From NCBI RefSeq assembly GCF_024734665.1, contig NZ_CP102931.1:4152001-4216000 (forward strand): a DNA stretch of 64,000 nt, in the 5' to 3' direction. Shown piece after piece: positions 1 to 64,000 of the stretch; positions within the stretch are counted from its first letter, which is position 1; every line of letters begins with the position of its first letter. The notes below the pieces were generated by a model. It was not told where the DNA came from. It did not search any database and saw nothing but the letters and a program-made list of their open reading frames with translations. The stretch comes from Variovorax paradoxus (GTDB taxonomy: Bacteria; Pseudomonadota; Gammaproteobacteria; Burkholderiales; Burkholderiaceae_C). Both the position numbers and the translations under genes were made by a program.

Positions 1-2216
1 GCGAGGACGGTCGCGCCGGTGCCGGCCTGCACGATCTCGCCGTCGTTGGTGTTGGCGATGTTCGAGGCGTTGATTTGCAGTTGGGCCGCGTTGAGTTTGC
101 CGGTGTTGTTCACCAGCGTCTGGCCGGGCTGCGCATTGGCCGTGACGGCGAGCGTGCCGGGGGTGGCGACGGTGGCGCCGCTGGTAGTCACGTTGCCCTG
201 TGTGGCCGTGATTGCGATGTTGGATGCGCCCGTCTGGCTACCAGAGAGGTCGACGGAAGCGCCCTTGAACGTGGCGTTGCCACCTGCGACGTTGGTGCCG
301 GTAGAGGCCAGAGCTTGGCTGGCCGTGACGCTCATGTCGCCGGTGCTCTGCAAATTGCCGCTGCTGCCGTCTAGGCTGCCGGTCTGGATCGCAAGCGTCC
401 CGCCGCTGGCAATATGGCCCCCGGTGTTCAGCAGTTGCTGACCAACGGTGAGCTGCACATTGCTGCCTGCTGAAGAGATGTTGCCCTGACTGTTGTTCAG
501 GGACCGGCTGGTGACATTGAGATTCTGGTTCGAGGCCAGCGTGCCGGAGGTGTTCTGGATTGCGTCAGCGACGTTGGCGATCAGAGCACCCGTAGCCGAG
601 ATGGTGCCGCGTGTGTTGTCGGCATTGCCACCCACTGTCAGATTGGCATCGGACGCGCTCGTGAGCGTGCCGTCGGCGTTGAGCAGATCGCCTGTGGTAG
701 TAATGCTCAAACTGCCCGCATTGAGCTTGCCTCCAGTGTTGTCGAACCTGTCGACGTTCGCGCCGAAGCTCTGGCTGACATTGAGCGTACCGCCCGCATT
801 GCTGAAGCTCGGACCTGCGACGACCATCGTCGCAACATTGAGCGAGCCGCCTGCATTGTTGATCTGCGGCGTGTTGAGCGTGATGGGGCCACCCGCGTAG
901 ATCTTGCCGCCGTCATTGGAGATGGTGCCACCGGCAGTGATGACGCCTGGCGCGGGAGGTGTGTACGTCGTCGGAGTGGACGTTCCACCGGTGCTGGTGC
1001 CGCCAACATCCGTTGTCGATGGCGTCGCCGTGCCTCCGCCGCTGCTTGGCGTCGAGGTCCCAGGGGTTGCCGTGCCACCACCGCTTGTGCTGGCGCTCGC
1101 GGGTTCGGCGCCGATCACCCCGCCGTCGGTGTTGCTCAAGACCGGCGAGGCAATGGTCAGACCTGCCGAGCTGGCCTGACGGATCGTGCCGCCACGGTTG
1201 GAGATATCGCCAGGTGTGGTCAGTTCAACGCGTTGGCCTTCCAGCGTGCCGATGTTCTCGAGGCGACCTGCTGCAGTAACGACAAGTCCCCCAGCACCAG
1301 CGCCGATGCTGCCCGCGTTGCGTACGCCCAGGCCAGCTTCGCTCCCGATCAAGACGATCTTGTTCGCATACATGCCACCCAACGCCGCAACGTCGAGCGC
1401 AAAGGTCGGAGCAGCACCAGTGCCTGACGTCGGCGTGACCTGGCTGTGATCAGCGCTGATCTCGTTCGCACCAGTCACCACCTTGAGCTCACTCGCCCAG
1501 ATACCAGCATTGACCTGCACGGCACGCGCCAGGATGGCCGCGTAGTCTGTCTTGCTCGCATCGAGCCCCGCACCATCGATGGTGACGGTGCCGCCGCGCA
1601 CGAGGAAGCTATCAAGCCCCCCGATCGCGTTGAACTGCGGTGTTCCGGTGGTGAGCGTAGCCCGCGAGGCGTTGATGAAGCCGCCGCCGTCCACGCTGAT
1701 GCCGGCCGGGTTCGCAATGATCACTTCGGCGCGCTGGCCACCCACTTCGATGTACCCGCGAAGTTGGCTCGGCGAGCCGCCGTTGACTTCATTCAGGATG
1801 ATGCGCGCCGGCCCCGTTGCGAGGTAAGGATTGCCTTGAACGAACCCGCCCAGTTGGGTCTGCACATTCACCCGGCTGTTGTTCAGGATGGCGCCGTTCG
1901 CACCAACGTTGAACTGGTTGTAGACGTTGCGCGAAACGCCTGCGGCCGAAGGTGTCTGGATGTTGACCAGCGGCACGCCGTTGGGCGCCACCAGTACGGT
2001 TGGGCGAAGGTTGCCGGAAACGTTGGGTGCGCCGGCAATCTGCGCATGAACCGGTCCTGCAGCCAGAGCGCCAGCAATCACCGCGCCAAGCAACGCGACG
2101 CCGGAAGTAGAAGTGGCCTTGCTTGCCCCCTTGCCCGTGCTGGTGGCCGTTTCCTGGACCACCATACGCATACCTCTGGCCGCATTGAAGACAACGCGGT
2201 GCAAGTGCCGATTCAT
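1..2216 (-). CDS. Two-partner secretion (FHA-type) exoprotein, N-terminal part, 3' truncated by window edge
   Basis: Reading the minus strand from the ATG at 2216 gives one open frame to base 1 (about 738 residues, no stop). Residues 1-24 look like an extended signal peptide region (MNRHLHRVVFNAARGM), followed by a hydrophobic stretch and a likely signal peptidase site after VHA at residue 58. The TPS secretion domain follows, with VSRNVYNQFNVG and IANPAGISVDGGGF, the equivalents of the NPNG/NPNL motifs that interact with a TpsB porin. Beyond residue about 330 come degenerate beta-helix repeats of the haemagglutinin type (GGTLNVSQSF, GGKLNAGSLS). A Thr/Gly/Ser/Pro-rich linker lies at roughly 950-1110. 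Known TpsA proteins are exported through an Omp85-family partner; no partner gene is in the window. Function as an adhesin or contact-dependent toxin depends on the missing C terminus. Confidence 0.9.
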   Translation of the reverse strand, partial: MNRHLHRVVFNAARGMRMVVQETATSTGKGASKATSTSGVALLGAVIAGALAAGPVHAQIAGAPNVSGNLRPTVLVAPNGVPLVNIQTPSAAGVSRNVYNQFNVGANGAILNNSRVNVQTQLGGFVQGNPYLATGPARIILNEVNGGSPSQLRGYIEVGGQRAEVIIANPAGISVDGGGFINASRATLTTGTPQFNAIGGLDSFLVRGGTVTIDGAGLDASKTDYAAILARAVQVNAGIWASELKVVTGANEISADHSQVTPTSGTGAAPTFALDVAALGGMYANKIVLIGSEAGLGVRNAGSIGAGAGGLVVTAAGRLENIGTLEGQRVELTTPGDISNRGGTIRQASSAGLTIASPVLSNTDGGVIGAEPASASTSGGGTATPGTSTPSSGGGTATPSTTDVGGTSTGGTSTPTTYTPPAPGVITAGGTISNDGGKIYAGGPITLNTPQINNAGGSLNVATMVVAGPSFSNAGGTLNVSQSFGANVDRFDNTGGKLNAGSLSITTTGDLLNADGTLTSASDANLTVGGNADNTRGTISATGALIANVADAIQNTSGTLASNQNLNVTSRSLNNSQGNISSAGSNVQLTVGQQLLNTGGHIASGGTLAIQTGSLDGSSGNLQSTGDMSVTASQALASTGTNVAGGNATFKGASVDLSGSQTGASNIAITATQGNVTTSGATVATPGTLAVTANAQPGQTLVNNTGKLNAAQLQINASNIANTNDGEIVQAGTGATVL

Positions 2217-2504
2217 GTTTTACGCCCCTGAAATCTCTGTTAATTAGCAACACTTTTGTGTCGAAACACGTATTGCGGGCGCGATTATGGGATAGCGTTA
2301 CATCTCAGCAAGGCATTTAGTCACGATTTGTAATAACACGTCGAAATTTTTCGGCCGATGTAATGCATATGAATTACTCGAAATGCGCTGCCACCGCATG
2401 CCAATGAATTTGCGCACGATGCCCGGCGTTTGCCCCGCCTTCGCGCAACAGCCGTCGCCGCTGACCTACAGACAAGACTCCCCCGCCGCGCCATGGTGAA
2501 ACCC

Positions 2505-2711
2505 ATGACACACCCCATCGAACTCACCATTGAAGAACCGTTGCCGGGCGCCTTTGTCTGGCAGTTGCTCGAAACCGACGACAAGGGCACGCACCCGCGC
2601 GTGTTGCGCAAGGCGTATGACGCTGTGGAGAGCTATGAACTGGCGCTATCCGCAGGCCAGCGCGCGCTGCAAAGCGAGATCCGTCACCGCGCGCCTGCCG
2701 GGCACGGTTGA
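2505..2711 (+). CDS. Small hypothetical protein (68 aa)
   Basis: Short frame starting MTHPIELTIEE and ending at TGA 2709-2711. An in-frame ATG at 2493 is an alternative start; neither has a convincing ribosome binding site. The protein is soluble-looking, with no signal peptide or membrane segment, and acidic in its first half. I do not recognise a family. It is kept because codon use resembles the neighbours and it fills an otherwise empty gap. Confidence 0.4.
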   Translation: MTHPIELTIEEPLPGAFVWQLLETDDKGTHPRVLRKAYDAVESYELALSAGQRALQSEIRHRAPAGHG

Positions 2712-2750
2712 TTGATCGAATCGCTCACGGCGCCGTCAAGCCTTGCCGGC

Positions 2751-3017
2751 TCAGGCGTGCAGCGCGAAGTCGTCGATCGTGAGCGTGATGGACCGATGCG
2801 ACCCGGCTTGGTAGCGCGCGATGGCCACGGGCTCTATGACGTGAAAGTGCTGCCGGCACGTTTCCAGCAGATGGTCGCCGACCTCGCGGGCGCCGAATTC
2901 GTCGTGCAGGGTTTCCTCGGAAATCTGCGCGATGACGCGGGGGCCGCCAGGGCCTTCGGGGTAGAAGGCAAATCGCACGCTCGCGGTGTCGAAACAATAG
3001 ATGCCTTCGAAGTTCAT
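2751..3017 (-). CDS. DUF1488-like small protein (88 aa)
   Basis: Starts at ATG 3017 with a strong AAGGAG 9 bases upstream, giving MNFEGIYCFDTASVRFAFYPEG and 88 residues. The pattern of an N-terminal phenylalanine/aspartate segment, a beta strand (VRFAFYP), then ISEETLHDEFGA and a C-terminal helix with HLLETCRQH resembles the DUF1488 family of small cytoplasmic proteins, whose function is unknown. An in-frame extension to 3227 exists but crosses the good ribosome binding site and is rejected. It is divergent from the lipoprotein hydrolase at 3236. Confidence 0.6.
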   Translation of the reverse strand: MNFEGIYCFDTASVRFAFYPEGPGGPRVIAQISEETLHDEFGAREVGDHLLETCRQHFHVIEPVAIARYQAGSHRSITLTIDDFALHA

Positions 3018-3235
3018 CTCTCTTGTCTCCTTGTGAAGCGCGGCGATTGGGCGCGCGCGCAGCAGCGGCAAAGAGTAGAAAAATTCGCATGCGCGTGCAG
3101 GAAATGTCCTACAGACAACAAGGAGAGAACTTGTATCCGGAAACGGCTTCGGCTTCCATTGCGCAGCGCCGATCCGGCGAAGATCGGGGCTTCCAGATTT
3201 CCTGTTCCCGGAGCCTTTCCGGAGCACCCGACTCG

Positions 3236-4921
3236 ATGACCGAAACGATCACGCGCCCTGCCCGGCTCCGCCGCCGCGCAGCCGCATCCGGCCTCGCCGC
3301 CGCGCTGCTTTTGTTGGGAGCCTGTAGCGGCCCCACCGAAGCCCAGCGCCTGGCAACCGCCAGCACGCCGCCGCCCACCGACTGCACCGCCTGGGTCGGC
3401 ACCGACCGCAACGCCATGATGGGCGGCTACCTGCTGCCGCAGGGCCAGAAGAACAGCAAAGGCACCGGCGCCAAGGTCTGCGTGCCGGTGCTGATGACGG
3501 CCAACCCTACGCCTTCCGGCTATGCGGGCGGCGACTATCACATCGCCGAGTTCACCGACGACAAGCTCAAGGCCCGTTGGCGCACCTGCAAGGAAGACCC
3601 GGCATGCTTCAAGCGCATCGACGCGCAGATGCAGCGCTGGCTGCCGCCCAACAAGGAGCGCGCCACGCGCTCGACCGGCGTGGTCGACCCCTCCGGCAAG
3701 ATCGATCCGGACGGCCAGGTCGACCTGAAGCAGATCCGCCGGCCCGCCTTCTTCGCCAAGGCGCCGTACCGCGAAAGCATCGCCGGGGCCGACGCCCGCA
3801 CCTACGTGGTCGAGTTCACCGCGCCGCGCGACACCTTCGAGCGCATCGACCTGAAGATGACCGGCAACATCAAGCTGCGTGGCTGGTACATCGAGGGCGC
3901 GGGCGTGGACGGCGGCAAGGGCAAGAAAGTGCGTGCGCTGGTCATCATGGCGCCGGGCGGCGGCGGGCAGCTCACGGCCATCCAGCACCCCGACGAGGCC
4001 TCGTACCACATCGACGAGAAGACCGGCAAGACCGTTCCCATCAACTTTCCCAACGCGACCACCGAGACCATGGGCCAGCGCTGGTGGCGCGAGAACCTGT
4101 ATGCGCTCAACCAAGCCGGCTTCGACGTGCTGGCCTACGACCGGCGCGGCGAAGGCCTGTCGGGCGGCTTCAGCGACACCAACACGCTGGAGCAAGGCGA
4201 AGACGTGTTCCGCGCGCTCACGGCGCTGGAAACCGGGCGCGGGCTGCGCATCCTCACGCCCCAGGGCCAAGTGCTCGAAGGCGAAGCCACCCGGGGCAAG
4301 CTGCTCGCTGGCATGCCATCGAGCGAGATTCCGCTGGTGCTCGGCGGCTACTCGCGCGGCTCGATGTCCACCGCCTGGGCCATGACGAGGAACTACGTGG
4401 CCCAGTGCAGCTTCGACATGCCCGAGCCCAACTGCACGCCGCCCAAGGGCTTGCGGAACATCCGCGGCGCGATATTGCTGTCGTCGTTCGCCAGCGGCGC
4501 GGGCTATGTGGGCGACTCGCCCGACCTGGCCGACCGCAATCTGTTCCTGGGTGGCATGGCGGCCGATCACCACATCGTGTTCTATCCGAACTCCTCCACG
4601 CTCGCGGGCATGGACCGCTGGCCCGCCGCCTTCTTCGGCAAGGGCCTGTGGGACCGCGCGGAAACGCTCGAAGGCACCGTGGCCGCCTACAACCGCATCC
4701 GCGGCGTGAAAGAGATCGTGCTGGCGCGCGGGCCGCACTCCATCGAAACCTGGCCCGCGTCCGACCAGGCCTATCTGCGCGAGCGCATGGTGGTGTTCGC
4801 GAAGGCGCTGATCGTCGGCGGGCGCACCATCCCGGGCGCGCGGCCGTGGAAGGACTTCAAGTCGCTGGTGGCGACCACGCCCGACTCGTGGGAACCGTCG
4901 TCGCGGCCAAAGCCGCCCTGA
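3236..4921 (+). CDS. Alpha/beta hydrolase, predicted lipoprotein
   Basis: 561 residues from ATG 3236. The N terminus has twin-arginine-rich basic residues, a hydrophobic core and a lipobox LLGAC near residue 30, so an exported, lipid-anchored protein is likely. The hydrolase core shows AYDRRGEGLSGG and the nucleophile elbow GGYSRGS with serine near residue 373. RGPHSIETW near the C terminus may supply the catalytic histidine. It is larger than a minimal alpha/beta hydrolase, with about 200 residues before the core. The substrate is unknown; esterase or peptidase activity is possible. The longer frame upstream (from 3023) would run through the divergent gene's promoter and is rejected. Confidence 0.8.
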   Translation: MTETITRPARLRRRAAASGLAAALLLLGACSGPTEAQRLATASTPPPTDCTAWVGTDRNAMMGGYLLPQGQKNSKGTGAKVCVPVLMTANPTPSGYAGGDYHIAEFTDDKLKARWRTCKEDPACFKRIDAQMQRWLPPNKERATRSTGVVDPSGKIDPDGQVDLKQIRRPAFFAKAPYRESIAGADARTYVVEFTAPRDTFERIDLKMTGNIKLRGWYIEGAGVDGGKGKKVRALVIMAPGGGGQLTAIQHPDEASYHIDEKTGKTVPINFPNATTETMGQRWWRENLYALNQAGFDVLAYDRRGEGLSGGFSDTNTLEQGEDVFRALTALETGRGLRILTPQGQVLEGEATRGKLLAGMPSSEIPLVLGGYSRGSMSTAWAMTRNYVAQCSFDMPEPNCTPPKGLRNIRGAILLSSFASGAGYVGDSPDLADRNLFLGGMAADHHIVFYPNSSTLAGMDRWPAAFFGKGLWDRAETLEGTVAAYNRIRGVKEIVLARGPHSIETWPASDQAYLRERMVVFAKALIVGGRTIPGARPWKDFKSLVATTPDSWEPSSRPKPP

Positions 4922-4933
4922 GCGACGAGCCGA

Positions 4934-5122
4934 TCAGTACTTGCGCGGGTTGTCCGGCCGACGGTCATAGCGATCGGGCACGCCGTCGCCATCGCTGTCG
5001 CGGTTGCGTTCATAGCGGTCAGGAATGCCGTTGTGGTCGCGGTCACGATTGCGGCGGTGGTTGTCGTGGCCGCAGCCGGCCGCAAGGCTGGCGACTGCAA
5101 GCAGAAGAATGAGGTGCTTCAA
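4934..5122 (-). CDS. Small lipoprotein with thrombospondin type 3-like calcium repeats
   Basis: 62 residues from a TTG start at 5122, preceded by GGGGA 8 bases upstream. The N terminus is a lipoprotein signal (LKHLILLLAVASLAAGC, lipobox AAGC). The mature part is almost only two copies of an Asp-rich motif, DRDHNGIPDRYE and DSDGDGVPDRYD. These match the DxDxDGxxD pattern of thrombospondin type 3 calcium loops. A role as a calcium-binding or spacer lipoprotein is inferred. It converges on the hydrolase gene with a 12-base gap. Confidence 0.75.
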   Translation of the reverse strand: MKHLILLLAVASLAAGCGHDNHRRNRDRDHNGIPDRYERNRDSDGDGVPDRYDRRPDNPRKY

Positions 5123-5323
5123 GCTGTGTTCCCCGTGCTGTCGGTGTAGTTCTTGGGAGCAACAGTGTCCGGGCGGCTGCTGAAGAATCGCTGAGCCTCT
5201 GCTGAAGACTTCATGAACGCCGGGCTCTGAAACGATGGCCCGGCCGCCTTCCCGCGCCCGGGTTGAAAACCTCCGGCACGCCGCCATCTCTTCTGGGATC
5301 TGGCGACTGAAAAGAGGTGCTCC

Positions 5324-6280
5324 ATGGGCGCGCGCGACGAATTCATTCTTGACTCCTACTCGGCCACCGTCACGCAGGTGGCGCACACCGCCAGCGCGGC
5401 GGTCGCCCACATCAAGGTCCGAAAGCAGGCGCAGCGCGGCGGCGCAAGCGGCCAGGGCAGCGGCTCCGGCTTTCTCTTCACGCCCGATGGCTTCACGCTC
5501 ACCAATGCCCACGTGGTCGAGGGCGCAAACGAGTTGCGCGCCGCATTCGCCGACGGCACCGAAAGCGTCGCGCGCCTGGTCGGGCTCGATGCCTCGACCG
5601 ACATCGCGGTGCTGCGCATCGAGTCGCACCCGAGCACCTTCCTGCCGTTGGGCAGTTCCGCCGCGCTGCAGCCCGGCCAGTTGGCCGTGGCGGTCGGCAA
5701 CCCGCTGGGCTTCGACTTCACCGTGACCGCCGGCATCGTGAGCGCGCTGGGCCGCAGCCTGCCCGCGCGTGGCGGCCGGATGATCGAGGACGTGATCCAG
5801 ACCGACGTGGCCCTCAACCCCGGCAACTCGGGCGGCCCGCTGCTCGACAGCGCGGCGCAGGTCATCGGTGTGAACACGGCGGTGATCCCTTCGGCGCAAG
5901 GCCTGAGCTTCGCGGTGGCTATCGACACCGCACGCTGGGTGGCCGGCGAGCTGATGCGTCATGGCGCGGTGCGCCGCGGCAAGCTGGGCGTGCAATGCGC
6001 GGCCGTGGCATTGCCCAGGCGCTGGGTGCGCGAGAACGAATGGCCCGTGGCCACCGGGGTGCGCGTGGTCGAGGTGGTGGCGGGCTCGGCCGCCGCGCGC
6101 GACGGGCTGCGCAGCGGCGACATCCTCATTGGCTGCGACGGAGTGCCGCTGGCCCAGCTGTCCGACCTGCTCAAGCGGCTTGCAGGCGAAGGCTATGGGC
6201 GCCCGCTGCTGCTCAAGCTCCTGCGGCCCGTGGCCGGGACGCTCACGCCGTTTTACCTGACGGTAACGCCGGCAGGCTGA
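5324..6280 (+). CDS. Trypsin-like serine protease of the HtrA/DegP family with one PDZ domain
   Basis: 318 residues; AGAGGTG lies just before the ATG. The S1C catalytic triad is complete: His63 in TNAHVVE, Asp93 in STDIAVL and Ser169 in NPGNSGGP. A single PDZ domain occupies about residues 210-310 (SGDILIGCDG). The protein begins MGARDEFILDSYS with no signal peptide or membrane anchor, unlike DegP, DegQ and DegS, so a cytoplasmic location or an unconventional anchor is suggested. It is divergent from the small calcium-motif lipoprotein. Confidence 0.88.
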   Translation: MGARDEFILDSYSATVTQVAHTASAAVAHIKVRKQAQRGGASGQGSGSGFLFTPDGFTLTNAHVVEGANELRAAFADGTESVARLVGLDASTDIAVLRIESHPSTFLPLGSSAALQPGQLAVAVGNPLGFDFTVTAGIVSALGRSLPARGGRMIEDVIQTDVALNPGNSGGPLLDSAAQVIGVNTAVIPSAQGLSFAVAIDTARWVAGELMRHGAVRRGKLGVQCAAVALPRRWVRENEWPVATGVRVVEVVAGSAAARDGLRSGDILIGCDGVPLAQLSDLLKRLAGEGYGRPLLLKLLRPVAGTLTPFYLTVTPAG

Positions 6281-7198
<918 letters not shown>

Positions 7199-7304
7199 AG
7201 CAGGGGCCCGAGGGCCCGGCGCGGCTCCATCTGTGGGCCATTTACTAAAGTTTTCATTTGGACTGCCGATATCCAACCATTCCCCTGGATTCCGGAGTCC
7301 GAAT

Positions 7305-8951
7305 ATGTTTCTGAGCAACGTCTCAATTGGCAAGCGCCTGGCCATCGTGCTGGGCACCATCCTGGCGCTCTTTCTCGCCACCAGCGTCGCCGCGGTGTGG
7401 AAGCTGCAGCAGCTCAGCCAGGAGATCGACACCATGATCGAGGACAACGTCAAGACCGAGCGTGCCGGCTCCGACTGGCTGCGCCACACCACCTCGGGCG
7501 TGCAGCGAGCGGCGGCCATCGCCAAGAGCAGCGACGCCAGCCTGATCGACTACTTCGCGCCGGCCACAGCCAAGTCGATCAAGGACACCAACGAGCTGCA
7601 GAAGTTCATCGAAGGCAAGCTGGTCAAGCCCGAAGAGCGCGAGCTGCTCGAGAAGGTCGGCAACCTGCGCAAGGCCTACCTCGCCTCGCGCGAGGAAGTG
7701 AGCAAGTTCAAGCTGAAGGGCGACCTCGAAGGCGCCAACCGCATCTTCGACTCCCAGTTCCAGCCCACATCGGTCAGCTACATCGCGGGCGTGCAGCAGG
7801 TGGTGGACATGCAGCGCGAGCAGCTCGATGCCGCCGCCGCCCGCGCCAACAATCTGCGCGCACAGACCAGCACGCTGCTGATCGTGTGTTCCGCCGTGAG
7901 CCTGGTGCTCGGCACCCTGCTGGCCTGGCTGCTGGCACGCAGCATCACAGGCCCGCTGCGCAGCGCCGAAACCATCGCGCAGTCGATCGCCGAGATGGAC
8001 CTCACGGGCGCAGTCCAGCCCAGCTATGCCAAGGACGAAACCGGCCACCTGCTGCGCGCTCTCGACCAGATGCGCACCGCCTTGCAGGGCTCGCTGACGC
8101 AGGTGCATGGCGTGGTGATGAACGTATCCACGGCCAGCTCGCAGATCGCCACGGGCAACCAGGACCTGTCGTCGCGCACCGAAGAGCAGGCCAGCTCGCT
8201 GGAGCAGACGGCCGCCTCCCTCGAAGAACTGACCTCCACCGTGAAGCAGAACGCGGACAACGCGCGCCAGGCCAACCAGCTGGCCACCTCCGCCTCGGAA
8301 GTCGCAGTCAAGGGCGGCAGCGTCGTGTTTCAGGTGGTGGAGACGATGGGCTCGATCAATGCGTCGTCGAAGAAGATCGTGGACATCATCAGCGTGATCG
8401 ACGGCATCGCGTTCCAGACCAACATCCTGGCGCTCAACGCGGCCGTCGAGGCGGCGCGCGCGGGCGATCAGGGGCGTGGCTTCGCGGTGGTCGCCTCTGA
8501 GGTGCGCAGCCTGGCGCAGCGCTCGGCCGCGGCGGCCAAGGAAATCAAGACGCTGATCGGTGACTCCGTCGACAAGGTCGAGGAAGGCAGCCGGCAGGTG
8601 GCCGATGCCGGTCGCACCATGGAAGAGATCGTCGGCAGCGTGAAGCGCGTGACGGACATCATGGGCGAGATCAGCGCGGCGAGCCAGGAGCAGACCTCGG
8701 GCATCGAGCAGATCAACCAGGCCGTCACGCAGATGGACCAGGCGACACAGCAGAACGCGGCTCTGGTCGAAGAAGCCTCGGCTGCAGCCCAATCGCTGCA
8801 GGAGCAGGCAGGGAGCCTGTCGCGGATCGTCGGCAGGTTCAAGCTGGAGCGGCAGCACACTGCTGCATCCGCGACCACATCGGTCAGTGCCTTGGGCACC
8901 TACGCACCCAACGCGCCACGCGCCTACCAGGAGCTGATCGCGTCCCACTAG
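7305..8951 (+). CDS. Methyl-accepting chemotaxis protein
   Basis: 548 residues from ATG 7305 with GGAG 10 bases upstream; an in-frame start at 7233 is less likely. Membrane segments lie at about residues 11-33 and 190-212, flanking a periplasmic domain of the four-helix-bundle type. A HAMP domain (about 213-265) and a long cytoplasmic coiled coil follow. The conserved signalling hairpin contains DGIAFQTNILALNAAVEAAR, the receptor-CheA/CheW contact tip. The C terminus (AYQELIASH) lacks the NWETF-type pentapeptide for CheR/CheB tethering. The ligand is unknown. Confidence 0.95.
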   Translation: MFLSNVSIGKRLAIVLGTILALFLATSVAAVWKLQQLSQEIDTMIEDNVKTERAGSDWLRHTTSGVQRAAAIAKSSDASLIDYFAPATAKSIKDTNELQKFIEGKLVKPEERELLEKVGNLRKAYLASREEVSKFKLKGDLEGANRIFDSQFQPTSVSYIAGVQQVVDMQREQLDAAAARANNLRAQTSTLLIVCSAVSLVLGTLLAWLLARSITGPLRSAETIAQSIAEMDLTGAVQPSYAKDETGHLLRALDQMRTALQGSLTQVHGVVMNVSTASSQIATGNQDLSSRTEEQASSLEQTAASLEELTSTVKQNADNARQANQLATSASEVAVKGGSVVFQVVETMGSINASSKKIVDIISVIDGIAFQTNILALNAAVEAARAGDQGRGFAVVASEVRSLAQRSAAAAKEIKTLIGDSVDKVEEGSRQVADAGRTMEEIVGSVKRVTDIMGEISAASQEQTSGIEQINQAVTQMDQATQQNAALVEEASAAAQSLQEQAGSLSRIVGRFKLERQHTAASATTSVSALGTYAPNAPRAYQELIASH

Positions 8952-9034
8952 GCGGAAGAAGCCGACAAAGGCCCTGCACGGAGGAATGAGGCGAAACTAG
9001 GCGCCACGTATCAGTCTTTCCTCCGGAGCCTACC

Positions 9035-9868
9035 TTGTCATCCAAAGTCTCCCGCATTGCCCTGTCGGCCTCGGCTGCCGCCATTGGCAGCATCGCGGCG
9101 TACTGGACCCTGCTTGCCACGCGCCAGGGGCACATCCTCTTCAACGCCCGCAAACTGCCCGTCGTCCATCTGTCGGACGACTTCTCCACGTACTCCCACA
9201 CCGTGCCGGGCGGGATGGTCCGCGGGTATGTCTATCACCCCCAGGGTGAAGACTCGCTGCGGGACCTGTTCGTCTACTTCGCCGGCCGCGGCGAAGACGT
9301 GCGCGCCACCGCGCAGATGCTCCACTGGCTGCCCGAAGGCTTCGGTTTTGCCGCGCTCAACTACCGCGGGGTGGCCGACTCGCAGGGGCGCCCTTCCGAG
9401 ATCGCATCCGTCGAGGACGCGAGCCAGTTCGCCAACCATCTGCGCCGCGCCTTTCCGCATGCACGCCTGCACGTGGTCGGCCGCAGCCTGGGGACGGGCG
9501 TGGCGATCCAGCTCGTGGCGCGGCAGGACTTCGAGAGCCTGCAACTCGTCACCCCTTACGACTCGATGCTGGAAGTGGCAAAGAAGCGCTTCCCGCTCGT
9601 GCCGCTGTCGCTGCTGCTGCGGCACCAGTTCAACTCGCTGGAGCACTGCAAGGAGGTCGCGGCGAAAACCCAGGTGCTGCTGGCCGAGCACGACGACGTC
9701 GTGCTGCCCGAGCGCTCGCAGAAGCTCATCGCCGCATGGCCCACGCCAGTCAGCGTGCAGACGGTTCCCGCGTCGAACCATCACAGCATCATGGGTCTGG
9801 AAGAGACCTGGCTCTATCTCGTCGACTTTGCGTTGACGGCGGTCATTCCCGAGCCGAAGGCGGCATAG
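9035..9868 (+). CDS. Alpha/beta hydrolase
   Basis: 277 residues from TTG 9035, preceded by CCGGAG. One N-terminal hydrophobic segment (about residues 8-28) may anchor it in the inner membrane. The core shows FAALNYRGVADSQG, the nucleophile elbow GRSLGTG, an AEHDDVVLPE acid region and a histidine in NHHSIMG. The layout resembles serine aminopeptidase/BAAT-like hydrolases such as the YfhR/Bem46 group. The substrate is unknown. Confidence 0.8.
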   Translation: MSSKVSRIALSASAAAIGSIAAYWTLLATRQGHILFNARKLPVVHLSDDFSTYSHTVPGGMVRGYVYHPQGEDSLRDLFVYFAGRGEDVRATAQMLHWLPEGFGFAALNYRGVADSQGRPSEIASVEDASQFANHLRRAFPHARLHVVGRSLGTGVAIQLVARQDFESLQLVTPYDSMLEVAKKRFPLVPLSLLLRHQFNSLEHCKEVAAKTQVLLAEHDDVVLPERSQKLIAAWPTPVSVQTVPASNHHSIMGLEETWLYLVDFALTAVIPEPKAA

Positions 9869-9888
9869 CCCGCTGGCTGGTCGATGCC

Positions 9889-11109
9889 ATGGACTCCCTG
9901 ATCGCCGCCTCCGCCCGCGCCCTGGCCGCTGGCGATGCGCTAGGTGCCCTCAAGCGGGTCGCCCTGCGCGACGACCCGCCTGCGCTGGCCTTGCGAGGCA
10001 TCGCCATGGCCCAGCTAGGCGAGCACCCGCGCGCACGCGAACTCCTGCGACGCGCCGCACGCGACTTCGGCGCGCATGAAGTGCTGTCGCGCGCTCGCTG
10101 CATCGTGGCCGAGGCCGAGGTGGCGCTGGCCATGCGTGACCTCGGCGGCTCACCGCGCACGCTGACGGCGGCAGCGGCCACGCTGGAGGCGCACGACGAT
10201 CACGCCAACGCGCTGCAGGCGCGGCTGATCGCGGCGCGCCGGCTCCTGCTCCTGGGGCGTCTCGCCGAAGCCGCGGCCGCACTGGAGCGCCTCGATGCGC
10301 GCGGCCTGCCGCCGTCGCTGGCGGCGGTGGCTGAGCTGAGCGCGGCCGAACTGGCGCTGCGCTCGCTGCGCATCGGCCCGGCGCAGGCAGCGCTGGCCCG
10401 CGCGCACGAAGCAGCCGTCCGAGCGCGCGTGCCGGCTCTGCTCGCCGAGGTGGCGGAGGCACGCGCGGCCTTCGAGCGCCCCGCCGCGCGGCGCATCTTC
10501 GCGGGCGGCGAGGAGGCGTTGCGCCTCGATGAAGTCGCGGCGCTCCTGGCCTCCGACGCGCTGGTGGTCGACGCCTGCCGCCGGGGCCTGGGCGCTGGCG
10601 ACGCGTGGCAGCCACTGGCGCGCCGTCCGATCCTGTTCACGCTCGCGCGCTCGCTGGCCGAGGCGTGGCCCGGCGATGTCGATCGCGAAGCACTGATCGC
10701 AAGCGCATTCCGCACACGCCACCCCGACGAAACACATCGCGCGCGCCTGCGCGTCGAGATCGGCCGCCTGCGCGCACTCGTCACCACGCTGGCAAGCATC
10801 GAGGCCACGCCGCGCGGCTTCGTGCTCAAGCCGCACGGCGAGCGCGCCGTCGCCCTGCTGGCACCGCCCATCGACGGCGATCAGGCCTCGCTGGTGGCGC
10901 TGCTTTCCGACGGCGCGGCATGGTCGACCTCGGCCCTGGCGCTGGCGCTCGGAGCCAGCCAACGCACCGTGCAGCGCGCACTGGTCGAGCTGGAGGCCGA
11001 AGGCCGGGTGCGCTCCATCGGCCAGACGCGCTCGCGCCGCTGGCTGTCGCCGCCGTTGGCGGGATTCACGACGATCTTGTTACTCCCCGCTGCGCTGCCG
11101 TTTGAATAG
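9889..11109 (+). CDS. Helix-turn-helix regulator with a helical repeat N-terminal domain
   Basis: 406 residues from ATG 9889; the upstream frame extension is rejected because it overlaps the hydrolase. The first 280 residues are Ala/Leu/Arg-rich helical repeats of TPR character (LGEHPRARELLRRAA, RLAEAAAALERLDARG). The C-terminal 60 residues form a winged helix (WSTSALALALGASQRTVQRAL, then EAEGRVRSIG). It probably senses a ligand or protein with the repeat region and regulates the three genes after it, which follow with gaps of 46, 1 and 13 bases. No family name is recognised. Confidence 0.65.
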   Translation: MDSLIAASARALAAGDALGALKRVALRDDPPALALRGIAMAQLGEHPRARELLRRAARDFGAHEVLSRARCIVAEAEVALAMRDLGGSPRTLTAAAATLEAHDDHANALQARLIAARRLLLLGRLAEAAAALERLDARGLPPSLAAVAELSAAELALRSLRIGPAQAALARAHEAAVRARVPALLAEVAEARAAFERPAARRIFAGGEEALRLDEVAALLASDALVVDACRRGLGAGDAWQPLARRPILFTLARSLAEAWPGDVDREALIASAFRTRHPDETHRARLRVEIGRLRALVTTLASIEATPRGFVLKPHGERAVALLAPPIDGDQASLVALLSDGAAWSTSALALALGASQRTVQRALVELEAEGRVRSIGQTRSRRWLSPPLAGFTTILLLPAALPFE

Positions 11110-11155
11110 AGTTGTCTCCAGGCGCCAATCCGAGGCGTTTCACAAGGAGCCAACG

Positions 11156-11845
11156 ATGAGCAGCAGCAACAACAAGACAAGCAAGGGCAGACCCCAGCCC
11201 ACCGTGCGGGCAGCCGAGATCGTGCGCGAGTACGGCCCTTTCGCCGACGCCACCCAGGTGGCAGGCGTGACCTATGACGGCCAGCGCGTCTGGGCCGCCA
11301 CCGGCGCCAGGCTGGTCGCCTTCGACCCCGCCAGCGGCGAGATCACGCGCACGCTGGACACCGCCTGCGATGCCGGCACCGCCTTCGACGGCAAATACCT
11401 CTACCAGATCGCCGAGTCGCGCATCGACAAGATCGACCCGGCCACGGGCAAGGTGCTGGCGTCGATTCCCTCGCCCGGCCACGGCAACGACTCGGGCCTC
11501 ACCTGGGCCGAAGGCAGCCTGTGGGTGGGACAGCACCGCGACCGCAAGATCCACCAGATCAACCCCGAGACCGGCGCCGTCGTGCGCACCATCGAGTCGA
11601 ACCGCTTCGTCACCGGCGTGACCTGGGTCGACGGCGAGCTCTGGCACGGCACCTGGGAGGCTGAAGAAAGCGACATCCGCCGCATCGACCCGCAAAGCGG
11701 CGCCGTGATCGAGCGGCTGGAAATGCCGCACGGCACTGGCGTCAGCGGGCTCGAGTCCGACGGGGCCGATCTTTTCTATGCCGGCGGCGGCAAGAGCGGC
11801 AAGGTCCGCGCCGTGCGCCGTCCCCGCAACTCAACGGAGCATTGA
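11156..11845 (+). CDS. YncE/glutamine-cyclotransferase-like beta-propeller protein
   Basis: 229 residues, start chosen at ATG 11156 with AAGGAG 7 bases upstream. About five repeats of the type WAATGARLVAFDPASGEITR, LYQIAESRIDKIDPATGKV and LWVGQHRDRKIHQINPETG form propeller blades like SMP-30/YncE/Vgb proteins. No signal peptide is present, so it is cytoplasmic. Its stop is one base before the start of the DUF899 gene, implying translational coupling. The reaction, if any, is unknown. Confidence 0.75.
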   Translation: MSSSNNKTSKGRPQPTVRAAEIVREYGPFADATQVAGVTYDGQRVWAATGARLVAFDPASGEITRTLDTACDAGTAFDGKYLYQIAESRIDKIDPATGKVLASIPSPGHGNDSGLTWAEGSLWVGQHRDRKIHQINPETGAVVRTIESNRFVTGVTWVDGELWHGTWEAEESDIRRIDPQSGAVIERLEMPHGTGVSGLESDGADLFYAGGGKSGKVRAVRRPRNSTEH

Positions 11846-11846
11846 C

Positions 11847-12614
11847 ATGACCGAAACCAATCACGCAGCAAACCACCCCGTCGTGTCCAGCGACCAATGG
11901 CTCGCCGAGCGCAAGGCACTGCTGACGCGAGAGAAGGAGCTGATGCACCTGCACGACCAGATTGCCCGCGAGCGCCGCGCGCTACCGTGGGAACGTGTCG
12001 AGAAGAACTACGTCTTCGACACGCCCGAAGGCAAGCGCACGCTCGCCGAGCTGTTCGAGGGCCGTCGCCAGCTGATGGTGCAGCACTTCATGCTCGGCCC
12101 GGGGTGGGAGCAAGGCTGCCAGAGCTGCTCTTTCATGGCCGACCACACCGACGGCATGAACGTGCACCTGGCGCATCGAGACATCACGATGGTGGCCGTC
12201 TCGCGCGCACCGTTGGCCGAAATTGCGCGCTTTCGCGAGCGCATGGGCTGGCAGTTCAAGTGGGTGTCGGCGAACGGCAGCGACTTCAACCACGACTTCC
12301 ACGTCAGCTTCACACCCGAGGAGCAGGCCACCGGCAAGGTCTACTACAACTACGCCGTGCAGCCCTTTCCCCAGGAAGAGGCGCCAGGTGTCAGCGTGTT
12401 CTACAAGGACGACGCGGGCGACATCTTCCACACCTACTCGACCTTCGGTCGCGGCGTGGAAGTGATGATGGGCGCCTACTACATGATGGACCTCACGCCG
12501 AAGGGCCGCGACGAGCGCGAGGTGCCCTACAAGATGGAATGGGTGCGCCACCACGACCGCTACGAGCCGCAGGCAAAGACGGCGGGCGATTCGTGCTGCT
12601 CGGCACACGGCTGA
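11847..12614 (+). CDS. DUF899 family thioredoxin-fold protein
   Basis: 255 residues. The family signature is clear: WLAERKALLTREKELMHLHDQ, then LPWERVEKNYVFDTPEGKRTL, then MLGPGWEQGCQSCSFMADH with a CQSC pair, and FHVSFTPEE. DUF899 proteins have a thioredoxin-like/AhpC-related fold; function is unproven. The C terminus ends in a second cysteine pair (DSCCSAHG). It is coupled to the preceding beta-propeller gene and followed after 13 bases by a small membrane protein gene. Confidence 0.9.
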   Translation: MTETNHAANHPVVSSDQWLAERKALLTREKELMHLHDQIARERRALPWERVEKNYVFDTPEGKRTLAELFEGRRQLMVQHFMLGPGWEQGCQSCSFMADHTDGMNVHLAHRDITMVAVSRAPLAEIARFRERMGWQFKWVSANGSDFNHDFHVSFTPEEQATGKVYYNYAVQPFPQEEAPGVSVFYKDDAGDIFHTYSTFGRGVEVMMGAYYMMDLTPKGRDEREVPYKMEWVRHHDRYEPQAKTAGDSCCSAHG

Positions 12615-12627
12615 AGCGCGAAGCATC

Positions 12628-13185
12628 ATGACGAGCCTCTGGCCCTGGCTGGCGGTCGCGGGGGTCGGCGCCCTTCATGGGCTGAACCCCGCCACCGGCT
12701 GGGCCTTCGCAGCCGCCTGGGGCGTGCGCTCGCGCGACCGGTCGCAGGCGCTGCGGGCCCTGGTGCCGATCGCGGTCGGGCATGCTGCATCGGTCGCACT
12801 GGTTGCCGCTGCTGTGGCGCTGGGACTGTCGATGGATCGGGTGGCGCTGCAGGTTGTGGCAGGTGGGCTGCTTGTGGCCGTCGTGGCGTACCACCTGTGG
12901 GGTCGCAGTTCAGGGCGGACCGCCGGGCATGCCGGGCTGGCGCTCTGGTCCTTCATGATATCCACCGCACACGGCGCGGGGCTGATGCTGGTGCCGGCGC
13001 TGATTCCGCTGTGCATGGGCGATGCGCCGGCAGCCCGCGAGATCACCGCATCGGGCTCGCTGATGCTGGCGCTCGCGGCCGTCGGCGTTCACACTGCGGC
13101 GATGCTCGGCGTTACCGGCGTGATCGCCACCGGCGTGTGCCGCGGCTTCGACTTCAGGCGGAAGTCGCCTGCGGCGCCGCACTGA
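12628..13185 (+). CDS. Small integral membrane protein (185 aa)
   Basis: Hydrophobic throughout, with about five or six predicted membrane segments. GALHGLNPATGW in the first segment is a histidine-proline pattern reminiscent of LysE/RcnA-type metal exporters, and STAHGAGLMLVP is similar in a later helix. That resemblance is weak and no function is assigned. It is the last gene of the run that starts with the regulator at 9889. Confidence 0.6.
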   Translation: MTSLWPWLAVAGVGALHGLNPATGWAFAAAWGVRSRDRSQALRALVPIAVGHAASVALVAAAVALGLSMDRVALQVVAGGLLVAVVAYHLWGRSSGRTAGHAGLALWSFMISTAHGAGLMLVPALIPLCMGDAPAAREITASGSLMLALAAVGVHTAAMLGVTGVIATGVCRGFDFRRKSPAAPH

Positions 13186-13203
13186 AGGCGATGCCCGGCC
13201 GCA

Positions 13204-14496
13204 TCACTGCCGCCCTTTCGGCACACGGAAATCGGGCGACCCGGCCACCACCTTGCGGATCTCGTCCATCAAGGCCCGCGCGCCCGGTGAAGGAAACGCC
13301 CCAAGCCGCTGCGTCAAACCGATCTCGCGCCGTGTTTCCTCGAGCGGAAAGTCCAGCACCACCAGACTGCCGTCGCGAATCTCGTAGCGCAGCTGGTGCG
13401 CCGAGATCGCGGTCAGCATGTCGCTTTCCAGCAGCAGGCCGCGCAGCACGGCAAGGTCGCCTGTCTCGACCGCAGGCAGCGGCGGCGCCTGCCGCGCATC
13501 CGAGAAGAAGCGCTCCAGCAGCTCGCGCGATGGCGAGCCGTGCCGGGAGAGCGTCCAGCTCGCCTCGCGCAGCATCCTGAAGTCGATGCGTTTCGCCCGT
13601 GCGAGCGGATGGCCGGCGCGCGCAATCACCGAGATGCGGTCTTCGAACAGCGGCTCCTGCTGCAGGTCCTTCACTTCGCCCGCGCTGCGCAGCGCGCCGA
13701 GGATGAAGTCGATGTCGCCGCTGCGCAGCGACGCGGCCAGCGCGTCGTACGGACTCTCGACCGTAGTGACGTGCAGGCCCGGATGCCGCGCGAGCAATGA
13801 GGCAATCGCCAGCGGCAGGATCTGTGTGCGCCCGAGCGGCAGCGCACCGACGTTCACACTGCCCTGCAAGGTGCCTTCGCTGGCCGCGATGTCAGGGCCG
13901 ATGTGCCGCAGCTCCGACAGCACGCGCTTGAAGTAGAAGGCCACGATCTCGCCCGCCGGGGTCGCCGTGAGTCCGCGCGCATTCCGGTTGAAGAGCGTGA
14001 CGCCTAGCCCGCTTTCCAGGTCTTTCAATGCGCTGCTGATGGCCGGCTGCGTGATGCCGAACTCGCGCGCGACGGCAGGCATGTTGCGCTTCTCCGCGAG
14101 GCTCGCGATCACTGCGAGGCGCCGGCCGTTCAGGATCGAGGTGAAGAGCGAATGCACGTCGGCGGTGCTGTCGATTCCGCCGCGTGCCACCAGCTGCATG
14201 CGCGCCTCCTCGAACTCGCGCTCGATGCGCAGGGCACGCGCCAGCACCAGTTCGCCGTATGCATTGAGCGCCACGCCGCGCGAGCGCCGGTCGAACAGCG
14301 GCCTGCCGAGCGCAGCCTCCAGATCGAGGATCGAGCGCGTCACCGCCGACGCCACGCGGAACAGCGCCTCGGCGGCCGCGGCAATGCTCCCGGCCGACGC
14401 CACAGCCGAGAACGCGCGCAGGTGGCGCAGGTTGATGCCAAGCGCCACGCTGTCGGCATGCTCGATAACTTTGTGATGCTCGGTTTTTTTGTTCAC
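13204..14496 (-). CDS. LysR-type regulator with two HTH domains, probable gallate-cluster regulator
   Basis: 430 residues, about 120 more than a usual LysR protein. The extra length is a second winged HTH. HTH1 is at about residues 24-85 ([24 protein letters not shown], given here only as the first turn [10 protein letters not shown]). HTH2 is at about 122-183 ([23 protein letters not shown]). A normal LysR effector-binding domain follows from about 210. It is divergent from the 4-oxalomesaconate hydratase gene across a 170-base region, the typical position of a pathway activator. The start has AAGAGGGA about 13 bases upstream. Confidence 0.88.
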
Positions 14497-14535
14497 GGGC
14501 GGTTACGTCCCTCTTGATCATGCATTTTCACGCTT

Positions 14536-14549
14536 AAGGGTAAACCCTT
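14536..14549. promoter_or_regulatory. Candidate LysR operator in the divergent gallate promoter region
   Basis: Inverted repeat AAGGG-N4-CCCTT in an AT-rich patch between the LysR gene and the hydratase gene, 40 bases upstream of the regulator start. Position and symmetry suit a LysR-type site, but the arms are only five bases. Confidence 0.35.
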
Positions 14550-14666
14550 TATCGATAAAAAAGAATGATGGCAGCGCAACGCTAACTCACCCCATGCAAA
14601 GCAACCGCCGCGCAGACTTCTCTTCATGCTTGAAGCACACCCTGCACACCTTCCGGAGCGTTGCGA

Positions 14667-15695
14667 ATGATCATCGACTGTCACGGCCACTACACGACCG
14701 CGCCCAAGGCCCTCGAGGCATGGCGCAACCGGCAGATTGCCGGCATCCAGGACCCGTCGGCGAAACCCAAGGTCTCGGAGCTGAAGATCAGCGACGACGA
14801 GCTGCGCGAGTCCATCGAGGGCAACCAGCTGCGGCTGATGAAGGAACGCGGCAGCGACCTGACCATCTTCAGCCCGCGCGCGAGCTTCATGGCGCATCAC
14901 ATCGGCGACTTCGAGGTCTCGTCCACCTGGGCCGCCATCTGCAACGAGCTGTGCCATCGCGTGAGCCAGCTCTTTCCCGATCACTTCATCGGCGCGGCCA
15001 TGCTGCCGCAGTCGCCGGGCGTCGATCCGGCCAGCTGCATTCCCGAGCTGGAACGCTGCGTGAACGAATACGGCTTCGTGGGCATCAACCTCAACCCCGA
15101 CCCCTCGGGCGGCCACTGGACCAGCCCGCCGCTGTCCGACCGGCACTGGTATCCGCTCTACGAAAAGATGGTGGAGCTGGACATTCCCGCGATGGTGCAC
15201 GTGAGCACGAGCTGCAACGCCTGCTTTCACACCACCGGCGCGCACTACCTGAACGCCGACACCACGGCCTTCATGCAGTGCCTCACCTCGGACCTGTTCA
15301 CCGACTTTCCGACGCTGCGCTTCGTCATTCCGCACGGCGGCGGTGCGGTGCCCTATCACTGGGGGCGCTTTCGCGGCCTGGCGCAGGAGATGAAGAAGCC
15401 GTTGCTCAAAGACCACCTGCTGAACAACATCTTCTTCGACACCTGCGTGTACCACCAGCCGGGCATCGACCTTCTCACGCGCGTGATCCCGGTCGACAAC
15501 GTGCTCTTCGCGAGCGAAATGATCGGCGCGGTGCGCGGCATCGACCCCGAGACCGGCTTCTTCTACGACGACACGCGCCGCTACATCGACGCCACGCCCA
15601 TGCTCGACGACAAAGCGCGCCACCAGATCTACGAAGGCAACGCGCGCCGCGTGTACCCGCGGCTGGACCGCGCACTCAAGCAAAAAGGACTCTGA
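14667..15695 (+). CDS. ligJ: 4-oxalomesaconate hydratase (LigJ type)
   Basis: 342 residues, the length of the amidohydrolase-type LigJ. ATG 14667 is preferred over TTG 14661 because GGAG sits 9 bases before it. It adds water to 4-oxalomesaconate (enol form) to give 4-carboxy-4-hydroxy-2-oxoadipate. Metal-binding signatures are DCHGHY at the N terminus, MVHVSTSC in the middle and [27 protein letters not shown] is near the C terminus. The next gene, the aldolase for its product, starts 2 bases after the stop. It is not the unrelated GalB-type hydratase of Pseudomonas. Confidence 0.92.
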
Positions 15696-15697
15696 AC

Positions 15698-16399
15698 ATG
15701 TCGACCACTCCCCTCCTCCAGGAACTCGGCGTCGTGCACCGCAACGTGGTGCGCGCCGATGCGGCCGCCGTCGAGAAGCTGTCGCGCTTCGGCGTCTCCA
15801 CGGTGCACGAGGCATTGGGCCGCCTGGGCCTGATGGCGCCACGCATCCGCCCCATCCACCCCGAGGCGCGCCTGTGCGGCACCGCCGTCACGGTGCTGCT
15901 GCAGCCCGGTGACAACTGGATGCTGCACGTCGCGGCCGAGCAGATACAGCCGGGCGACGTGGTCATTGCCGCCTGCACCGCCGACAGCACCGACGGCTTC
16001 TTCGGCGACCTGCTCGCGACCTCGTTCAAGGCGCGAGGCTGCAAGGGCCTGGTGATCGACGGCGGCGTGCGCGACGTGCGCGACCTCATCGCCATGGACT
16101 TCCCGGTGTTCAGCCGCGCCATTCACTCGAAGGGAACGATCAAGGCCACGCTGGGTTCGGTCAACGTGCCAGTGGTGTGCGCCGGCGCGCTGGTGCAGCC
16201 GGGCGACGTGGTGGTGGCCGACATCGACGGCGTGGTCGTCGTGCCCGCACAGCTGGCCGCGCGCGTGGCCGATGCCGCCGAAGCCCGCGAAGCCAACGAA
16301 GCGGGCAAGCGCGCGCGTTTCGCGGCCGGCGAGCTGGGGCTGGACATGTACGCCATGCGCGAGCCGCTTGCCAAGGCCGGCCTGCGCTACGTGGACTGA
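15698..16399 (+). CDS. ligK: 4-carboxy-4-hydroxy-2-oxoadipate aldolase
   Basis: 233 residues, RraA-like fold. It cleaves 4-carboxy-4-hydroxy-2-oxoadipate to pyruvate and oxaloacetate, the last step of gallate/protocatechuate 4,5-cleavage degradation. The class II pyruvate aldolase signature [12 protein letters not shown] supplies the metal-coordinating and catalytic residues. [12 protein letters not shown] and [11 protein letters not shown] are also family features. It starts 2 bases after the hydratase stop and lies 15 bases before the dioxygenase start. Equivalent names are PmdF, ProA and GalC. Confidence 0.92.
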
Positions 16400-16414
16400 G
16401 CAAGGGACCGCACA

Positions 16415-17701
16415 GTGGCTCGCATCATCGGCGCCGTCGCCTGTTCCCACACCCCCACCATCGGCTTCGCCTTCGACAAGAACAAGCAGCAGGATCCGGT
16501 CTGGGCGCCCATCTTCGAGGCCTTCGCGCCGGTGCAGCAATGGCTGGCCGACAAGAAGCCCGACGTGCTGTTCTTCATCTACAACGACCACGTCAGCTCG
16601 TTCTTCTTCGACCACTACTCGGCGTTCTCCCTTGGCGTGGGCGAGCGGCACGAAGTGGCTGACGAAGGCGGCGGTGCACGCGACCTGCCGGCTCTGGCGG
16701 GCCATCCGGCACTGGCGCGACACATCGGCCGCTCGCTGGTGGCCGACGAGTTCGACATGTCCTTCTTCCAGGACCGGGCGCTGGACCACGGCGTGTTCTC
16801 GCCGATGTCGCTGCTGTGCCCGCACGAGCCGGCATGGCCGATACCGGTGGTGCCGCTTCAGGTCGGCGTGTTGCAGTCGCCGGTGCCGTCGGCGCGGCGC
16901 TGCTACAAGCTTGGCCAGGCGCTGCGGCGCGCGATCGAGAGCTATCCGGACGACATGAAGGTGGCGATCGTCGCCACCGGCGGGCTCTCGCACCAGGTGC
17001 ACGGCGAGCGCGCGGGCTTCAACAACACCGCCTGGGACGCGCAGTTTCTCGACCTGATCGAGAACGACCCCGTGCGGCTCACCGAGATGACGCAGGCCGA
17101 ACTGGCGACGCTCGGCGGCATGGAAGGCGCCGAAGTCATCATGTGGCTGGTGATGCGCGGCGCCCTGTCGTCCAACGTGCGCAAGACGCACCAGAGCTAC
17201 TACCTGCCCTCGATGACGGGCATTGCCACGGCCATCTACGAGAACCTGGCGAGCCCGCCCGTCGCCGGTGAAGTCGAGCGGCACCGCCGCCACATCGATG
17301 AGGAACTGGCGGGCGTGGAAGCGCTGCAGGGCACCTATCCGTTCACGCTCGAGACCAGCGTGCGCGCCTACCGGCTCAACAAGTTCCTGCACGGCATGAC
17401 GCGCCCGGCGCACCGCGCGGCCTTTCTTGCCAACGAAGAGGTCGCCTTCGACGCTGCCGCGCTGACAGACCAGGAACGCGACATGGTGCGCCGCCGCGAC
17501 TGGCGCGGCCTGATCCAGTACGGCGTGATCTTCTTCATGCTGGAAAAGCTGGGCGCGGTGGTGGGCGTGTCGAACCTGCACATCTATGCCGCGATGCGCG
17601 GCCAGTCGCTGGAAGAGTTCCAGCAGACCCGCAATGCACCCGGCGCCCTTTATTCAGTGGCCGGCAAGGACGCCGCGCCGCAGGCGTGGGACCGCCGCTG
17701 A
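16415..17701 (+). CDS. galA: Gallate dioxygenase (fused beta-alpha type II extradiol dioxygenase)
   Basis: 428 residues from GTG 16415. Residues 1 to about 285 form a LigB-like catalytic domain and about 300-428 a LigA-like domain (RLNKFLHGMTRP, LEKLGAVVGVSNLHIYAAMRG). This single-chain fusion is the mark of gallate dioxygenases GalA and DesB rather than two-subunit protocatechuate 4,5-dioxygenase. Iron ligands expected from DesB are present: His12 (SHTP), His59 (NDHV) and a glutamate at about 240 (GGMEGAE). Catalytic histidines are at about 125 and 193. It opens the gallate ring to 4-oxalomesaconate, using ferrous iron and oxygen. Activity on protocatechuate cannot be excluded from sequence alone. 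Confidence 0.9.
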   Translation: MARIIGAVACSHTPTIGFAFDKNKQQDPVWAPIFEAFAPVQQWLADKKPDVLFFIYNDHVSSFFFDHYSAFSLGVGERHEVADEGGGARDLPALAGHPALARHIGRSLVADEFDMSFFQDRALDHGVFSPMSLLCPHEPAWPIPVVPLQVGVLQSPVPSARRCYKLGQALRRAIESYPDDMKVAIVATGGLSHQVHGERAGFNNTAWDAQFLDLIENDPVRLTEMTQAELATLGGMEGAEVIMWLVMRGALSSNVRKTHQSYYLPSMTGIATAIYENLASPPVAGEVERHRRHIDEELAGVEALQGTYPFTLETSVRAYRLNKFLHGMTRPAHRAAFLANEEVAFDAAALTDQERDMVRRRDWRGLIQYGVIFFMLEKLGAVVGVSNLHIYAAMRGQSLEEFQQTRNAPGALYSVAGKDAAPQAWDRR

Positions 17702-17736
17702 GCCGCGCCTGATTTTTGATTCTGGAGACAACACAA

Positions 17737-18717
17737 ATGACCCCCCTTTCCCGGCGCCTCGCCCTCGGCGTGGCCGCACTGGCCGCATTCGGCCACTTCG
17801 GCATTGCCAGCGCGGCCGATGCCTTCCCGTCGAAGCCCGTGAAGATCCTCGTGGGCTACAGCGCTGGCGGCGCGGTCGATGCGATTGCGCGCTCGGTCGG
17901 CCTGCGGATGTCGGCCATCCTCGGCCAGCCGGTCATCGTCGAGAACAAGCCCGGCGCGGGCACCAACATCGCGGTGAAATCCGTCATCACGAGCGCGCCC
18001 GACGGCTACACCCTGCTGCTGGCCGCCAATGCGCTGGCCGTGAATCCTTCGCTGTTCCAGCCAGCGCCCTACGACCTGGAGCGCGAGCTGACGCCGGTGG
18101 CCTCGGTCGGCCGGGTGCCCGTGGTGTTCACGGTGCGCGAAGAGTCAGCCATCAAGACGCTGCCCCAACTGGTCGCGGCGGCCAAGGCCAAGCCGGGCAG
18201 CGTGACCGTCGCCACGCCGGGCAATGGCTCGACACCGCACCTGGCCATGGAACTGTTCCAGCACACCGCCGGCCTGCAACTGCGGCATGTGCCGTACAAG
18301 GGCGGCGCGCAGGCGCTCACCGATGTGCTCGGCGGCCATGTGGACGTGGTTGCGGTCAATGCGCTCGAAGCACTGCCGCTCGCCAAGTCCGGCAAGCTGC
18401 GCGTGCTGGCGGTGATGAGCGCCGAACGCTCCGCCGTGCTGCCGGGCGTGCCGACCGTCGCCGAGTCGGGCTACCCGGGGTTCGAGGCCAGCGTGTGGTA
18501 CGGCTTCGTCGGGCCGGCCGGGCTGCCGAAGCCCATCGTCGACAAGCTGCACGACGCCGTGCAGAAAGCCATCGACTCGCCCGAAGTGCGCGCCCAGCTC
18601 GCAGCGGCGGGCGGCGTTCCGCTGCCGGGGCCGACCGAGCAGTTCGACAAGCTGCTCAAGGCCGACGTGGCGCGCTACGGCAAGCTGATCCGCGAAGCCG
18701 GCATCAAGCCTGATTGA
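17737..18717 (+). CDS. Bug-family tripartite tricarboxylate transporter substrate-binding protein (first of four)
   Basis: 326 residues from ATG 17737, with TGGAG 9 bases upstream. A signal peptide ends near IASAADAFP. Family signatures: FPSKPVKILVGYSAGGAVD, NKPGAGTNIA, SAPDGYTLL, RHVPYKGGAQA and SGKLRVLAV. Periplasmic receptors of this family bind carboxylates and normally pass them to TctA/TctB membrane proteins, but no such genes are in the window. Its place after the gallate dioxygenase suggests gallate or a related aromatic acid as ligand. Confidence 0.92.
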   Translation: MTPLSRRLALGVAALAAFGHFGIASAADAFPSKPVKILVGYSAGGAVDAIARSVGLRMSAILGQPVIVENKPGAGTNIAVKSVITSAPDGYTLLLAANALAVNPSLFQPAPYDLERELTPVASVGRVPVVFTVREESAIKTLPQLVAAAKAKPGSVTVATPGNGSTPHLAMELFQHTAGLQLRHVPYKGGAQALTDVLGGHVDVVAVNALEALPLAKSGKLRVLAVMSAERSAVLPGVPTVAESGYPGFEASVWYGFVGPAGLPKPIVDKLHDAVQKAIDSPEVRAQLAAAGGVPLPGPTEQFDKLLKADVARYGKLIREAGIKPD

Positions 18718-18722
18718 TCGCC

Positions 18723-19724
18723 ATGACCACAACAGGCATCACCCGTCGCCACGCCTGCCTTGCGGCAGCAGCCGCCGCCCTGCTGCCGGCAAGCCGCGCC
18801 GCCATGGCGCAGCAGGCCTATCCGTCCAAGCCGATTCGCATGGTCATTCCCTTCCCGCCCGGTGGCTCCACCGACGTGCTCGGGCGGGCCATCGGCATCG
18901 AACTGGGCCGCGCGTGGCACCAGCCCGTGGTGGTCGACAACCTCCCCGGCGCCGGTGGTTCCATCGGTGCCGACAAGGTGGCGAAGTCGCCTGCCGACGG
19001 CTACACGCTGCTCATGGGGCACATCGGCACGCTGGCCATCAACCCGTCGCTGTACCCCAAGCTCGACTACGACCCTGTGCGCAGCTTCGCGCCCGTGGCC
19101 TGGGTGGCGCGCGTGCCGAACGTGCTGGTGGTGCATTCCTCCGTTCCGGCGCGCACGCTGGCCGACCTGGTCGCGCTGGCCAAGGCACGGCCGGGCCAGC
19201 TGGCCTTTGGCTCCGGCGGCAACGGCAGTGCGGCGCACATCGCGACCGAATATCTGAAGCTGCAGACGGGCGCCTCGTTGCTGCACGTGCCTTACAGGGG
19301 CACGGCCCCGGCCGTGACCGACCTGCTCGCGGGCCAGCTGCAGTTGCTCTTCACCGGCGCGCCTGCGCTGCTGCCGCACATCAAGTCCGGCAAGCTGCGT
19401 GCGCTGGCGGTGTCGAGCCCGAAGCGCATCGCACTGCTGCCCGACGTGCCGACGGTGGCGGAAAGCGGCGTACCCGGCACCAAGGACTTCGAGGCTGACC
19501 AGTGGTACGGCGTGGTTGCCCCGGCCGGGACTCCCGCGGACATCGTCGCCATGCTCAACCGCCAGATCAACCAGTCGCTCAACACGGCGGACGTTCATGC
19601 GCGGCTGGCAGCCGAGGGTGCCGAGCCCACGCCCACGACGCCGCAGGCCTTCGGCCAGCTGATCGCGAGCGAAATGAAACGGTGGGACCGCGTGATCAAG
19701 AGCGCTCACATCACCGTCGATTGA
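18723..19724 (+). CDS. Bug-family substrate-binding protein (second)
   Basis: 333 residues from ATG 18723, five bases after the previous stop; the earlier TTG at 18714 overlaps that gene. The leader TRRHACLAAAAAALLP has a twin-arginine look. The mature part shows YPSKPIRMVIPFPPGGSTD, LPGAGGSIGADKVAKS, LHVPYRGTAP and SGKLRALAV. It is a tandem paralogue of the preceding receptor, apparently co-transcribed. Ligand unknown. Confidence 0.92.
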   Translation: MTTTGITRRHACLAAAAAALLPASRAAMAQQAYPSKPIRMVIPFPPGGSTDVLGRAIGIELGRAWHQPVVVDNLPGAGGSIGADKVAKSPADGYTLLMGHIGTLAINPSLYPKLDYDPVRSFAPVAWVARVPNVLVVHSSVPARTLADLVALAKARPGQLAFGSGGNGSAAHIATEYLKLQTGASLLHVPYRGTAPAVTDLLAGQLQLLFTGAPALLPHIKSGKLRALAVSSPKRIALLPDVPTVAESGVPGTKDFEADQWYGVVAPAGTPADIVAMLNRQINQSLNTADVHARLAAEGAEPTPTTPQAFGQLIASEMKRWDRVIKSAHITVD

Positions 19725-19747
19725 AGCTGTACAGGAACACATCGGTC

Positions 19748-20587
19748 ATGAAATCGCTCGCCCGTCTGCTGCTCGCCCTTGCCGTCGCGGCACTGCTCGC
19801 CGCCTGCGCGCAATCGCCGCAACCGTCACAACCCAAGAGCGGCGGCAAGACCGAAGTGCTCTGGCTCGGCCAGTCGGCATTCCGAATCACCACGCCGGGC
19901 GGCAAGGTGATCGTGACCGACCCGTGGCTCAAGCTGAACCCGCTGACGCCCGCTGAATACAAGAACCTCGAAGCCCTCGGCAAGGTCGACGTGCTGCTGG
20001 TCACGCATGGTCACTTCGACCACTTCGCGGATGCGCCTGCGCTGGCGCTGCTCAACCAGGTGCCGATGTACGCGCCCGGCGACATGAACCAGACGGTGGG
20101 CGTGCTCGGCATCCTGCCGCCCAACCTTGTGCCGCGCTTCAACAAGAGCGGCACGATCAACCCGGTGCCGGGCATCAAGGTGACTGCCGTGCACGCTGAG
20201 CACTCCTCGGTCATCGTGTGGAAGAACCCGGCCACCGGCAAGGACGAAGTGCACCCCGGCGGCGAGCCCGTGGGCTACATCATCGAGCTGGAGAACGGCT
20301 TCCGCATCTACCACATGGGTGACACGGGCCTGTTCGCCGACATGAAGTTCATCGCCGACTACTACAAGCCCGACCTCGTGCTGATGCCGATCGGCGGCCA
20401 CTTCACGATGGACCCGGTGGACGCCGCCTACGCCACGCGCGAATGGCTCAAGCCGCGCGCGGTGATTCCGATGCACTATGGCGCCAACCCGCTCGGCAAG
20501 GGCACGCCCGACGAATACATCCGCGCGCTAGGCAGCACAAGCACGCGCGTGCTGGCGTTGAAGCCCGGCGAGAAGGCCATCTTCTGA
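19748..20587 (+). CDS. Metallo-beta-lactamase fold hydrolase, predicted lipoprotein
   Basis: 279 residues. The signal peptide ends in a lipobox LLAAC near residue 20, so the enzyme is exported and lipid-anchored. The zinc-binding motif THGHFDHF is present, as are the later HMGDTG and PMHYG histidines. The domain resembles the UPF0173 group of metal-dependent hydrolases. It lies 23 bases after a Bug receptor and 17 before the oxidoreductase. A periplasmic lactonase or esterase acting before uptake is possible but not shown. Confidence 0.82.
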   Translation: MKSLARLLLALAVAALLAACAQSPQPSQPKSGGKTEVLWLGQSAFRITTPGGKVIVTDPWLKLNPLTPAEYKNLEALGKVDVLLVTHGHFDHFADAPALALLNQVPMYAPGDMNQTVGVLGILPPNLVPRFNKSGTINPVPGIKVTAVHAEHSSVIVWKNPATGKDEVHPGGEPVGYIIELENGFRIYHMGDTGLFADMKFIADYYKPDLVLMPIGGHFTMDPVDAAYATREWLKPRAVIPMHYGANPLGKGTPDEYIRALGSTSTRVLALKPGEKAIF

Positions 20588-20604
20588 CAAGGACACACAC
20601 GATC

Positions 20605-21495
20605 ATGGGAACGACACTGGGCCTCATCGGCTACGGCGAAGTGGGCGGCATCTTCGGACGCGGATTGCGCGGGCAAGGCTGCGTGGATGCCGTCTGGGTC
20701 TGGGACAAGCGCTTCGCCGATCCCACGACGGGCGCGGCAGCGCGTGCCGCGGCGGAAAGCGACGGGATGCACGTGGCGAGCGGCCTGCAGGAGCTTTGCA
20801 GCCGCGCCGACCTGCTCATATCCGCCGTTACCGCCTCGAACACGCTGGCGGTGGCCGAAGAAGCTGCGCGCCACGCGCGCGACGGCAGCCGTTTTCTCGA
20901 CCTCAACTCGGCATCGCCCGGCACCAAGCAGCGCGCCGCGGCGGCGCTGGAGCCCATGGGTGTCGCCTACGTCGAGGCCGGCGTCATGACCTCGGTGCCG
21001 CCCTACGGCATCCGCGTGCCGATGCTGCTGGGCGGCCCGCAGGCCGAGGCGCTGGCTGAAACGCTGACCGCCTGGGGCATGGACGTTCGCGTCGTGAGCG
21101 ACCGGCTCGGCGTGGCCTCGGCGATCAAGATGAGCCGCAGCATCATGATCAAGGGGCTGGAGGCGCTGGTCATCGAGAGCTACACCACCGCCAGGCGCTA
21201 CGGCGTTGAAGCGCATGTGCTGCCGACGCTGAAGGAAACCTTTCCGCAGATCGACTGGGACAAGCAAGGCGCCTACTTCTTCAGCCGCGTCGTGCAGCAC
21301 GGCAAGCGCCGCGCGGAAGAAATGCGCGAAGCAGCGCAGACCGTGCGCGAGGCCGGCTTCGAGCCCCTGATGACGGCCGCCATCGCGGCCAAGCAGGATT
21401 GGGTTGCCGCGCAGGCACGCGACGGCCTGTTCGAGGGGCTGGATGCCGCAAGCGACTGGCAGGCCTACGCGGATCGCCTCATCGGCCGCAAGTGA
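20605..21495 (+). CDS. NAD(P)-dependent oxidoreductase, 6-phosphogluconate dehydrogenase-like with DUF1932
   Basis: 296 residues from ATG 20605, with AAGGAC upstream. The N-terminal Rossmann motif is GLIGYGEVGGIFGRGL. An all-helical C-terminal domain of the DUF1932 type follows (VASAIKMSRSIMIKGLEAL, where lysine is the usual catalytic position). The family oxidises or reduces hydroxy acids. In this operon it could act on a side intermediate of gallate or methoxy-aromatic catabolism; the substrate is not known. Confidence 0.82.
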   Translation: MGTTLGLIGYGEVGGIFGRGLRGQGCVDAVWVWDKRFADPTTGAAARAAAESDGMHVASGLQELCSRADLLISAVTASNTLAVAEEAARHARDGSRFLDLNSASPGTKQRAAAALEPMGVAYVEAGVMTSVPPYGIRVPMLLGGPQAEALAETLTAWGMDVRVVSDRLGVASAIKMSRSIMIKGLEALVIESYTTARRYGVEAHVLPTLKETFPQIDWDKQGAYFFSRVVQHGKRRAEEMREAAQTVREAGFEPLMTAAIAAKQDWVAAQARDGLFEGLDAASDWQAYADRLIGRK

Positions 21496-21497
21496 CT

Positions 21498-22187
21498 ATG
21501 GCCGAACCGATCAAGGGCATCTGCTCCATGGCCACGAAGGGCCTGCTGCTGGAGCTGGCCGCGGCGTACACGCGCTCGAGCGGCGTGCCGGTTTCCTTCG
21601 AGGCGGTGGGCGGTGTGGATGCCGCAAAGCGCGTCTCGGCAGGAGAGCCATTCGACGTGGTGGTTCTCGCCTCTGATGCCATCGACAAGCTGGCGGCTGC
21701 CGGCAAGGTGGACGCATCGCGCAAGACCGACGTGGTGCGTTCCGGCGTTGCCGTGGCCGTTGCCGCCAATGCAGCACGGATCGACATCTCCACCGAAGAA
21801 GCGGTGCGGCGCGCCGTGCTGGATGCGACCAGCGTTGCGTACTCGACAGGTCCCAGCGGAGTTGCGCTGACCGCGCTGTTCGAGCGCTGGGGCATCGCCG
21901 ACATCATCAAGGGCCGATTGGTACAGGCACCGTCCGGTGTGCCGGTTGGCTCGTTGATCGCACGGGGAGAAGCCGCGCTGGGCTTTCAGCAACTGAGCGA
22001 GCTGATCGGTGTCGATGGCATCGTGCTGCTGGGGCCGTTGCCTCCGGCGATCCAGATCACCACGGTGTTCAGCGCGGCGCCGGGCTCGTACGCTTCGCAA
22101 CCAGATCCCGCAAGCGGGCTGCTCGCGTACCTGGCCTCGGATGACAGCGCAGAAGCCAAGCGCCGGCACGGCATGGAGCCTGCCTAA
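21498..22187 (+). CDS. Periplasmic-binding-protein fold protein without signal peptide
   Basis: 229 residues starting MAEPIKGICSMATKGL two bases after the previous stop. It has the ModA-like class II binding fold (AAAYTRSSGVPVSFEAVGGVD, FDVVVLASDAIDKL, GPSGVALTALFERWG). It begins directly in the domain with no leader, so it should stay in the cytoplasm, unlike transport receptors. No ABC transporter genes are nearby. It may be an enzyme or ligand sensor of the pathway. The last four bases overlap the convergent LysR gene. Confidence 0.75.
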   Translation: MAEPIKGICSMATKGLLLELAAAYTRSSGVPVSFEAVGGVDAAKRVSAGEPFDVVVLASDAIDKLAAAGKVDASRKTDVVRSGVAVAVAANAARIDISTEEAVRRAVLDATSVAYSTGPSGVALTALFERWGIADIIKGRLVQAPSGVPVGSLIARGEAALGFQQLSELIGVDGIVLLGPLPPAIQITTVFSAAPGSYASQPDPASGLLAYLASDDSAEAKRRHGMEPA

Positions 22188-23089
22188 CGGGCCGCCGACT
22201 TGCGAGAGCCATTGCCCTTGCCCGCAATGACAAGCCCCGCGCTCTCGACAAAGCCGTGAATCAACCTCAGCCGCGGCGACGCCCGCTGCCACAGGACGCC
22301 GAAGCGCCGCGTCTCCGAAGGCAGCGGTAGCGGAATCTTCGCGATGCGCTGCCCATCGAGCAGCGGCGAAGCGATGTCGGGCACGACCGACACGCCGAGG
22401 CCGCGGTCGACCATCATCGCGATTGCCAGCAATGAGCTGAGCTCGAAGCGCTCCTGCGGCACGATGCCCGCCGAACGAAGGTAGCGGTCGGCCTGCTTGC
22501 CGCCGCCGAGGTTGCGGTCGTAGCGGATGAGCGGTGAGGTCCGCAGCAGCTCGTGGGGATCGCGCCGCGCAAGGCGGCTCGGCGCGAGCAGCACCAGCGG
22601 TTCTTCGCGCAGCAGGGCCCAGTCGAATGTCTTCGCGAGCGCGAACGGTGGATACAGGCACACGGCCGCATCGAGTTCGCCCTGCTGCATGGCCTTGTAG
22701 AGCGCGGCGGTGTTGCCCGACTGCAGATACACCTTGACGCCCGGATGCGTCTTCACGAAGCGCGCGAGGATGTCCGGCAGCAGGCTGTGGATGGCCGTGT
22801 TGATGGTGCCGATGACCAGCTCGCCGCCGGCTGCCTCGCTGCCCACCAGCGCCTTGATGTCGCTCACCTCGCGCAGCAGCGTGCGGGCCCGCTGCACCAG
22901 CCGGTGTCCCGCCTCGGTCGGCTGCACCGTGCGGCCGGCGCGCGCGAGCAGCGGCGCGTTGAGCTCCCGCTCCAGCGCGCGGATCTGCTGCGCCACCGCG
23001 CCGGGCGTCAGGTCGAGCCGGCGTGCGGCCTCCGACATCGAGCCCGACTCCACCACCAGAAGAAAGCTTTGCAGGTAGGCCGTTTCCAT
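22184..23089 (-). CDS. LysR-type transcriptional regulator
   Basis: 301 residues, usual LysR length. The N-terminal HTH is YLQSFLLVVESGSMSEAAR followed by LTPGAVAQQIRALE. The effector-binding domain starts at about residue 90. It is divergent from the CitE-like lyase gene with a 75-base gap containing a perfect 17-base palindrome, so it probably controls the lyase / receptor / CoA-transferase / hydrolase cluster and itself. Confidence 0.92.
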   Translation of the reverse strand: METAYLQSFLLVVESGSMSEAARRLDLTPGAVAQQIRALERELNAPLLARAGRTVQPTEAGHRLVQRARTLLREVSDIKALVGSEAAGGELVIGTINTAIHSLLPDILARFVKTHPGVKVYLQSGNTAALYKAMQQGELDAAVCLYPPFALAKTFDWALLREEPLVLLAPSRLARRDPHELLRTSPLIRYDRNLGGGKQADRYLRSAGIVPQERFELSSLLAIAMMVDRGLGVSVVPDIASPLLDGQRIAKIPLPLPSETRRFGVLWQRASPRLRLIHGFVESAGLVIAGKGNGSRKSAAR

Positions 23090-23102
23090 GAAGATAGATT
23101 TT

Positions 23103-23119
23103 CTGCGATCTGATCGCAG
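23103..23119. promoter_or_regulatory. Probable LysR operator, perfect 17-bp palindrome
   Basis: CTGCGATC-T-GATCGCAG lies between the divergent LysR and lyase genes, 13 bases from the regulator start and 45 from the lyase start. Both arms are fully complementary. Position fits an auto-regulatory and activation site. Confidence 0.6.
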
Positions 23120-23164
23120 GGAGCAGCTGTTTTTCTCTTCTCATGAACTGCGGACACTGCATGC

Positions 23165-24037
23165 ATGAGAAGCAAACTCTTCGTTCCCGGCACCCGTCCT
23201 GAACTGTTCGCCAAGGCACTGGCCAGTGCGGCGGACGCCATCTGCCTCGACCTGGAAGACGCGGTGTCCGAGCCGCGCAAGGACGAGGCGCGCGAGACCG
23301 TGCGCCAGCTGCTGCTTGCCAGCGGCGATGCGACCTCCTCGCAAAAGACACTGATCGTTCGCGTCAACGCCATGGACACGCCGCACTTCGAGCGCGACGT
23401 GGCGGCGGTGGCGCAGGCCGGCGTGCACCTGATCAACCTGCCGAAGCCGCAAAGCCCGGCGCACGTGCGCACGGCGGTAGAAGCCATCGAGCGCGCCGAA
23501 CGCTCTAACGGCGTGCAGGCGCCCATTGGCCTACTGCTGAACATCGAGACACCCACTGCCTTACGCACGGCAGCGGAACTCGCGCTGGCGCATCCGCGGG
23601 TGGCGGGGCTGCAGCTGGGGCTGGGCGACCTGTTCGAGCCGCTGGGCATCGCCCGGCGCGAACCTTCCGCGATTCGCCAGGCCATGTTCGCGATGCGCAT
23701 CGCAGCCGGCGAAGCGGGCGTGTATGCCTACGACGGCGCATTCGCGAACATCCGCGATGCCGAGGGCTACCGCGCCGAAGCCATGCTGGCGCGCGACCTC
23801 GGCTTTCTGGGCAAGACCTGCATCCACCCGAGCCAGATCGCCATTGCCAACGAGGTGTTCCGCCCCACGGATGAAGAGATTGCGCACGCCTGCAAGGTGG
23901 TCGAGGCGGCCCGTGAGGCCGATGCCCAAGGCATTGGCGCCTATGTGGTGGACGGAAAAATGATCGACATCCCCTTTGTGATTCGCGCACGCGCCATCGT
24001 CGAGAGTGCGCGCAGCCTGGGGCTACTGCCTGGCTGA
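23165..24037 (+). CDS. HpcH/HpaI (CitE-like) CoA ester lyase
   Basis: 290 residues. Signatures of the citrate lyase beta-subunit group: SKLFVPGTRPELFAKAL, DAICLDLEDAV, IVRVNAMDT, LLNIETPTAL (metal-binding glutamate), GLGDLFEPLG and KTCIHPSQIAIAN. Such lyases cleave 3-hydroxyacyl-CoA esters such as malyl-CoA or citramalyl-CoA to an acyl-CoA and a 2-oxo acid. The class III CoA-transferase two genes downstream would provide the CoA ester. Substrate not determinable from sequence. Confidence 0.88.
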   Translation: MRSKLFVPGTRPELFAKALASAADAICLDLEDAVSEPRKDEARETVRQLLLASGDATSSQKTLIVRVNAMDTPHFERDVAAVAQAGVHLINLPKPQSPAHVRTAVEAIERAERSNGVQAPIGLLLNIETPTALRTAAELALAHPRVAGLQLGLGDLFEPLGIARREPSAIRQAMFAMRIAAGEAGVYAYDGAFANIRDAEGYRAEAMLARDLGFLGKTCIHPSQIAIANEVFRPTDEEIAHACKVVEAAREADAQGIGAYVVDGKMIDIPFVIRARAIVESARSLGLLPG

Positions 24038-24073
24038 ACTGAGCTTCCCATTAATAAAAACGGAGACAAGACA

Positions 24074-25054
24074 ATGCATTTCCCATCCTTCCTTCGCCCG
24101 CGCGTGCTCGCTGTTGTTGCAGCGGCAGCGCTCACCAGCGCGGCATTCGCCCAAGGCGCCTACCCCAGCAAGGCCATCACGATCGTGGTGCCCTACCCGG
24201 CCGGCGGCTCCAACGACACCTTCGCGCGACAGGTCGCCAAGGAACTGGGCGACCAGCTCAAGCAGCCCGTGATCATCGACAACCGCCCCGGCGCGAGCGG
24301 CAACACCGGCACGGCACAGGTGGCGCGCGCCACCCCCGACGGCTACACGCTGGTGGCGGTGTCGTCCAGCATGACGACCAATGCGGCCGTGCAATCGAAG
24401 ATGCCCTTCGATCCGGTCAAGGGCCTCGCGCCCGTGGCCATGTTCGCCAAGGGCCCGTTCATCGTCGCGGTCAACAACGAGTTTCCCGCGAAGACACCGG
24501 CCGAGCTGATCGCCGCCATCAAAGCCAAGCCCGGCCAGTACAACTACGCCTCGTCCGGCTCGGGCAGCGTGAACCAGTTCGGCACCGAGCTGCTCAAGGC
24601 CAAGGTGGGCGACCTGCAGATCGCGCACATCCCCTACAAGGGCATGGGTCCGGCCGTGACCGACCTGATCGGCAACCAGACGCAGCTGCTGATTTCAAGC
24701 GGCCCGTCGCTGCTGCCGATGGTGCGTGCCGGCAAGCTGCGCGCGGTGGGCATCACGAGCCTGAAGTCCAGCCCCGTCGCACCCGATCTCACACCGATGG
24801 CCACTGCAGTGCCCGGCTACGAATTCGAACTCTGGTGGGGCCTGCTGGCACCGGCAGGCACGCCGCCCGACGTGGTCGCAAAGCTCAACGGGGCCGTCAA
24901 CCAGATCCTGACCAGGCCCGAGATCACGGCCAACTTCCTGCGCGAAGGCGCCATCGCCACGCCGCTGACGTCGGCGCAGTTCGGCACCGTGATCGCCGAC
25001 GACGTGGAGCGCTGGAAGAAGCTGGCCAAGCAACAGAACATCACAGCCGACTGA
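24074..25054 (+). CDS. Bug-family substrate-binding protein (third)
   Basis: 326 residues with CGGAGA upstream of ATG 24074. Signal peptide ends near TSAAFAQGAYP. Mature motifs: YPSKAITIVVPYPAGGSND, NRPGASGNTGTAQVA, HIPYKGMGPAVTD and AGKLRAVGI. It lies between the lyase and CoA-transferase genes, so its ligand is probably the carboxylate that this cluster degrades. No TctAB partner nearby. Confidence 0.92.
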   Translation: MHFPSFLRPRVLAVVAAAALTSAAFAQGAYPSKAITIVVPYPAGGSNDTFARQVAKELGDQLKQPVIIDNRPGASGNTGTAQVARATPDGYTLVAVSSSMTTNAAVQSKMPFDPVKGLAPVAMFAKGPFIVAVNNEFPAKTPAELIAAIKAKPGQYNYASSGSGSVNQFGTELLKAKVGDLQIAHIPYKGMGPAVTDLIGNQTQLLISSGPSLLPMVRAGKLRAVGITSLKSSPVAPDLTPMATAVPGYEFELWWGLLAPAGTPPDVVAKLNGAVNQILTRPEITANFLREGAIATPLTSAQFGTVIADDVERWKKLAKQQNITAD

Positions 25055-25071
25055 GGAAAGAAAGAGACCCC

Positions 25072-26265
25072 ATGAGCACTACCGCCCCCGACAACGCTGG
25101 CGACGACAAGCACCTGCCCGCGCGCCAGGGCCCCGCCGGGCCGTTGAGCGGCCTGCGCGTGCTCGACCTGAGCGCCTACATCGCGGGCCCGTACGGTTGC
25201 TCGCTGCTGGCCGATCAGGGCGCGGAAGTCATCAAGATCGAGCCGCCCACCGGCGACAACCTGCGCAAGTACCCATCGACGCTGGAAGCCGAGAGCCGAG
25301 CGTTCATCGGCGTCAACCGCAGCAAGCTGGGCGTGGTGCTCGACCTCAAGAACCCGCAAGACCTTGCCGCGCTGATGGCACTGGCGCGCACTGCCGACGT
25401 GCTGGTGCACAACTTTCGCCCCAGCGTGCCGCCACGGCTGGGCATTGCGTACGACCAGTTGAAGGCGGTGAACCCGCGCCTGATCTACTGCGCCGTCACC
25501 GGCTATGGCGAGACCGGCCCGCTGCGCGAGAAGGCCGGCTACGACCAGGTGCTGCAGACCATGACCGGCATGTGCGCGCTGCAGGGCAAGCGCGGAGAGC
25601 CGCCCGAGATCATTTACGGCTCGGTGGTCGACTACTACGCGGCCGCGCTGGTGGCTGCCGGCGTGGCATCGGCGCTGTACGAGCGGGAGAAAAGCGGCGA
25701 AGGCCAGTTTGTCGGCGTGTCGCTGCTGCGCTCCGCGCTCACGATGCAGTCGGCCCGCATGGTGTGGGCCGAGGGCGAGCCGAAAGACGTGGGGCGCGAC
25801 ATGCGCTCGGGCGGCATCACCGGCCTCCACCCCACGCGCGAGGGGCACATCTATATCTCGGCCAACACGCCGCATTTCTGGCAGGCGCTGTGCACCAAGG
25901 TCGGCCTGCCGGAACTGGCTGCCGACGAGCGCTACGACTCGGTGCGCAAGCGCGCGCAGCATGCCGCCGAGATCGTTCCGAAGCTGCGCGCCGCACTGGC
26001 CGCGCGCACCGCACTCGAATGGGAAGAACTCTTCGGCGAGGAAGTGCCCTGCTCCGCCGCCCGCACTGTGGAAGACATGTTCGACAACGAGCAGGTGCTG
26101 GCCGAGGACATGGTGGCGAACTTCGCGCACCCCACGCTCGGCTCGTACCGCGGTTTCACCCGGCCTGTGCGATTCGGCCGCACGCCGGGGCCCGAGCCCT
26201 TTGCCGCGCCGACGCTGGGACAGCACACCGGGGTCGTGCTGGCCGCGCAGCGCGTGGACGAATAG
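25072..26265 (+). CDS. Class III (Frc/CaiB-type) CoA-transferase
   Basis: 397 residues from ATG 25072. Signatures: GLRVLDLSAYIAGPYGCSLLAD, GAEVIKIEPPTGD, NRSKLGVVLDLKN, HNFRPSVPPRLG and YGSVVDYYAAAL, with the presumed nucleophilic aspartate near residue 187. It moves CoA from a donor such as succinyl-CoA to a carboxylic acid. Followed after 3 bases by the amidohydrolase gene, so the two are co-translated. Confidence 0.9.
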   Translation: MSTTAPDNAGDDKHLPARQGPAGPLSGLRVLDLSAYIAGPYGCSLLADQGAEVIKIEPPTGDNLRKYPSTLEAESRAFIGVNRSKLGVVLDLKNPQDLAALMALARTADVLVHNFRPSVPPRLGIAYDQLKAVNPRLIYCAVTGYGETGPLREKAGYDQVLQTMTGMCALQGKRGEPPEIIYGSVVDYYAAALVAAGVASALYEREKSGEGQFVGVSLLRSALTMQSARMVWAEGEPKDVGRDMRSGGITGLHPTREGHIYISANTPHFWQALCTKVGLPELAADERYDSVRKRAQHAAEIVPKLRAALAARTALEWEELFGEEVPCSAARTVEDMFDNEQVLAEDMVANFAHPTLGSYRGFTRPVRFGRTPGPEPFAAPTLGQHTGVVLAAQRVDE

Positions 26266-26268
26266 GCC

Positions 26269-27144
26269 ATGCGCACCGACCTCGCGGTGCCCCACAGCAG
26301 CGGCACTCGCAAGCCCGTCAGCGCGACACCCGAAGGCGCATGCGACGCGCACATGCATGTGTACGACCGACGCTTCGCGCTGCACGGGCCGCCCGACGCC
26401 ATGCTTGACCACGCCACGGCCGACGACTATCGCCTGCTGCAGCAACGCATCGGCACGCAGCGCACGGTGGTCGTGCAGCCGCGCGCCCATGGCACGGACA
26501 ACAGCGTGACGCTGGCGGCCATCCAGGCGCTCGGAGCAGAGCGCACACGCGGCGTAGCGGTGGTGCGCCCCGAGGTGAGCGATGCCGAACTCGAACGCCT
26601 GCACGCGGGTGGCATCCGCGGCATCCGGTTCACGCTGTACACGCCGGCGAATGCGGCGACGGACTTCGCCATGGTCGAGCCGCTGGCGCAGCGCGTGCAT
26701 GCGCTCGGCTGGCATGTGCAGTTGCACTGGAATGCAGACCAGATCGTCGAGCACGCGGCGCTGCTCGCGCGCCTGCCCTGCACGATCGTCTTCGACCATC
26801 TCGCCCGGCTGCCGCTGCCCGATGCGCTGGCGCACCCCGCATACGACGTCGTGCGCCGGCTGCTCGACAACGGCCGCACGTGGATCAAGCTGTCGGGCGC
26901 CTACCTGGATTCGCGTGTCGGTGCGCAAGGCGGCTATGCCGACACGACGGGCGTCGCACAAGCCTGGGTACGGCACGCACCCGACCGCGTGGTGTGGGGC
27001 AGCGACTGGCCTCACCCGACCGAGCGCGCCGCCAAGCCCGACGACGCACAGCTGTTCGACCTGCTGGGCCAATGGGTTCCCGATGAGGCCGCGCGCCGCC
27101 GCGTGCTGGTGGACAACCCGGCGCGGCTCTACGACTTTTCCTGA
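26269..27144 (+). CDS. Amidohydrolase of the 2-pyrone-4,6-dicarboxylate lactonase-like family
   Basis: 291 residues. TIM-barrel amidohydrolase (Amidohydro_2) with CDAHMHVYD at residues 25-33, VVVQPRAHGTDN, GIRGIRFTLY, FDHLARLP and VVWGSDWPHP. The same set is found in LigI (pyrone dicarboxylate lactonase), 4-sulfomuconolactone hydrolase and D-galactarolactone isomerase. Opening or isomerising a dicarboxylic lactone is the likely reaction. In context its product would be the acid that the CoA-transferase activates and the CitE-like lyase cleaves. Confidence 0.82.
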   Translation: MRTDLAVPHSSGTRKPVSATPEGACDAHMHVYDRRFALHGPPDAMLDHATADDYRLLQQRIGTQRTVVVQPRAHGTDNSVTLAAIQALGAERTRGVAVVRPEVSDAELERLHAGGIRGIRFTLYTPANAATDFAMVEPLAQRVHALGWHVQLHWNADQIVEHAALLARLPCTIVFDHLARLPLPDALAHPAYDVVRRLLDNGRTWIKLSGAYLDSRVGAQGGYADTTGVAQAWVRHAPDRVVWGSDWPHPTERAAKPDDAQLFDLLGQWVPDEAARRRVLVDNPARLYDFS

Positions 27145-27171
27145 ACTACAAACAAACTCCGAGACATTGGC

Positions 27172-28143
27172 ATGAAGCAACCACAGAAGCGCCTTCTGAA
27201 ATCCGTCGTAGCGCTGGCCGCCTGCGCCGCTCCCCTGCTGGGCTGGGCCGCCTGGCCCGACAAGCCGATCCGCATGGTGGTGCCATACGCCGCGGGCGGC
27301 GGCGCCGACAACACCGCGCGCATCGTGGCGCAGCAGATGAGCACAGCACTGGGCCAACAGATCGTCATCGACAACAAGCCGGGCGCGGGTGGCGTGATCG
27401 GCGCCGACAACGTGGCCAAGGCGGCCGGCGACGGCTACACCGTGCTCTACGACGCATCGGCGTTCTCGGTGAACCCGTCGCTGCGCAAGCTGCCCTTCGA
27501 CGCGGCGAAAGATTTCATTCCGGTGTCGCTGGTGGCCACCGCGCCGCAGATCCTCGTCGTGCCGACCAGTGCGCCCTACAAGACCGTGGCGGAGTTCATC
27601 GACTTCGCGCGCAAGAACCCGGGCAAGCTGAGCTTTGCGTCGGCAGGTGGCGGCACCGGCTCGCACCTGGCGGGCGAAGCCCTGAACGAGCAAGCGAAGA
27701 TCAACCTGATGCACGTGCCTTACAAAGGCGGCGCGCCCGCGCTGACCGACGTGATGGGCGAGCAGGTGTCGGCCTACTTCGGCAACGTGGCCTCGACGCT
27801 GGGCTACGTCAAGGGCGGCAAGCTGCGCGCGCTGGGCGTGAGCTCCATCAAGCGCGTGCCGGGGCTGCCAGACACACCGACGCTCGCCGAGTCGGGCCTG
27901 CCGGGCTACAACGTGGTCGAGTGGAACGGCGTGTTCCTGCCCAAGGGCACGCCGGCCGACATCGTGGAGAAACTCGGCAAGGCAGTGCAGGCTGCAGTCA
28001 ACGACCCGACGGTGCGGCAGAAGCTGCTGCAGCTCGGCCTGGAGCCGGCCGGCACCACACCAGAGGCATTCGCGAAGTTCGTGCAGGACGAGACGGCAAG
28101 AGTGAACGCGCTGGTGAACGCACGCAACATCAGGGTCGATTGA
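27172..28143 (+). CDS. Bug-family substrate-binding protein (fourth)
   Basis: 323 residues; the leader ends around LGWAAWPDKP. Motifs: WPDKPIRMVVPYAAGGGAD, NKPGAGGVIGADNVAK, MHVPYKGGAPALTD and GGKLRALGV. Last gene of the lyase/CoA-transferase cluster. Ligand unknown. Confidence 0.92.
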   Translation: MKQPQKRLLKSVVALAACAAPLLGWAAWPDKPIRMVVPYAAGGGADNTARIVAQQMSTALGQQIVIDNKPGAGGVIGADNVAKAAGDGYTVLYDASAFSVNPSLRKLPFDAAKDFIPVSLVATAPQILVVPTSAPYKTVAEFIDFARKNPGKLSFASAGGGTGSHLAGEALNEQAKINLMHVPYKGGAPALTDVMGEQVSAYFGNVASTLGYVKGGKLRALGVSSIKRVPGLPDTPTLAESGLPGYNVVEWNGVFLPKGTPADIVEKLGKAVQAAVNDPTVRQKLLQLGLEPAGTTPEAFAKFVQDETARVNALVNARNIRVD

Positions 28144-28296
28144 TCCTGCACTCGACGGGGTGTGAGTGAAACGTAGTGTGTGGGTTTCTCCCCGCTGATA
28201 CAGAGGCATACGCGTTTCACGCCACGGCAGGGTAGCCCAACGAAGAATCGGTTCCGTTCACAGACGAACGCCCGTCATTCTTCCGAAGGAACCACA

Positions 28297-28866
28297 ATGC
28301 GCTTTCGCTCTTCCGCCCTCTTCTTCGCCGTTGCCATCGCGGCCTCTGCGGTGGCCCTCACACTGACCTTTGCCACACCATCGCCGCTCGGCGGCGACAT
28401 TCCTGCCGGCGAGGCCGTGCCCGCGCCAGAATTCCAGAACATCGACACCTGGCTCAACTCCCAGCCGCTGAAGCTCAGTGAGCTGCGCGGCAAGGTCGTG
28501 CTGGTCGATTTCTGGACCTACACCTGCATCAACTGCCTCAACCACCTGCCTTACGTGAAGGACTGGAACGAGAAGTACAAGGACAAGGGCCTGGTCATCG
28601 TCGGCGTGCACACGCCGGAGTTCGCGTACGAGAAATCGACGAAGAACGTGAAGGACGCGATCCAGCGGCTGCAGATCAAGCACGCGGTGGCACAGGACAA
28701 CAGCTACGGCACCTGGAAGGCCTTCAGGAACCAGTACTGGCCCGCCGTATACCTGATCGACAAGCAGGGAAAGATCGTCTATTCGCACTTTGGCGAAGGC
28801 AGCTACGGCACCACGGAGAAGAGGATCCAGGCGCTGCTGGCTGAGCCTGCGCCGGTGGGGTCCTGA
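28297..28866 (+). CDS. Exported thioredoxin-like protein with CINC active site
   Basis: 189 residues from ATG 28297, with GAAGGA 8 bases upstream; a longer in-frame reading is rejected. A hydrophobic leader (about residues 8-25) targets it to the periplasm or membrane. The TlpA-like fold carries the redox motif DFWTYTCINCLNHLPYV with cysteines 77 and 80, and the VGVHTPEF strand. The same CINC motif and flanking sequence occur in the thioredoxin domain of the DipZ-like protein at 32607, so the two are related. A thiol-disulfide role is likely. Confidence 0.85.
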   Translation: MRFRSSALFFAVAIAASAVALTLTFATPSPLGGDIPAGEAVPAPEFQNIDTWLNSQPLKLSELRGKVVLVDFWTYTCINCLNHLPYVKDWNEKYKDKGLVIVGVHTPEFAYEKSTKNVKDAIQRLQIKHAVAQDNSYGTWKAFRNQYWPAVYLIDKQGKIVYSHFGEGSYGTTEKRIQALLAEPAPVGS

Positions 28867-29081
28867 GAGCTTTGTTCAGGGTGCGATCACGCCGACGGGG
28901 GACATTCGCGGAGGAGAGCACCCGGTGTCATTCGCACGCACCCCGAACAAGAGCCCCAACAACACAACGCACGACGAAGCAACAGAAATGAAGAAGCTCT
29001 GGTTCGCCCTCCTTTTCCTTGCAGGCGGTATCACCCACGAGATACGCAACCCGGTGAGCTGCCAGTGCATCACAGCACGAT

Positions 29082-29825
29082 TCAGTCCAACGCCTCGACA
29101 GTCGAAGAAAAAACGTAGCCCTCGCTGCGCACCGTCTTGATGAAGCGTGGCTCGCGCGCATCGTCTCGCAGACGCTGGCGCAGCCGGCTCACGAGCAGAT
29201 CGATCGAGCGCTCGAAAAGTTCGGCCTCGCGCCCCTGCGTAAGACTCAGCAGCTGATCGCGGCTCAGCACCTTCTGCGGATGGTCGAGAAACACGCGCAG
29301 CAGCCGGTACTCCGCACCGCTGAGAGCCACCATCACCCCGCTGTCGTCGATCAGATGGCGCGCCGTGGTGTCGACCTGCCACTCGCCAAACGCCAGCTTC
29401 GAGGCCGACTCGGTCGAGCGCATGTTCGGCGGCAGCATGCGCGTGCGGCGCAACACCGAGCGCATGCGCGCCAGCAGCTCGCGGGCTGAGAACGGCTTGG
29501 CCAGATAGTCGTCGGCGCCCATCTCCAGGCCGAGGATGCGATCGGCCTCCTCGCTGCGCGCAGTGAGCATGAGGATGGGCGTGGCCTTGTACTTGCCCGT
29601 GCGCAGGTCACGGCACAGCGTGAGCCCGTCTTCGCCCGGCAGCATCAGGTCGAGGATGATGAGATCGAACGGCCCCGACTCCTCCAGCGCTGCGCGCATG
29701 TGCCGCCCCGTGGGCACCGCGACCACGCGCAGGCCGTTCTTGACCAGGTACGTGGTGAGCAGTTCGCGGATTTCCCGGTCGTCGTCGACGATGAGGATGT
29801 GGTCGGAAGTCTTCGAGGTCGTCAT
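29082..29825 (-). CDS. OmpR-family two-component response regulator
   Basis: 247 residues from ATG 29825 (MTTSKTSDHILIVDDD). Receiver domain with the acidic pair DDD, phosphoacceptor aspartate in LIILDLMLPGEDG, and LTARSEEAD and KPFSARELLAR. The C-terminal winged helix has LSGAEYRLLRVFLDHP, RSIDLLVSRLRQRL and IKTVRSEGYVF. Its partner is probably the histidine kinase at 31204, on the other strand with a hydrolase gene between. A TGTAT-N5-TGTAT direct repeat lies 62 bases upstream of the start. Confidence 0.92.
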   Translation of the reverse strand: MTTSKTSDHILIVDDDREIRELLTTYLVKNGLRVVAVPTGRHMRAALEESGPFDLIILDLMLPGEDGLTLCRDLRTGKYKATPILMLTARSEEADRILGLEMGADDYLAKPFSARELLARMRSVLRRTRMLPPNMRSTESASKLAFGEWQVDTTARHLIDDSGVMVALSGAEYRLLRVFLDHPQKVLSRDQLLSLTQGREAELFERSIDLLVSRLRQRLRDDAREPRFIKTVRSEGYVFSSTVEALD

Positions 29826-29886
29826 GCAGGTGGCCGGTTCGTCGGAAGCCGCAATGTAGCCCGGCTGCGGGCCGGGACAAGCGGGT

Positions 29887-29902
29887 TTGTATTCCTGTGT
29901 AT
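29887..29902 (+). promoter_or_regulatory. Candidate response-regulator box upstream of the regulator gene
   Basis: Contains TGTAT-N5-TGTAT (29888-29902), two pentamers spaced by exactly 10 bases. The same arrangement recurs at 31037, 31067 and 31146, around the kinase gene. Tandem half-sites one helical turn apart are usual for OmpR-family proteins. Confidence 0.45.
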
Positions 29903-29923
29903 CCAGCGCCCCGGACGGCCACA

Positions 29924-30955
29924 CTACGTTGCCGACACGAGCTTCCACACCGCATCGGCAAACACCTGCGGTGTCTCCTGCGGCACGTTGTGGCCTGCGT
30001 TCACGACCAGGTGCGTGCGCGGCCCGGTGAACTTGGCAGCGTAGGCCTTGCCGTCGGTGGCCGGCACGACACCGTCGGAGTCGCCGTCCATCGTGATCGT
30101 AGGCACCTTGATCGTCGGGAATGCGGCCAGGCGCTTCTCGTATTCCTCGTACTGTGCGAAGCCGTCTGCAAGACCCAGGCGCCAGCGGTAGTTGTGGATG
30201 ACGATCTGCACGTAGTCAGGGTTGTCGAACGACGCGGCGGTGCGCTCGAAAGTGGCATCGTCATATGCCCACTTCGGCGAATTCGTGGTCCACAGGATGC
30301 GCGCGATGTCGCGCCGGTTCGCTTCCAGGCCAAGCCGGCCGCGCTCGGTGGCGAAGTAGTACTGGTACCACCAGCCCAGCTCGACCTTCGCGGGCAATGG
30401 CAGCTTGTTGCCGGGGCGGTTGGTCATGATGTAGCCGTTGACCGAGAGCAGCCCGATGCAGCGCTCGGGCCAGAGCGCCGCAATGATGCAGCCGGTGCGC
30501 GCGCCCCAGTCGTAGCCGACGATGACGGCGCGGTCGATCTTCAGGGCATCGAGCAGCGCGATCTGGTCGAGCGCCACTGCCGCCTGTTGCGCGGAGCGCG
30601 GGTTGGCGCTGTCGAGAAAGCGCGTGGTGCCGTGGCCGCGCAGATGCGGCACGATCACGCGGCAGCCACGGGCCGCGAGCAACGGCGCGACTTCGGCGTA
30701 ACTGTGGATGTCGTAGGGGTAGCCGTGCATCAGCAGCACCGGAATGCCATCGGCGGGGCCGGCCTCGTAGTAGCCGACATCGAGCTCGCCGGCCTTGATC
30801 TGGCGGATGGGCTCCAGCTTGCGCGGTCTGGCGGCGGGCACGGCATCTGCCGCGTGGGCGGTGCTGCTCATGAATGCCAGCTCGACGGCAGCGAGGCTGG
30901 CGGCGGCGCCACCCAGCAGGAAGCGGCGTTGGCGGTTGACGGGTTCTTCGGACAT
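29924..30955 (-). CDS. Exported alpha/beta hydrolase, epoxide hydrolase-like
   Basis: 343 residues from ATG 30955. A twin-arginine-type leader (NRQRRFLLGGAAASLA) ends near AHAADA. The hydrolase core has LLMHGYPYDIHSY (oxyanion hole HGYP), VPHLRGHGTTRF, the nucleophile elbow GYDWGAR with aspartate in place of serine, and a histidine in NAGHNVPQE. An aspartate nucleophile and HGxP are typical of epoxide hydrolases and haloalkane dehalogenases. It shares a 248-base regulatory region with the histidine kinase gene. Confidence 0.85.
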   Translation of the reverse strand: MSEEPVNRQRRFLLGGAAASLAAVELAFMSSTAHAADAVPAARPRKLEPIRQIKAGELDVGYYEAGPADGIPVLLMHGYPYDIHSYAEVAPLLAARGCRVIVPHLRGHGTTRFLDSANPRSAQQAAVALDQIALLDALKIDRAVIVGYDWGARTGCIIAALWPERCIGLLSVNGYIMTNRPGNKLPLPAKVELGWWYQYYFATERGRLGLEANRRDIARILWTTNSPKWAYDDATFERTAASFDNPDYVQIVIHNYRWRLGLADGFAQYEEYEKRLAAFPTIKVPTITMDGDSDGVVPATDGKAYAAKFTGPRTHLVVNAGHNVPQETPQVFADAVWKLVSAT

Positions 30956-31036
30956 GGGACGTTCCTTCGTTTGTGTTGGCGACGGAACGATTGAATGCGC
31001 CGGATGTATGCGGCATGTGTCATGCCAGGGGTGTTC

Positions 31037-31082
31037 TTGTATGGCCGTGTGTACGGGCCGCGCCGGATACACGGCCATACAA
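31037..31082. promoter_or_regulatory. 14-bp inverted repeat with embedded TGTAT tandem half-sites
   Basis: TTGTATGGCCGTGT (31037-31050) and ACACGGCCATACAA (31069-31082) are perfect complements with 18 bases between. Each arm carries a pair of TGTAT-like pentamers 10 bases apart. It lies between the divergent hydrolase and kinase genes. Confidence 0.55.
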
Positions 31083-31145
31083 AGCCGAAGCTGCGACGGC
31101 ATCTGAGCCCCGGCAGGTAATGTTGTATGTCCCGTTCGCAGCCCA

Positions 31146-31161
31146 ACACACTGCAATACAA
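31146..31161 (-). promoter_or_regulatory. Additional TGTAT-type tandem half-site
   Basis: On the minus strand this reads TTGTAT-N5-TGTGT, one mismatch from the sites at 29887 and 31067. It is 42 bases before the kinase start codon. Confidence 0.35.
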
Positions 31162-31203
31162 AGAAGTGATCTGCGGCGCGAGCCCGGGTCTATAAACCAG
31201 CCC

Positions 31204-32571
31204 ATGCCTACATCCGCAAGCCTCCCCGCGCCCCTCGCCCCGGCCAACCCCGCAGGCCTGCGCCGACTGCTGCCGCGCTCGCTGTTCTCGCGCGTGACGC
31301 TGATCATCGTCATCGGGCTGGCCATTGCGCAGCTGCTGACCTTCACGGCGATCCGCTACGAACGCGGCATCGCGATGCGAGAGCTGATGATGATCGGCAT
31401 CGAGCGCGACATCGCGAGCTCGGTCGCCATCCTCGACCGGCTGCCGGCCGCCGAGCGAGAAAGCTGGCTCGCACGGCTGGAGCGGCGCAACTACCGCTTC
31501 GTGCTGGGCGGCAGCGCGCAGGGCACGCCGCCCGACACGCCGATGTCGCAGCAGTTCGCCGCCGCCATCACCGATGCGATGCGCCCGTTCGAGATCGTCA
31601 AGGTCGGCCAGGTGGGCAGCCCACCGCAAAGCTTGCAGATCCAGGTGCGGCTGTCGGACGGGTCTTCCGTGATCGTGCATGCGCGGCGCGTGGACATGCC
31701 GGTGTCGAGCTGGGTGATGTGGCTGTTGTGGATACAGCTGCTGGTGCTGGCCGTGTGCGCCTGGTATGCGGTGCGGCTGGTCACGCGACCGCTGGCGCAA
31801 CTGGCCGATGCGGCCGACGAACTGGGGCCAGACCTGAAGGGACAGCAGTTGCCCGAAGAAGGCCCGACCGAGGTGAAGCACGCGGCGCGCGCATTCAACG
31901 CAATGCAGAAGCGCATCGCGGGCTACATGGCCGAGCGCGTGGAGATCCTTGCGGCCATCTCGCACGACCTGCAGACGCCCATCACCCGCATGCGGCTGCG
32001 CACCGACCTGATGGACAGCGACCACGACCGCGACAAGTTCCGCCAGGACCTGGATGCGATGCACGCCCTGGTGCGCGAAGGCGTGACCTACGCGCGCACG
32101 CTGCACGGCGCCACCGAGCCGCCCTGCCGCATCGACGCCGACGCGCTGTTCGAGAGCATGGTGGCCGACTACGAAGATTCAGGCGAGCAGGTGCTGCTCG
32201 AAGGCCGCACGGGCGAGCCCATCGTGACGCGGCCGAATGCGCTGCGGCGAATCTTGACGAACCTGATCGACAACGCGCTGAAGTTCGGCACCGACGTGCG
32301 CCTGCAGGTGCACGCCGAGGCCGACCGCCTGGTGCTGGCCGTGATCGACAACGGACCAGGCATTCCGCCCGACCAGCTGGAGAACGTGCTCAAGCCCTTC
32401 TACCGCGTGGAAGGCTCGCGCAATCGCAACACCGGCGGCACCGGACTGGGCCTGGCCATCGCTCACCAGTTGGCGATGGCAATGGGCGCGGAGTTGGTGC
32501 TACGCAACCGGACCGAAGGCGGGCTCGAAGCCCGGCTGACCATGAGCACGCGCGCCGCACGGGCGAACTGA
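31204..32571 (+). CDS. Sensor histidine kinase
   Basis: 455 residues from ATG 31204. A membrane segment at about 28-50, a periplasmic domain, a second membrane segment at about 170-190, and a HAMP linker follow in order. The dimerisation box is LAAISHDLQTPITRMR with phosphoacceptor His254. The ATP-binding domain has NLIDNALKFG (N box), VIDNGPGIP and GGTGLGLAIA (G boxes). It resembles EnvZ/QseC-type kinases. It probably pairs with the regulator at 29082. The DipZ-like gene begins 35 bases after the stop. Confidence 0.93.
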   Translation: MPTSASLPAPLAPANPAGLRRLLPRSLFSRVTLIIVIGLAIAQLLTFTAIRYERGIAMRELMMIGIERDIASSVAILDRLPAAERESWLARLERRNYRFVLGGSAQGTPPDTPMSQQFAAAITDAMRPFEIVKVGQVGSPPQSLQIQVRLSDGSSVIVHARRVDMPVSSWVMWLLWIQLLVLAVCAWYAVRLVTRPLAQLADAADELGPDLKGQQLPEEGPTEVKHAARAFNAMQKRIAGYMAERVEILAAISHDLQTPITRMRLRTDLMDSDHDRDKFRQDLDAMHALVREGVTYARTLHGATEPPCRIDADALFESMVADYEDSGEQVLLEGRTGEPIVTRPNALRRILTNLIDNALKFGTDVRLQVHAEADRLVLAVIDNGPGIPPDQLENVLKPFYRVEGSRNRNTGGTGLGLAIAHQLAMAMGAELVLRNRTEGGLEARLTMSTRAARAN

Positions 32572-32606
32572 GCCGCGCTCATCCCTCTATTGACCAGACC
32601 CCGACC

Positions 32607-34346
32607 ATGCTCCTCCTCATCGTTGCCTACCTGGGTGGTGTGCTCACCATCCTGAGCCCGTGCATCCTGCCCGTGCTCCCGTTCGTCTTCGCGCGCGCCG
32701 ACCGGCCGTTTCGCTCGCATGGGCTGCCCATGCTGCTCGGCATGGCGCTGGCGTTCTCGGCCATCGCCACGCTGGCAGCCGTGGGCGGCGGCTGGGTCGT
32801 GGCGCTCAACGAGTACGGGCGCAGCGCGGCGATTGCGCTACTGGCGGTGTTCGGCGTGACGCTGCTGTTTCCATCGGTGGCCGACCGCCTGAGCCGACCG
32901 CTGGTGGCGCTTGGCTTGCGGTTGTCTGGGCCTGCCTCTGGGAAGGCGTCAGTGTTCTCGCCGCTGCTGCTGGGGGTCGGCACGGGGCTGCTGTGGGCGC
33001 CGTGCGCAGGGCCGATCCTCGGGCTGATCCTGACGGGCGCTGCGCTCAATGGAGCGAGCATCGGCACGTCCTTGCTGCTGCTGGCCTATGCGGCCGGTGC
33101 GTGCACCTCGCTGGCGGCTGCGCTGCTCTTTGGCGGTCGGCTGTTCTCGGCGATGAAGGGGTCGCTGCGCACCGGCGAATGGATGCGGCGCGTGGCTGGC
33201 GTGGCCGTTCTCGTAGGTGTCGGCGCCATTGCGCTGGGGCTGGACACCGGACTGCTCAGCCGCCTTTCGGTAGGCACCACTTCGGCATTGGAGAAGGCGC
33301 TGGTGGAGAAGATCGATATGCCCATGCCCACGCCGCTGCCCTTGCAGCAATCGGAGCCCAAGAAGCCCGCATTGGCGCTAGCCGACGAAGGTAGTCTTCC
33401 TTCGCTGGCCGGCGCCACCGAATGGATCAACTCCGCACCGCTGACGCCCGAGAGCCTGCGCGGCAAGGTGGTGCTGGTCGACTTCTGGACCTACTCGTGC
33501 ATCAACTGCCTGCGCACCCTGCCCTACGTTCGCGCATGGGCAGAGAAGTACAAGGATGCCGGGCTGGTGGTAGTCGGCGTGCATGCGCCGGAGTTCGCGT
33601 TCGAGAAGCAGCCTGCCAACGTGCGCCGCGCAACGAAGGACCTGGGCATCGGCTTCCCGGTGGCCGTCGACAGCAACTACGCGATCTGGCGCTCTTTCGG
33701 CAACCAGCACTGGCCGGCGTTCTATGTCGTCGATGCGCAGGGGCGCATCAGGCATCACCAGTTCGGCGAGGGGCAGTACGCGAAGTCGGAGCAGGTCATC
33801 CAGCAGTTGCTGGCGGAAGCCGGGCGGCCCGTCGTGCCGGCCGACACGGTCTCTCCGGAAGGCCAGGGTACGCAGGCTGCGCCGGCTGTGTCGCCGGCCC
33901 TGTCGGGCGAAACCTACCTGGGCTACGAGCGCGCGCAGAGCTTCGCCTCGCCTGGCGGCATCGCGAAGGATCGTGCACGGGTCTATCCCGCGGCTTCGTC
34001 ACTGCGCGCCAACCAATGGGCTCTGAGCGGCGAATGGACGGTGGAGAGCGAACGCGCGGTGCTGGCGCGGGCCAATGGGCGCGTCGCCTATCGCTTCCAT
34101 GCACGCGACCTGCATCTGGTGCTCGGCCCGTCGGCCGATGGCAAGCCCGTGCGCTTCAAAGTGCTGATCGACGGCAAGCCGCCACTGGCGGACCACGGCA
34201 CCGATACCGATGCGCAAGGCAACGGCACCATCGACGGACAGCGGCTGTATCAACTGGTGCGCCAGACGGTGAACGAAAAAGACCGCCTGTTCGAAATCGA
34301 ATTTCTTGACGCGGGCGCGCAGGCCTACGTCTTCACCTTCGGGTGA
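32607..34346 (+). CDS. DipZ-like thiol-disulfide protein (CcdA-type membrane domain plus thioredoxin domain)
   Basis: 579 residues from ATG 32607. Residues 1-215 form a CcdA/DsbD-like membrane domain of about six helices, with cysteines in LSPCILPVLP (near 19) and LLWAPCAGP (near 133). A linker leads to a thioredoxin domain (about 265-400) with DFWTYSCINCLRTLPYV, cysteines 298 and 301. The last 150 residues are a beta-rich domain (RVAYRFHARDLHLVLG) like the C-terminal part of mycobacterial DipZ. It carries electrons from cytoplasmic thioredoxin to periplasmic partners, by family. Likely co-transcribed with the kinase. Confidence 0.88.
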   Translation: MLLLIVAYLGGVLTILSPCILPVLPFVFARADRPFRSHGLPMLLGMALAFSAIATLAAVGGGWVVALNEYGRSAAIALLAVFGVTLLFPSVADRLSRPLVALGLRLSGPASGKASVFSPLLLGVGTGLLWAPCAGPILGLILTGAALNGASIGTSLLLLAYAAGACTSLAAALLFGGRLFSAMKGSLRTGEWMRRVAGVAVLVGVGAIALGLDTGLLSRLSVGTTSALEKALVEKIDMPMPTPLPLQQSEPKKPALALADEGSLPSLAGATEWINSAPLTPESLRGKVVLVDFWTYSCINCLRTLPYVRAWAEKYKDAGLVVVGVHAPEFAFEKQPANVRRATKDLGIGFPVAVDSNYAIWRSFGNQHWPAFYVVDAQGRIRHHQFGEGQYAKSEQVIQQLLAEAGRPVVPADTVSPEGQGTQAAPAVSPALSGETYLGYERAQSFASPGGIAKDRARVYPAASSLRANQWALSGEWTVESERAVLARANGRVAYRFHARDLHLVLGPSADGKPVRFKVLIDGKPPLADHGTDTDAQGNGTIDGQRLYQLVRQTVNEKDRLFEIEFLDAGAQAYVFTFG

Positions 34347-34362
34347 TCGCCCTTGGCGCTGC

Positions 34363-34440
34363 TCATAGGTGCTGAGCTACAAGCACCACGGCCCCAGCGA
34401 TAGAAATGGCGCCGCCGACGAACTTCCTGAATGCCTTCAT
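34363..34440 (-). CDS. Possible 25-residue hydrophobic peptide
   Basis: A 26-codon frame starts at ATG 34440 with a near-ideal AAGGAG 9 bases upstream. The peptide begins MKAFRKFVGG, a basic amphipathic start, and continues into one hydrophobic stretch ending VVLVAQHL. This is the form of a single-pass membrane peptide. It is too short to test by codon bias, and no family is known. Confidence 0.45.
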   Translation of the reverse strand: MKAFRKFVGGAISIAGAVVLVAQHL

Positions 34441-34547
34441 GGCGTTGTTCTCCTTCAGTGAAGCCCTATGGTGCCGCGCGATGGTGTGCTCGTGGGTTGG
34501 GAATCCTCATGTGTGGGATAGAAAAGCCCAACCTGCAAGAGCAGCAT

Positions 34548-34796
34548 CTACGACTTGGCACCCGGCAAGGAGAGCCGCTCTCTCGCGAACTGGCTGGCCC
34601 GGAGCCGCACACGCTGCAATGCAGCCTCCAGCGTGGGCTGCTGCATGAATACGAACACTCCCCGCCTGAGCCCACGAAGGCTCAGCTCGGCAACGCCCGC
34701 ATAGCGGCCGCTGGTGGTCTGCTTGATATCGATGCGGCTCGACCAGCCATCGGGCAGATCGACGAGGAGTTGTAGTTGTTGTTGCTGGACATTCAT
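34548..34796 (-). CDS. Small hypothetical protein (82 aa)
   Basis: Frame from ATG 34796 (MNVQQQQLQLLVDLPDGW). It alternates beta-type segments (RIDIKQTTSGRYAGVAEL, GVFVFMQQP) and ends in a basic helix. No leader or membrane segment. Family not recognised. It is the only substantial minus-strand frame in this gap; the 25-residue peptide frame lies downstream of it on the same strand. Confidence 0.5.
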   Translation of the reverse strand: MNVQQQQLQLLVDLPDGWSSRIDIKQTTSGRYAGVAELSLRGLRRGVFVFMQQPTLEAALQRVRLRASQFARERLSLPGAKS

Positions 34797-35000
34797 GTTG
34801 AGGCTGAGGATAGGCCTCGAACCCGCTGCGCCCCAAGGAACTAGTTCCTTTGCATTAGCAATACTTCAAGATTGCCATCAGGGGATATCCGGCGCACCCC
34901 TCATCCTCAATGTCTCCCAGATTGGTCGCGATCATCGGTTTGCCCGCCTCCCTCCGGCGGGCTCCTCCCTCCGACCCCATGCGCAAGAACGGGGTCCTTC

Positions 35001-35027
35001 AGCTCGCCTTTGTGCGAGCTTTTTTTT
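35001..35027 (+). terminator. Rho-independent terminator
   Basis: AGCTCGC-CTTTGT-GCGAGCT followed by eight T. The stem is seven perfect pairs. Nothing coding was identified just upstream on the plus strand, so it either ends a short untranslated transcript from the 34.8-35.0 kb gap or insulates the next gene. Confidence 0.8.
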
Positions 35028-35117
35028 GGCTGCACCGCCATCTCCAGACGTGTTGCCACCGGTTGGCTGTTGCAGCCGACGTCATATAGTCGCGCGCACA
35101 ACTATGAGGAGAACTAG

Positions 35118-35726
35118 ATGACGTGGTTGAGCAGGATTCGAAAGTCCATTGAGAACAGCCGTTCATGGCACGCCGTTGGAATACTGGTTTGGTTGGGAGT
35201 AGTCGCGCTTGTGGCCTTCTATGCTTGGCTGACTTCGTGGTATTGGCACAAGGTCTTCGACCAAAATCCAGATCTAAAGCCCAGCACAAATCCGGCCGTG
35301 TTTACGGCAGACAAACTTGGCCAATACGGAGACTTTGTGGGTGGGCTGATGAATCCGCTACTCGCCCTTGTCTCGCTGGTGGGCTTCCTCTTCACCTTGG
35401 CGATGGCATTCGCCCAGTTGAACGAAAGTCGAAAGGCAACTGACATGGCCAGGGAGCAGTCGGAACGGGCGAGCAGACTTACCGCCCTCGACAGCATGCT
35501 TCGGTCTGCAGAAGAACGAATTCTCTTCTACAACAATCTCAAGTGGACCGACAGCTTTACCTACAAGAAGGAGGTCGACTGGTGGACCAGTAGGCGGGAC
35601 GAGCTGCGCGAAGAGATTGAAGTGATTTACGTTGCACTGCACAAGCGAGTGGCGCCAGACGTTCCTCTGAGGCCAACAATTCAAGAAACTGACAATGCGC
35701 GACAAAAGAAGTGGGCGCTTGATTGA
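35118..35726 (+). CDS. Membrane protein resembling the N-terminal part of AbiC-like phage-resistance proteins
   Basis: 202 residues from ATG 35118 with GAGGAG 10 bases upstream. Two membrane helices (about 19-41 and 78-100) flank a short loop. The second is introduced by GQYGDFVGGLMNPLLALVSL and followed by a charged coiled coil (AQLNESRKATDMAREQSERA). This helix-coil signature is known from putative abortive-infection (AbiC-like) and other prophage membrane proteins. Base composition is lower in GC than the left neighbours. It lies just outside the tRNA-Pro attachment site. Defence role is inference. Confidence 0.6.
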   Translation: MTWLSRIRKSIENSRSWHAVGILVWLGVVALVAFYAWLTSWYWHKVFDQNPDLKPSTNPAVFTADKLGQYGDFVGGLMNPLLALVSLVGFLFTLAMAFAQLNESRKATDMAREQSERASRLTALDSMLRSAEERILFYNNLKWTDSFTYKKEVDWWTSRRDELREEIEVIYVALHKRVAPDVPLRPTIQETDNARQKKWALD

Positions 35727-35888
35727 GACCTAGGTCATGACGCTCAGCCTGAAGGCGGCCATAGACCGTGCGAGGGAGCTTCGCGGGAAGAAGCGCCAGC
35801 GGCCACACCAGCTCACCCAGCGATCACCTGTTCATCACGCGGAACGGCACGCATTTGTCAAAACCAGGGCTTGTTTGTCAGCGGCAAA

Positions 35889-35922
35889 GAAAAACGGGCT
35901 ACGCCTTGTGAGCGTAACCCGT
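35889..35922 (-). terminator. Rho-independent terminator of the tRNA-Pro transcript
   Basis: On the minus strand, ACGGGTTACGC and GCGTAGCCCGT pair around a 7-base loop and are followed by five T. It sits just downstream of the tRNA CCA end, the expected place for the original tRNA terminator. Confidence 0.75.
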
Positions 35923-35940
35923 CGTTCTATCTACTGATTT

Positions 35941-35987
35941 TGGTCGGTGTGAAAGGATTCGAACCTTCTACCCCTTGCACCCCATGC
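35941..35987 (-). other. Attachment site: 3' half of tRNA-Pro(GGG)
   Basis: Read on the minus strand this 47-base stretch begins in the anticodon arm (GCATGGGGTGCAAG, anticodon GGG in a 7-base loop). It continues through the T arm GGTTCGAATCC and the acceptor strand CACACCGACCA with an encoded CCA. Upstream of the anticodon loop the sequence departs from tRNA, so there is no D arm or matching 5' acceptor strand. This is the duplicated tRNA end left by a tyrosine integrase, next to the integrase gene. The region 35,727-36,132 holds otherwise only the tRNA terminator, AT-rich DNA and 11-base repeats. Confidence 0.8.
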
Positions 35988-36100
35988 ATTTAAATATGCA
36001 CAGCGCTGCACCGCCCTGAACAAATAAATCCTTTTAAATTCAACCACTTACACAATCTCTCATCCAACCTTGCGCATCCAGGCCTGCTAAAATGCACTGA

Positions 36101-36133
36101 TATTTAGGGCATATTTAGGGCACGACTAGGGCA
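36101..36133 (+). repeat. Three 11-bp tandem repeats ending at the integrase start codon
   Basis: TATTTAGGGCA, TATTTAGGGCA and CGACTAGGGCA follow without gaps; the last A is the A of the integrase ATG. An arm-type or autoregulatory binding site for integrase or excisionase is likely. Confidence 0.6.
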
Positions 36134-37533
36134 TGGCGAAACTTACTGTTCGGGCGATCGAGGCTGCCAAGCCACGAGAAAAGCCGTACAAGCTCACGGT
36201 AGACACCGGGCTACATATCCGCGTCGCAGCCAACGGAGAAAAGCGGTGGCTCGTCAAATACGTGGTTGACGGCAGGCAGCGAGAAGCCCGCCTCCCCAAG
36301 CCTTATGGGAGCAGCGGCGAAGGGTTTATGGGAGTGGCTGACGCCGCCGCTGAGAACGCAAGAATTCAATCGCTAGCCCGGTCCGGCATTGACTTTCAGC
36401 AACAGGCGGCGGAAGCCCTGGCCAAGGAACGCCAAGCAGCAGAGCAGCTGCGTGCCACCCTGCTCCCATTTTCCGAGATGTTCGACGCATGGCTGTCGAC
36501 CGGCGTGCTGCGTAAAGACGGTAATGCAGAACTGCGCAGGTCCTTCCAAAAAGACGTCCTCCCCGCTATCGGCAACAAGCCGATCAAGGAGTTGACGGAA
36601 CACGATCTTCGTAAAGTTCTCACCTCCATCGTGGAACGCGGCCGCAACCGCATGGCGGTGCGCGTTTATCGCGACCTCGTTCAACTGTTCGCATGGGGCG
36701 AGAAACGCAAGCCTTGGCGAGAATTGCTCATAGAGCAGAACCCCGCCGAGTTACTCGAGATCGAAAAAATCGTCGCTCCCGAGTACGACATCAACGATGA
36801 GCGCGAACGCGTGCTGTCGCCGGATGAACTACGGGAGCTTCAGAATGTCTTCCACCACATGCGAGAAGCGCGGCAAAACGCCAAGGACAAGCGCGCCGTT
36901 TCCCATGGCCTGAAGCGCGAAAGTCAAATTGCAATCTGGATTTGCTTGTCCACCCTTTGCCGCATCGGCGAGTTGCTGATGGCCGAGTGGGAGCACGTGG
37001 ACACGGAAACTGGCGTCTGGCGCATCCCGAAGAAAAACACCAAGCAAACTAATGCCAGGCAGCAGGACCACATCGTCTACCTAAGCGCCTTTGCTCTGCG
37101 GCAGTTTCAGGCGCTCAAGGCACTTCAGAGCGACAAGATCGGTCCCTGGTGTTTCCCCGCGCGCAACGCCAAGAAAATCAACAACGCCGAGAACACACAC
37201 GTGTGTTTGAAAAGCGTGTCGAAGCAGATTGGTGACCGACAGACCATGTTCAAGGAACGCAAGGCGCTTAAGAACCGAACCAACGACAACACGCTAGTGC
37301 TTGCCAATGGCACCAATGGGGAATGGACGCCGCATGACATGCGCCGCACGGGTGCCACGATGATGCAGCGGGCAGGCATTGGCTTGGACATCATCGACCG
37401 GTGCCAGAACCATGTGCTCGGTGGCAGCAAGGTGCGGCGGGCATATTTGCACCATGACTACGCGCCTGAGAAGCGAGCGGCATGGGATCTGCTGAGTCAG
37501 AAGATCGAAGAAGCACTGAGCATGCAAGGGTAG
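36133..37533 (+). CDS. Tyrosine site-specific integrase, P4 type
   Basis: 466 residues. N-terminal DUF4102-type arm-binding domain (MAKLTVRAIEAAKPREKPYKL, given by its first residues MAKLTVRAIEAAK), then a SAM-like core-binding domain (about 110-200) and a catalytic domain. Catalytic residues: arginine in TLCRIGELL, HDMRR box in TPHDMRRTGATMM, and tyrosine in the C-terminal RAYLHHDY. It integrates a genomic island at a tRNA 3' end, here tRNA-Pro(GGG). Expression may be self-limited through the 11-base repeats at the start codon. Confidence 0.93.
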   Translation: MAKLTVRAIEAAKPREKPYKLTVDTGLHIRVAANGEKRWLVKYVVDGRQREARLPKPYGSSGEGFMGVADAAAENARIQSLARSGIDFQQQAAEALAKERQAAEQLRATLLPFSEMFDAWLSTGVLRKDGNAELRRSFQKDVLPAIGNKPIKELTEHDLRKVLTSIVERGRNRMAVRVYRDLVQLFAWGEKRKPWRELLIEQNPAELLEIEKIVAPEYDINDERERVLSPDELRELQNVFHHMREARQNAKDKRAVSHGLKRESQIAIWICLSTLCRIGELLMAEWEHVDTETGVWRIPKKNTKQTNARQQDHIVYLSAFALRQFQALKALQSDKIGPWCFPARNAKKINNAENTHVCLKSVSKQIGDRQTMFKERKALKNRTNDNTLVLANGTNGEWTPHDMRRTGATMMQRAGIGLDIIDRCQNHVLGGSKVRRAYLHHDYAPEKRAAWDLLSQKIEEALSMQG

Positions 37534-38165
37534 ATTGAAATGCCGCCAGCGAGGCCTAATCATTCCGGGATGGTCCTAAAGTAGATCAACTGCACCCGAG
37601 GGCTCGGACCTAGCACACGCCTGCGCTTGCACGATGGCGCATGCGCCGATAGGCACTCTGTGTCGATCCGAGTGCCCTGAGCTGCAGTTGCCAGCAGCAC
37701 CAATCAACGGCGGCCTCAGATGCGTTTCGCGCGCTCGGCATGAGCGACTCGGCAGTGACCCGATATTGCGGCATAGAACCGGGAATTGGACGCAGCCGAC
37801 TTAGCAGCCCCGCATTGACCGAAGTTGTCTACGCAGGTATATTCATACCTGATTCGAGGCCTTACCTCTACTTTCAGATCAGGGCACGACCGCAATGGTC
37901 AGCTCGGGAGCCAGTTAAGCGACTAGCGTGACTGGCTTCTTACTTTTACGCGCTACTCCTTTTTCCGGCTGGCACTCCAGTCGTCGAACCCCATACGCCA
38001 GACGCCGCCGTCACGACGGGGCGAAGCTTTAGGCTGCCTTCTTTGCGCAGGCCGAAGGCTTAACTCTGCGCCGGATCGCGATGAAATGCGCCACCGCTTT
38101 ACGTATCCGGCTGACTAGCGCGCTTTCCCAAAAGCGATTTGTTAAGAAGTTTTATGAGGATTCCC
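37534..38165. other. 632-bp intergenic region, no gene recognised
   Basis: Several short frames occur on both strands (for example 37740-37931 on the plus strand) but none has a good start signal or family resemblance. No terminator or repeat was noticed. Confidence 0.4.
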
Positions 38166-38348
38166 ATGGACCCTCCGCAGCAGTTCGTTCGTCTTAAAAA
38201 GTTTATTGAGTTGATGGGTTGGTCACGCTCGACCTACTACAACCGCGTGCGCGCAGGTCTTATCCCCAAAGCCCAAAGCAATGGGCCCGGGACCAAGGGC
38301 TATTACGCTGCTGTAGTTACCGAAATTCAACGGTCGCTTGGCAGCTAG
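38166..38348 (+). CDS. AlpA-like excisionase/transcriptional regulator
   Basis: 60 residues from ATG 38166, with GAGGA upstream; an alternative in-frame ATG lies at 38154. FVRLKKFIELMGWSRSTYYNR followed by GLIPKAQSNGPGTKGYY is the HTH of the AlpA/MerR-like small regulators. These are usual in P4-type islands, where they activate integrase expression or act as directionality factors. Confidence 0.78.
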   Translation: MDPPQQFVRLKKFIELMGWSRSTYYNRVRAGLIPKAQSNGPGTKGYYAAVVTEIQRSLGS

Positions 38349-38662
38349 ATCGGCGAGGCATTTGCCGCCACGCTGGGCATTCGACGGCCTCCCTTGGGCC
38401 GGTCAGTCGTGATTCTCGAATAGTGGATCTTGGCAAGCCGGCTCACCCTACGTTCTTCACCCACGGCAGCCGTCAAAGGTCTGCCGTTGGGCGGAGCTTT
38501 TCCGCTGCTCTGCCTATGCCAGCGAAGTTGTACATAGGCCCAGCAATCCGGCTACCGCGGTCGTAACGAGCATTCGCGAGGACCGGCCTACTTTTAATAG
38601 CCCCTTCGAGCCGGCGGCCATCACTCCACCTGCCGCTGCGCTCGATCCATTCGAGATAACGA
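38349..38662. other. 314-bp intergenic region, nothing recognised
   Basis: No gene, repeat or clear terminator was found between the AlpA-like regulator and the next protein gene. Confidence 0.4.
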
Positions 38663-39646
38663 ATGCCTCCCAAGAAGACCCCAGAGACGGCTAAGCCTGT
38701 CAAACGTAGTGCGTCCGACGCCTACCAGAACACGATGTGGGAACAACACATCGCATCACCCCGCCCCGCTGGCCTCCAGATAGTCGCCACCTTGACGGAC
38801 AACCTGATCCAGGACACCTCCGGCGTCCTCCTCCGGATGCTCAGTCGCCTCAAATCGCTTCCGTACTTGCCGCAGTCAGCCGACATGTCCATTGGAGCTG
38901 TTGTCGGCGGCTCGCCAGCGAAGTTCATGATCGAAAGCCGCCTCATGGAGATGTACCTGCCAAAGCAGAAAGACGAGAGCAAGAAGAAGCGCAAGCAACC
39001 CGTTTTGCTGCACCCGTGTCTGGATGAAGCCGCGACCTGGCTGAGCGGTCCAACGCGCCTAGATCTCGATCGCTTGATCACTGACCCCGCCTCCCCGGAA
39101 GTCTTGCTTCTTCAGATTCCATCGCCTGGGCTGATCGTTTCTATGGCCAATGACCTGGCCTCCCTCCGGGAGGCCGCACTTGTCCACAAGAAGCACATCG
39201 TGGTGGTCGCACAAGTCGCCAGCTGCGAAGACCTCGTCATCCTCGGCGCTGCGGCCGATGAGACTGTTCTGTGCAAGGAATGCGAGCCCGATCCTGAGTT
39301 CAGCGTCGCCATTTCGATGGAGTACTTGACTTGCGAGAACTTCTTCGCTGACGGATGCGGCAAGGTGATGGTGCAAGTAGCGCGCGGTCGCGAGCGCTTC
39401 AAACTGGACTTCCAGCCCTTCGCGGCGAGCGCGGTCAAAGATCGCGTGATCTGGTACCTCGCCGCTGAAGAAAAGCCTCGCGCCCTGATCGCCAACGCCG
39501 TCGGGCTCAGCATCGAGCAGGTCGATGCCCGACTTGCGGCAATGCGCCCCCTGCGCCACTCGCACCTCCCGAGCAACTGGCATTCTCGTTACGCCGGCGC
39601 GTACGAGAGGTCCGCCAACATGGAAACCCCGTCCAACAACAAGTAG
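38663..39646 (+). CDS. Hypothetical island protein with RecA-like look and C-terminal HTH
   Basis: 327 residues, family not recognised. Residues about 100-230 alternate beta strands and helices (PEVLLLQIPSPGLIVSMAND, HKKHIVVVAQVASCEDLVI, DETVLCKECE) in a way that recalls a RecA/DnaB-type core, but no Walker A motif is visible. Residues about 270-300 (RALIANAVGLSIEQVDARLAA) look like a sigma-4 type helix-turn-helix. The N terminus is Lys/Pro-rich. It lies 45 bases before the replication-initiator-like gene and is probably co-transcribed with it. Confidence 0.6.
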   Translation: MPPKKTPETAKPVKRSASDAYQNTMWEQHIASPRPAGLQIVATLTDNLIQDTSGVLLRMLSRLKSLPYLPQSADMSIGAVVGGSPAKFMIESRLMEMYLPKQKDESKKKRKQPVLLHPCLDEAATWLSGPTRLDLDRLITDPASPEVLLLQIPSPGLIVSMANDLASLREAALVHKKHIVVVAQVASCEDLVILGAAADETVLCKECEPDPEFSVAISMEYLTCENFFADGCGKVMVQVARGRERFKLDFQPFAASAVKDRVIWYLAAEEKPRALIANAVGLSIEQVDARLAAMRPLRHSHLPSNWHSRYAGAYERSANMETPSNNK

Positions 39647-39663
39647 GTCAACCTTCACTTATC

Positions 39664-39684
39664 GCGGCCGCCCTGCGCGGCCGC
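39664..39684 (+). terminator. GC-rich hairpin between the two island genes
   Basis: Two copies of GCGGCCGC separated by five bases form a strong hairpin just before TACTTTC. It could be a weak terminator or attenuator between 39646 and 39692. Confidence 0.35.
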
Positions 39685-39691
39685 TACTTTC

Positions 39692-40522
39692 ATGCTCAAT
39701 TTCTTTCTCAAGCGCTTCTTCGATGCGTTCGACCGCATCGACATTTGGATTGACCTGCACCCCGGCCAAGAATGGGTCGACAGCCTGCCCGAGAAGGTCA
39801 CCATCGATCCGGTCAACGTCCCCTACAACCCGCGCTGGAAATACGTTCTTCGCGTGCTTCAGCCCGACGCGAGCACCCTGCGCTTCCTTCAACGCATGCT
39901 GGGCATTCGCATTGCAGCTCAGGTCGCGTACGTCGAGATTGCCCGGGACTATCCGGTCCGTTGGAAGGTTGATGCGCAGCGCCTCGAGCGTTACTTTCTT
40001 CGCACGATCACGATGCGATACGGACCGGCGCAGGTGACCAAGCACAAGAACACGCACTACTTCGGAAAGCCCCACGCTCCCCGTCGCCTCGTCACCTACT
40101 CCGATCGCAAGTCCAAGCTGGCCACCGCCGCGCAAGGCCATCGCTGCTTGCACACCGAGATCCGCTTGCAAGAGACGCAACTGATTGAGCGGATAGGTCT
40201 CGGCACCGTCGAAGCACTGATCGACTTCAAATTCAGCAAGTTCTGGGCAACGCAGGTCCGCTATCACGCGTTTGGCAACCGGGCCGCGATGGGGACCGCG
40301 CTGAGTCGATCCGCTTGCCGAGGTACTGGGGATGGTGCGCTTCAGGCTCGTATTCGCCGGGCGCTCACGAGCCCGAAGTACACAGCAGGCGACGCGTTCG
40401 TCCTCCAGATCCTGTGCCGGAAGCGCCCCTCGGTGACCAAGGCTCTGCTGCCGATGACTGCGAAGGCATGGCTGCGCGAAGCGGCCCGCGTCATCGCGGC
40501 GCCCCCTCGCGAGTGGCCCTGA
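39692..40522 (+). CDS. Probable replication initiation protein (Rep_trans-like)
   Basis: 276 residues. The middle shows HYFGKPHAPRRLVTYSDRKSK followed by CLHTEIRLQ, given here as YFG, TYSDRK and HTEIRL. The order YxG - YDK-like lysine - RxE matches rolling-circle initiators of the Rep_trans/RstA group, in which the tyrosine and acidic residues carry out nicking. The N-terminal half (RIDIWIDLHPG, WKYVLRVLQP) fits the DNA-binding part. Identification rests on motif order only. A terminator follows at 40566. Confidence 0.5.
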   Translation: MLNFFLKRFFDAFDRIDIWIDLHPGQEWVDSLPEKVTIDPVNVPYNPRWKYVLRVLQPDASTLRFLQRMLGIRIAAQVAYVEIARDYPVRWKVDAQRLERYFLRTITMRYGPAQVTKHKNTHYFGKPHAPRRLVTYSDRKSKLATAAQGHRCLHTEIRLQETQLIERIGLGTVEALIDFKFSKFWATQVRYHAFGNRAAMGTALSRSACRGTGDGALQARIRRALTSPKYTAGDAFVLQILCRKRPSVTKALLPMTAKAWLREAARVIAAPPREWP

Positions 40523-40565
40523 GGATCTGCACCTGGTATAGGTACCGGATCTTCATCCAGCCCCC

Positions 40566-40606
40566 GGCCCTCAACCGATCAAAACATCGTGTTGGGGGCC
40601 CTTTTT
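40566..40606 (+). terminator. Rho-independent terminator
   Basis: GGCCCTCAAC pairs with GTTGGGGGCC (one G-T pair), extended by CGAT/ATCG inside around a CAAAAC loop, and is followed by CTTTTTC. It ends the replication-initiator transcript. Confidence 0.8.
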
Positions 40607-40797
40607 CATGCGATTCAGAGCACTTTTCGCACCTCCACCCTCGGCCAAAACACCTCACTTTCTCGGCCGAAACACTACATCGAGTGCCCCATCCATCCTG
40701 CTCAATCAGAAGGATGGCGAAGGCCAAAGAGGCGGCAGATGCCAAGAGCTGCCGCCCTTCACTTCATCGATCAGCGTTTTCAAGGAGTTCCTTCATC

Positions 40798-42672
40798 GTG
40801 CCCATCAAGACCACAAGGGCCATGCGCCGCGTCATCCGTAGCACGGACAGATTCACCGAAGTCACAGCCGTCCCCGGTGGTGGCAAGACCACCACCGCCG
40901 TAGCTCGCGTTAAGCATCTTCTCAACCAGGATCCCGCTGCCCGAATTCAGATCCTTTCGGCCACCAACGCCACGGTCGTGAATTTCAGGCAACGCCTCCA
41001 GGCCGCCGACGTCAACATCAGCGCCGGCAGGGTCGAACAAGACGGCAGGACCAGCAAGGACGCCACCGTCAACGTGTCTACTATCCATGCTCTCTTCTAC
41101 GGCCTGATTCGTCGTCACCACCGTCGTCTTGGCTATCGTGCAGTTCCCGCGGTTGTCGATCCCTCCCGTTTGACCAAGATCCTCGAACGGATCGATGGCA
41201 GCTCTCACGCTGGGAAGACGGGTGCGAGTTTCTGCGCAGCTAAGCAGGGATCCGCAAGGAGGTCCGCTGTTCGCTCCAAGACCTCGACCGCCAAATTGAC
41301 CCGCGATCAGGCCTACGAAGATCACAAGCGTTCGTCCGGCGCGATTGACTACGACGACATGCTTCGGCTGGGTCTCTGTCTGATGGCCCAACTATCTGGC
41401 GAAGAACTAGGGATCGATCACCTGATCGTCGACGAATGGCAAGACTGCACGCCCACCCAGGCCAAACTGATTGCAGGGTTGGCCCAACGAGTGCAGACCA
41501 CGGCCGTGCTGGGCGATCGCCTGCAGATGATCTACGGGTTCGCGGGCGGCCGGTACACCTCGCTTCGTCGAGCGCTGGTCGAGGCTGGCGTCGTGCTGGT
41601 TGACGATGAGTCGAAGAAACACGTGCTGCGCCGGTCCCATCGGCTGACAGCCGAGATCGCAGATCTTGCTCAAGCCGTGGCTGCGCCTTTAGATCCACCC
41701 GCCATCAAGACCGACAAGACGGGCACAGCTCCGGCGTTGATCCAGGCGTCGGATACACGCACCCTGGCCAGCACCGTGGCGAAGCGCGTAAGCAAACTGC
41801 TGCGACGGGGCGTGCCGCCCTCCGAAATCGCGCTGTTGGGTCGCACGCGAGCCGTTCTCCACCCCTTGGCACAGGAACTCGCCGCCCGCAACGTAGCGAC
41901 GTTGCTCGCCGGATCCGACGGCCACTACCAGGCCGTCCTAGATGTGCTGTGGCTAGTCGACAAGTTCGAGGACCTGCGTGACTATGGGATCGGCCTTGAC
42001 GCCAGCACCGGCGGTCGCCGTGCCCGCATGACGGCCGAATTGGAGGCCGAGATGCGCGATAGGCTGGGCCTAGACGATTCAGCCTGGCTGATCGATCTAT
42101 CCGGCGCCACGGAGGACTACGGTGCCGACCCGAATGTCAAGACCACGCGGATGGTTCTTCCGAAGCTCGAGAAGTGGGACCAGTTTGTTAACGAGTTCCT
42201 CAACATCACCGGCGGAAAAAACACGGAGGGCGCATACAGAGCTTGCGTCCGTGCGTACTTGAGGCTTCACGGCGGTGTCAACGCCAACAAGGTGCTACGC
42301 AACGCATTGAATCGATGGGAGCCTCTGTCCCGACGCTTCGCGTGCGCCGCAGAGATGAGCGTCCATATCCAAGAGATCGCCGGCACCGGCGCGATTACCT
42401 GCTCCACCATCCATGCCGCGAAGGGCATGGAGTGGGACTACGTCTTTGTGATTGGCGTCACAGAGGGTGTGCTACCCGATCGCCGCTCGACGACGGTTGA
42501 AAAGTTGGACGAGGAGCGCCGCGTCCTCTACGTAGCTATCACCCGCGCACGCAAGCGGATTTGGCTGGGCCACTCGCCAATCAAGGTAAGTGGCGTCCGC
42601 CGCGAATACTCAAAGCTGAGCCGTTTTCTCGTCGAGCCGGGGGTGCAGGCCGCCTTGCAATGTGCAGTTTGA
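40798..42672 (+). CDS. UvrD/Rep-like superfamily 1 DNA helicase
   Basis: 624 residues from GTG 40798, with AAGGAG about 10 bases upstream; the open frame extends to 40315 but the upstream part crosses a terminator. Helicase motifs in order: Walker A AVPGGGKTTTA, LSATNATVVNF (Ia), HLIVDEWQDCTPTQ (II), LGDRLQMIYGFAGG (III), STIHAAKGMEWDYVFV (V) and LYVAITRARKRIWLG (VI). It unwinds DNA using ATP. A helicase beside a rolling-circle-type initiator suggests a role in replication of the excised island. A Lys/Arg-rich insertion lies at about residues 135-170. Confidence 0.9.
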   Translation: MPIKTTRAMRRVIRSTDRFTEVTAVPGGGKTTTAVARVKHLLNQDPAARIQILSATNATVVNFRQRLQAADVNISAGRVEQDGRTSKDATVNVSTIHALFYGLIRRHHRRLGYRAVPAVVDPSRLTKILERIDGSSHAGKTGASFCAAKQGSARRSAVRSKTSTAKLTRDQAYEDHKRSSGAIDYDDMLRLGLCLMAQLSGEELGIDHLIVDEWQDCTPTQAKLIAGLAQRVQTTAVLGDRLQMIYGFAGGRYTSLRRALVEAGVVLVDDESKKHVLRRSHRLTAEIADLAQAVAAPLDPPAIKTDKTGTAPALIQASDTRTLASTVAKRVSKLLRRGVPPSEIALLGRTRAVLHPLAQELAARNVATLLAGSDGHYQAVLDVLWLVDKFEDLRDYGIGLDASTGGRRARMTAELEAEMRDRLGLDDSAWLIDLSGATEDYGADPNVKTTRMVLPKLEKWDQFVNEFLNITGGKNTEGAYRACVRAYLRLHGGVNANKVLRNALNRWEPLSRRFACAAEMSVHIQEIAGTGAITCSTIHAAKGMEWDYVFVIGVTEGVLPDRRSTTVEKLDEERRVLYVAITRARKRIWLGHSPIKVSGVRREYSKLSRFLVEPGVQAALQCAV

Positions 42673-42679
42673 GCTGAAG

Positions 42680-42990
42680 CAGCGGATGCTGGGAAGAGCC
42701 CTGCTCGACGAACGCCTACTCGAACCGATTCGGGTGGTCGAAGCTGTTGAGCAGCACGCTCACCGTCAGGACGATTCACCAAGCCAAGGGGATGGAATGG
42801 GACTATATCTTCGTGATCGGAGTGACGGGCGGCGTACCCCCCGACACCCAGAGTCAAAAGAGCAACTGGACGAGGAACGCCGGCTACCGAATATAGCCGT
42901 CACGCGCACCAACAGTGCCTATGTCTGCACCACGCCCCGATGTGGAGCCGACACGCGCGCCAGACGTTCACCAAGGAATCGCGCTTCATG
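42680..42990 (+). pseudogene. Decayed, frameshifted C-terminal fragment of a second UvrD-like helicase
   Basis: One frame reads RTIHQAKGMEWDYIFVIG then GVTGGVPPD, matching motif V of the intact helicase just upstream. After a shift the next frame reads EQLDEERRLPNIAVTRT, matching EKLDEERRVLYVAITRA of motif VI. The rest is broken. It is a diverged tail from a duplicated or replaced helicase, not functional as it stands. Confidence 0.7.
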
Positions 42991-43206
42991 ACCAGCAAGG
43001 CCGTGAAAGCCTCACTAAAGAAGTGAGGCTGGCTTCGAGCGGCTATCGCCGCTAGGGGCCGCTACAAGACCACCGAGCCGGCAGGCGCTGCAGAACACCA
43101 CGGACCCGCCCCCCGAATTTCCGTTTGCGGCTGCCATTCCATCAGCAGCCTGACGAGCCCAAGCTGATTGAAGAGGACAGGTCAAAGCGACGCCTCGCCT
43201 TTAGAT

Positions 43207-43236
43207 TTGACATTGTCATATATTTTTTGCTAATCT
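43207..43236 (+). promoter_or_regulatory. Sigma-70 promoter with overlapping 11-bp palindrome
   Basis: TTGACA (43207-43212), 18 bases, TAATCT (43231-43236), then a 19-base leader and GGAGG 5 bases before ATG 43256. TGACA-T-TGTCA (43208-43218) is a perfect palindrome over the -35 element, a good repressor site for the XRE protein of the same operon. Confidence 0.7.
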
Positions 43237-43255
43237 TCTGACACTGGAGGTTCTC

Positions 43256-43825
43256 ATGAGCGACGGACCATATCGAAGCTTGCCGATGTCCCGGGCCTGG
43301 AAACGGCTGGCAAAGCTTGCAGAAAATGCCAATTTCGATCCGACCGACACGGCTACTGCGGCGATGCGCGCCCTCGCGAGTACCTGGGCCAGCGAGGTTC
43401 CGTCCCAGGTATCCAAGGGCCTACGGGACGTATTCCTTGCCAGCGAGCCCGGCTTGTTCGGCGATGGCCAGACGACGCAGGCACAAGCGCTCTCCAGTAA
43501 CGCTGCCGGTTTCGGGCTGGGCCGTTTGCTGACGGAACATGCCGTTGTGGTGCTCGCGGAAGGGATGCACGGCGAAACTGCTCTGGGAGAAACGGTCCAG
43601 CGGGCGCTCCATGCATATGCGGCTAGAGCGGCGCGGCAGATAGAAGAGCACTATTGCCGTCAGGCCTCCGGCAAACTCACCCGACAAGTCCGCGAGCGCA
43701 TTGCAGGAGCAATTGCGACGGCTGATTTCAGCGGGCTCGCCAAGCAATGCTCGGGGCTGGAGTCAAAGGTAAGCGGCCTGCGCCCCACCAAGCACACCTC
43801 CCTCGATGACGGGGTGTCACTATGA
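43256..43825 (+). CDS. Unknown helical protein, first gene of a QueC-like/XRE-ImmA/PIN operon
   Basis: 189 residues with a strong GGAGG ribosome binding site. Almost entirely alpha-helical and Ala-rich (TATAAMRALASTWASEVPSQ, FGLGRLLTEHAVVVLAEGM, LHAYAARAARQIEEHY). No signal peptide, membrane segment or recognised catalytic motif. Its last four bases overlap the start of the QueC-like gene (ATGA), so translation is coupled. It may be a scaffold or small subunit of the complex; family not recognised. Confidence 0.75.
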   Translation: MSDGPYRSLPMSRAWKRLAKLAENANFDPTDTATAAMRALASTWASEVPSQVSKGLRDVFLASEPGLFGDGQTTQAQALSSNAAGFGLGRLLTEHAVVVLAEGMHGETALGETVQRALHAYAARAARQIEEHYCRQASGKLTRQVRERIAGAIATADFSGLAKQCSGLESKVSGLRPTKHTSLDDGVSL

Positions 43826-45216
43826 CCGCAAAAGTCAGCGCTACGTCGCAGGAACATGCAGGCGCCAACGTGAGGGTCGATGTGACCGAAGCTGGTGAAC
43901 GTGCGCGCCGTGGACGTATCACCTGCGAAATCGGCGGGGACCTCGAGTTCTCGACGCAACACCTGGAAAGCTACTGCCTCGCTCAGTGGGAGCCGGTCAT
44001 TTTCGACGCCCTCGTCGTTACGGCCGCCGCCGAGTTTTGCGACCGCATCCAAAAGCGGCAGGCACACCACTGGGGTCGCGAGATTGAATTGCGGGTCCCC
44101 GTCCACGATCCCGAGCGCTGGAATGCACGGTCTGTCGCCCTACCCCTGAAGGATGCGCTCGACTTCTTGACCGGGGATCGCTGGACGCTTTCTTTTGTCG
44201 CACGGCGGGCCCAGGCGTTCGTACCACAGCAAGCGTCGCTCGACATCCCGGGTGACTGCAGCGCGGTCATCCCTTTCAGCGACGGCCTTGACTCCAGAGC
44301 CGTTGCCGGTCTCATGCACCGCGAATTGGGAGACCGACTGATAAGGGTACGGCTAGGGTCGAAAGAGTTCCGGCCCGTCACGGGAACGTCCGGCATGAAG
44401 CAGCCGTTTACGTCGATTCCTTATCGGGTCAAACCAAGGACCCGTGAATTTGTTGAATCCAGCGCGCGTTCCAGAGGGTTCAAGTTCTCCATGATCAGTG
44501 GGATTGCGGCTTACATGGTCAAAGCCGACCAAATCATCGTGACTGAAAGCGGCCAAGGCTCGCTCGGTCCTGCGCTCGTTCCCGTCGGCCAAGCCTACGA
44601 GGACTATCGCACCCATCCGCTCTTTACCGAGCGAATGGAGAAGCTGCTCAAGGGCTTGTTCGGTCGCGAGTTTCATTTCGTGTTCCCAAGACTTTGGAGC
44701 ACGAAAGGCGAGACGCTCGCGGCGTTTGCCCGTGAGTGCGAGGACGGCTCGTCCTGGAACACCACCTGGTCATGCTGGCAACAAAACCGGCACTCCTCGG
44801 TTGCCGGGCGCAAGCGTCAATGCGGCATTTGCGCGGCCTGTTTCTTGCGAAGGCTCAGTGTTCATGCGGCAGGCCTTGAGGAAGTTCCCGAGACCTATGT
44901 ATGGGAAAACCTGTCGGCAAGCTCGTTTGAGGCCGGTGCCGCTTCTGCATTCAATCGGATCACGAGCGCGCATCGAGAATATGCCATCGCGGGTGCCTTG
45001 CATCTCGACCATCTCGCGACCATCAGGTCGTCGCCCGCAAACCACGGAACGCTGGACCTTGCGGTCTCTCAACTCAGTCGATCCCGCTCGATCCCGGCGG
45101 CAGAGGTCAGAACCTCTCTTAATCGACTGCTCGACAAACATGAAAGTGAATGGATGCAATATCTTGGCTACCTCGGGCCGAACTCGTTCATAGCGGACTG
45201 GGTTCCGCGGCGATGA
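43822..45216 (+). CDS. QueC-like PP-loop ATP-dependent enzyme
   Basis: 464 residues. A PP-loop motif IPFSDGLDSRAVAGLM (a variant of SGGxDS) lies near residues 154-165. The C-terminal half has a zinc-binding cysteine group RKRQCGICAACFLRRLSVHA (core CGICAAC), as in QueC, the enzyme that makes 7-cyano-7-deazaguanine. The long N-terminal region (about 150 residues) and C-terminal 100 residues are not found in housekeeping QueC. Extended QueC-like proteins are known in phage defence (QatC, CBASS-linked QueC). No other queuosine genes are nearby, so a protein- or nucleic-acid-modifying role is more likely than preQ0 synthesis. Overlaps both neighbours by four bases. Confidence 0.78.
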   Translation: MTAKVSATSQEHAGANVRVDVTEAGERARRGRITCEIGGDLEFSTQHLESYCLAQWEPVIFDALVVTAAAEFCDRIQKRQAHHWGREIELRVPVHDPERWNARSVALPLKDALDFLTGDRWTLSFVARRAQAFVPQQASLDIPGDCSAVIPFSDGLDSRAVAGLMHRELGDRLIRVRLGSKEFRPVTGTSGMKQPFTSIPYRVKPRTREFVESSARSRGFKFSMISGIAAYMVKADQIIVTESGQGSLGPALVPVGQAYEDYRTHPLFTERMEKLLKGLFGREFHFVFPRLWSTKGETLAAFARECEDGSSWNTTWSCWQQNRHSSVAGRKRQCGICAACFLRRLSVHAAGLEEVPETYVWENLSASSFEAGAASAFNRITSAHREYAIAGALHLDHLATIRSSPANHGTLDLAVSQLSRSRSIPAAEVRTSLNRLLDKHESEWMQYLGYLGPNSFIADWVPRR

Positions 45217-46400
45217 CCGACTCTCCACTCAGTCAGCTCCCCGTCGCCGAACTGGGCGAACGAATAAGACTTGCGCGCGAGGCGGCAGGATTGACGCAAA
45301 AGCAGGCTGCGGACGCGATCAACGTCGCGCGTACGACGCTTGTCGCAATCGAACAAGGCCAGCGCCGCGTAAAAATGGATGAGCTCCAGCGGCTATCGAA
45401 GCTTTATCAGACCTCAGTGAACGCAATCATTCGCCGCGAGGCCGTTCACGTGGATCTCGTTCCGCGATTTCGCAAACTGCTTGGCAGCGAAGACTCAGCA
45501 GCAACCAAGGCGACTGAACTTCTTGCCAATCTCGCGCGCGCCGAAGTCGAACTGGAAAATCTACTCGGCATAAAGCGCTCACGCAACTACCCTCCCGAAC
45601 GCCCTATCCTGTCCGGCGATGTCCGAATGCAGGCGGAGCAGGATGCCCTTGAACTCAGGCAACGCCTCGGGCTGGGCTTCGCTCCCGCAATCGATGTCGT
45701 GACTCTCCTGGAAATGGAGCTAGGAATTCGCGTCTATGTGAGGCGCTTCGATGGATCGGTCTCGGGTGTCTTTGCCTACGACGAAACGCTCGGCGCATGC
45801 ATCCTGTTGAACGCCAACCACCCGAGAGAGCGACGGAATCAGACTGCTGGGCACGAACTGGGCCACTTCATTTCAGTACGGAACACCCCGGAAGTGCTTC
45901 ATGCAGACGAACCCGAAAACTCGCGGGAAGAGCGCTATGCAAATGCGTTTGGCAGGTCATTCATGACGCCCGCCGTTGCCGTAAGGCAGAAATTCCAGGA
46001 AGTGACGGCCGGCTCGTCCCGGCTTACGCGGCGCCACGTCATCGTCCTCTCCCACTTTTTTGGCGTGTCCCGGGAGGCAATGGTGCGGCGCATGGAAGAA
46101 CTTGGCCTCACGAAGAAAGGAACCTGGGATTGGTTCTCGGAGAACGGTGGAATCACGGACGAACAGGCAAGTCAGGTTCTTGGCGACCTCAAGGCTTTGG
46201 ACCCGCAAAAGGCCGAGGCGAATCGGCCCACGACCCTTAGGCTTAATCTCCTTGCGGCCGAAACCTATCGGCAGGAACTGTTGAGCGAAGGACAGCTCGC
46301 CCGTCTGTTGCAGCTCGACCGGGTCGAGTTGCGCGAAGTGCTTCATGACATGGAAGGTCAGGAGGAAGAGGCTGATGGAGCCCCAACCCTTCTTGCTTGA
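45213..46400 (+). CDS. XRE-family HTH fused to an ImmA/IrrE metallopeptidase
   Basis: 395 residues from ATG 45213 (four-base overlap with the QueC-like gene). XRE HTH at about residues 12-68 (LGERIRLAREAAGLTQKQAAD, VARTTLVAIEQGQR). ImmA/IrrE (COG2856) zinc protease domain with the HExxH motif TAGHELGHFIS near residue 216 and a downstream glutamate in SREERYANAFGRSFM. The family cleaves repressors or antitoxins after a stress or phage signal. The last 70 residues form an extra domain. Probably binds the palindrome over the operon promoter. Confidence 0.88.
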   Translation: MTDSPLSQLPVAELGERIRLAREAAGLTQKQAADAINVARTTLVAIEQGQRRVKMDELQRLSKLYQTSVNAIIRREAVHVDLVPRFRKLLGSEDSAATKATELLANLARAEVELENLLGIKRSRNYPPERPILSGDVRMQAEQDALELRQRLGLGFAPAIDVVTLLEMELGIRVYVRRFDGSVSGVFAYDETLGACILLNANHPRERRNQTAGHELGHFISVRNTPEVLHADEPENSREERYANAFGRSFMTPAVAVRQKFQEVTAGSSRLTRRHVIVLSHFFGVSREAMVRRMEELGLTKKGTWDWFSENGGITDEQASQVLGDLKALDPQKAEANRPTTLRLNLLAAETYRQELLSEGQLARLLQLDRVELREVLHDMEGQEEEADGAPTLLA

Positions 46401-46995
46401 CAACGAACTGCTCGTCCTCGACACAAGCATCGTCATAAACCTGAACGCAACTGGATGTGCCGAAAAAATTCTTCGGGCACTCCCTCATCGAGTCACCGTG
46501 GTTGATGTCGTCGTCGGTGAGCTTGAGTACGGCAGGTCAAAGGGACGCGGCGACGCGGCAATGCTCGCCGACCTCGCCAAGGCCGACGCCGTAACCATCG
46601 CCAGCCTTGGCGAGTTCGCGCTTCAACATTTCGAAAGTCTGGTCGTCGGCGCGAGTGCGGAAACGCTGGACGACGGAGAAGCTGCAACGATCGCGTATGC
46701 AATCGATGCAAAGGCCCGCGCGGTCATTGACGAGCGAAAAGCAACACGTCTTTGTTCGAACCGGTTTCCGAACGTCACCCTGAAGAGCACCATTGATCTG
46801 CTTTCACACCAAGCCGTACAGGAGTCGCTTGGGTTGCCACATTTGGCCGATGCGCTTCATAAAGCGTTGCTTTCCGCACGCATGCGTGTGCCTCCGCACC
46901 ATATGAACTGGGTGGTCAACCTCATCGGGAACGAGCGCACTGCGGCCTGCCGGTGTCTTCCAGAAATTGTTCGTCAGGCCGCGAGAAACGCATAA
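46375..46995 (+). CDS. PIN-domain ribonuclease-like protein
   Basis: 206 residues from ATG 46375 with GAGGAAGAGG upstream, overlapping the previous gene by 26 bases. PIN motifs: LLVLDTSIVINL (first aspartate), VVVGELEYGR (glutamate), TLDDGEAATIAYA (acidic pair) and ARAVIDERKA (last acid). This matches the metal-binding set of PIN nucleases, which act on RNA and are common toxins. XRE-ImmA followed by a PIN protein is a recurring toxin-antitoxin-like pair. Here it is attached to a QueC-like enzyme. Confidence 0.8.
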   Translation: MEPQPFLLDNELLVLDTSIVINLNATGCAEKILRALPHRVTVVDVVVGELEYGRSKGRGDAAMLADLAKADAVTIASLGEFALQHFESLVVGASAETLDDGEAATIAYAIDAKARAVIDERKATRLCSNRFPNVTLKSTIDLLSHQAVQESLGLPHLADALHKALLSARMRVPPHHMNWVVNLIGNERTAACRCLPEIVRQAARNA

Positions 46996-47024
46996 GAAGT
47001 ACAGCCCCGAATACGTATGCTGCG

Positions 47025-48242
47025 CTAGTGGGATTTTTCGCTGCGGCGTCCGGCGACTACCAGCCTGGCGGAGTCCGGGTCATAGATGTACTGCGTGATA
47101 GATCCGTCCTTGATGCGCTCGACGGCTTCGTCGACAACGAACAGCGGTACGAGGAACCACTCGCGCGGAACCACGGGCTTGCCGAATCGATCCTTGATGT
47201 CGATGTCCAAGCGGGCCGGATCGAATACGCGATGGATCAGGTTTTCGAGCTTGACGCGGTTGATGTTATAGAGGTCGTAGGTGGCGACGACTTCCACGTC
47301 GGCTAGCAGGAAGGTTGCTTCGTTCTTCGCGTTGGCAAAGCGCGCGGCAATATTGCTGCGCCCCGTCACCCCGATCTTGTGCAGCACGTCGCGGTTGGAA
47401 GCGACGATGGGAAGGTCCGATTTGCTGCGGAGAACGTAGATCGTGCCGCTCTCCTGGTCGTCTTCCGATACTTCATCGGAGAACAGCGGACCGGCGGAGG
47501 GATTGATGACGAGTCGCGCCGCTTCGTCGCGGTAAAGGGCGCGTTGAAACGAGCGTTGCAGCACGTCGCTTTCGGTGCCGTTGTCATAGATGACGCGAAG
47601 GCGGCTATCCCGACGTTCGTATTTCGTCCGAATGTCATCGCCCACCTCTGCGATGTATGCGAGCTGGCCTTCCACGATGAAGAACTCACCCTGCTGAATC
47701 TCGGTCAGCTTGAGTTCGTCCAGCTTGTGGACGGCATGTGTTTCGCGGATGCCTTCCTTGATCTCGCGCTGCACGCAATCAAAGAGCGGCTTGAACGTCT
47801 CGAAGTCTTCGCATGGCTGGCGCTGCGCGATTTCTTCGGCGGCGCGCTTCTCGGTACTCGTACGAACATGACGCAGGACGGTGATGTCCTCAGCGCCGGC
47901 TGCGCCCGCCAGTTCGGCCGCCAGCTCGTCCACGTCGATAGCCTCCTCGGTTGCGGCGACGCTAGACGCGCCCGCAAGCAATCCTTGATGATCCAGCGGT
48001 GTAAGCAGGGCGCGGCAATCCGCAAGCGCGCGCAAACGATCGAGGCGCACGGCGTATAACCGCTCGAAAATGTCGCGCTCTTCCCCGTGTTGCGGTACAC
48101 GGCCATGCTTCTCAAAGAACCGCTGAATCTCCTCGAAGCCAGCAATGATGCGCTCCTCGCGCGGGGGACGTCCGCCCTTTTTCTCAGGCGCGGCGAAGTC
48201 GGAAAGTTCTGCCGCCAGTTCGTCGAGGCCAGGATCACTCAT
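47025..48242 (-). CDS. GIY-YIG nuclease family protein (T5orf172 type)
   Basis: 405 residues from ATG 48242, whose start overlaps the helicase stop. The N-terminal half is acidic and helical (DELAAELSDFAAP, IIAGFEEIQRFFEKHGRVPQ). The nuclease domain is at about residues 262-345: GTIYVLRSKS (GIY strand), VLHKIGVTGR (YIG strand), and NRVKLENLIHRVF with the catalytic glutamate. Last gene of a methyltransferase-helicase-nuclease operon. It likely supplies DNA cleavage. It ends only 29 bases from the convergent PIN gene. Confidence 0.82.
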   Translation of the reverse strand: MSDPGLDELAAELSDFAAPEKKGGRPPREERIIAGFEEIQRFFEKHGRVPQHGEERDIFERLYAVRLDRLRALADCRALLTPLDHQGLLAGASSVAATEEAIDVDELAAELAGAAGAEDITVLRHVRTSTEKRAAEEIAQRQPCEDFETFKPLFDCVQREIKEGIRETHAVHKLDELKLTEIQQGEFFIVEGQLAYIAEVGDDIRTKYERRDSRLRVIYDNGTESDVLQRSFQRALYRDEAARLVINPSAGPLFSDEVSEDDQESGTIYVLRSKSDLPIVASNRDVLHKIGVTGRSNIAARFANAKNEATFLLADVEVVATYDLYNINRVKLENLIHRVFDPARLDIDIKDRFGKPVVPREWFLVPLFVVDEAVERIKDGSITQYIYDPDSARLVVAGRRSEKSH

Positions 48243-50298
48243 AGCGCCCCTCCGCCCTGAAGCGCATGAAGGCCGACGCCCCCTCGGCCATGCGTCGCTC
48301 CCATACATCTTGCGAATCGAGCGCAGGCACACGGCCGCGCTCCTTCTTGAATTGCGCTGCGCGTTTGGCGAGACTGAGCGCATCTTCCGGCGTCAGGTTC
48401 GTGCGCTTGGCGGAGATAGCCGCCGCGACCTGTTTCAGGCTTTCCTCGCTCATGGTCTTGGCAAGGATGGCGTAGGCCTCGCCGAAAGGATTGATACGGT
48501 CGATGAGGTCAATGTCCAACTCGCGCACGTCCATCGCAAACCGGCGCACGCCATCGATCAAGGCTGTGTTGGCTGACGGCTCGGCGCCGTCATTGCCTAA
48601 GACAAGCTGTTTGGCTTGTTGCGTCAAATTGAGGGCAGCAATGGCGTGCTGCCGGACTGCCTCCTGATCCTCTACATCAAGCTCGGGATACTTGTCCTTG
48701 ATGATCTTGCCTAGGCGAAGTTGGGTCAATTCCTCGGGCACCAGCTCGTCGTCGAATAAGCCGCGCTCGACTGTTGTTCTGTCCTGAATGAAGGTAGCGA
48801 TTACCTCGTTGAGGTCTTCCTGGCAGATCCGAACGGCTTCCTTGCTCTTGGGTTCAATCAGGCCCTTAATTTCGATCTGGAACTGCCCCGTCTGCTCGTT
48901 GAAGCCAACATTGCACCTCTCCGGGTCGTAACCGCCGTCACCGTAGTCAAAACCCAAAGCGGGGCCGCTTTCGGGGTTCTTAGGCTTGAACTCGAAGCGC
49001 GGCGCGAGAACCTGCTCCATCAGCAAGCTCGCGGCGATGGCCTTGAGAGTGTCATTGACAGCCTCAGTGACGGCTTCCTCAGAAGCGTCAGGCTCGGCAA
49101 TTAAGTTTGTGAATCGCGCGCGGGTCTTGCCGGGCGCATCACGAGTCGCGCGCCCGATTATCTGCACGATCTCGGTAAGGCTGGCACGATAGCCGACGGT
49201 GAGTGCGTGTTCGCACCAAATCCAATCGAACCCCTCTTTCGCCATACCCAACGCAATAATGATGTTTACATAGTCCCGATTGTTCTTCTGCGCTGGATCT
49301 TTAAGTGCAGCAGAAACGCGGTCGCGCTTCGTGGGGTCGTCGTCAACAAGATCGGCGATGCGAAGCACACTACCTTGCGGTGTTTTGACAAGCTGAAAGC
49401 CCGTTGCGGCGTCGCTGCCTTGCCACTCACCCAGCGCCTCGATGATGTGTTCTACCTCTCGCAATTTGTCTTTCGTGCTTTCGCGCGAATTGACGTTGGG
49501 AATGTGGATGATCGTCCGCTCGGCGGGGTCGAGGACATCGAGGATGTCATCGATATATGGCCCGCTATAGAAGAAATAGCCGATATCGAGCTGTTTAAGG
49601 TACTGGTAACCGTTGAGCTGCTCGTAGTAAGTATAGGTAACGGCGTCGAACTTCGATTCATCCTGCGAAGCGAGTACAGCCTCGGCGTCGCCCCGGAAAT
49701 AAGAGCCGGTCATCGCAACGACGTGAACGCGGCCTCGTGCAATGAACCGCCCAAGATGCAGGCCGAGCTTGTTGTCAGGGTTTGCGGAGACGTGGTGAAA
49801 TTCATCTACAGCGATCAGCCGGTCATCGAACCGCTCCACACCATACGCATCGACAGCAAAGCGAAACGTTGCGTGGGTACAGACCAGCACCTTGTCAGTG
49901 CTTTCGAGGAACGTGCCGACCGACTTCACCTTGCCACCGTTGTCGCTGTCGTTGCCGGGCGCGTTGCATAGGTTCCATTTCGGCTCGACGTGCCAGTCGG
50001 CCCAGAAGCCAAACTCCGACAGCGGCTCGTCGTTGAAACTCGCGCCAATAGACTTTTCCGGTACGACAACGATAACTTGCTTCAAGCCCTGATTCTGGAG
50101 CTTGTCGAGCGCGACGAACATCAGCGCGCGGCTCTTGCCTGACGCTGGCGGCGACTTGATAAGCAGATACTGCTCCCCGCGCTTTTCATAGACGCGCTCT
50201 TGCATCGGCCGCATCCCGAGGGCATTGGCGTTGGTGGACGACCCGTTGCGAGCGTAGGTGACGGAAACCGAAGGGATGGATCTGTTCTTGTCGTTCAT
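48235..50298 (-). CDS. SF2 DEAD/DEAH-box helicase of a restriction-like operon
   Basis: 687 residues. Walker A LIKSPPASGKSRALM, VVVPEKSIG (Ia), motif II RLIAVDEFHHV, motif III VVAMTGSYF and motif VI EIVQIIGRATRDAPGK. The C-terminal 280 residues are helical and include KKERGRVPALDSQDVWERRM. Similar to type III/I restriction translocases. Start overlaps the methyltransferase stop by four bases (ATGA). Probably an ATP-driven translocase between target recognition and the GIY-YIG nuclease. Confidence 0.88.
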   Translation of the reverse strand: MNDKNRSIPSVSVTYARNGSSTNANALGMRPMQERVYEKRGEQYLLIKSPPASGKSRALMFVALDKLQNQGLKQVIVVVPEKSIGASFNDEPLSEFGFWADWHVEPKWNLCNAPGNDSDNGGKVKSVGTFLESTDKVLVCTHATFRFAVDAYGVERFDDRLIAVDEFHHVSANPDNKLGLHLGRFIARGRVHVVAMTGSYFRGDAEAVLASQDESKFDAVTYTYYEQLNGYQYLKQLDIGYFFYSGPYIDDILDVLDPAERTIIHIPNVNSRESTKDKLREVEHIIEALGEWQGSDAATGFQLVKTPQGSVLRIADLVDDDPTKRDRVSAALKDPAQKNNRDYVNIIIALGMAKEGFDWIWCEHALTVGYRASLTEIVQIIGRATRDAPGKTRARFTNLIAEPDASEEAVTEAVNDTLKAIAASLLMEQVLAPRFEFKPKNPESGPALGFDYGDGGYDPERCNVGFNEQTGQFQIEIKGLIEPKSKEAVRICQEDLNEVIATFIQDRTTVERGLFDDELVPEELTQLRLGKIIKDKYPELDVEDQEAVRQHAIAALNLTQQAKQLVLGNDGAEPSANTALIDGVRRFAMDVRELDIDLIDRINPFGEAYAILAKTMSEESLKQVAAAISAKRTNLTPEDALSLAKRAAQFKKERGRVPALDSQDVWERRMAEGASAFMRFRAEGRYE

Positions 50299-53063
50299 GC
50301 GTATGCCCTCGTCTTGCGCTTCTTGGCGCTGACCGGTGCAGCCGCAGCAGTCATCTTGGTATAGAGGTCGAACAGCTTTTCCAGCCGCTCGGTGTCGTTC
50401 TTAAACCGGCGACCGATGTAGATGCGCTCCAGTACTTCATCATTGCGCTCATGCGCGGCACGCAAGTCGTCGGGCATGTTGTCAGGACCGTAGAGATCAG
50501 CGATGGTCGCCGGAAAATGATGCTCACGCGCGAGCAAGATTTCTTCGGCACAACGCGTGAGATCCGCCTTGTTCTTGTCGGTAAGTGTCGGCACAGGAAA
50601 TGTGTTCCAGCCCAGGGTGTTCGAGTATGAGAAGTCCGTGCGCATACGGACACATACCGTAGCAATCCATTGAGCGTGTAATCGGCTTGCAACCATGCTG
50701 AGTGTCCACAGCGGCGGGTCATAGATGACTGCGGCCTTGTTAGAAATGACCGTATCAGGGTCCGTCAATCCAACCGGCAAATACTCTCGGTTTTCACTAG
50801 TGATACTCGGCACTATCAGTGCGTCTTTATCCTGATGAGGTGTATAGACAAATCGGTGCGGACGATCAGCCTTATCCTGCGACTGTTTTCCCTTGCTCCC
50901 TTGTCTCGCAGCTCTCACTGCCTCTATTCGAAGTGCGATGGGTGGGATGGCCATGGCTTGTTGCAGCTGAGCATCTTCAATCCATAGACACCATCGACTA
51001 CTAGAAGAGGTGAACTCTCTTGAACCAACGAGCTTCTTAAGAAGTGGTATGGCCTCCGGGTAGTCTTTGGTTAGTTGATTTTTTTCGTCGATCGACAGAA
51101 TCAAATGCCCACCGTCGGAAGGTTTGTTCCCATAATCCATAGTTGGAAGGCCGCTGATGGACTTGCTGAGCTGCGAAACGATGACGTCCTGTCCGTCCAG
51201 CAGATACGCATTGATGTTTCGTGCAGACTTCTTTGTTTCCTGTTCGTAGATGTACCTGTTTGAAATCGGTGAATTCGATATTCCAACAACCACCACAGTC
51301 ACCCCTGCGTTTCTCGCAGCCATATTCTTCCAGGTGAAGGGGCGATGAGCGAATCTAATTCCAAAGCCACGCTCAAATATCAGAGGCCAAAGCATAGAGA
51401 CTTGGCGGCCCTGAGTGATCGATTTCGTCGCGACTAGTGCGGCATCGCAGTTCACCTGTTGACCATATTCAGCCGCCTTGAGAAACCACGCTGCAACGTA
51501 GTCAAGGTCCTTGTACGAGTCAGTATGGGGTGAAAACACCGCCTCCATCTCTGATTGCTGCTCAAGACTTCGCCACTGGCTTCCAAGGTACGGGGGGTTC
51601 CCACAGATGTACGTCTCGCCACCTTCGTTCTCGAAATCGATCTCTGCTTGATCGAGCGGGGTACTAAACAGGTCGTCCGCTTGCATCTTTACGGCAGTAC
51701 CCGTTGGTGGGCAGATGCTTAGCCAGTCGAGCCGCAGGGCATTGCCGCAGGTAATCCAATTTTCGTGGCGCAAGGGCAGGAATTCGGCGAGGGCCAACCT
51801 CTGCCCCCGGTACAGCACATCGCATTGGTATTCGGCGATGATCAGTGCGAGGCGCGCGATCTCTGCCGGGAAATCGCGCAGTTCGATTCCGCGAAAGTTC
51901 GTGAGCGGGATCTCCGAACTGCGGTCGGGCTCGCCGCGCCGCTTATTAATCTCGGCCTCGATGACCCGCATTTGCTTGTAAGCGATGACAAGAAAGTTGC
52001 CGGAGCCGCAGGCCGGGTCGAAGATCCGAATTTTCTCCATGCGCTTGCGCAGATTGAGCAAGGTACGGGGGTTGTCACCAGCCTCTTCCAGCCGCGCGCG
52101 CAGATCATCAAGGAATAGCGGATTAAGGACTTTGAGAATGTTGGGGACACTGGTGTAGTGCATCCCCAGTTCGCCTCGCTCCTCATCGTCGGCGACCGCC
52201 TGAATCATTGACCCGAAAATATCAGGATTGATCTTGGTCCAGTCCAACCCACCAACGTGGAGCAAGTAGGAACGTGCAATCTTGCTGAAATTCGGGACTT
52301 CCACACTACCAGAGAACAACTGCCCATTCACGTACGGAAAGGGATCGGCCCAACGGGGAGTTTCCAGCCCCTCGCGTTCAGAGGGCTTCGTGTTCATCGC
52401 GCGAAACAGTTCGGAGATCACCTCATGGGTATTGGATGAGTCCTTCGCGCTCATCTGGGCGATAGTTTCTGTGAAACGCCCCCTACCAACAAAGATGTCG
52501 GTGTCTTCTGCAAAGAAGCAAAAGATGAGTCGCGCCATGAAGTGATTCATGTCATGGCGGCGCTCAGCTTTGCCCCATTCGGGATTGTCCTTCAACAGTT
52601 CGACGTAGAGGCGGTTGAGGCGGCTGGTCGCCCGGATGTCAAAGGCGTTCTCGCTGATCTGCCGGACGGTGGTGATGCCCGCAAGCGGCAGAAAGAACCC
52701 AAAATGATCGGGAAAATCCTTATAGGCGCAGGCGACCGTGACCCCGCTCGTTAAGTCCTCAGCCTCAAGATCCGCGCCGTCCGTTGCGAGGATGAACTTC
52801 GCCTTTGCCCGGACGGTTGCCGGGCTGTCTTTCAGCGCCCTGAGCGTCTTCGTGACCTGGCCGTCGTCACAGGAGGCAATGTGGATGTTGTTAGTTTGGA
52901 GAACGCCGCCGAGATCGGATTTGTTCGTCGCACCGCTACGCAGGCGTTGGATCGTCGTCGCCTTGTTGCCGAAGGCTTCAAGAAAGGCATATGGAAAATT
53001 CTCGCCATCGAACGATTGCTCCGCAAGATCGGTGACGGCCTGTTCTATCTCAACGGCGTTCAA
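50295..53063 (-). CDS. MmeI-type class I SAM-dependent DNA methyltransferase
   Basis: 922 residues, the usual length of MmeI-type proteins, from TTG 53063 with AGGGG upstream. SAM-binding motif I IRIFDPACGSGNFLVIAY near residue 350 and the amino-methyltransferase motif IV YICGNPPYLGS near 490 point to N6-adenine methylation. A helical spacer precedes, and target-recognition and C-terminal helix domains follow. MmeI enzymes have an N-terminal PD-ExK nuclease; here the first 150 residues show no convincing D...ExK set. It probably methylates the host site while the helicase and GIY-YIG protein do the restriction. Confidence 0.88.
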   Translation of the reverse strand: MNAVEIEQAVTDLAEQSFDGENFPYAFLEAFGNKATTIQRLRSGATNKSDLGGVLQTNNIHIASCDDGQVTKTLRALKDSPATVRAKAKFILATDGADLEAEDLTSGVTVACAYKDFPDHFGFFLPLAGITTVRQISENAFDIRATSRLNRLYVELLKDNPEWGKAERRHDMNHFMARLIFCFFAEDTDIFVGRGRFTETIAQMSAKDSSNTHEVISELFRAMNTKPSEREGLETPRWADPFPYVNGQLFSGSVEVPNFSKIARSYLLHVGGLDWTKINPDIFGSMIQAVADDEERGELGMHYTSVPNILKVLNPLFLDDLRARLEEAGDNPRTLLNLRKRMEKIRIFDPACGSGNFLVIAYKQMRVIEAEINKRRGEPDRSSEIPLTNFRGIELRDFPAEIARLALIIAEYQCDVLYRGQRLALAEFLPLRHENWITCGNALRLDWLSICPPTGTAVKMQADDLFSTPLDQAEIDFENEGGETYICGNPPYLGSQWRSLEQQSEMEAVFSPHTDSYKDLDYVAAWFLKAAEYGQQVNCDAALVATKSITQGRQVSMLWPLIFERGFGIRFAHRPFTWKNMAARNAGVTVVVVGISNSPISNRYIYEQETKKSARNINAYLLDGQDVIVSQLSKSISGLPTMDYGNKPSDGGHLILSIDEKNQLTKDYPEAIPLLKKLVGSREFTSSSSRWCLWIEDAQLQQAMAIPPIALRIEAVRAARQGSKGKQSQDKADRPHRFVYTPHQDKDALIVPSITSENREYLPVGLTDPDTVISNKAAVIYDPPLWTLSMVASRLHAQWIATVCVRMRTDFSYSNTLGWNTFPVPTLTDKNKADLTRCAEEILLAREHHFPATIADLYGPDNMPDDLRAAHERNDEVLERIYIGRRFKNDTERLEKLFDLYTKMTAAAAPVSAKKRKTRAYA

Positions 53064-53942
53064 CTATGTGCCCCTAAGGCGTAAATGTTGGGTGAGTATG
53101 TCGTTCAAGTAATGAACGGCTGTGGCCACCGAATCTGCACCGCGGGTCGGAGATGCACAATACGGCTCATTCGTTGACCGGCCCGTACGTGCGCGTGCGA
53201 CGACTAGCACATCAATGGTAAGTCATGCGCACAACCGCGCCTTCGCCACCCCTCTTCGCTCGAACTTCGCTTTAAGCGATCCCAACCCGATTCGCAGGCA
53301 CCATGCTACCCTCAGTGTAGCCCGTCGCTAGTGCCGCTTCGTGCCTCCGACATACTCACTGCCAGGGTCAGCCCCCCGGGCTCCTCCGACGCCGCGCTGC
53401 GGACGATTAGATGCAATGCCGACCGAGCGGGGCTAACCCCATCCAGGGCGAGCTGCAGTGCATGCATCCCGCCTGTCGGGTCACCATGCCCAGGCGAACA
53501 AAGTTGCCGATAGGCCAGCCTCTCCCCGCCTAGCACTCGGTGCCTAGACGCGACGAACTGACGATCAGGGTCAGACATGCCGCCCCGCTAGAGGTGGTCA
53601 CGCGGCTTCGCAGCCGCACCCGATCAGGTGCCCCCTGCCCCGGCGCGTTGCAACCGTGCCGCCTAGGTTGCGTACGGCTTGGCCACTCACCTTGCAGTCG
53701 GGTTGCCCCCCACCTGAAGCACGATGGTGTCCTAGTGTCTCCGTCAACCGACGATAACCACAGGCACGTAAACACCCAGTTATCGGTGGTTGGGCCAGCG
53801 CCTCAAGCACGCCGCCTTATTGGCGGCCGGCCCTCAGCTCGCATTTTGTGGGTAGCTGCAAGAGCCGCATTTGCCAGGGCGCGCTCCTTTCGACTAGGTG
53901 GCACCCCGAGTGCATGAGCAATGCACTCAGGGGCCGTCCCTA
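53064..53942. other. 879-bp non-coding region, possible decayed DNA
   Basis: No gene with a supported start. The longest frame (53312-53578, minus strand) has no family resemblance. CTAG, usually rare in such genomes, occurs eight times. No tRNA or integrase remnant was recognised. Confidence 0.5.
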
Positions 53943-56900
53943 TCACTGCCAGTTGACCGCAATCACCGAGTTCAGGCTGCTCTGGTAGTTCGGCGGTAGC
54001 GTGGTCTGCCCCGCAGCCGGCGGAGAAAAGCTCGCCATCGCCTGCACCAGGTTCTGCACGTTGCTGTCGCTCAGCACACGGCCATCGCTGGTCCTGAACT
54101 GCTCCACGTGGTACTGGCTACCCAGGTACCAGTTGTTCAAGGTGAACTGGTCGGAAGACCCAATCACGCTCACCTCGAGGTTGTTGCCAACCTGCCTGAA
54201 CCACAACTGGTCAGTCGCGATGTCGGCACCAAACAGCGCCACGTCGGCGTTACTCGCTGTGGCGTCGTTCTCCACGATGGAGTCACTGCCCTGACCTCGA
54301 CCCATGCGGTAGGTGTCGTTGCCGGCACCGCCCGTCAGTGTGTCGTTGCCCGCGCCGCCATCGAGCACATTGGCAACCGCGCTGCCCGTGAGGGTGTCGT
54401 TGAAGCCGCTGCCCGTGAGGTTCTCGATGTTCTGCAAGGTGTCGCTGCCCGAACCGCCCGTGGCCTGCGCGCTGGTGACGGCCAAGCTCACCGTCACGGC
54501 CGAGCCGGCGTAGAGATACGAAGCGGTGTCCAAGCCGCCCTGTCCATTGAGCGTGTTGTTGCCAGCGCCGGCATACAGGATGTTGTCGAGCGTGTTGCCG
54601 GTGCCGTTGATGGCACCCGTGGCGTTTAGGCGCAGGTTCTCGACGTTGGTGGCCAGCGTGTGCGTGAGGGTCGAGATCACCGTGTCGCTGCCCTCGCCTG
54701 CCAACTCGGTCACCACGTCCGATGCGTTGTCCACGTAGTAGGTGTCATCACCCGTACCGCCCTTCATCGTGTCTGCGGCACCCAACCCGTCGAGCACGTC
54801 GTTGCCAGCGTTGCCTGTCAAGGTGTTGGCCGCGCTGTTGCCGGTCAGCACGTTGTCCAGCGCATTGCCTGTGCCGTTGATCGCCGTCGTGCCCGTCAGC
54901 GTCAGCCTCTCGACGTTGGCGCCCAATGTGAAAGTCACACTGGACTCGACGGTGTCGGTGCCTTCGCCAGCGTTCTCGTTGACGATGTCAGTGGCGGAGT
55001 CCACAACGTAGGTGTCGTCTCCCGTGCCGCCGCTCATCGTGTCATTGCCGGTCCCGCCGATCAGCCGGTCGTTGCCCGCGTTGCCGATCAGCGTGTCGTT
55101 GCCTGCCTTGCCGTCAATGGTGTCGTTACCCGAGCGGCCGGTCAGAGTCTCGGCCGACGTGGTTCCGTTGAGCGTGAGGTTCTGCACCGTCACTGCGATG
55201 TTGAATACGTCCTGGACGGCAAGGCCGCCCTGGTCGGTCGCAGTCACCCGCACGCTCAGGGCATCCAGCGCGCCGATAGGGACCGTGCCAGTGAACTTGC
55301 GTGTGCTGGCATTGAAACTGAGCCATGACGGCAATGCCGTGCCATCCGCGAGTGTGGCCACATAGCTGAGGCTGTCACCCGCGTCCGGGTCGGTAAAGGA
55401 ACCCGACGGAACGGTGTAGTTGATCGCAGTGCCTTCGGCCACGCTCTGGTCGGCCAGCGGTGTGGCGACGACAGGGCTCTGGTTGGGTGGCGTGACATTC
55501 AGATTGACATAAATGCCGGTGCCCGAACCGTAGTTGTCGGTGCCCCAGAGCACGAATTGCAGGCTGCCAACGTTGGCCGATGTCGGCGTGCCCGAGAAGG
55601 TTCGCGTCTGCGCATCGAAGGACAGCCAAGACGGCAGCGGATCGCCGTTGGACATCGTGGCGCTGTAGATGACCGAATCCCACACATCGGGGTCGGTGAT
55701 GGTGTTGACCGGCACCACGTAGCTGAAGACAGTGCCCTCGCTGGCCTTCAACGTCGGCAGGAAGCTGTTGACCGTCGGCGCGTGGTTGTTGTTGGCCCGG
55801 TCCACCACCGTCTGGATCATGGTCTGGTCCCACACCGTGCCGTTGGCAAACTCGATGTGATCGATCTTGTGGTCCTGCGTCACACCGCCGCTCTGGGTGT
55901 TGGCGCCGTAGTAGTCGAGGAACGCGATCTGGTCGGAAGTGCCCTTGATCTTGAAGAAGATGTGACTGCCTGACTGGAAGGCCAGTACGTCGTTCTCGCC
56001 GATGCCGGCGCCAAAGCGCAGCGTGTCGAGCGCGTCCAGTGCGTCGGTGTTGTCGATGGTGTCCTGGCCGTCGCCCGCGTTGAACACATAAACATCGTCG
56101 CCAGCACCGCCCGAGAGGAAGTCGTTGCCCTGACCGCCCGTGAGCAAGTTGTTGCCGTCATTGCCCCAGAGGCCGTTGGCCAGGCCATTGCCTGTGGCGT
56201 AGAGATCGTCCGCGCCGTCCAGCGCAAGCCGCTCGACGTTGGCCCCCAGGGTCCAACTGACAGAGGAGCGCACAAAGTCGTCGCCTTCGCCGGCGTTCTC
56301 GATAATGATGTCGCCGGCATCATCGATCTCGTAATAGTCGTCACCAGTGCCGCCGATCAGCGTGTCCTGGCCTTCGGAGCCGAACAGTGCATCGTCTCCG
56401 CCGCCGCCAATCAGTGTGTCGTTGCCGCCCAACCCCAGCAGGTTGTTGTCCGCATCGTTGCCGGTGATGACGTTGTCGAGGTTATTGCCGTTGCCGCGGT
56501 AGACGGCGCCACTCAAGATCAGGTTCTCGACGTTGTCGTCGAGGACGTAGGTAGTGTCGTAGTTGCGGACGATCGTGTCGATGCCTTCGTCCTGGTGTTC
56601 CGTCACCCAGTTGTCGTTTTCATCGACGATGTAGGTGTCGTTGCCCGCGCCGCCTTCCATGATGTCGTCGCCGAGGCCGCCATCGAGCACGTTGTCGCCG
56701 GCATTGCCGATCAGCACGTTGTCGCCATCGTCGCCGGTAGCATTGATGTCGAGGGTGCCAGTCAGGGTCACGTTCTCGATGTTCGCGATCTCCGAGACGG
56801 AGAAGCTTCGCCCGATCTCCACCGTGTCGAAGCCTTCGTCCTCGAACTCAATCACCACATCGCCTGCGCTGTCGACCACGTAGGTGTCGTTGTTCAGGCC

Positions 56901-59900
56901 GCCTTCGAGCCGGTCTTCGCCCCCACCCCCGACCAGGCGGTTTTCGTATTCATTGCCCACGATGATGTTGTCACCGGCATTTCCGGTGCCGTTACGCGCA
57001 TCCTGGCCAATCAATGTGAGGTTCTCCAGGTCCGCGCCCAGCACGTAGCTGATCGCGCTCACCACCGTGTCGGTTCCGCCGCCGGCAGCCTCCACGATGA
57101 GGTCCTGCTCGTTGTCGACCATGTACACGTCATCGCCGTCACCGCCGTCCAGTACGTCAACTCCCGCACCTCCGTCGAGGGTGTCGTTGCCTGCACCGCC
57201 GATGAGGCTGTCGTCTCCATCTTCACCCCGGAGCGAATTATCCAAGTCGTTGCCAGTGATGATGTTGGCCAGCGCGTTGCCGGTGCCGTCCAGGGCATTG
57301 GGCCCTACGAGCGTGAGGTTCTCGACGTTGCTCCATAGCGCATAGCTCACGGTGGCGAACACGGAGTCGATCCCGCTCGCGAACGCCTCGTTGACCTGAT
57401 CGGCAACGTTGTCCACGCGGTATTCATCGTCGCCGGTAAAGCCCATCAGCACATCGATGCCTTCGCCCCCATCCAGCAGATCGTTGCCAGCGCCACCGTC
57501 AATGATGTCGTTGCCTGCCATACCGAGCAGAGTGCTGCCAAGGACGTTATTGCCCACGATGGCGTTGTCCGCAGCATTGCCGGTGGCGTGCGTGGCCTGG
57601 GAGCCTTGCAGGATGCGCAGATCTTCGACGTTCTCGCCCAGCACATAGTCGATGCCGGTGAAGACAACATCGCGGCCCTCGCCCTGTGCTTCGCTGACGG
57701 TGTCGCCTACGTCATCGACGCGGTATTCATCGTCGCCCGCCCCGCCGAACATCTCGTCTGTTCCGAGGTTGCCGTCAAGGAGGTCGTTGCCCACGCCACC
57801 GACGAGGACGTCGTTGCCGACACCGCCATCTAGTTGGTCGTTACCCGCGTCGCCCGCCAACTGATCGTTGTCGTCACCCCCAAGGAGAATATCGTTGTCG
57901 TCGCCGCCTGCGAGCGTGTCGGCGCCGAGCCCGCCTTGCAGGGTATCTGCGCCCGCATCTCCTTCGATGACGTCGTTTCCGTCGCCCCCTGCCATCGCAT
58001 CGTTGCCCTCCCCGCCAACCAGCACATCGGCCCCGAGAGCGCCCATGATGTTGTCGTCGCCCAAGCCACCGGAAATCCGGTCATCGCCATCGCCACCGTC
58101 GAGTTCGTCACCCCCCGCATCGCCGAAGATGAGGTCATCGCCCTGTCCGCCCATTACAGTGTCGTTGCCATCGCCGCCGTAGGCGATGTCGTTGCCCGCG
58201 CCAAGATCGAGCACGTCGTTGCCGGCCCGCCCGTCTACCATATCGTCGCCAGCCAGTGCGTGGATGACTTCCCTGCCGGAGGTTCCCTGAACGAAGTCGG
58301 CTCCCTCGGTGACAGGGATATCGATTGGCACCGCCTCGATCAACTGCGCAATGGTCATCCTGCTGCCATCGGAAAATTGCACTTCGTCGATGGGCGACGT
58401 GCCAGCCAGATCGTCGTAGTCCACTCCGTCCAGGTGAATTTGCGTGCTGCCGGAGGCGTCGCCGATCACCAGCGACCCCAGCGAAAGTCGCACCGCGCCA
58501 AGATTGAAGCCGCCCTCGAGTACCAAGACGTTCCAGCTATCGTCGTCCTCGTCCTCGATATGCTTTGTGCCACTGCCCAACGCCACGTAATAGAAGTCGC
58601 TGCCGGCGCCACCGTTCATCGTGTCGTTTCCTGCACCGGAGCGGATGAAATCATTGCCTGCACCGCCGAGCAGCACGTCGTCTCCGCTGCCTCCCCAGAG
58701 CGTGTCATTGCCGTCATCGCCAGAGAGGTAGTTGTCGCCGTCGCCGGCCATCAAAGTGTCGTCGCCATCGCCACCGTAGAGCGTGTCGTTGCCGTTGAAT
58801 TCGAGCGCCACATCCACGAGATTGCCGTCGCCGCTCAGATAGTCGTCGCCTTCTCCGCCGAAAAGTACGTCATCGCCGCCCATGCCGAACAACCGATCAT
58901 TGCCCGCACCACCATCGAGAGAGTCGTTGCCATGAAATTGGCCGGCCAAGTAGGCGGCGCCTGCGTCGCCTTGCAACTCATCCGCACCGTCGCCGCCGAT
59001 CAGCGTGTCGTCTCTGCCTCCGCCTACAAGGATGTCGTCTCCCTCTCCGCCATCCAGATAGTCGTTGCCATGGGAGATACCCGCCAGCTTCTGCTCCTCG
59101 TTGTCGCCCCACAGGATGTCGTTGCCGGCACCACCGTACAACGCGTCGTCTCCGCCTCCGCCCAACAACTGGTCCTTGCCTTCGCCGCCATCGAGTTGGT
59201 CGTTGCCATGGAATTCGGCGGCAAGACTGCTCTCGTCCTGATCGTCGCCGACCAGCACGTCGTCGTCCGCGCCGCCGTACAGCGTGTCATCACCGCCACC
59301 GCCGATCAGACGGTCATTGCCGGCTTCGCCATCGAGCCAATCGGCGCCGTGGAAACTGCCGGCCAGTTGCGATTCGCTGTCGTCGCCCAGCAAGAAGTCC
59401 GCACCGTCGCCACCGAAAAGCGTATCGTCCTTGCCCCCGCCGATGAGCTGGTCGTCGCCTTCTTCCCCGTCGAGATAGTCGTTGCCGTGGAAGGTGCCGG
59501 TGAGATTGGCCTCGCTGTCGTCGTCGCCCCAGATGTTGTCATTGCCCGCGCCGCCGTAGAGCGTGTCGTCGCGCCCGCCACCAACGAGCTGATCGTCGCC
59601 GTCTTCGCCATCGAGGTAGTCCTCGCCGTGAAAATTGCCTTCCAGCTTGTCCTCGGAGGTATCGTCCCCCCACAGAAGGTCGGCGCCGACGCCGCCGTAG
59701 AGGGTGTCGTCGGCACCACCGCCCTTGAGGGTGTCGTCGCCCTCTCCGCCGTCGAGGAAGTCGTTGCCATGCAGCGCGCCGTCGAGCGTCTCGTAGAAAC
59801 CGAGGTCCTTGATGCCGTCTCCCATCAGGAAGTCGGCCCCCGCTCCGCCCACGATGATGTCGTTGCCACCGTGTCCCCACAGTTGGTCGTCGCCGTCGCC

Positions 59901-62129
59901 ACCGTCCAGGTAGTCGCCGCCTAGCCCGCCGTTCACGCTGTCGTCGCCGGCATCGCCGAACATGGCATCGCCGTCCGAATCCATGGTGAGCGAGCCTCCG
60001 CCCACCACCGTGTTGCTGGTACCGTTGTTATAGACGCCCCAATTGCTGCCCTGTATGACCAGCGTTGTGCCGGAAGGCGGCACCCATTGGTCGTCGGGGC
60101 TCACGCGCTGGAACACATTGAGACCGGTCGCGCCGAAGATGTGATCGTTGCCGGCGCCGCCGTGAATGACGTCGCTGCCGCTGCCGCCGCCGATCAGGTC
60201 TGAGCCTTCCCCGCCGTTGATCTCGTCATTGCCTGCCAAGCCGTCGAGTGCGTCGTTGCCACCCAGGCCGTTGATTTTGTCAACCCCACTGCTGCCATCA
60301 ATGACGTCGTTGAAGTCGGCCTCGGCGGTCCCTCCATTGAGGGTGCCATCCGTGCCCCAGTTCGCGGAGACCCACTTGTAGGTGTTGTAGCGCGGATCTC
60401 CGGGTTGGATCTCGAAGTCGATCTCGACCCCGCGAATGAGCGCGCGCTGGTCGCCGTTGTAGGTGCGCGCGGCCTCTCCCGCATCGTGCAGAGCGATCTC
60501 CCATGCGTTGGAACTGACGCTGCCCTCCGCATCCTGGAATGTCGCGCTGAGTTGGGCACTACCGTCTTCATCCACGTCACCCACTTGGATCAGCGACACG
60601 AGGACGCGATCCTGTCCGGGCACCAGCGTAATGACGGCACCGTTGGCGGGCACGGTGCTGTCGCCAAGGATGACCTGGAACTTGTCGGCCAGATCGGACA
60701 AGGCGAGCGTCAGGGTTTCGCCAGCCTTTGCCGGGCGGTTGAGGTAGAAAACGAAGGTCTTGCCGTTGCCTTCGCTGATGTTGACCGTGCCGCTGGCCGT
60801 GGCGGGATCGAAAGCGCTGTCAGCGAACGGATTCGGCCCCATGTCTTGCTGCAACACCACCTTCGATGTCGTGCTCAGCCGGATACCGAGGTAGCCGACA
60901 GCACGCGATGAATCGAAATTGTTCACGGTGATCTGGCTGCCCGCTCCAAGCAGCGCCCCGGTAATCACCAGTGTCCTGCCGCCGGGATCCAGCGTGTAGA
61001 TGACCTGCGTCGCGCCGCTGCCGACGGTCCATACCTGCTTATTGCCGACGAGCTTGTATTCCGCGGCCCCACCGCCAACAAGCGCCGCGCCGCCCACCAC
61101 GATCTCGCCGAGACCGTCGCTGTCTACGACGACATCCTTCCCGTCGCCTGGCTGAAAAACGTAGGTGTCGCTGCCAATCCCGCCGCTCAACCGGTCGTCA
61201 TTGGCACCGCCCGCAAGGTAGTCATTCTTCGACCCACCAGTCAATTGGTCATCACCTGCTCCGCCGAACAGCGCAATGCCTTTTTCGTTAAGCGCCGTGC
61301 GCAATGGTGCGTACAGCCCGGAGGGGAATTTGGAAGGGCCTAGGTTATCCCCACCGACAGTGCCATGATAGATCACCCTGCCTTGGGAATCGAGCAGTCG
61401 CGTGACGCCTTGGGTCCAGAGGTCTTCCACGAGACCCGGCATCTCGGCAGCCGCATGAGCCAGACCGGTAGCCGGGTGATAGGTCTGAATTTCGCGCTGT
61501 TGGTCAGCTGCAAAGTCGGCGGCGGTGTAGTTGACGCGCGGCACGGCCGATTTACTCGCCGGATCGAAACTGATGATGACCTTGCGCCCCAGACCTGTCG
61601 GATCGATGCGCGGCTCAAGGTAGGCGTTGCCGATTTTCGAGGACGTCGAGTCCGATTCGAAATCAAAATCGTCATTGAACGGAAGGATGGCCAGGTCTTC
61701 AATGTGACGCGTGCCGTCCGCTTCGATGACGAATGTGGCGCCCTGCGCCAGCGTAAAGCCGGATGACTGATAGACGTAGGTCCGGAATGCGTGGTCATTG
61801 ATCCCGTCTTCGTAGCTAGACTGGCGGATATCGACGTTTGCACTCTTGGCTCCGGCCAGCGCAACCGCACTGGCCAGCGTGAATGTCTGTCTCTGGCCGT
61901 TAGCCTGGAAGAGGCCTCCGTCCATGAACGCCTTGACGACCTGAATAGAAGAGGCATTGGCAAAACGGCCAGGCCCGCCAGCCATGAAAGACACCGCGTC
62001 CATGTCGATGGTGATTGGCCCGGCAGGACGGATCACCGCCGCACTGGCAAGATTCTGAGGCGGCGTTGTCTGTCCGTAAAGATAAAGGGCCGTCATCTCC
62101 CGAGCGCCCAATTGCATCCACGTGTACAT
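53943..62129 (-). CDS. Giant RTX protein, type I secreted
   Basis: 2,728 residues from ATG 62129 with AAAGGA 7 bases upstream. Order of parts: unique N-terminal domain (1 to about 280); a short RTX block; a Calx-beta-like region (about 445-530, ISEGNGKTFVFYLNRP); a long GGxGxDxUx calcium-repeat region (from about 610), including eight 46-47 residue superrepeats; a haemolysin-associated segment (VQFSDGSRMTIAQLI). Next are repeats of the form VENLTLVGPNALDGTGNALAN alternating with RTX nonapeptides, two cadherin-like putative Ig modules (LPSWLSFDAQTRTFSGTP and LPSWLSFNASTRKFTGTV), more RTX and a C-terminal secretion signal. No leader, as expected for type I export. Adhesin or S-layer-like function is likely; no toxin or lipase motif seen. 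Confidence 0.93.
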   Translation of the reverse strand: MYTWMQLGAREMTALYLYGQTTPPQNLASAAVIRPAGPITIDMDAVSFMAGGPGRFANASSIQVVKAFMDGGLFQANGQRQTFTLASAVALAGAKSANVDIRQSSYEDGINDHAFRTYVYQSSGFTLAQGATFVIEADGTRHIEDLAILPFNDDFDFESDSTSSKIGNAYLEPRIDPTGLGRKVIISFDPASKSAVPRVNYTAADFAADQQREIQTYHPATGLAHAAAEMPGLVEDLWTQGVTRLLDSQGRVIYHGTVGGDNLGPSKFPSGLYAPLRTALNEKGIALFGGAGDDQLTGGSKNDYLAGGANDDRLSGGIGSDTYVFQPGDGKDVVVDSDGLGEIVVGGAALVGGGAAEYKLVGNKQVWTVGSGATQVIYTLDPGGRTLVITGALLGAGSQITVNNFDSSRAVGYLGIRLSTTSKVVLQQDMGPNPFADSAFDPATASGTVNISEGNGKTFVFYLNRPAKAGETLTLALSDLADKFQVILGDSTVPANGAVITLVPGQDRVLVSLIQVGDVDEDGSAQLSATFQDAEGSVSSNAWEIALHDAGEAARTYNGDQRALIRGVEIDFEIQPGDPRYNTYKWVSANWGTDGTLNGGTAEADFNDVIDGSSGVDKINGLGGNDALDGLAGNDEINGGEGSDLIGGGSGSDVIHGGAGNDHIFGATGLNVFQRVSPDDQWVPPSGTTLVIQGSNWGVYNNGTSNTVVGGGSLTMDSDGDAMFGDAGDDSVNGGLGGDYLDGGDGDDQLWGHGGNDIIVGGAGADFLMGDGIKDLGFYETLDGALHGNDFLDGGEGDDTLKGGGADDTLYGGVGADLLWGDDTSEDKLEGNFHGEDYLDGEDGDDQLVGGGRDDTLYGGAGNDNIWGDDDSEANLTGTFHGNDYLDGEEGDDQLIGGGKDDTLFGGDGADFLLGDDSESQLAGSFHGADWLDGEAGNDRLIGGGGDDTLYGGADDDVLVGDDQDESSLAAEFHGNDQLDGGEGKDQLLGGGGDDALYGGAGNDILWGDNEEQKLAGISHGNDYLDGGEGDDILVGGGRDDTLIGGDGADELQGDAGAAYLAGQFHGNDSLDGGAGNDRLFGMGGDDVLFGGEGDDYLSGDGNLVDVALEFNGNDTLYGGDGDDTLMAGDGDNYLSGDDGNDTLWGGSGDDVLLGGAGNDFIRSGAGNDTMNGGAGSDFYYVALGSGTKHIEDEDDDSWNVLVLEGGFNLGAVRLSLGSLVIGDASGSTQIHLDGVDYDDLAGTSPIDEVQFSDGSRMTIAQLIEAVPIDIPVTEGADFVQGTSGREVIHALAGDDMVDGRAGNDVLDLGAGNDIAYGGDGNDTVMGGQGDDLIFGDAGGDELDGGDGDDRISGGLGDDNIMGALGADVLVGGEGNDAMAGGDGNDVIEGDAGADTLQGGLGADTLAGGDDNDILLGGDDNDQLAGDAGNDQLDGGVGNDVLVGGVGNDLLDGNLGTDEMFGGAGDDEYRVDDVGDTVSEAQGEGRDVVFTGIDYVLGENVEDLRILQGSQATHATGNAADNAIVGNNVLGSTLLGMAGNDIIDGGAGNDLLDGGEGIDVLMGFTGDDEYRVDNVADQVNEAFASGIDSVFATVSYALWSNVENLTLVGPNALDGTGNALANIITGNDLDNSLRGEDGDDSLIGGAGNDTLDGGAGVDVLDGGDGDDVYMVDNEQDLIVEAAGGGTDTVVSAISYVLGADLENLTLIGQDARNGTGNAGDNIIVGNEYENRLVGGGGEDRLEGGLNNDTYVVDSAGDVVIEFEDEGFDTVEIGRSFSVSEIANIENVTLTGTLDINATGDDGDNVLIGNAGDNVLDGGLGDDIMEGGAGNDTYIVDENDNWVTEHQDEGIDTIVRNYDTTYVLDDNVENLILSGAVYRGNGNNLDNVITGNDADNNLLGLGGNDTLIGGGGDDALFGSEGQDTLIGGTGDDYYEIDDAGDIIIENAGEGDDFVRSSVSWTLGANVERLALDGADDLYATGNGLANGLWGNDGNNLLTGGQGNDFLSGGAGDDVYVFNAGDGQDTIDNTDALDALDTLRFGAGIGENDVLAFQSGSHIFFKIKGTSDQIAFLDYYGANTQSGGVTQDHKIDHIEFANGTVWDQTMIQTVVDRANNNHAPTVNSFLPTLKASEGTVFSYVVPVNTITDPDVWDSVIYSATMSNGDPLPSWLSFDAQTRTFSGTPTSANVGSLQFVLWGTDNYGSGTGIYVNLNVTPPNQSPVVATPLADQSVAEGTAINYTVPSGSFTDPDAGDSLSYVATLADGTALPSWLSFNASTRKFTGTVPIGALDALSVRVTATDQGGLAVQDVFNIAVTVQNLTLNGTTSAETLTGRSGNDTIDGKAGNDTLIGNAGNDRLIGGTGNDTMSGGTGDDTYVVDSATDIVNENAGEGTDTVESSVTFTLGANVERLTLTGTTAINGTGNALDNVLTGNSAANTLTGNAGNDVLDGLGAADTMKGGTGDDTYYVDNASDVVTELAGEGSDTVISTLTHTLATNVENLRLNATGAINGTGNTLDNILYAGAGNNTLNGQGGLDTASYLYAGSAVTVSLAVTSAQATGGSGSDTLQNIENLTGSGFNDTLTGSAVANVLDGGAGNDTLTGGAGNDTYRMGRGQGSDSIVENDATASNADVALFGADIATDQLWFRQVGNNLEVSVIGSSDQFTLNNWYLGSQYHVEQFRTSDGRVLSDSNVQNLVQAMASFSPPAAGQTTLPPNYQSSLNSVIAVNWQ
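58705..59775 (-). repeat. Eight tandem 46-47 residue superrepeats inside the RTX gene
   Basis: Each unit starts FHGNDYLDG-like, continues EGDDQLIGGGKDDTLFGG and ends with an acidic GDDxSExxLxG linker. Units are about 138-141 bases and partly diverged, so the array is old but recognisable in DNA. Confidence 0.75.
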
Positions 62130-62152
62130 ATCGCGATCCTTTGGTTAAACCG

Positions 62153-62599
62153 TCATGGGTAGTTTTCAAGTGCTGTGGTATCCGTGCCGATACTCTTCAG
62201 TGCCGGGCCGCACGCATCGACGGCCACCAGACTCTTGTAGAAACGCCGGGCTCCCTGCGAGACTTCGGTCTGCTTCTTCTCGAAATTGAGGGTGACCTCG
62301 GCGTAGTTGAAGCCGGTCAGGGTGTCTACCCAAGTGCGGCGCCAGTCGGGATGCCGGTCAACCCCGCAGCAGGTCTCGTTCGCTTGTAGAAAGCGGGCGA
62401 TTGCCTCGGGGTTCGCTTCGATGTTCATCTGGAAGATCTCGTGGCGAATGGCTGATTCGATCAGCTCGCGATCATCGAGATACCTCATCTTCGACACGCA
62501 ATAGCCGGAATCCATCAGGCGCCAGTACCCCCAGGAGCATGCGACCAGGAGAGCGGCAGAAGCAACGACTACGATGCTTGCAGAGATTTTTTTCTTCAT
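62153..62599 (-). CDS. Small exported protein next to the RTX gene
   Basis: 148 residues from ATG 62599 (a second ATG at 62605 adds two residues). Leader KKKISASIVVVASAALLVAC could be a lipobox (LVAC) or membrane anchor. The mature part has several cysteines (NETCCGVDRHPDW, VDACGP) and FNYAEVTLNFEKKQTEV. Family not recognised. Its position between the RTX and HlyD genes suggests it takes part in secretion or surface retention of the RTX protein. Confidence 0.65.
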   Translation of the reverse strand: MKKKISASIVVVASAALLVACSWGYWRLMDSGYCVSKMRYLDDRELIESAIRHEIFQMNIEANPEAIARFLQANETCCGVDRHPDWRRTWVDTLTGFNYAEVTLNFEKKQTEVSQGARRFYKSLVAVDACGPALKSIGTDTTALENYP

Positions 62600-62743
62600 A
62601 TGCATGAGTTAGAGAGGGCGGTCGCACTGCTTCCTTGTTCAGATTGGGGTAGTCGCAAAGGTTGATCGGAATGGATTTACGGCTTTCATATTTACTCGTG
62701 TAATACTGTTTTCTCACCGGGAAGAACGAGCTGCCCGCCCGAC

Positions 62744-64000
62744 CTATCGCTCCCTCAGGCTCTCCGTTGTTGCTCTCTGAACAGGACTGAGCAGGAACTC
62801 AATAACTCTTCGCTTGCCCGTCTTGATCTCGGCCGTGAGGTTCATCCCCGGGCTCAGCTTGATCGGCTTGCCATCCACATCGATGGTGGTGCTGCTCAGG
62901 TTTAGCGTCACCGGAAAGATCGCCCCGCGCTTCTCGTCGTTCACCGCATCCGCCGTCACCGTCTTCACCGTGGCATTGACTGTCCCGTAGCGCGTGTACG
63001 GAAACGTCTCCAGCTTGATCGCCGCTTCCTGCGTCGGGCTCACGAAGCCGATGTCCTTGTTGTCCAGCGTCACCTCCGCCGTCACCTGCGCCCCGTCGGG
63101 CACGATCACCATCAGGGGTTGCGCCTCCGTGACCACCCCGCCTTCGGTGTGCGCGGCAAGCTGCTGCACCGTGCCTGCCACAGGGGCCTTCAACGTGGTG
63201 AGCCGCTCTCGCTGACCCGCCTTGGCCAGATCCTGCGTGCCTTGCTGTCGCTTGAGTTCAGCCGCGCCTTCTCGTGTTCTCAGGCTGTGCTTTGTTTCCG
63301 CGATGAATGCGACCCTCGTGTTTTCGCTCTCGCGCAGCGAGGCGTTGGCCTCCGCCAGTCTCGCTCGCTGCGTGGCCAGATCCCGCTCCATCTCGATGCG
63401 TTCCCTTGTGCGGTCCTGGTTCGCATGGCTGGACATGAAGCCCTGATCGGCCAATTGACGGAAGTCGGCTTCTCTTTGTTTTGCGATGGGGAGCGTGGTC
63501 TCCAGTTTGGTGACCACCTCCCGCGCAGTCGCGATCTCGGCCTGGCGGCGGTTGATCTCCGCGGCCGCCTTGGCCAGCTTGGCCGTGATGTCGCTCCATT
63601 CGTCATTCAGCTCCGCGTGGGCCGAACTCAAGTCTTCATCGGACCAGCCGGAAGGAATGGCCTTGCCCAGATCTGGAGCGTGTGACTCAGCGGCGTTCAA
63701 CGCCTTCAGGAGTGCCCGGGTGCGCATGACCTCGGACTGCATCGACTTCAGCTGGTCATTGACGCTCGTCCTGTCGGCCGTGGCCATCGTGGGATCGAGC
63801 TCGACAAGCGATTGGCCCGCCTCGACATGGTCTCCATCCCTGACCAGCACCCGCTTGACCACGCTCACCTCCAGCGGCTGGATGATCTTGGTGCGCTCGC
63901 TCACGATGATCTTGCCCGGCGCCACCGCCACGATGTCGACCTGCCCGAAGATGGCCCAGATCAATGCGATGAGGAACAAGGCGATCAGTGCATAGGCCAG
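62744..64000 (-). CDS. HlyD-family type I secretion membrane fusion protein, 5' end outside window
   Basis: 418 residues are visible and the frame is open to the last base, so the start is missing. It opens in the inner-membrane helix (LAYALIALFLIALIWAIFGQ) followed by IVAVAPGKIIVSERTKIIQPLE, the HlyD N-terminal strand. A biotinyl-lipoyl half (VRDGDHVEAGQSLVELDP), a long coiled coil (about 90-270), the second lipoyl half (LKAPVAGTVQQLAAHTEGGVV) and a beta-barrel region follow. It links the ABC exporter to TolC. The HlyB-type ABC gene is expected just beyond 64,000. Confidence 0.93.
   Translation of the reverse strand: MAYALIALFLIALIWAIFGQVDIVAVAPGKIIVSERTKIIQPLEVSVVKRVLVRDGDHVEAGQSLVELDPTMATADRTSVNDQLKSMQSEVMRTRALLKALNAAESHAPDLGKAIPSGWSDEDLSSAHAELNDEWSDITAKLAKAAAEINRRQAEIATAREVVTKLETTLPIAKQREADFRQLADQGFMSSHANQDRTRERIEMERDLATQRARLAEANASLRESENTRVAFIAETKHSLRTREGAAELKRQQGTQDLAKAGQRERLTTLKAPVAGTVQQLAAHTEGGVVTEAQPLMVIVPDGAQVTAEVTLDNKDIGFVSPTQEAAIKLETFPYTRYGTVNATVKTVTADAVNDEKRGAIFPVTLNLSSTTIDVDGKPIKLSPGMNLTAEIKTGKRRVIEFLLSPVQRATTESLRER

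Follow-up and report, generated by a model that had tools for sequence, protein, structure and literature searches.

A four-gene operon downstream of an integrase gene

The window, that is, the whole 64,000-nucleotide stretch of DNA analyzed here, carries four co-directional genes on the forward strand between positions 43256 and 46995. Gene 1 (43256–43825) encodes a helical protein of 189 residues that occupies the place of QatB, and gene 2 (43822–45216) encodes a QatC-family protein of 464 residues, a predicted ATP-dependent ligase. Gene 3 (45213–46400, 395 residues) fuses an XRE helix-turn-helix (HTH) domain to an M78 (ImmA/IrrE) metalloprotease and is a putative RmrA-like antitoxin or repressor, while gene 4 (46375–46995, 206 residues) encodes a PIN-domain nuclease, the predicted toxin. 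Genes 1 and 2 overlap by four bases (ATGA), as do genes 2 and 3; genes 3 and 4 overlap by 26 bases, a figure that hinges on the gene 4 start ATG at 46375, which is preceded by AGGAGG. The longer open reading frame (ORF) of gene 4 begins at 46345, and gene 1 is preceded by GGAGG. These ORF calls agree with the original prediction of four overlapping genes behind one promoter in an integrase-bearing island. The integrase is a tyrosine integrase encoded upstream of the operon at 36133–37533 (+ strand; PF00589, 6.5e-15; Arm-DNA-bind_3, 3.6e-10). The host copy of the operon lies on a 7.29-Mb single contig, not a small plasmid.

Conservation and distribution of the four-gene unit

The order of the four genes is kept in 34 of 34 distinct loci, as established by annotation, profile or tblastn searches. 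The set comprises the window, 19 plasmid loci, two loci from a genome collection scanned with a single protein, and 12 from other genomes, and spans pairwise gene 2 identities of 23–95% (mean 42%). Gene 1 is split between two frames in L081, and gene 2 in L084; gene 1 of L067 gave a profile match of 2e-4 in one search and none at 1e-3 in a differently cut search. The plasmid loci leave out six of 25 records (three Labrenzia, two Rhizobium rhizogenes, one NT-25) whose identity is the same or nearly the same as that of an included record, together with a second copy in the Pseudorhizobium record. Database homologues number 153 for gene 1 and 2182 for gene 2, with gene order known from the 34 loci.

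Among 72,556 plasmid records, gene 2 was found at ≥80% coverage in 25; the same 25 carry gene 3 at ≥50% identity, the next relatives reaching 31% (nine further records), and gene 4 occurs in the same 25 plus one record with an orphan copy. The 26 plasmid records with gene 4 include 14 conjugative, six mobilizable and six that are neither. Among 397 genomes of one order, gene 2 (E ≤ 1e-40) is present in 10, and the same 10 have gene 3 (E < 1e-150), the next gene 3 relatives standing at 6e-38 and 3e-37. In the host's family, three of 399 genomes have a best E ≤ 1e-90, and 14 others have weaker QatC-like matches; seven of these 14 were inspected, five being of qatABCD type and two belonging to another family. 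The host's class yielded two of 369 genomes; by score, the frequency is low in both groups. In the 34 loci genes 1 and 2 are always accompanied by genes 3 and 4, and no close gene 3 turned up without gene 2 in the plasmid records or the 397 genomes. To judge from these counts, the four genes are a strict unit, more than chance would give.

Neighbors with defense or toxin-antitoxin names (AbiEii, Shedu, Lit, restriction enzymes) stand near the operon in several loci, carrier loci alone being surveyed. Transport as phage cargo was rejected, with 0 matches in 50,697 phage records; a scan of viral contigs with two short peptide patterns, a search of limited reach, found none.

Gene 2 has the predicted fold of QatC and the pocket motif of QueC

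Gene 2 matches QatC by PADLOC (3.7e-33) and scores 122.5 bits against the NCBIfam QatC model (NF041925), below its cut-off of 280. The 464-residue protein gives 18.4 bits versus 150.3, and exceeds the PF06508 gathering score (28.1 versus 22). Its predicted model has the full QatC fold, with a QueC core and N- and C-terminal extensions, and the nearest fold to that model is QatC, not Cap9. The two motifs from which a QueC-like enzyme had been predicted are both present. The PP-loop SDGLDS, the ATP pyrophosphate site (44278–44295, + strand), has S153, G155, D157 and S158 invariant in 23 of 23 sequences and departs from the pattern in L068 alone of the 34 loci (SGGMGS). The zinc motif CGICAAC (44821–44841, + strand) makes four cysteines together with C318, and C318, C334, C337 and C340 are invariant in 22 of 22. 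Between them lies YEDYR (44596–44610, + strand), a Y-x-D-x-R motif that HMMER aligned with YPDCR of QueC 2pg3; QatC has STRTT at this place. Y-x-D is found in 30 of 34 loci and in 115 of the 120 homologues listed (of 2182, the window's own protein included), and T-x-T stands there in 0 of 34 loci versus six of six qatC controls.

The Y-x-D motif suggested CDG as the substrate, and we searched 15 carrier genomes with four QueE models, counting carriers alone. QueE lies above a curated cut-off in six of them, the host included (TIGR04508, 334.6 bits, cut-off 240), and none was found above cut-off in the other nine. Completeness figures are given for three of these nine, each at 98% or more. Loss of Y-x-D and loss of QueE do not track each other: the tyrosine is missing in one carrier with QueE (G917/L107), and Y-x-D is kept in seven carriers in which no QueE was detected (G766, G765, G498, G805, G867, G994 and G1013). 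CDG was therefore not retained as a certain substrate; it is questionable because nine of 15 carriers show no recognizable QueE.

Gene 1 is a positional counterpart of QatB with its own N-terminus

No family above cut-off was found for gene 1 in Pfam, PADLOC or NCBIfam searches, and its AlphaFold2 model is helical (mean pLDDT 87.2, with residues 170–189 below 50), as expected from the earlier description of a helical protein of no known family. The protein begins MSDGP, and its flexible C-terminal tail ends LDDGVSL. M1, D3 and G4 are the sole invariant columns among 44 aligned sequences. The start M(S/T)DGP is found in 31 of 34 loci, the remaining three beginning R/Q-D and none MGTS; outside this near-invariant start, identity falls below 20%. 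A conserved start followed by a diverged remainder matches the expectation for a substrate N-terminus.

The start of gene 1 also varies with the pocket of gene 2: M(S/T)DGP is present in 30 of 30 loci with Y-x-D and absent from three of the four loci without it (Fisher p 0.0007). The three exceptions sit on two basal branches of the tree (L068; L005 with L067), and because this reduces them to one or two events, the co-variation is not counted as proof.

Two family assignments were rejected. Gene 1 was not retained as a plain QatB homologue, since profile comparison was negative, Foldseek gave no match at E ≤ 0.001 and VIA-align gave a weak one; it is treated as the counterpart of QatB in position only. 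The DUF7114 family (PF23426) reached 17.4 bits versus a cut-off of 27. A eukaryote-labelled protein (P0084) has 55% identity to gene 1 over 77% and is probably contamination. The gene 1 tail LDDGV (43802–43816) resembles the gene 4 PIN motif LDDGEAA (residues 98–104), which also contains the D-G of the gene 1 start SDGP; the likeness may be chance, or one motif may imitate the other and dock in a shared site.

Genes 3 and 4 resemble an XRE-M78 antitoxin and a PIN toxin

The XRE HTH and HELGH motif earlier read from gene 3 correspond to Pfam HTH_3 (3.7e-13) and M78 (1.7e-14). PADLOC matches the protein to RmrA (5.1e-25 over residues 16–301), and also to capP (2.3e-16) and capH (5.7e-7). HELGH (45852–45866, + strand) is represented by HExxH in 34 of 34 loci, and none of H214, E215, H218 and E240 varies among the 13 copies aligned. 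Gene 4 matches the PADLOC candidate PDC-S70 (8.6e-11), and its match to Pfam PIN is weak, at 0.009, below the Pfam cut-off. The full acidic set expected of a PIN nuclease is nevertheless in place: all 13 copies aligned share D16, E49, D100, E102 and D119. A gene 4 profile has a match in 34 of 34 loci, and L(D/G)DGEAA recurs in 32 of 34 (exceptions L067 and L100).

Stand-alone XRE-M78/PIN pairs exist in L129 and L133 and, with the RmrA match, are in keeping with the toxin-antitoxin-like character proposed for this half. Since such pairs occur by themselves, the operon looks like an XRE-M78/PIN pair joined to a QatBC-like pair, as far as sequence can tell. In L130, which has a distant gene 3 relative, no PIN gene was found within the 4.8 kb that reach its contig end. 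A Microvirga plasmid has an orphan gene 4 relative (L132 5108–5749, E 2.9e-67); within 8.5 kb of it nothing convincingly matches genes 1–3.

A promoter palindrome ahead of gene 1

The promoter predicted ahead of the operon is represented by a −35-like TTGACA at 43207, within the palindrome TGACA-T-TGTCA (TTGACATTGTCA; 43207–43218, + strand), a candidate operator to which the XRE domain of gene 3 may bind. This sequence has a single exact occurrence in the 7.29-Mb host genome, both strands scanned; with up to two mismatches, the window contains seven matches versus 2.4 expected. The pattern GAC[AT](N)TGTC stands 45–57 nt ahead of gene 1 in 32 of 34 loci (exceptions L068 and L080), and its frequency in first-order resampled upstream sequences is 0.2%. 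A second TGACA half-site (43239–43243, + strand) lies 17 nt ahead of the start codon; in 23 of 34 loci a half-site is found ≤28 nt from the start, directly before the ribosome site. Because XRE repressors usually control their own expression, we infer that gene 3 probably binds this palindrome.

Comparison with known systems

Qat: As in Delftia qatBC, a partner gene precedes a qatC-like gene with a four-base overlap. Gene 2 has the QatC fold, including the N- and C-terminal extensions that QatC needs for Qat defense, and the two systems share SxGxDS, zinc cysteines and a partner with a conserved extreme N-terminus. In contrast to Qat, 34 of 34 loci have no qatA, qatB or qatD match in phmmer searches with the Delftia Qat proteins; the same searches matched all four proteins in the control L012, and five qatABCD loci matched (L071 without qatB). 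The partner begins M(S/T)DGP instead of the MGTS of QatB and has no long N-terminal tail, gene 2 mostly has Y-x-D where QatC has an invariant T-x-T (T278/T280), and the operon adds XRE-M78 and PIN genes. The operon may work like part of Qat; it should not be called Qat, because T-x-T, MGTS, qatA and qatD are all missing.

CBASS: Gene 2 is like the NDG ligase Cap9 of Type IV CBASS in being QueC-derived, in its Y-x-D motif and in having a partner with a conserved N-terminus, but the four proteins have no CD-NTase, Cap10 or transglycosylase match in Pfam, PADLOC or NCBIfam. Transcription of CBASS can be controlled by CapH/CapP, an HTH repressor cut by an M78 protease. Gene 3, which matches both, differs in holding HTH and protease in one polypeptide, and the operon includes a PIN gene. 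At 464 residues, gene 2 is also longer than Cap9, given as about 185 residues in PMC13329287.

RosmerTA (RmrA/RmrT): Here, too, an XRE HTH is fused to an M78 protease and adjoins a toxin-type gene, in our case PIN with a 26-base overlap. In 2009, XRE-COG2856 fusions with a PIN gene beside them were predicted to be toxin-antitoxin systems (PMC2701414). An antitoxin of the ImmA type is established for RosmerTA (PMC10440598), and PIN partners are recorded for this antitoxin class (PMC10440598, PMC2701414). Unlike RosmerTA, the operon places two more genes ahead of this pair in 34 of 34 loci, and its plasmid gene 3 proteins form a clade apart (≥50% identity inside, ≤31% outside).

PADLOC assigns the parts to different systems, in keeping with the earlier statement that no named system has this gene set, and we found it described in no paper of the open-licence literature, a search that is weak as a sign of absence. 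The combination of a QatBC-like pair with a Rosmer-type toxin-antitoxin pair appears to be new, with parts that resemble known systems.

Proposed mechanism and alternatives

The reading that we prefer, and on which we are evenly poised, is that of a composite defense-type operon in which genes 2 and 1 are a ligase and its substrate, like QatBC, and genes 3 and 4 an XRE-M78 antitoxin and a PIN toxin, like RosmerTA. It builds on the four-gene unit, the predicted QatC fold of gene 2, the gene 1 N-terminus, the XRE-M78 and PIN identities, and the promoter palindrome. The original interpretation is supported in part: sequence establishes only which parts are present, that they form a unit and that a palindrome marks the promoter, and the steps of the mechanism are kept as conditional. 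In the step held with most confidence, gene 3 would bind TTGACATTGTCA, repress all four genes and keep gene 4 inactive. Next in confidence, gene 2 would attach a small carboxylate, in an ATP-dependent reaction, to the gene 1 N-terminus, a Ser/Thr after Met removal, a step modelled on the action of Cap9 on the CD-NTase and, as is thought, of QatC on QatB. With least confidence, gene 1 would signal infection to gene 3 through its state, depending on whether it is modified or bound. The gene 3 protease would then cut the repressor/antitoxin, itself or a sister copy, and so de-repress the operon, and the freed PIN RNase would damage RNA and arrest the infected cell. The scheme is weakest in how gene 1 would signal to gene 3 and in what the tag would be.

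A more specific version, which we advance tentatively and at somewhat less than even confidence, is a toxin-antitoxin system in which a dedicated reporter protein, covalently tagged at its N-terminus, acts as the gate. Gene 2 would put a carboxylate resembling a nucleobase, which would not in every carrier be host-made CDG, on the N-terminal Ser/Thr of gene 1; depending on this tag, the M78 protease would release the PIN RNase or not. If true, this would add a third member to the QueC-derived protein ligase systems, one whose operon also encodes the killing effector.

Genes 1 and 2 could instead be the defense proper, with genes 3 and 4 an attached toxin-antitoxin pair that kills the cell when a phage blocks genes 1 and 2 or the operon is lost. 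In E. coli, QatB and QatC suffice for protection against lambda-vir (PMC13279940), XRE-M78/PIN pairs do occur alone, and a single shared promoter would hold the four genes in step; an attached pair, however, should at times be swapped or lost, and the constant company of genes 1–2 with genes 3–4, and of close gene 3 with gene 2, makes this arrangement rather unlikely. We think it distinctly improbable that the ligase acts on the toxin-antitoxin pair, with gene 2, scaffolded by gene 1, modifying gene 3, gene 4 or the gene 1 C-terminal tail, and the gene 1 N-terminus serving as a docking signal rather than the acceptor. That N-terminus is modelled as ordered beside the first helix (mean pLDDT 82, residues 1–10), the flexible tip of gene 1 is its C-terminus, the reverse of the long flexible N-tail of QatB, and the small residue 2 is missing in three loci. 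Yet the N-terminal residues are the most conserved part of gene 1, the N-termini of genes 3 and 4 have no invariant residue run, and QueC/Cap9 chemistry uses an amine nucleophile (PMC13279940), which a C-terminal tail as such does not offer.

A plasmid or island addiction module with no defense role would account for the 25 plasmids with the operon, for the 14 conjugative and six mobilizable among the 26 gene 4 records, and for the integrase gene upstream in the window. A two-gene ligase pair would be superfluous for such a module, the host copy lies on a large single contig, and the defense-named neighbors in several carrier loci also speak against it; we judge it very unlikely.

The family offers a natural contrast to QatC: its whole-chain fold is the same, but it has the QueC/Cap9 Y-x-D pocket, its putative substrate starts with a different, nearly invariant sequence, and its operon encodes a nuclease. 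In its accessible text, the 2026 QatBC structure paper (PMC13279940) leaves open the QatC reaction and how phage is stopped, and the contrast makes both questions testable by mass spectrometry and toxicity assays. Whether CDG is the conjugated group at all is a question that carriers with no recognizable QueE address directly. The family also suggests that QueC-type ligases are modules open to coupling with unrelated effectors.

Other arrangements and features

A different two-gene QatC-like arrangement occurs in L072 (2550–5445), L073 (2830–5749), L076 (3019–5107), L077 (2638–5554) and L108 (2685–5332), where a protein of ~260 residues starting MGH(V/I/Q)RLG lies directly ahead of a QatC-like protein of 450–710 residues. 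The four of these loci that were checked have T-x-T (ATRTTHP), and matches to qatA, qatD and genes 3–4 are absent from the stretch. The arrangement suggests another pair of ligase and N-terminal-glycine substrate.

In the region 40516–43000 of the window, a GajB-like UvrD helicase gene precedes a short, broken stretch that, by eye, repeats the C-terminal motif region of the helicase and is apparently a decayed duplicate. Just downstream of the operon, 47025–53063 (− strand) encodes, in overlapping order, an MmeI-type IIG restriction-modification protein (PADLOC 1.5e-287), a DEAD/ResIII helicase and a T5orf172 (GIY-YIG-like) protein, by its matches a second defense-type gene cluster. Further on, the ORF at 53943–62129 (− strand) reads as a protein of 2728 residues with many glycine/aspartate-rich RTX-like repeats.
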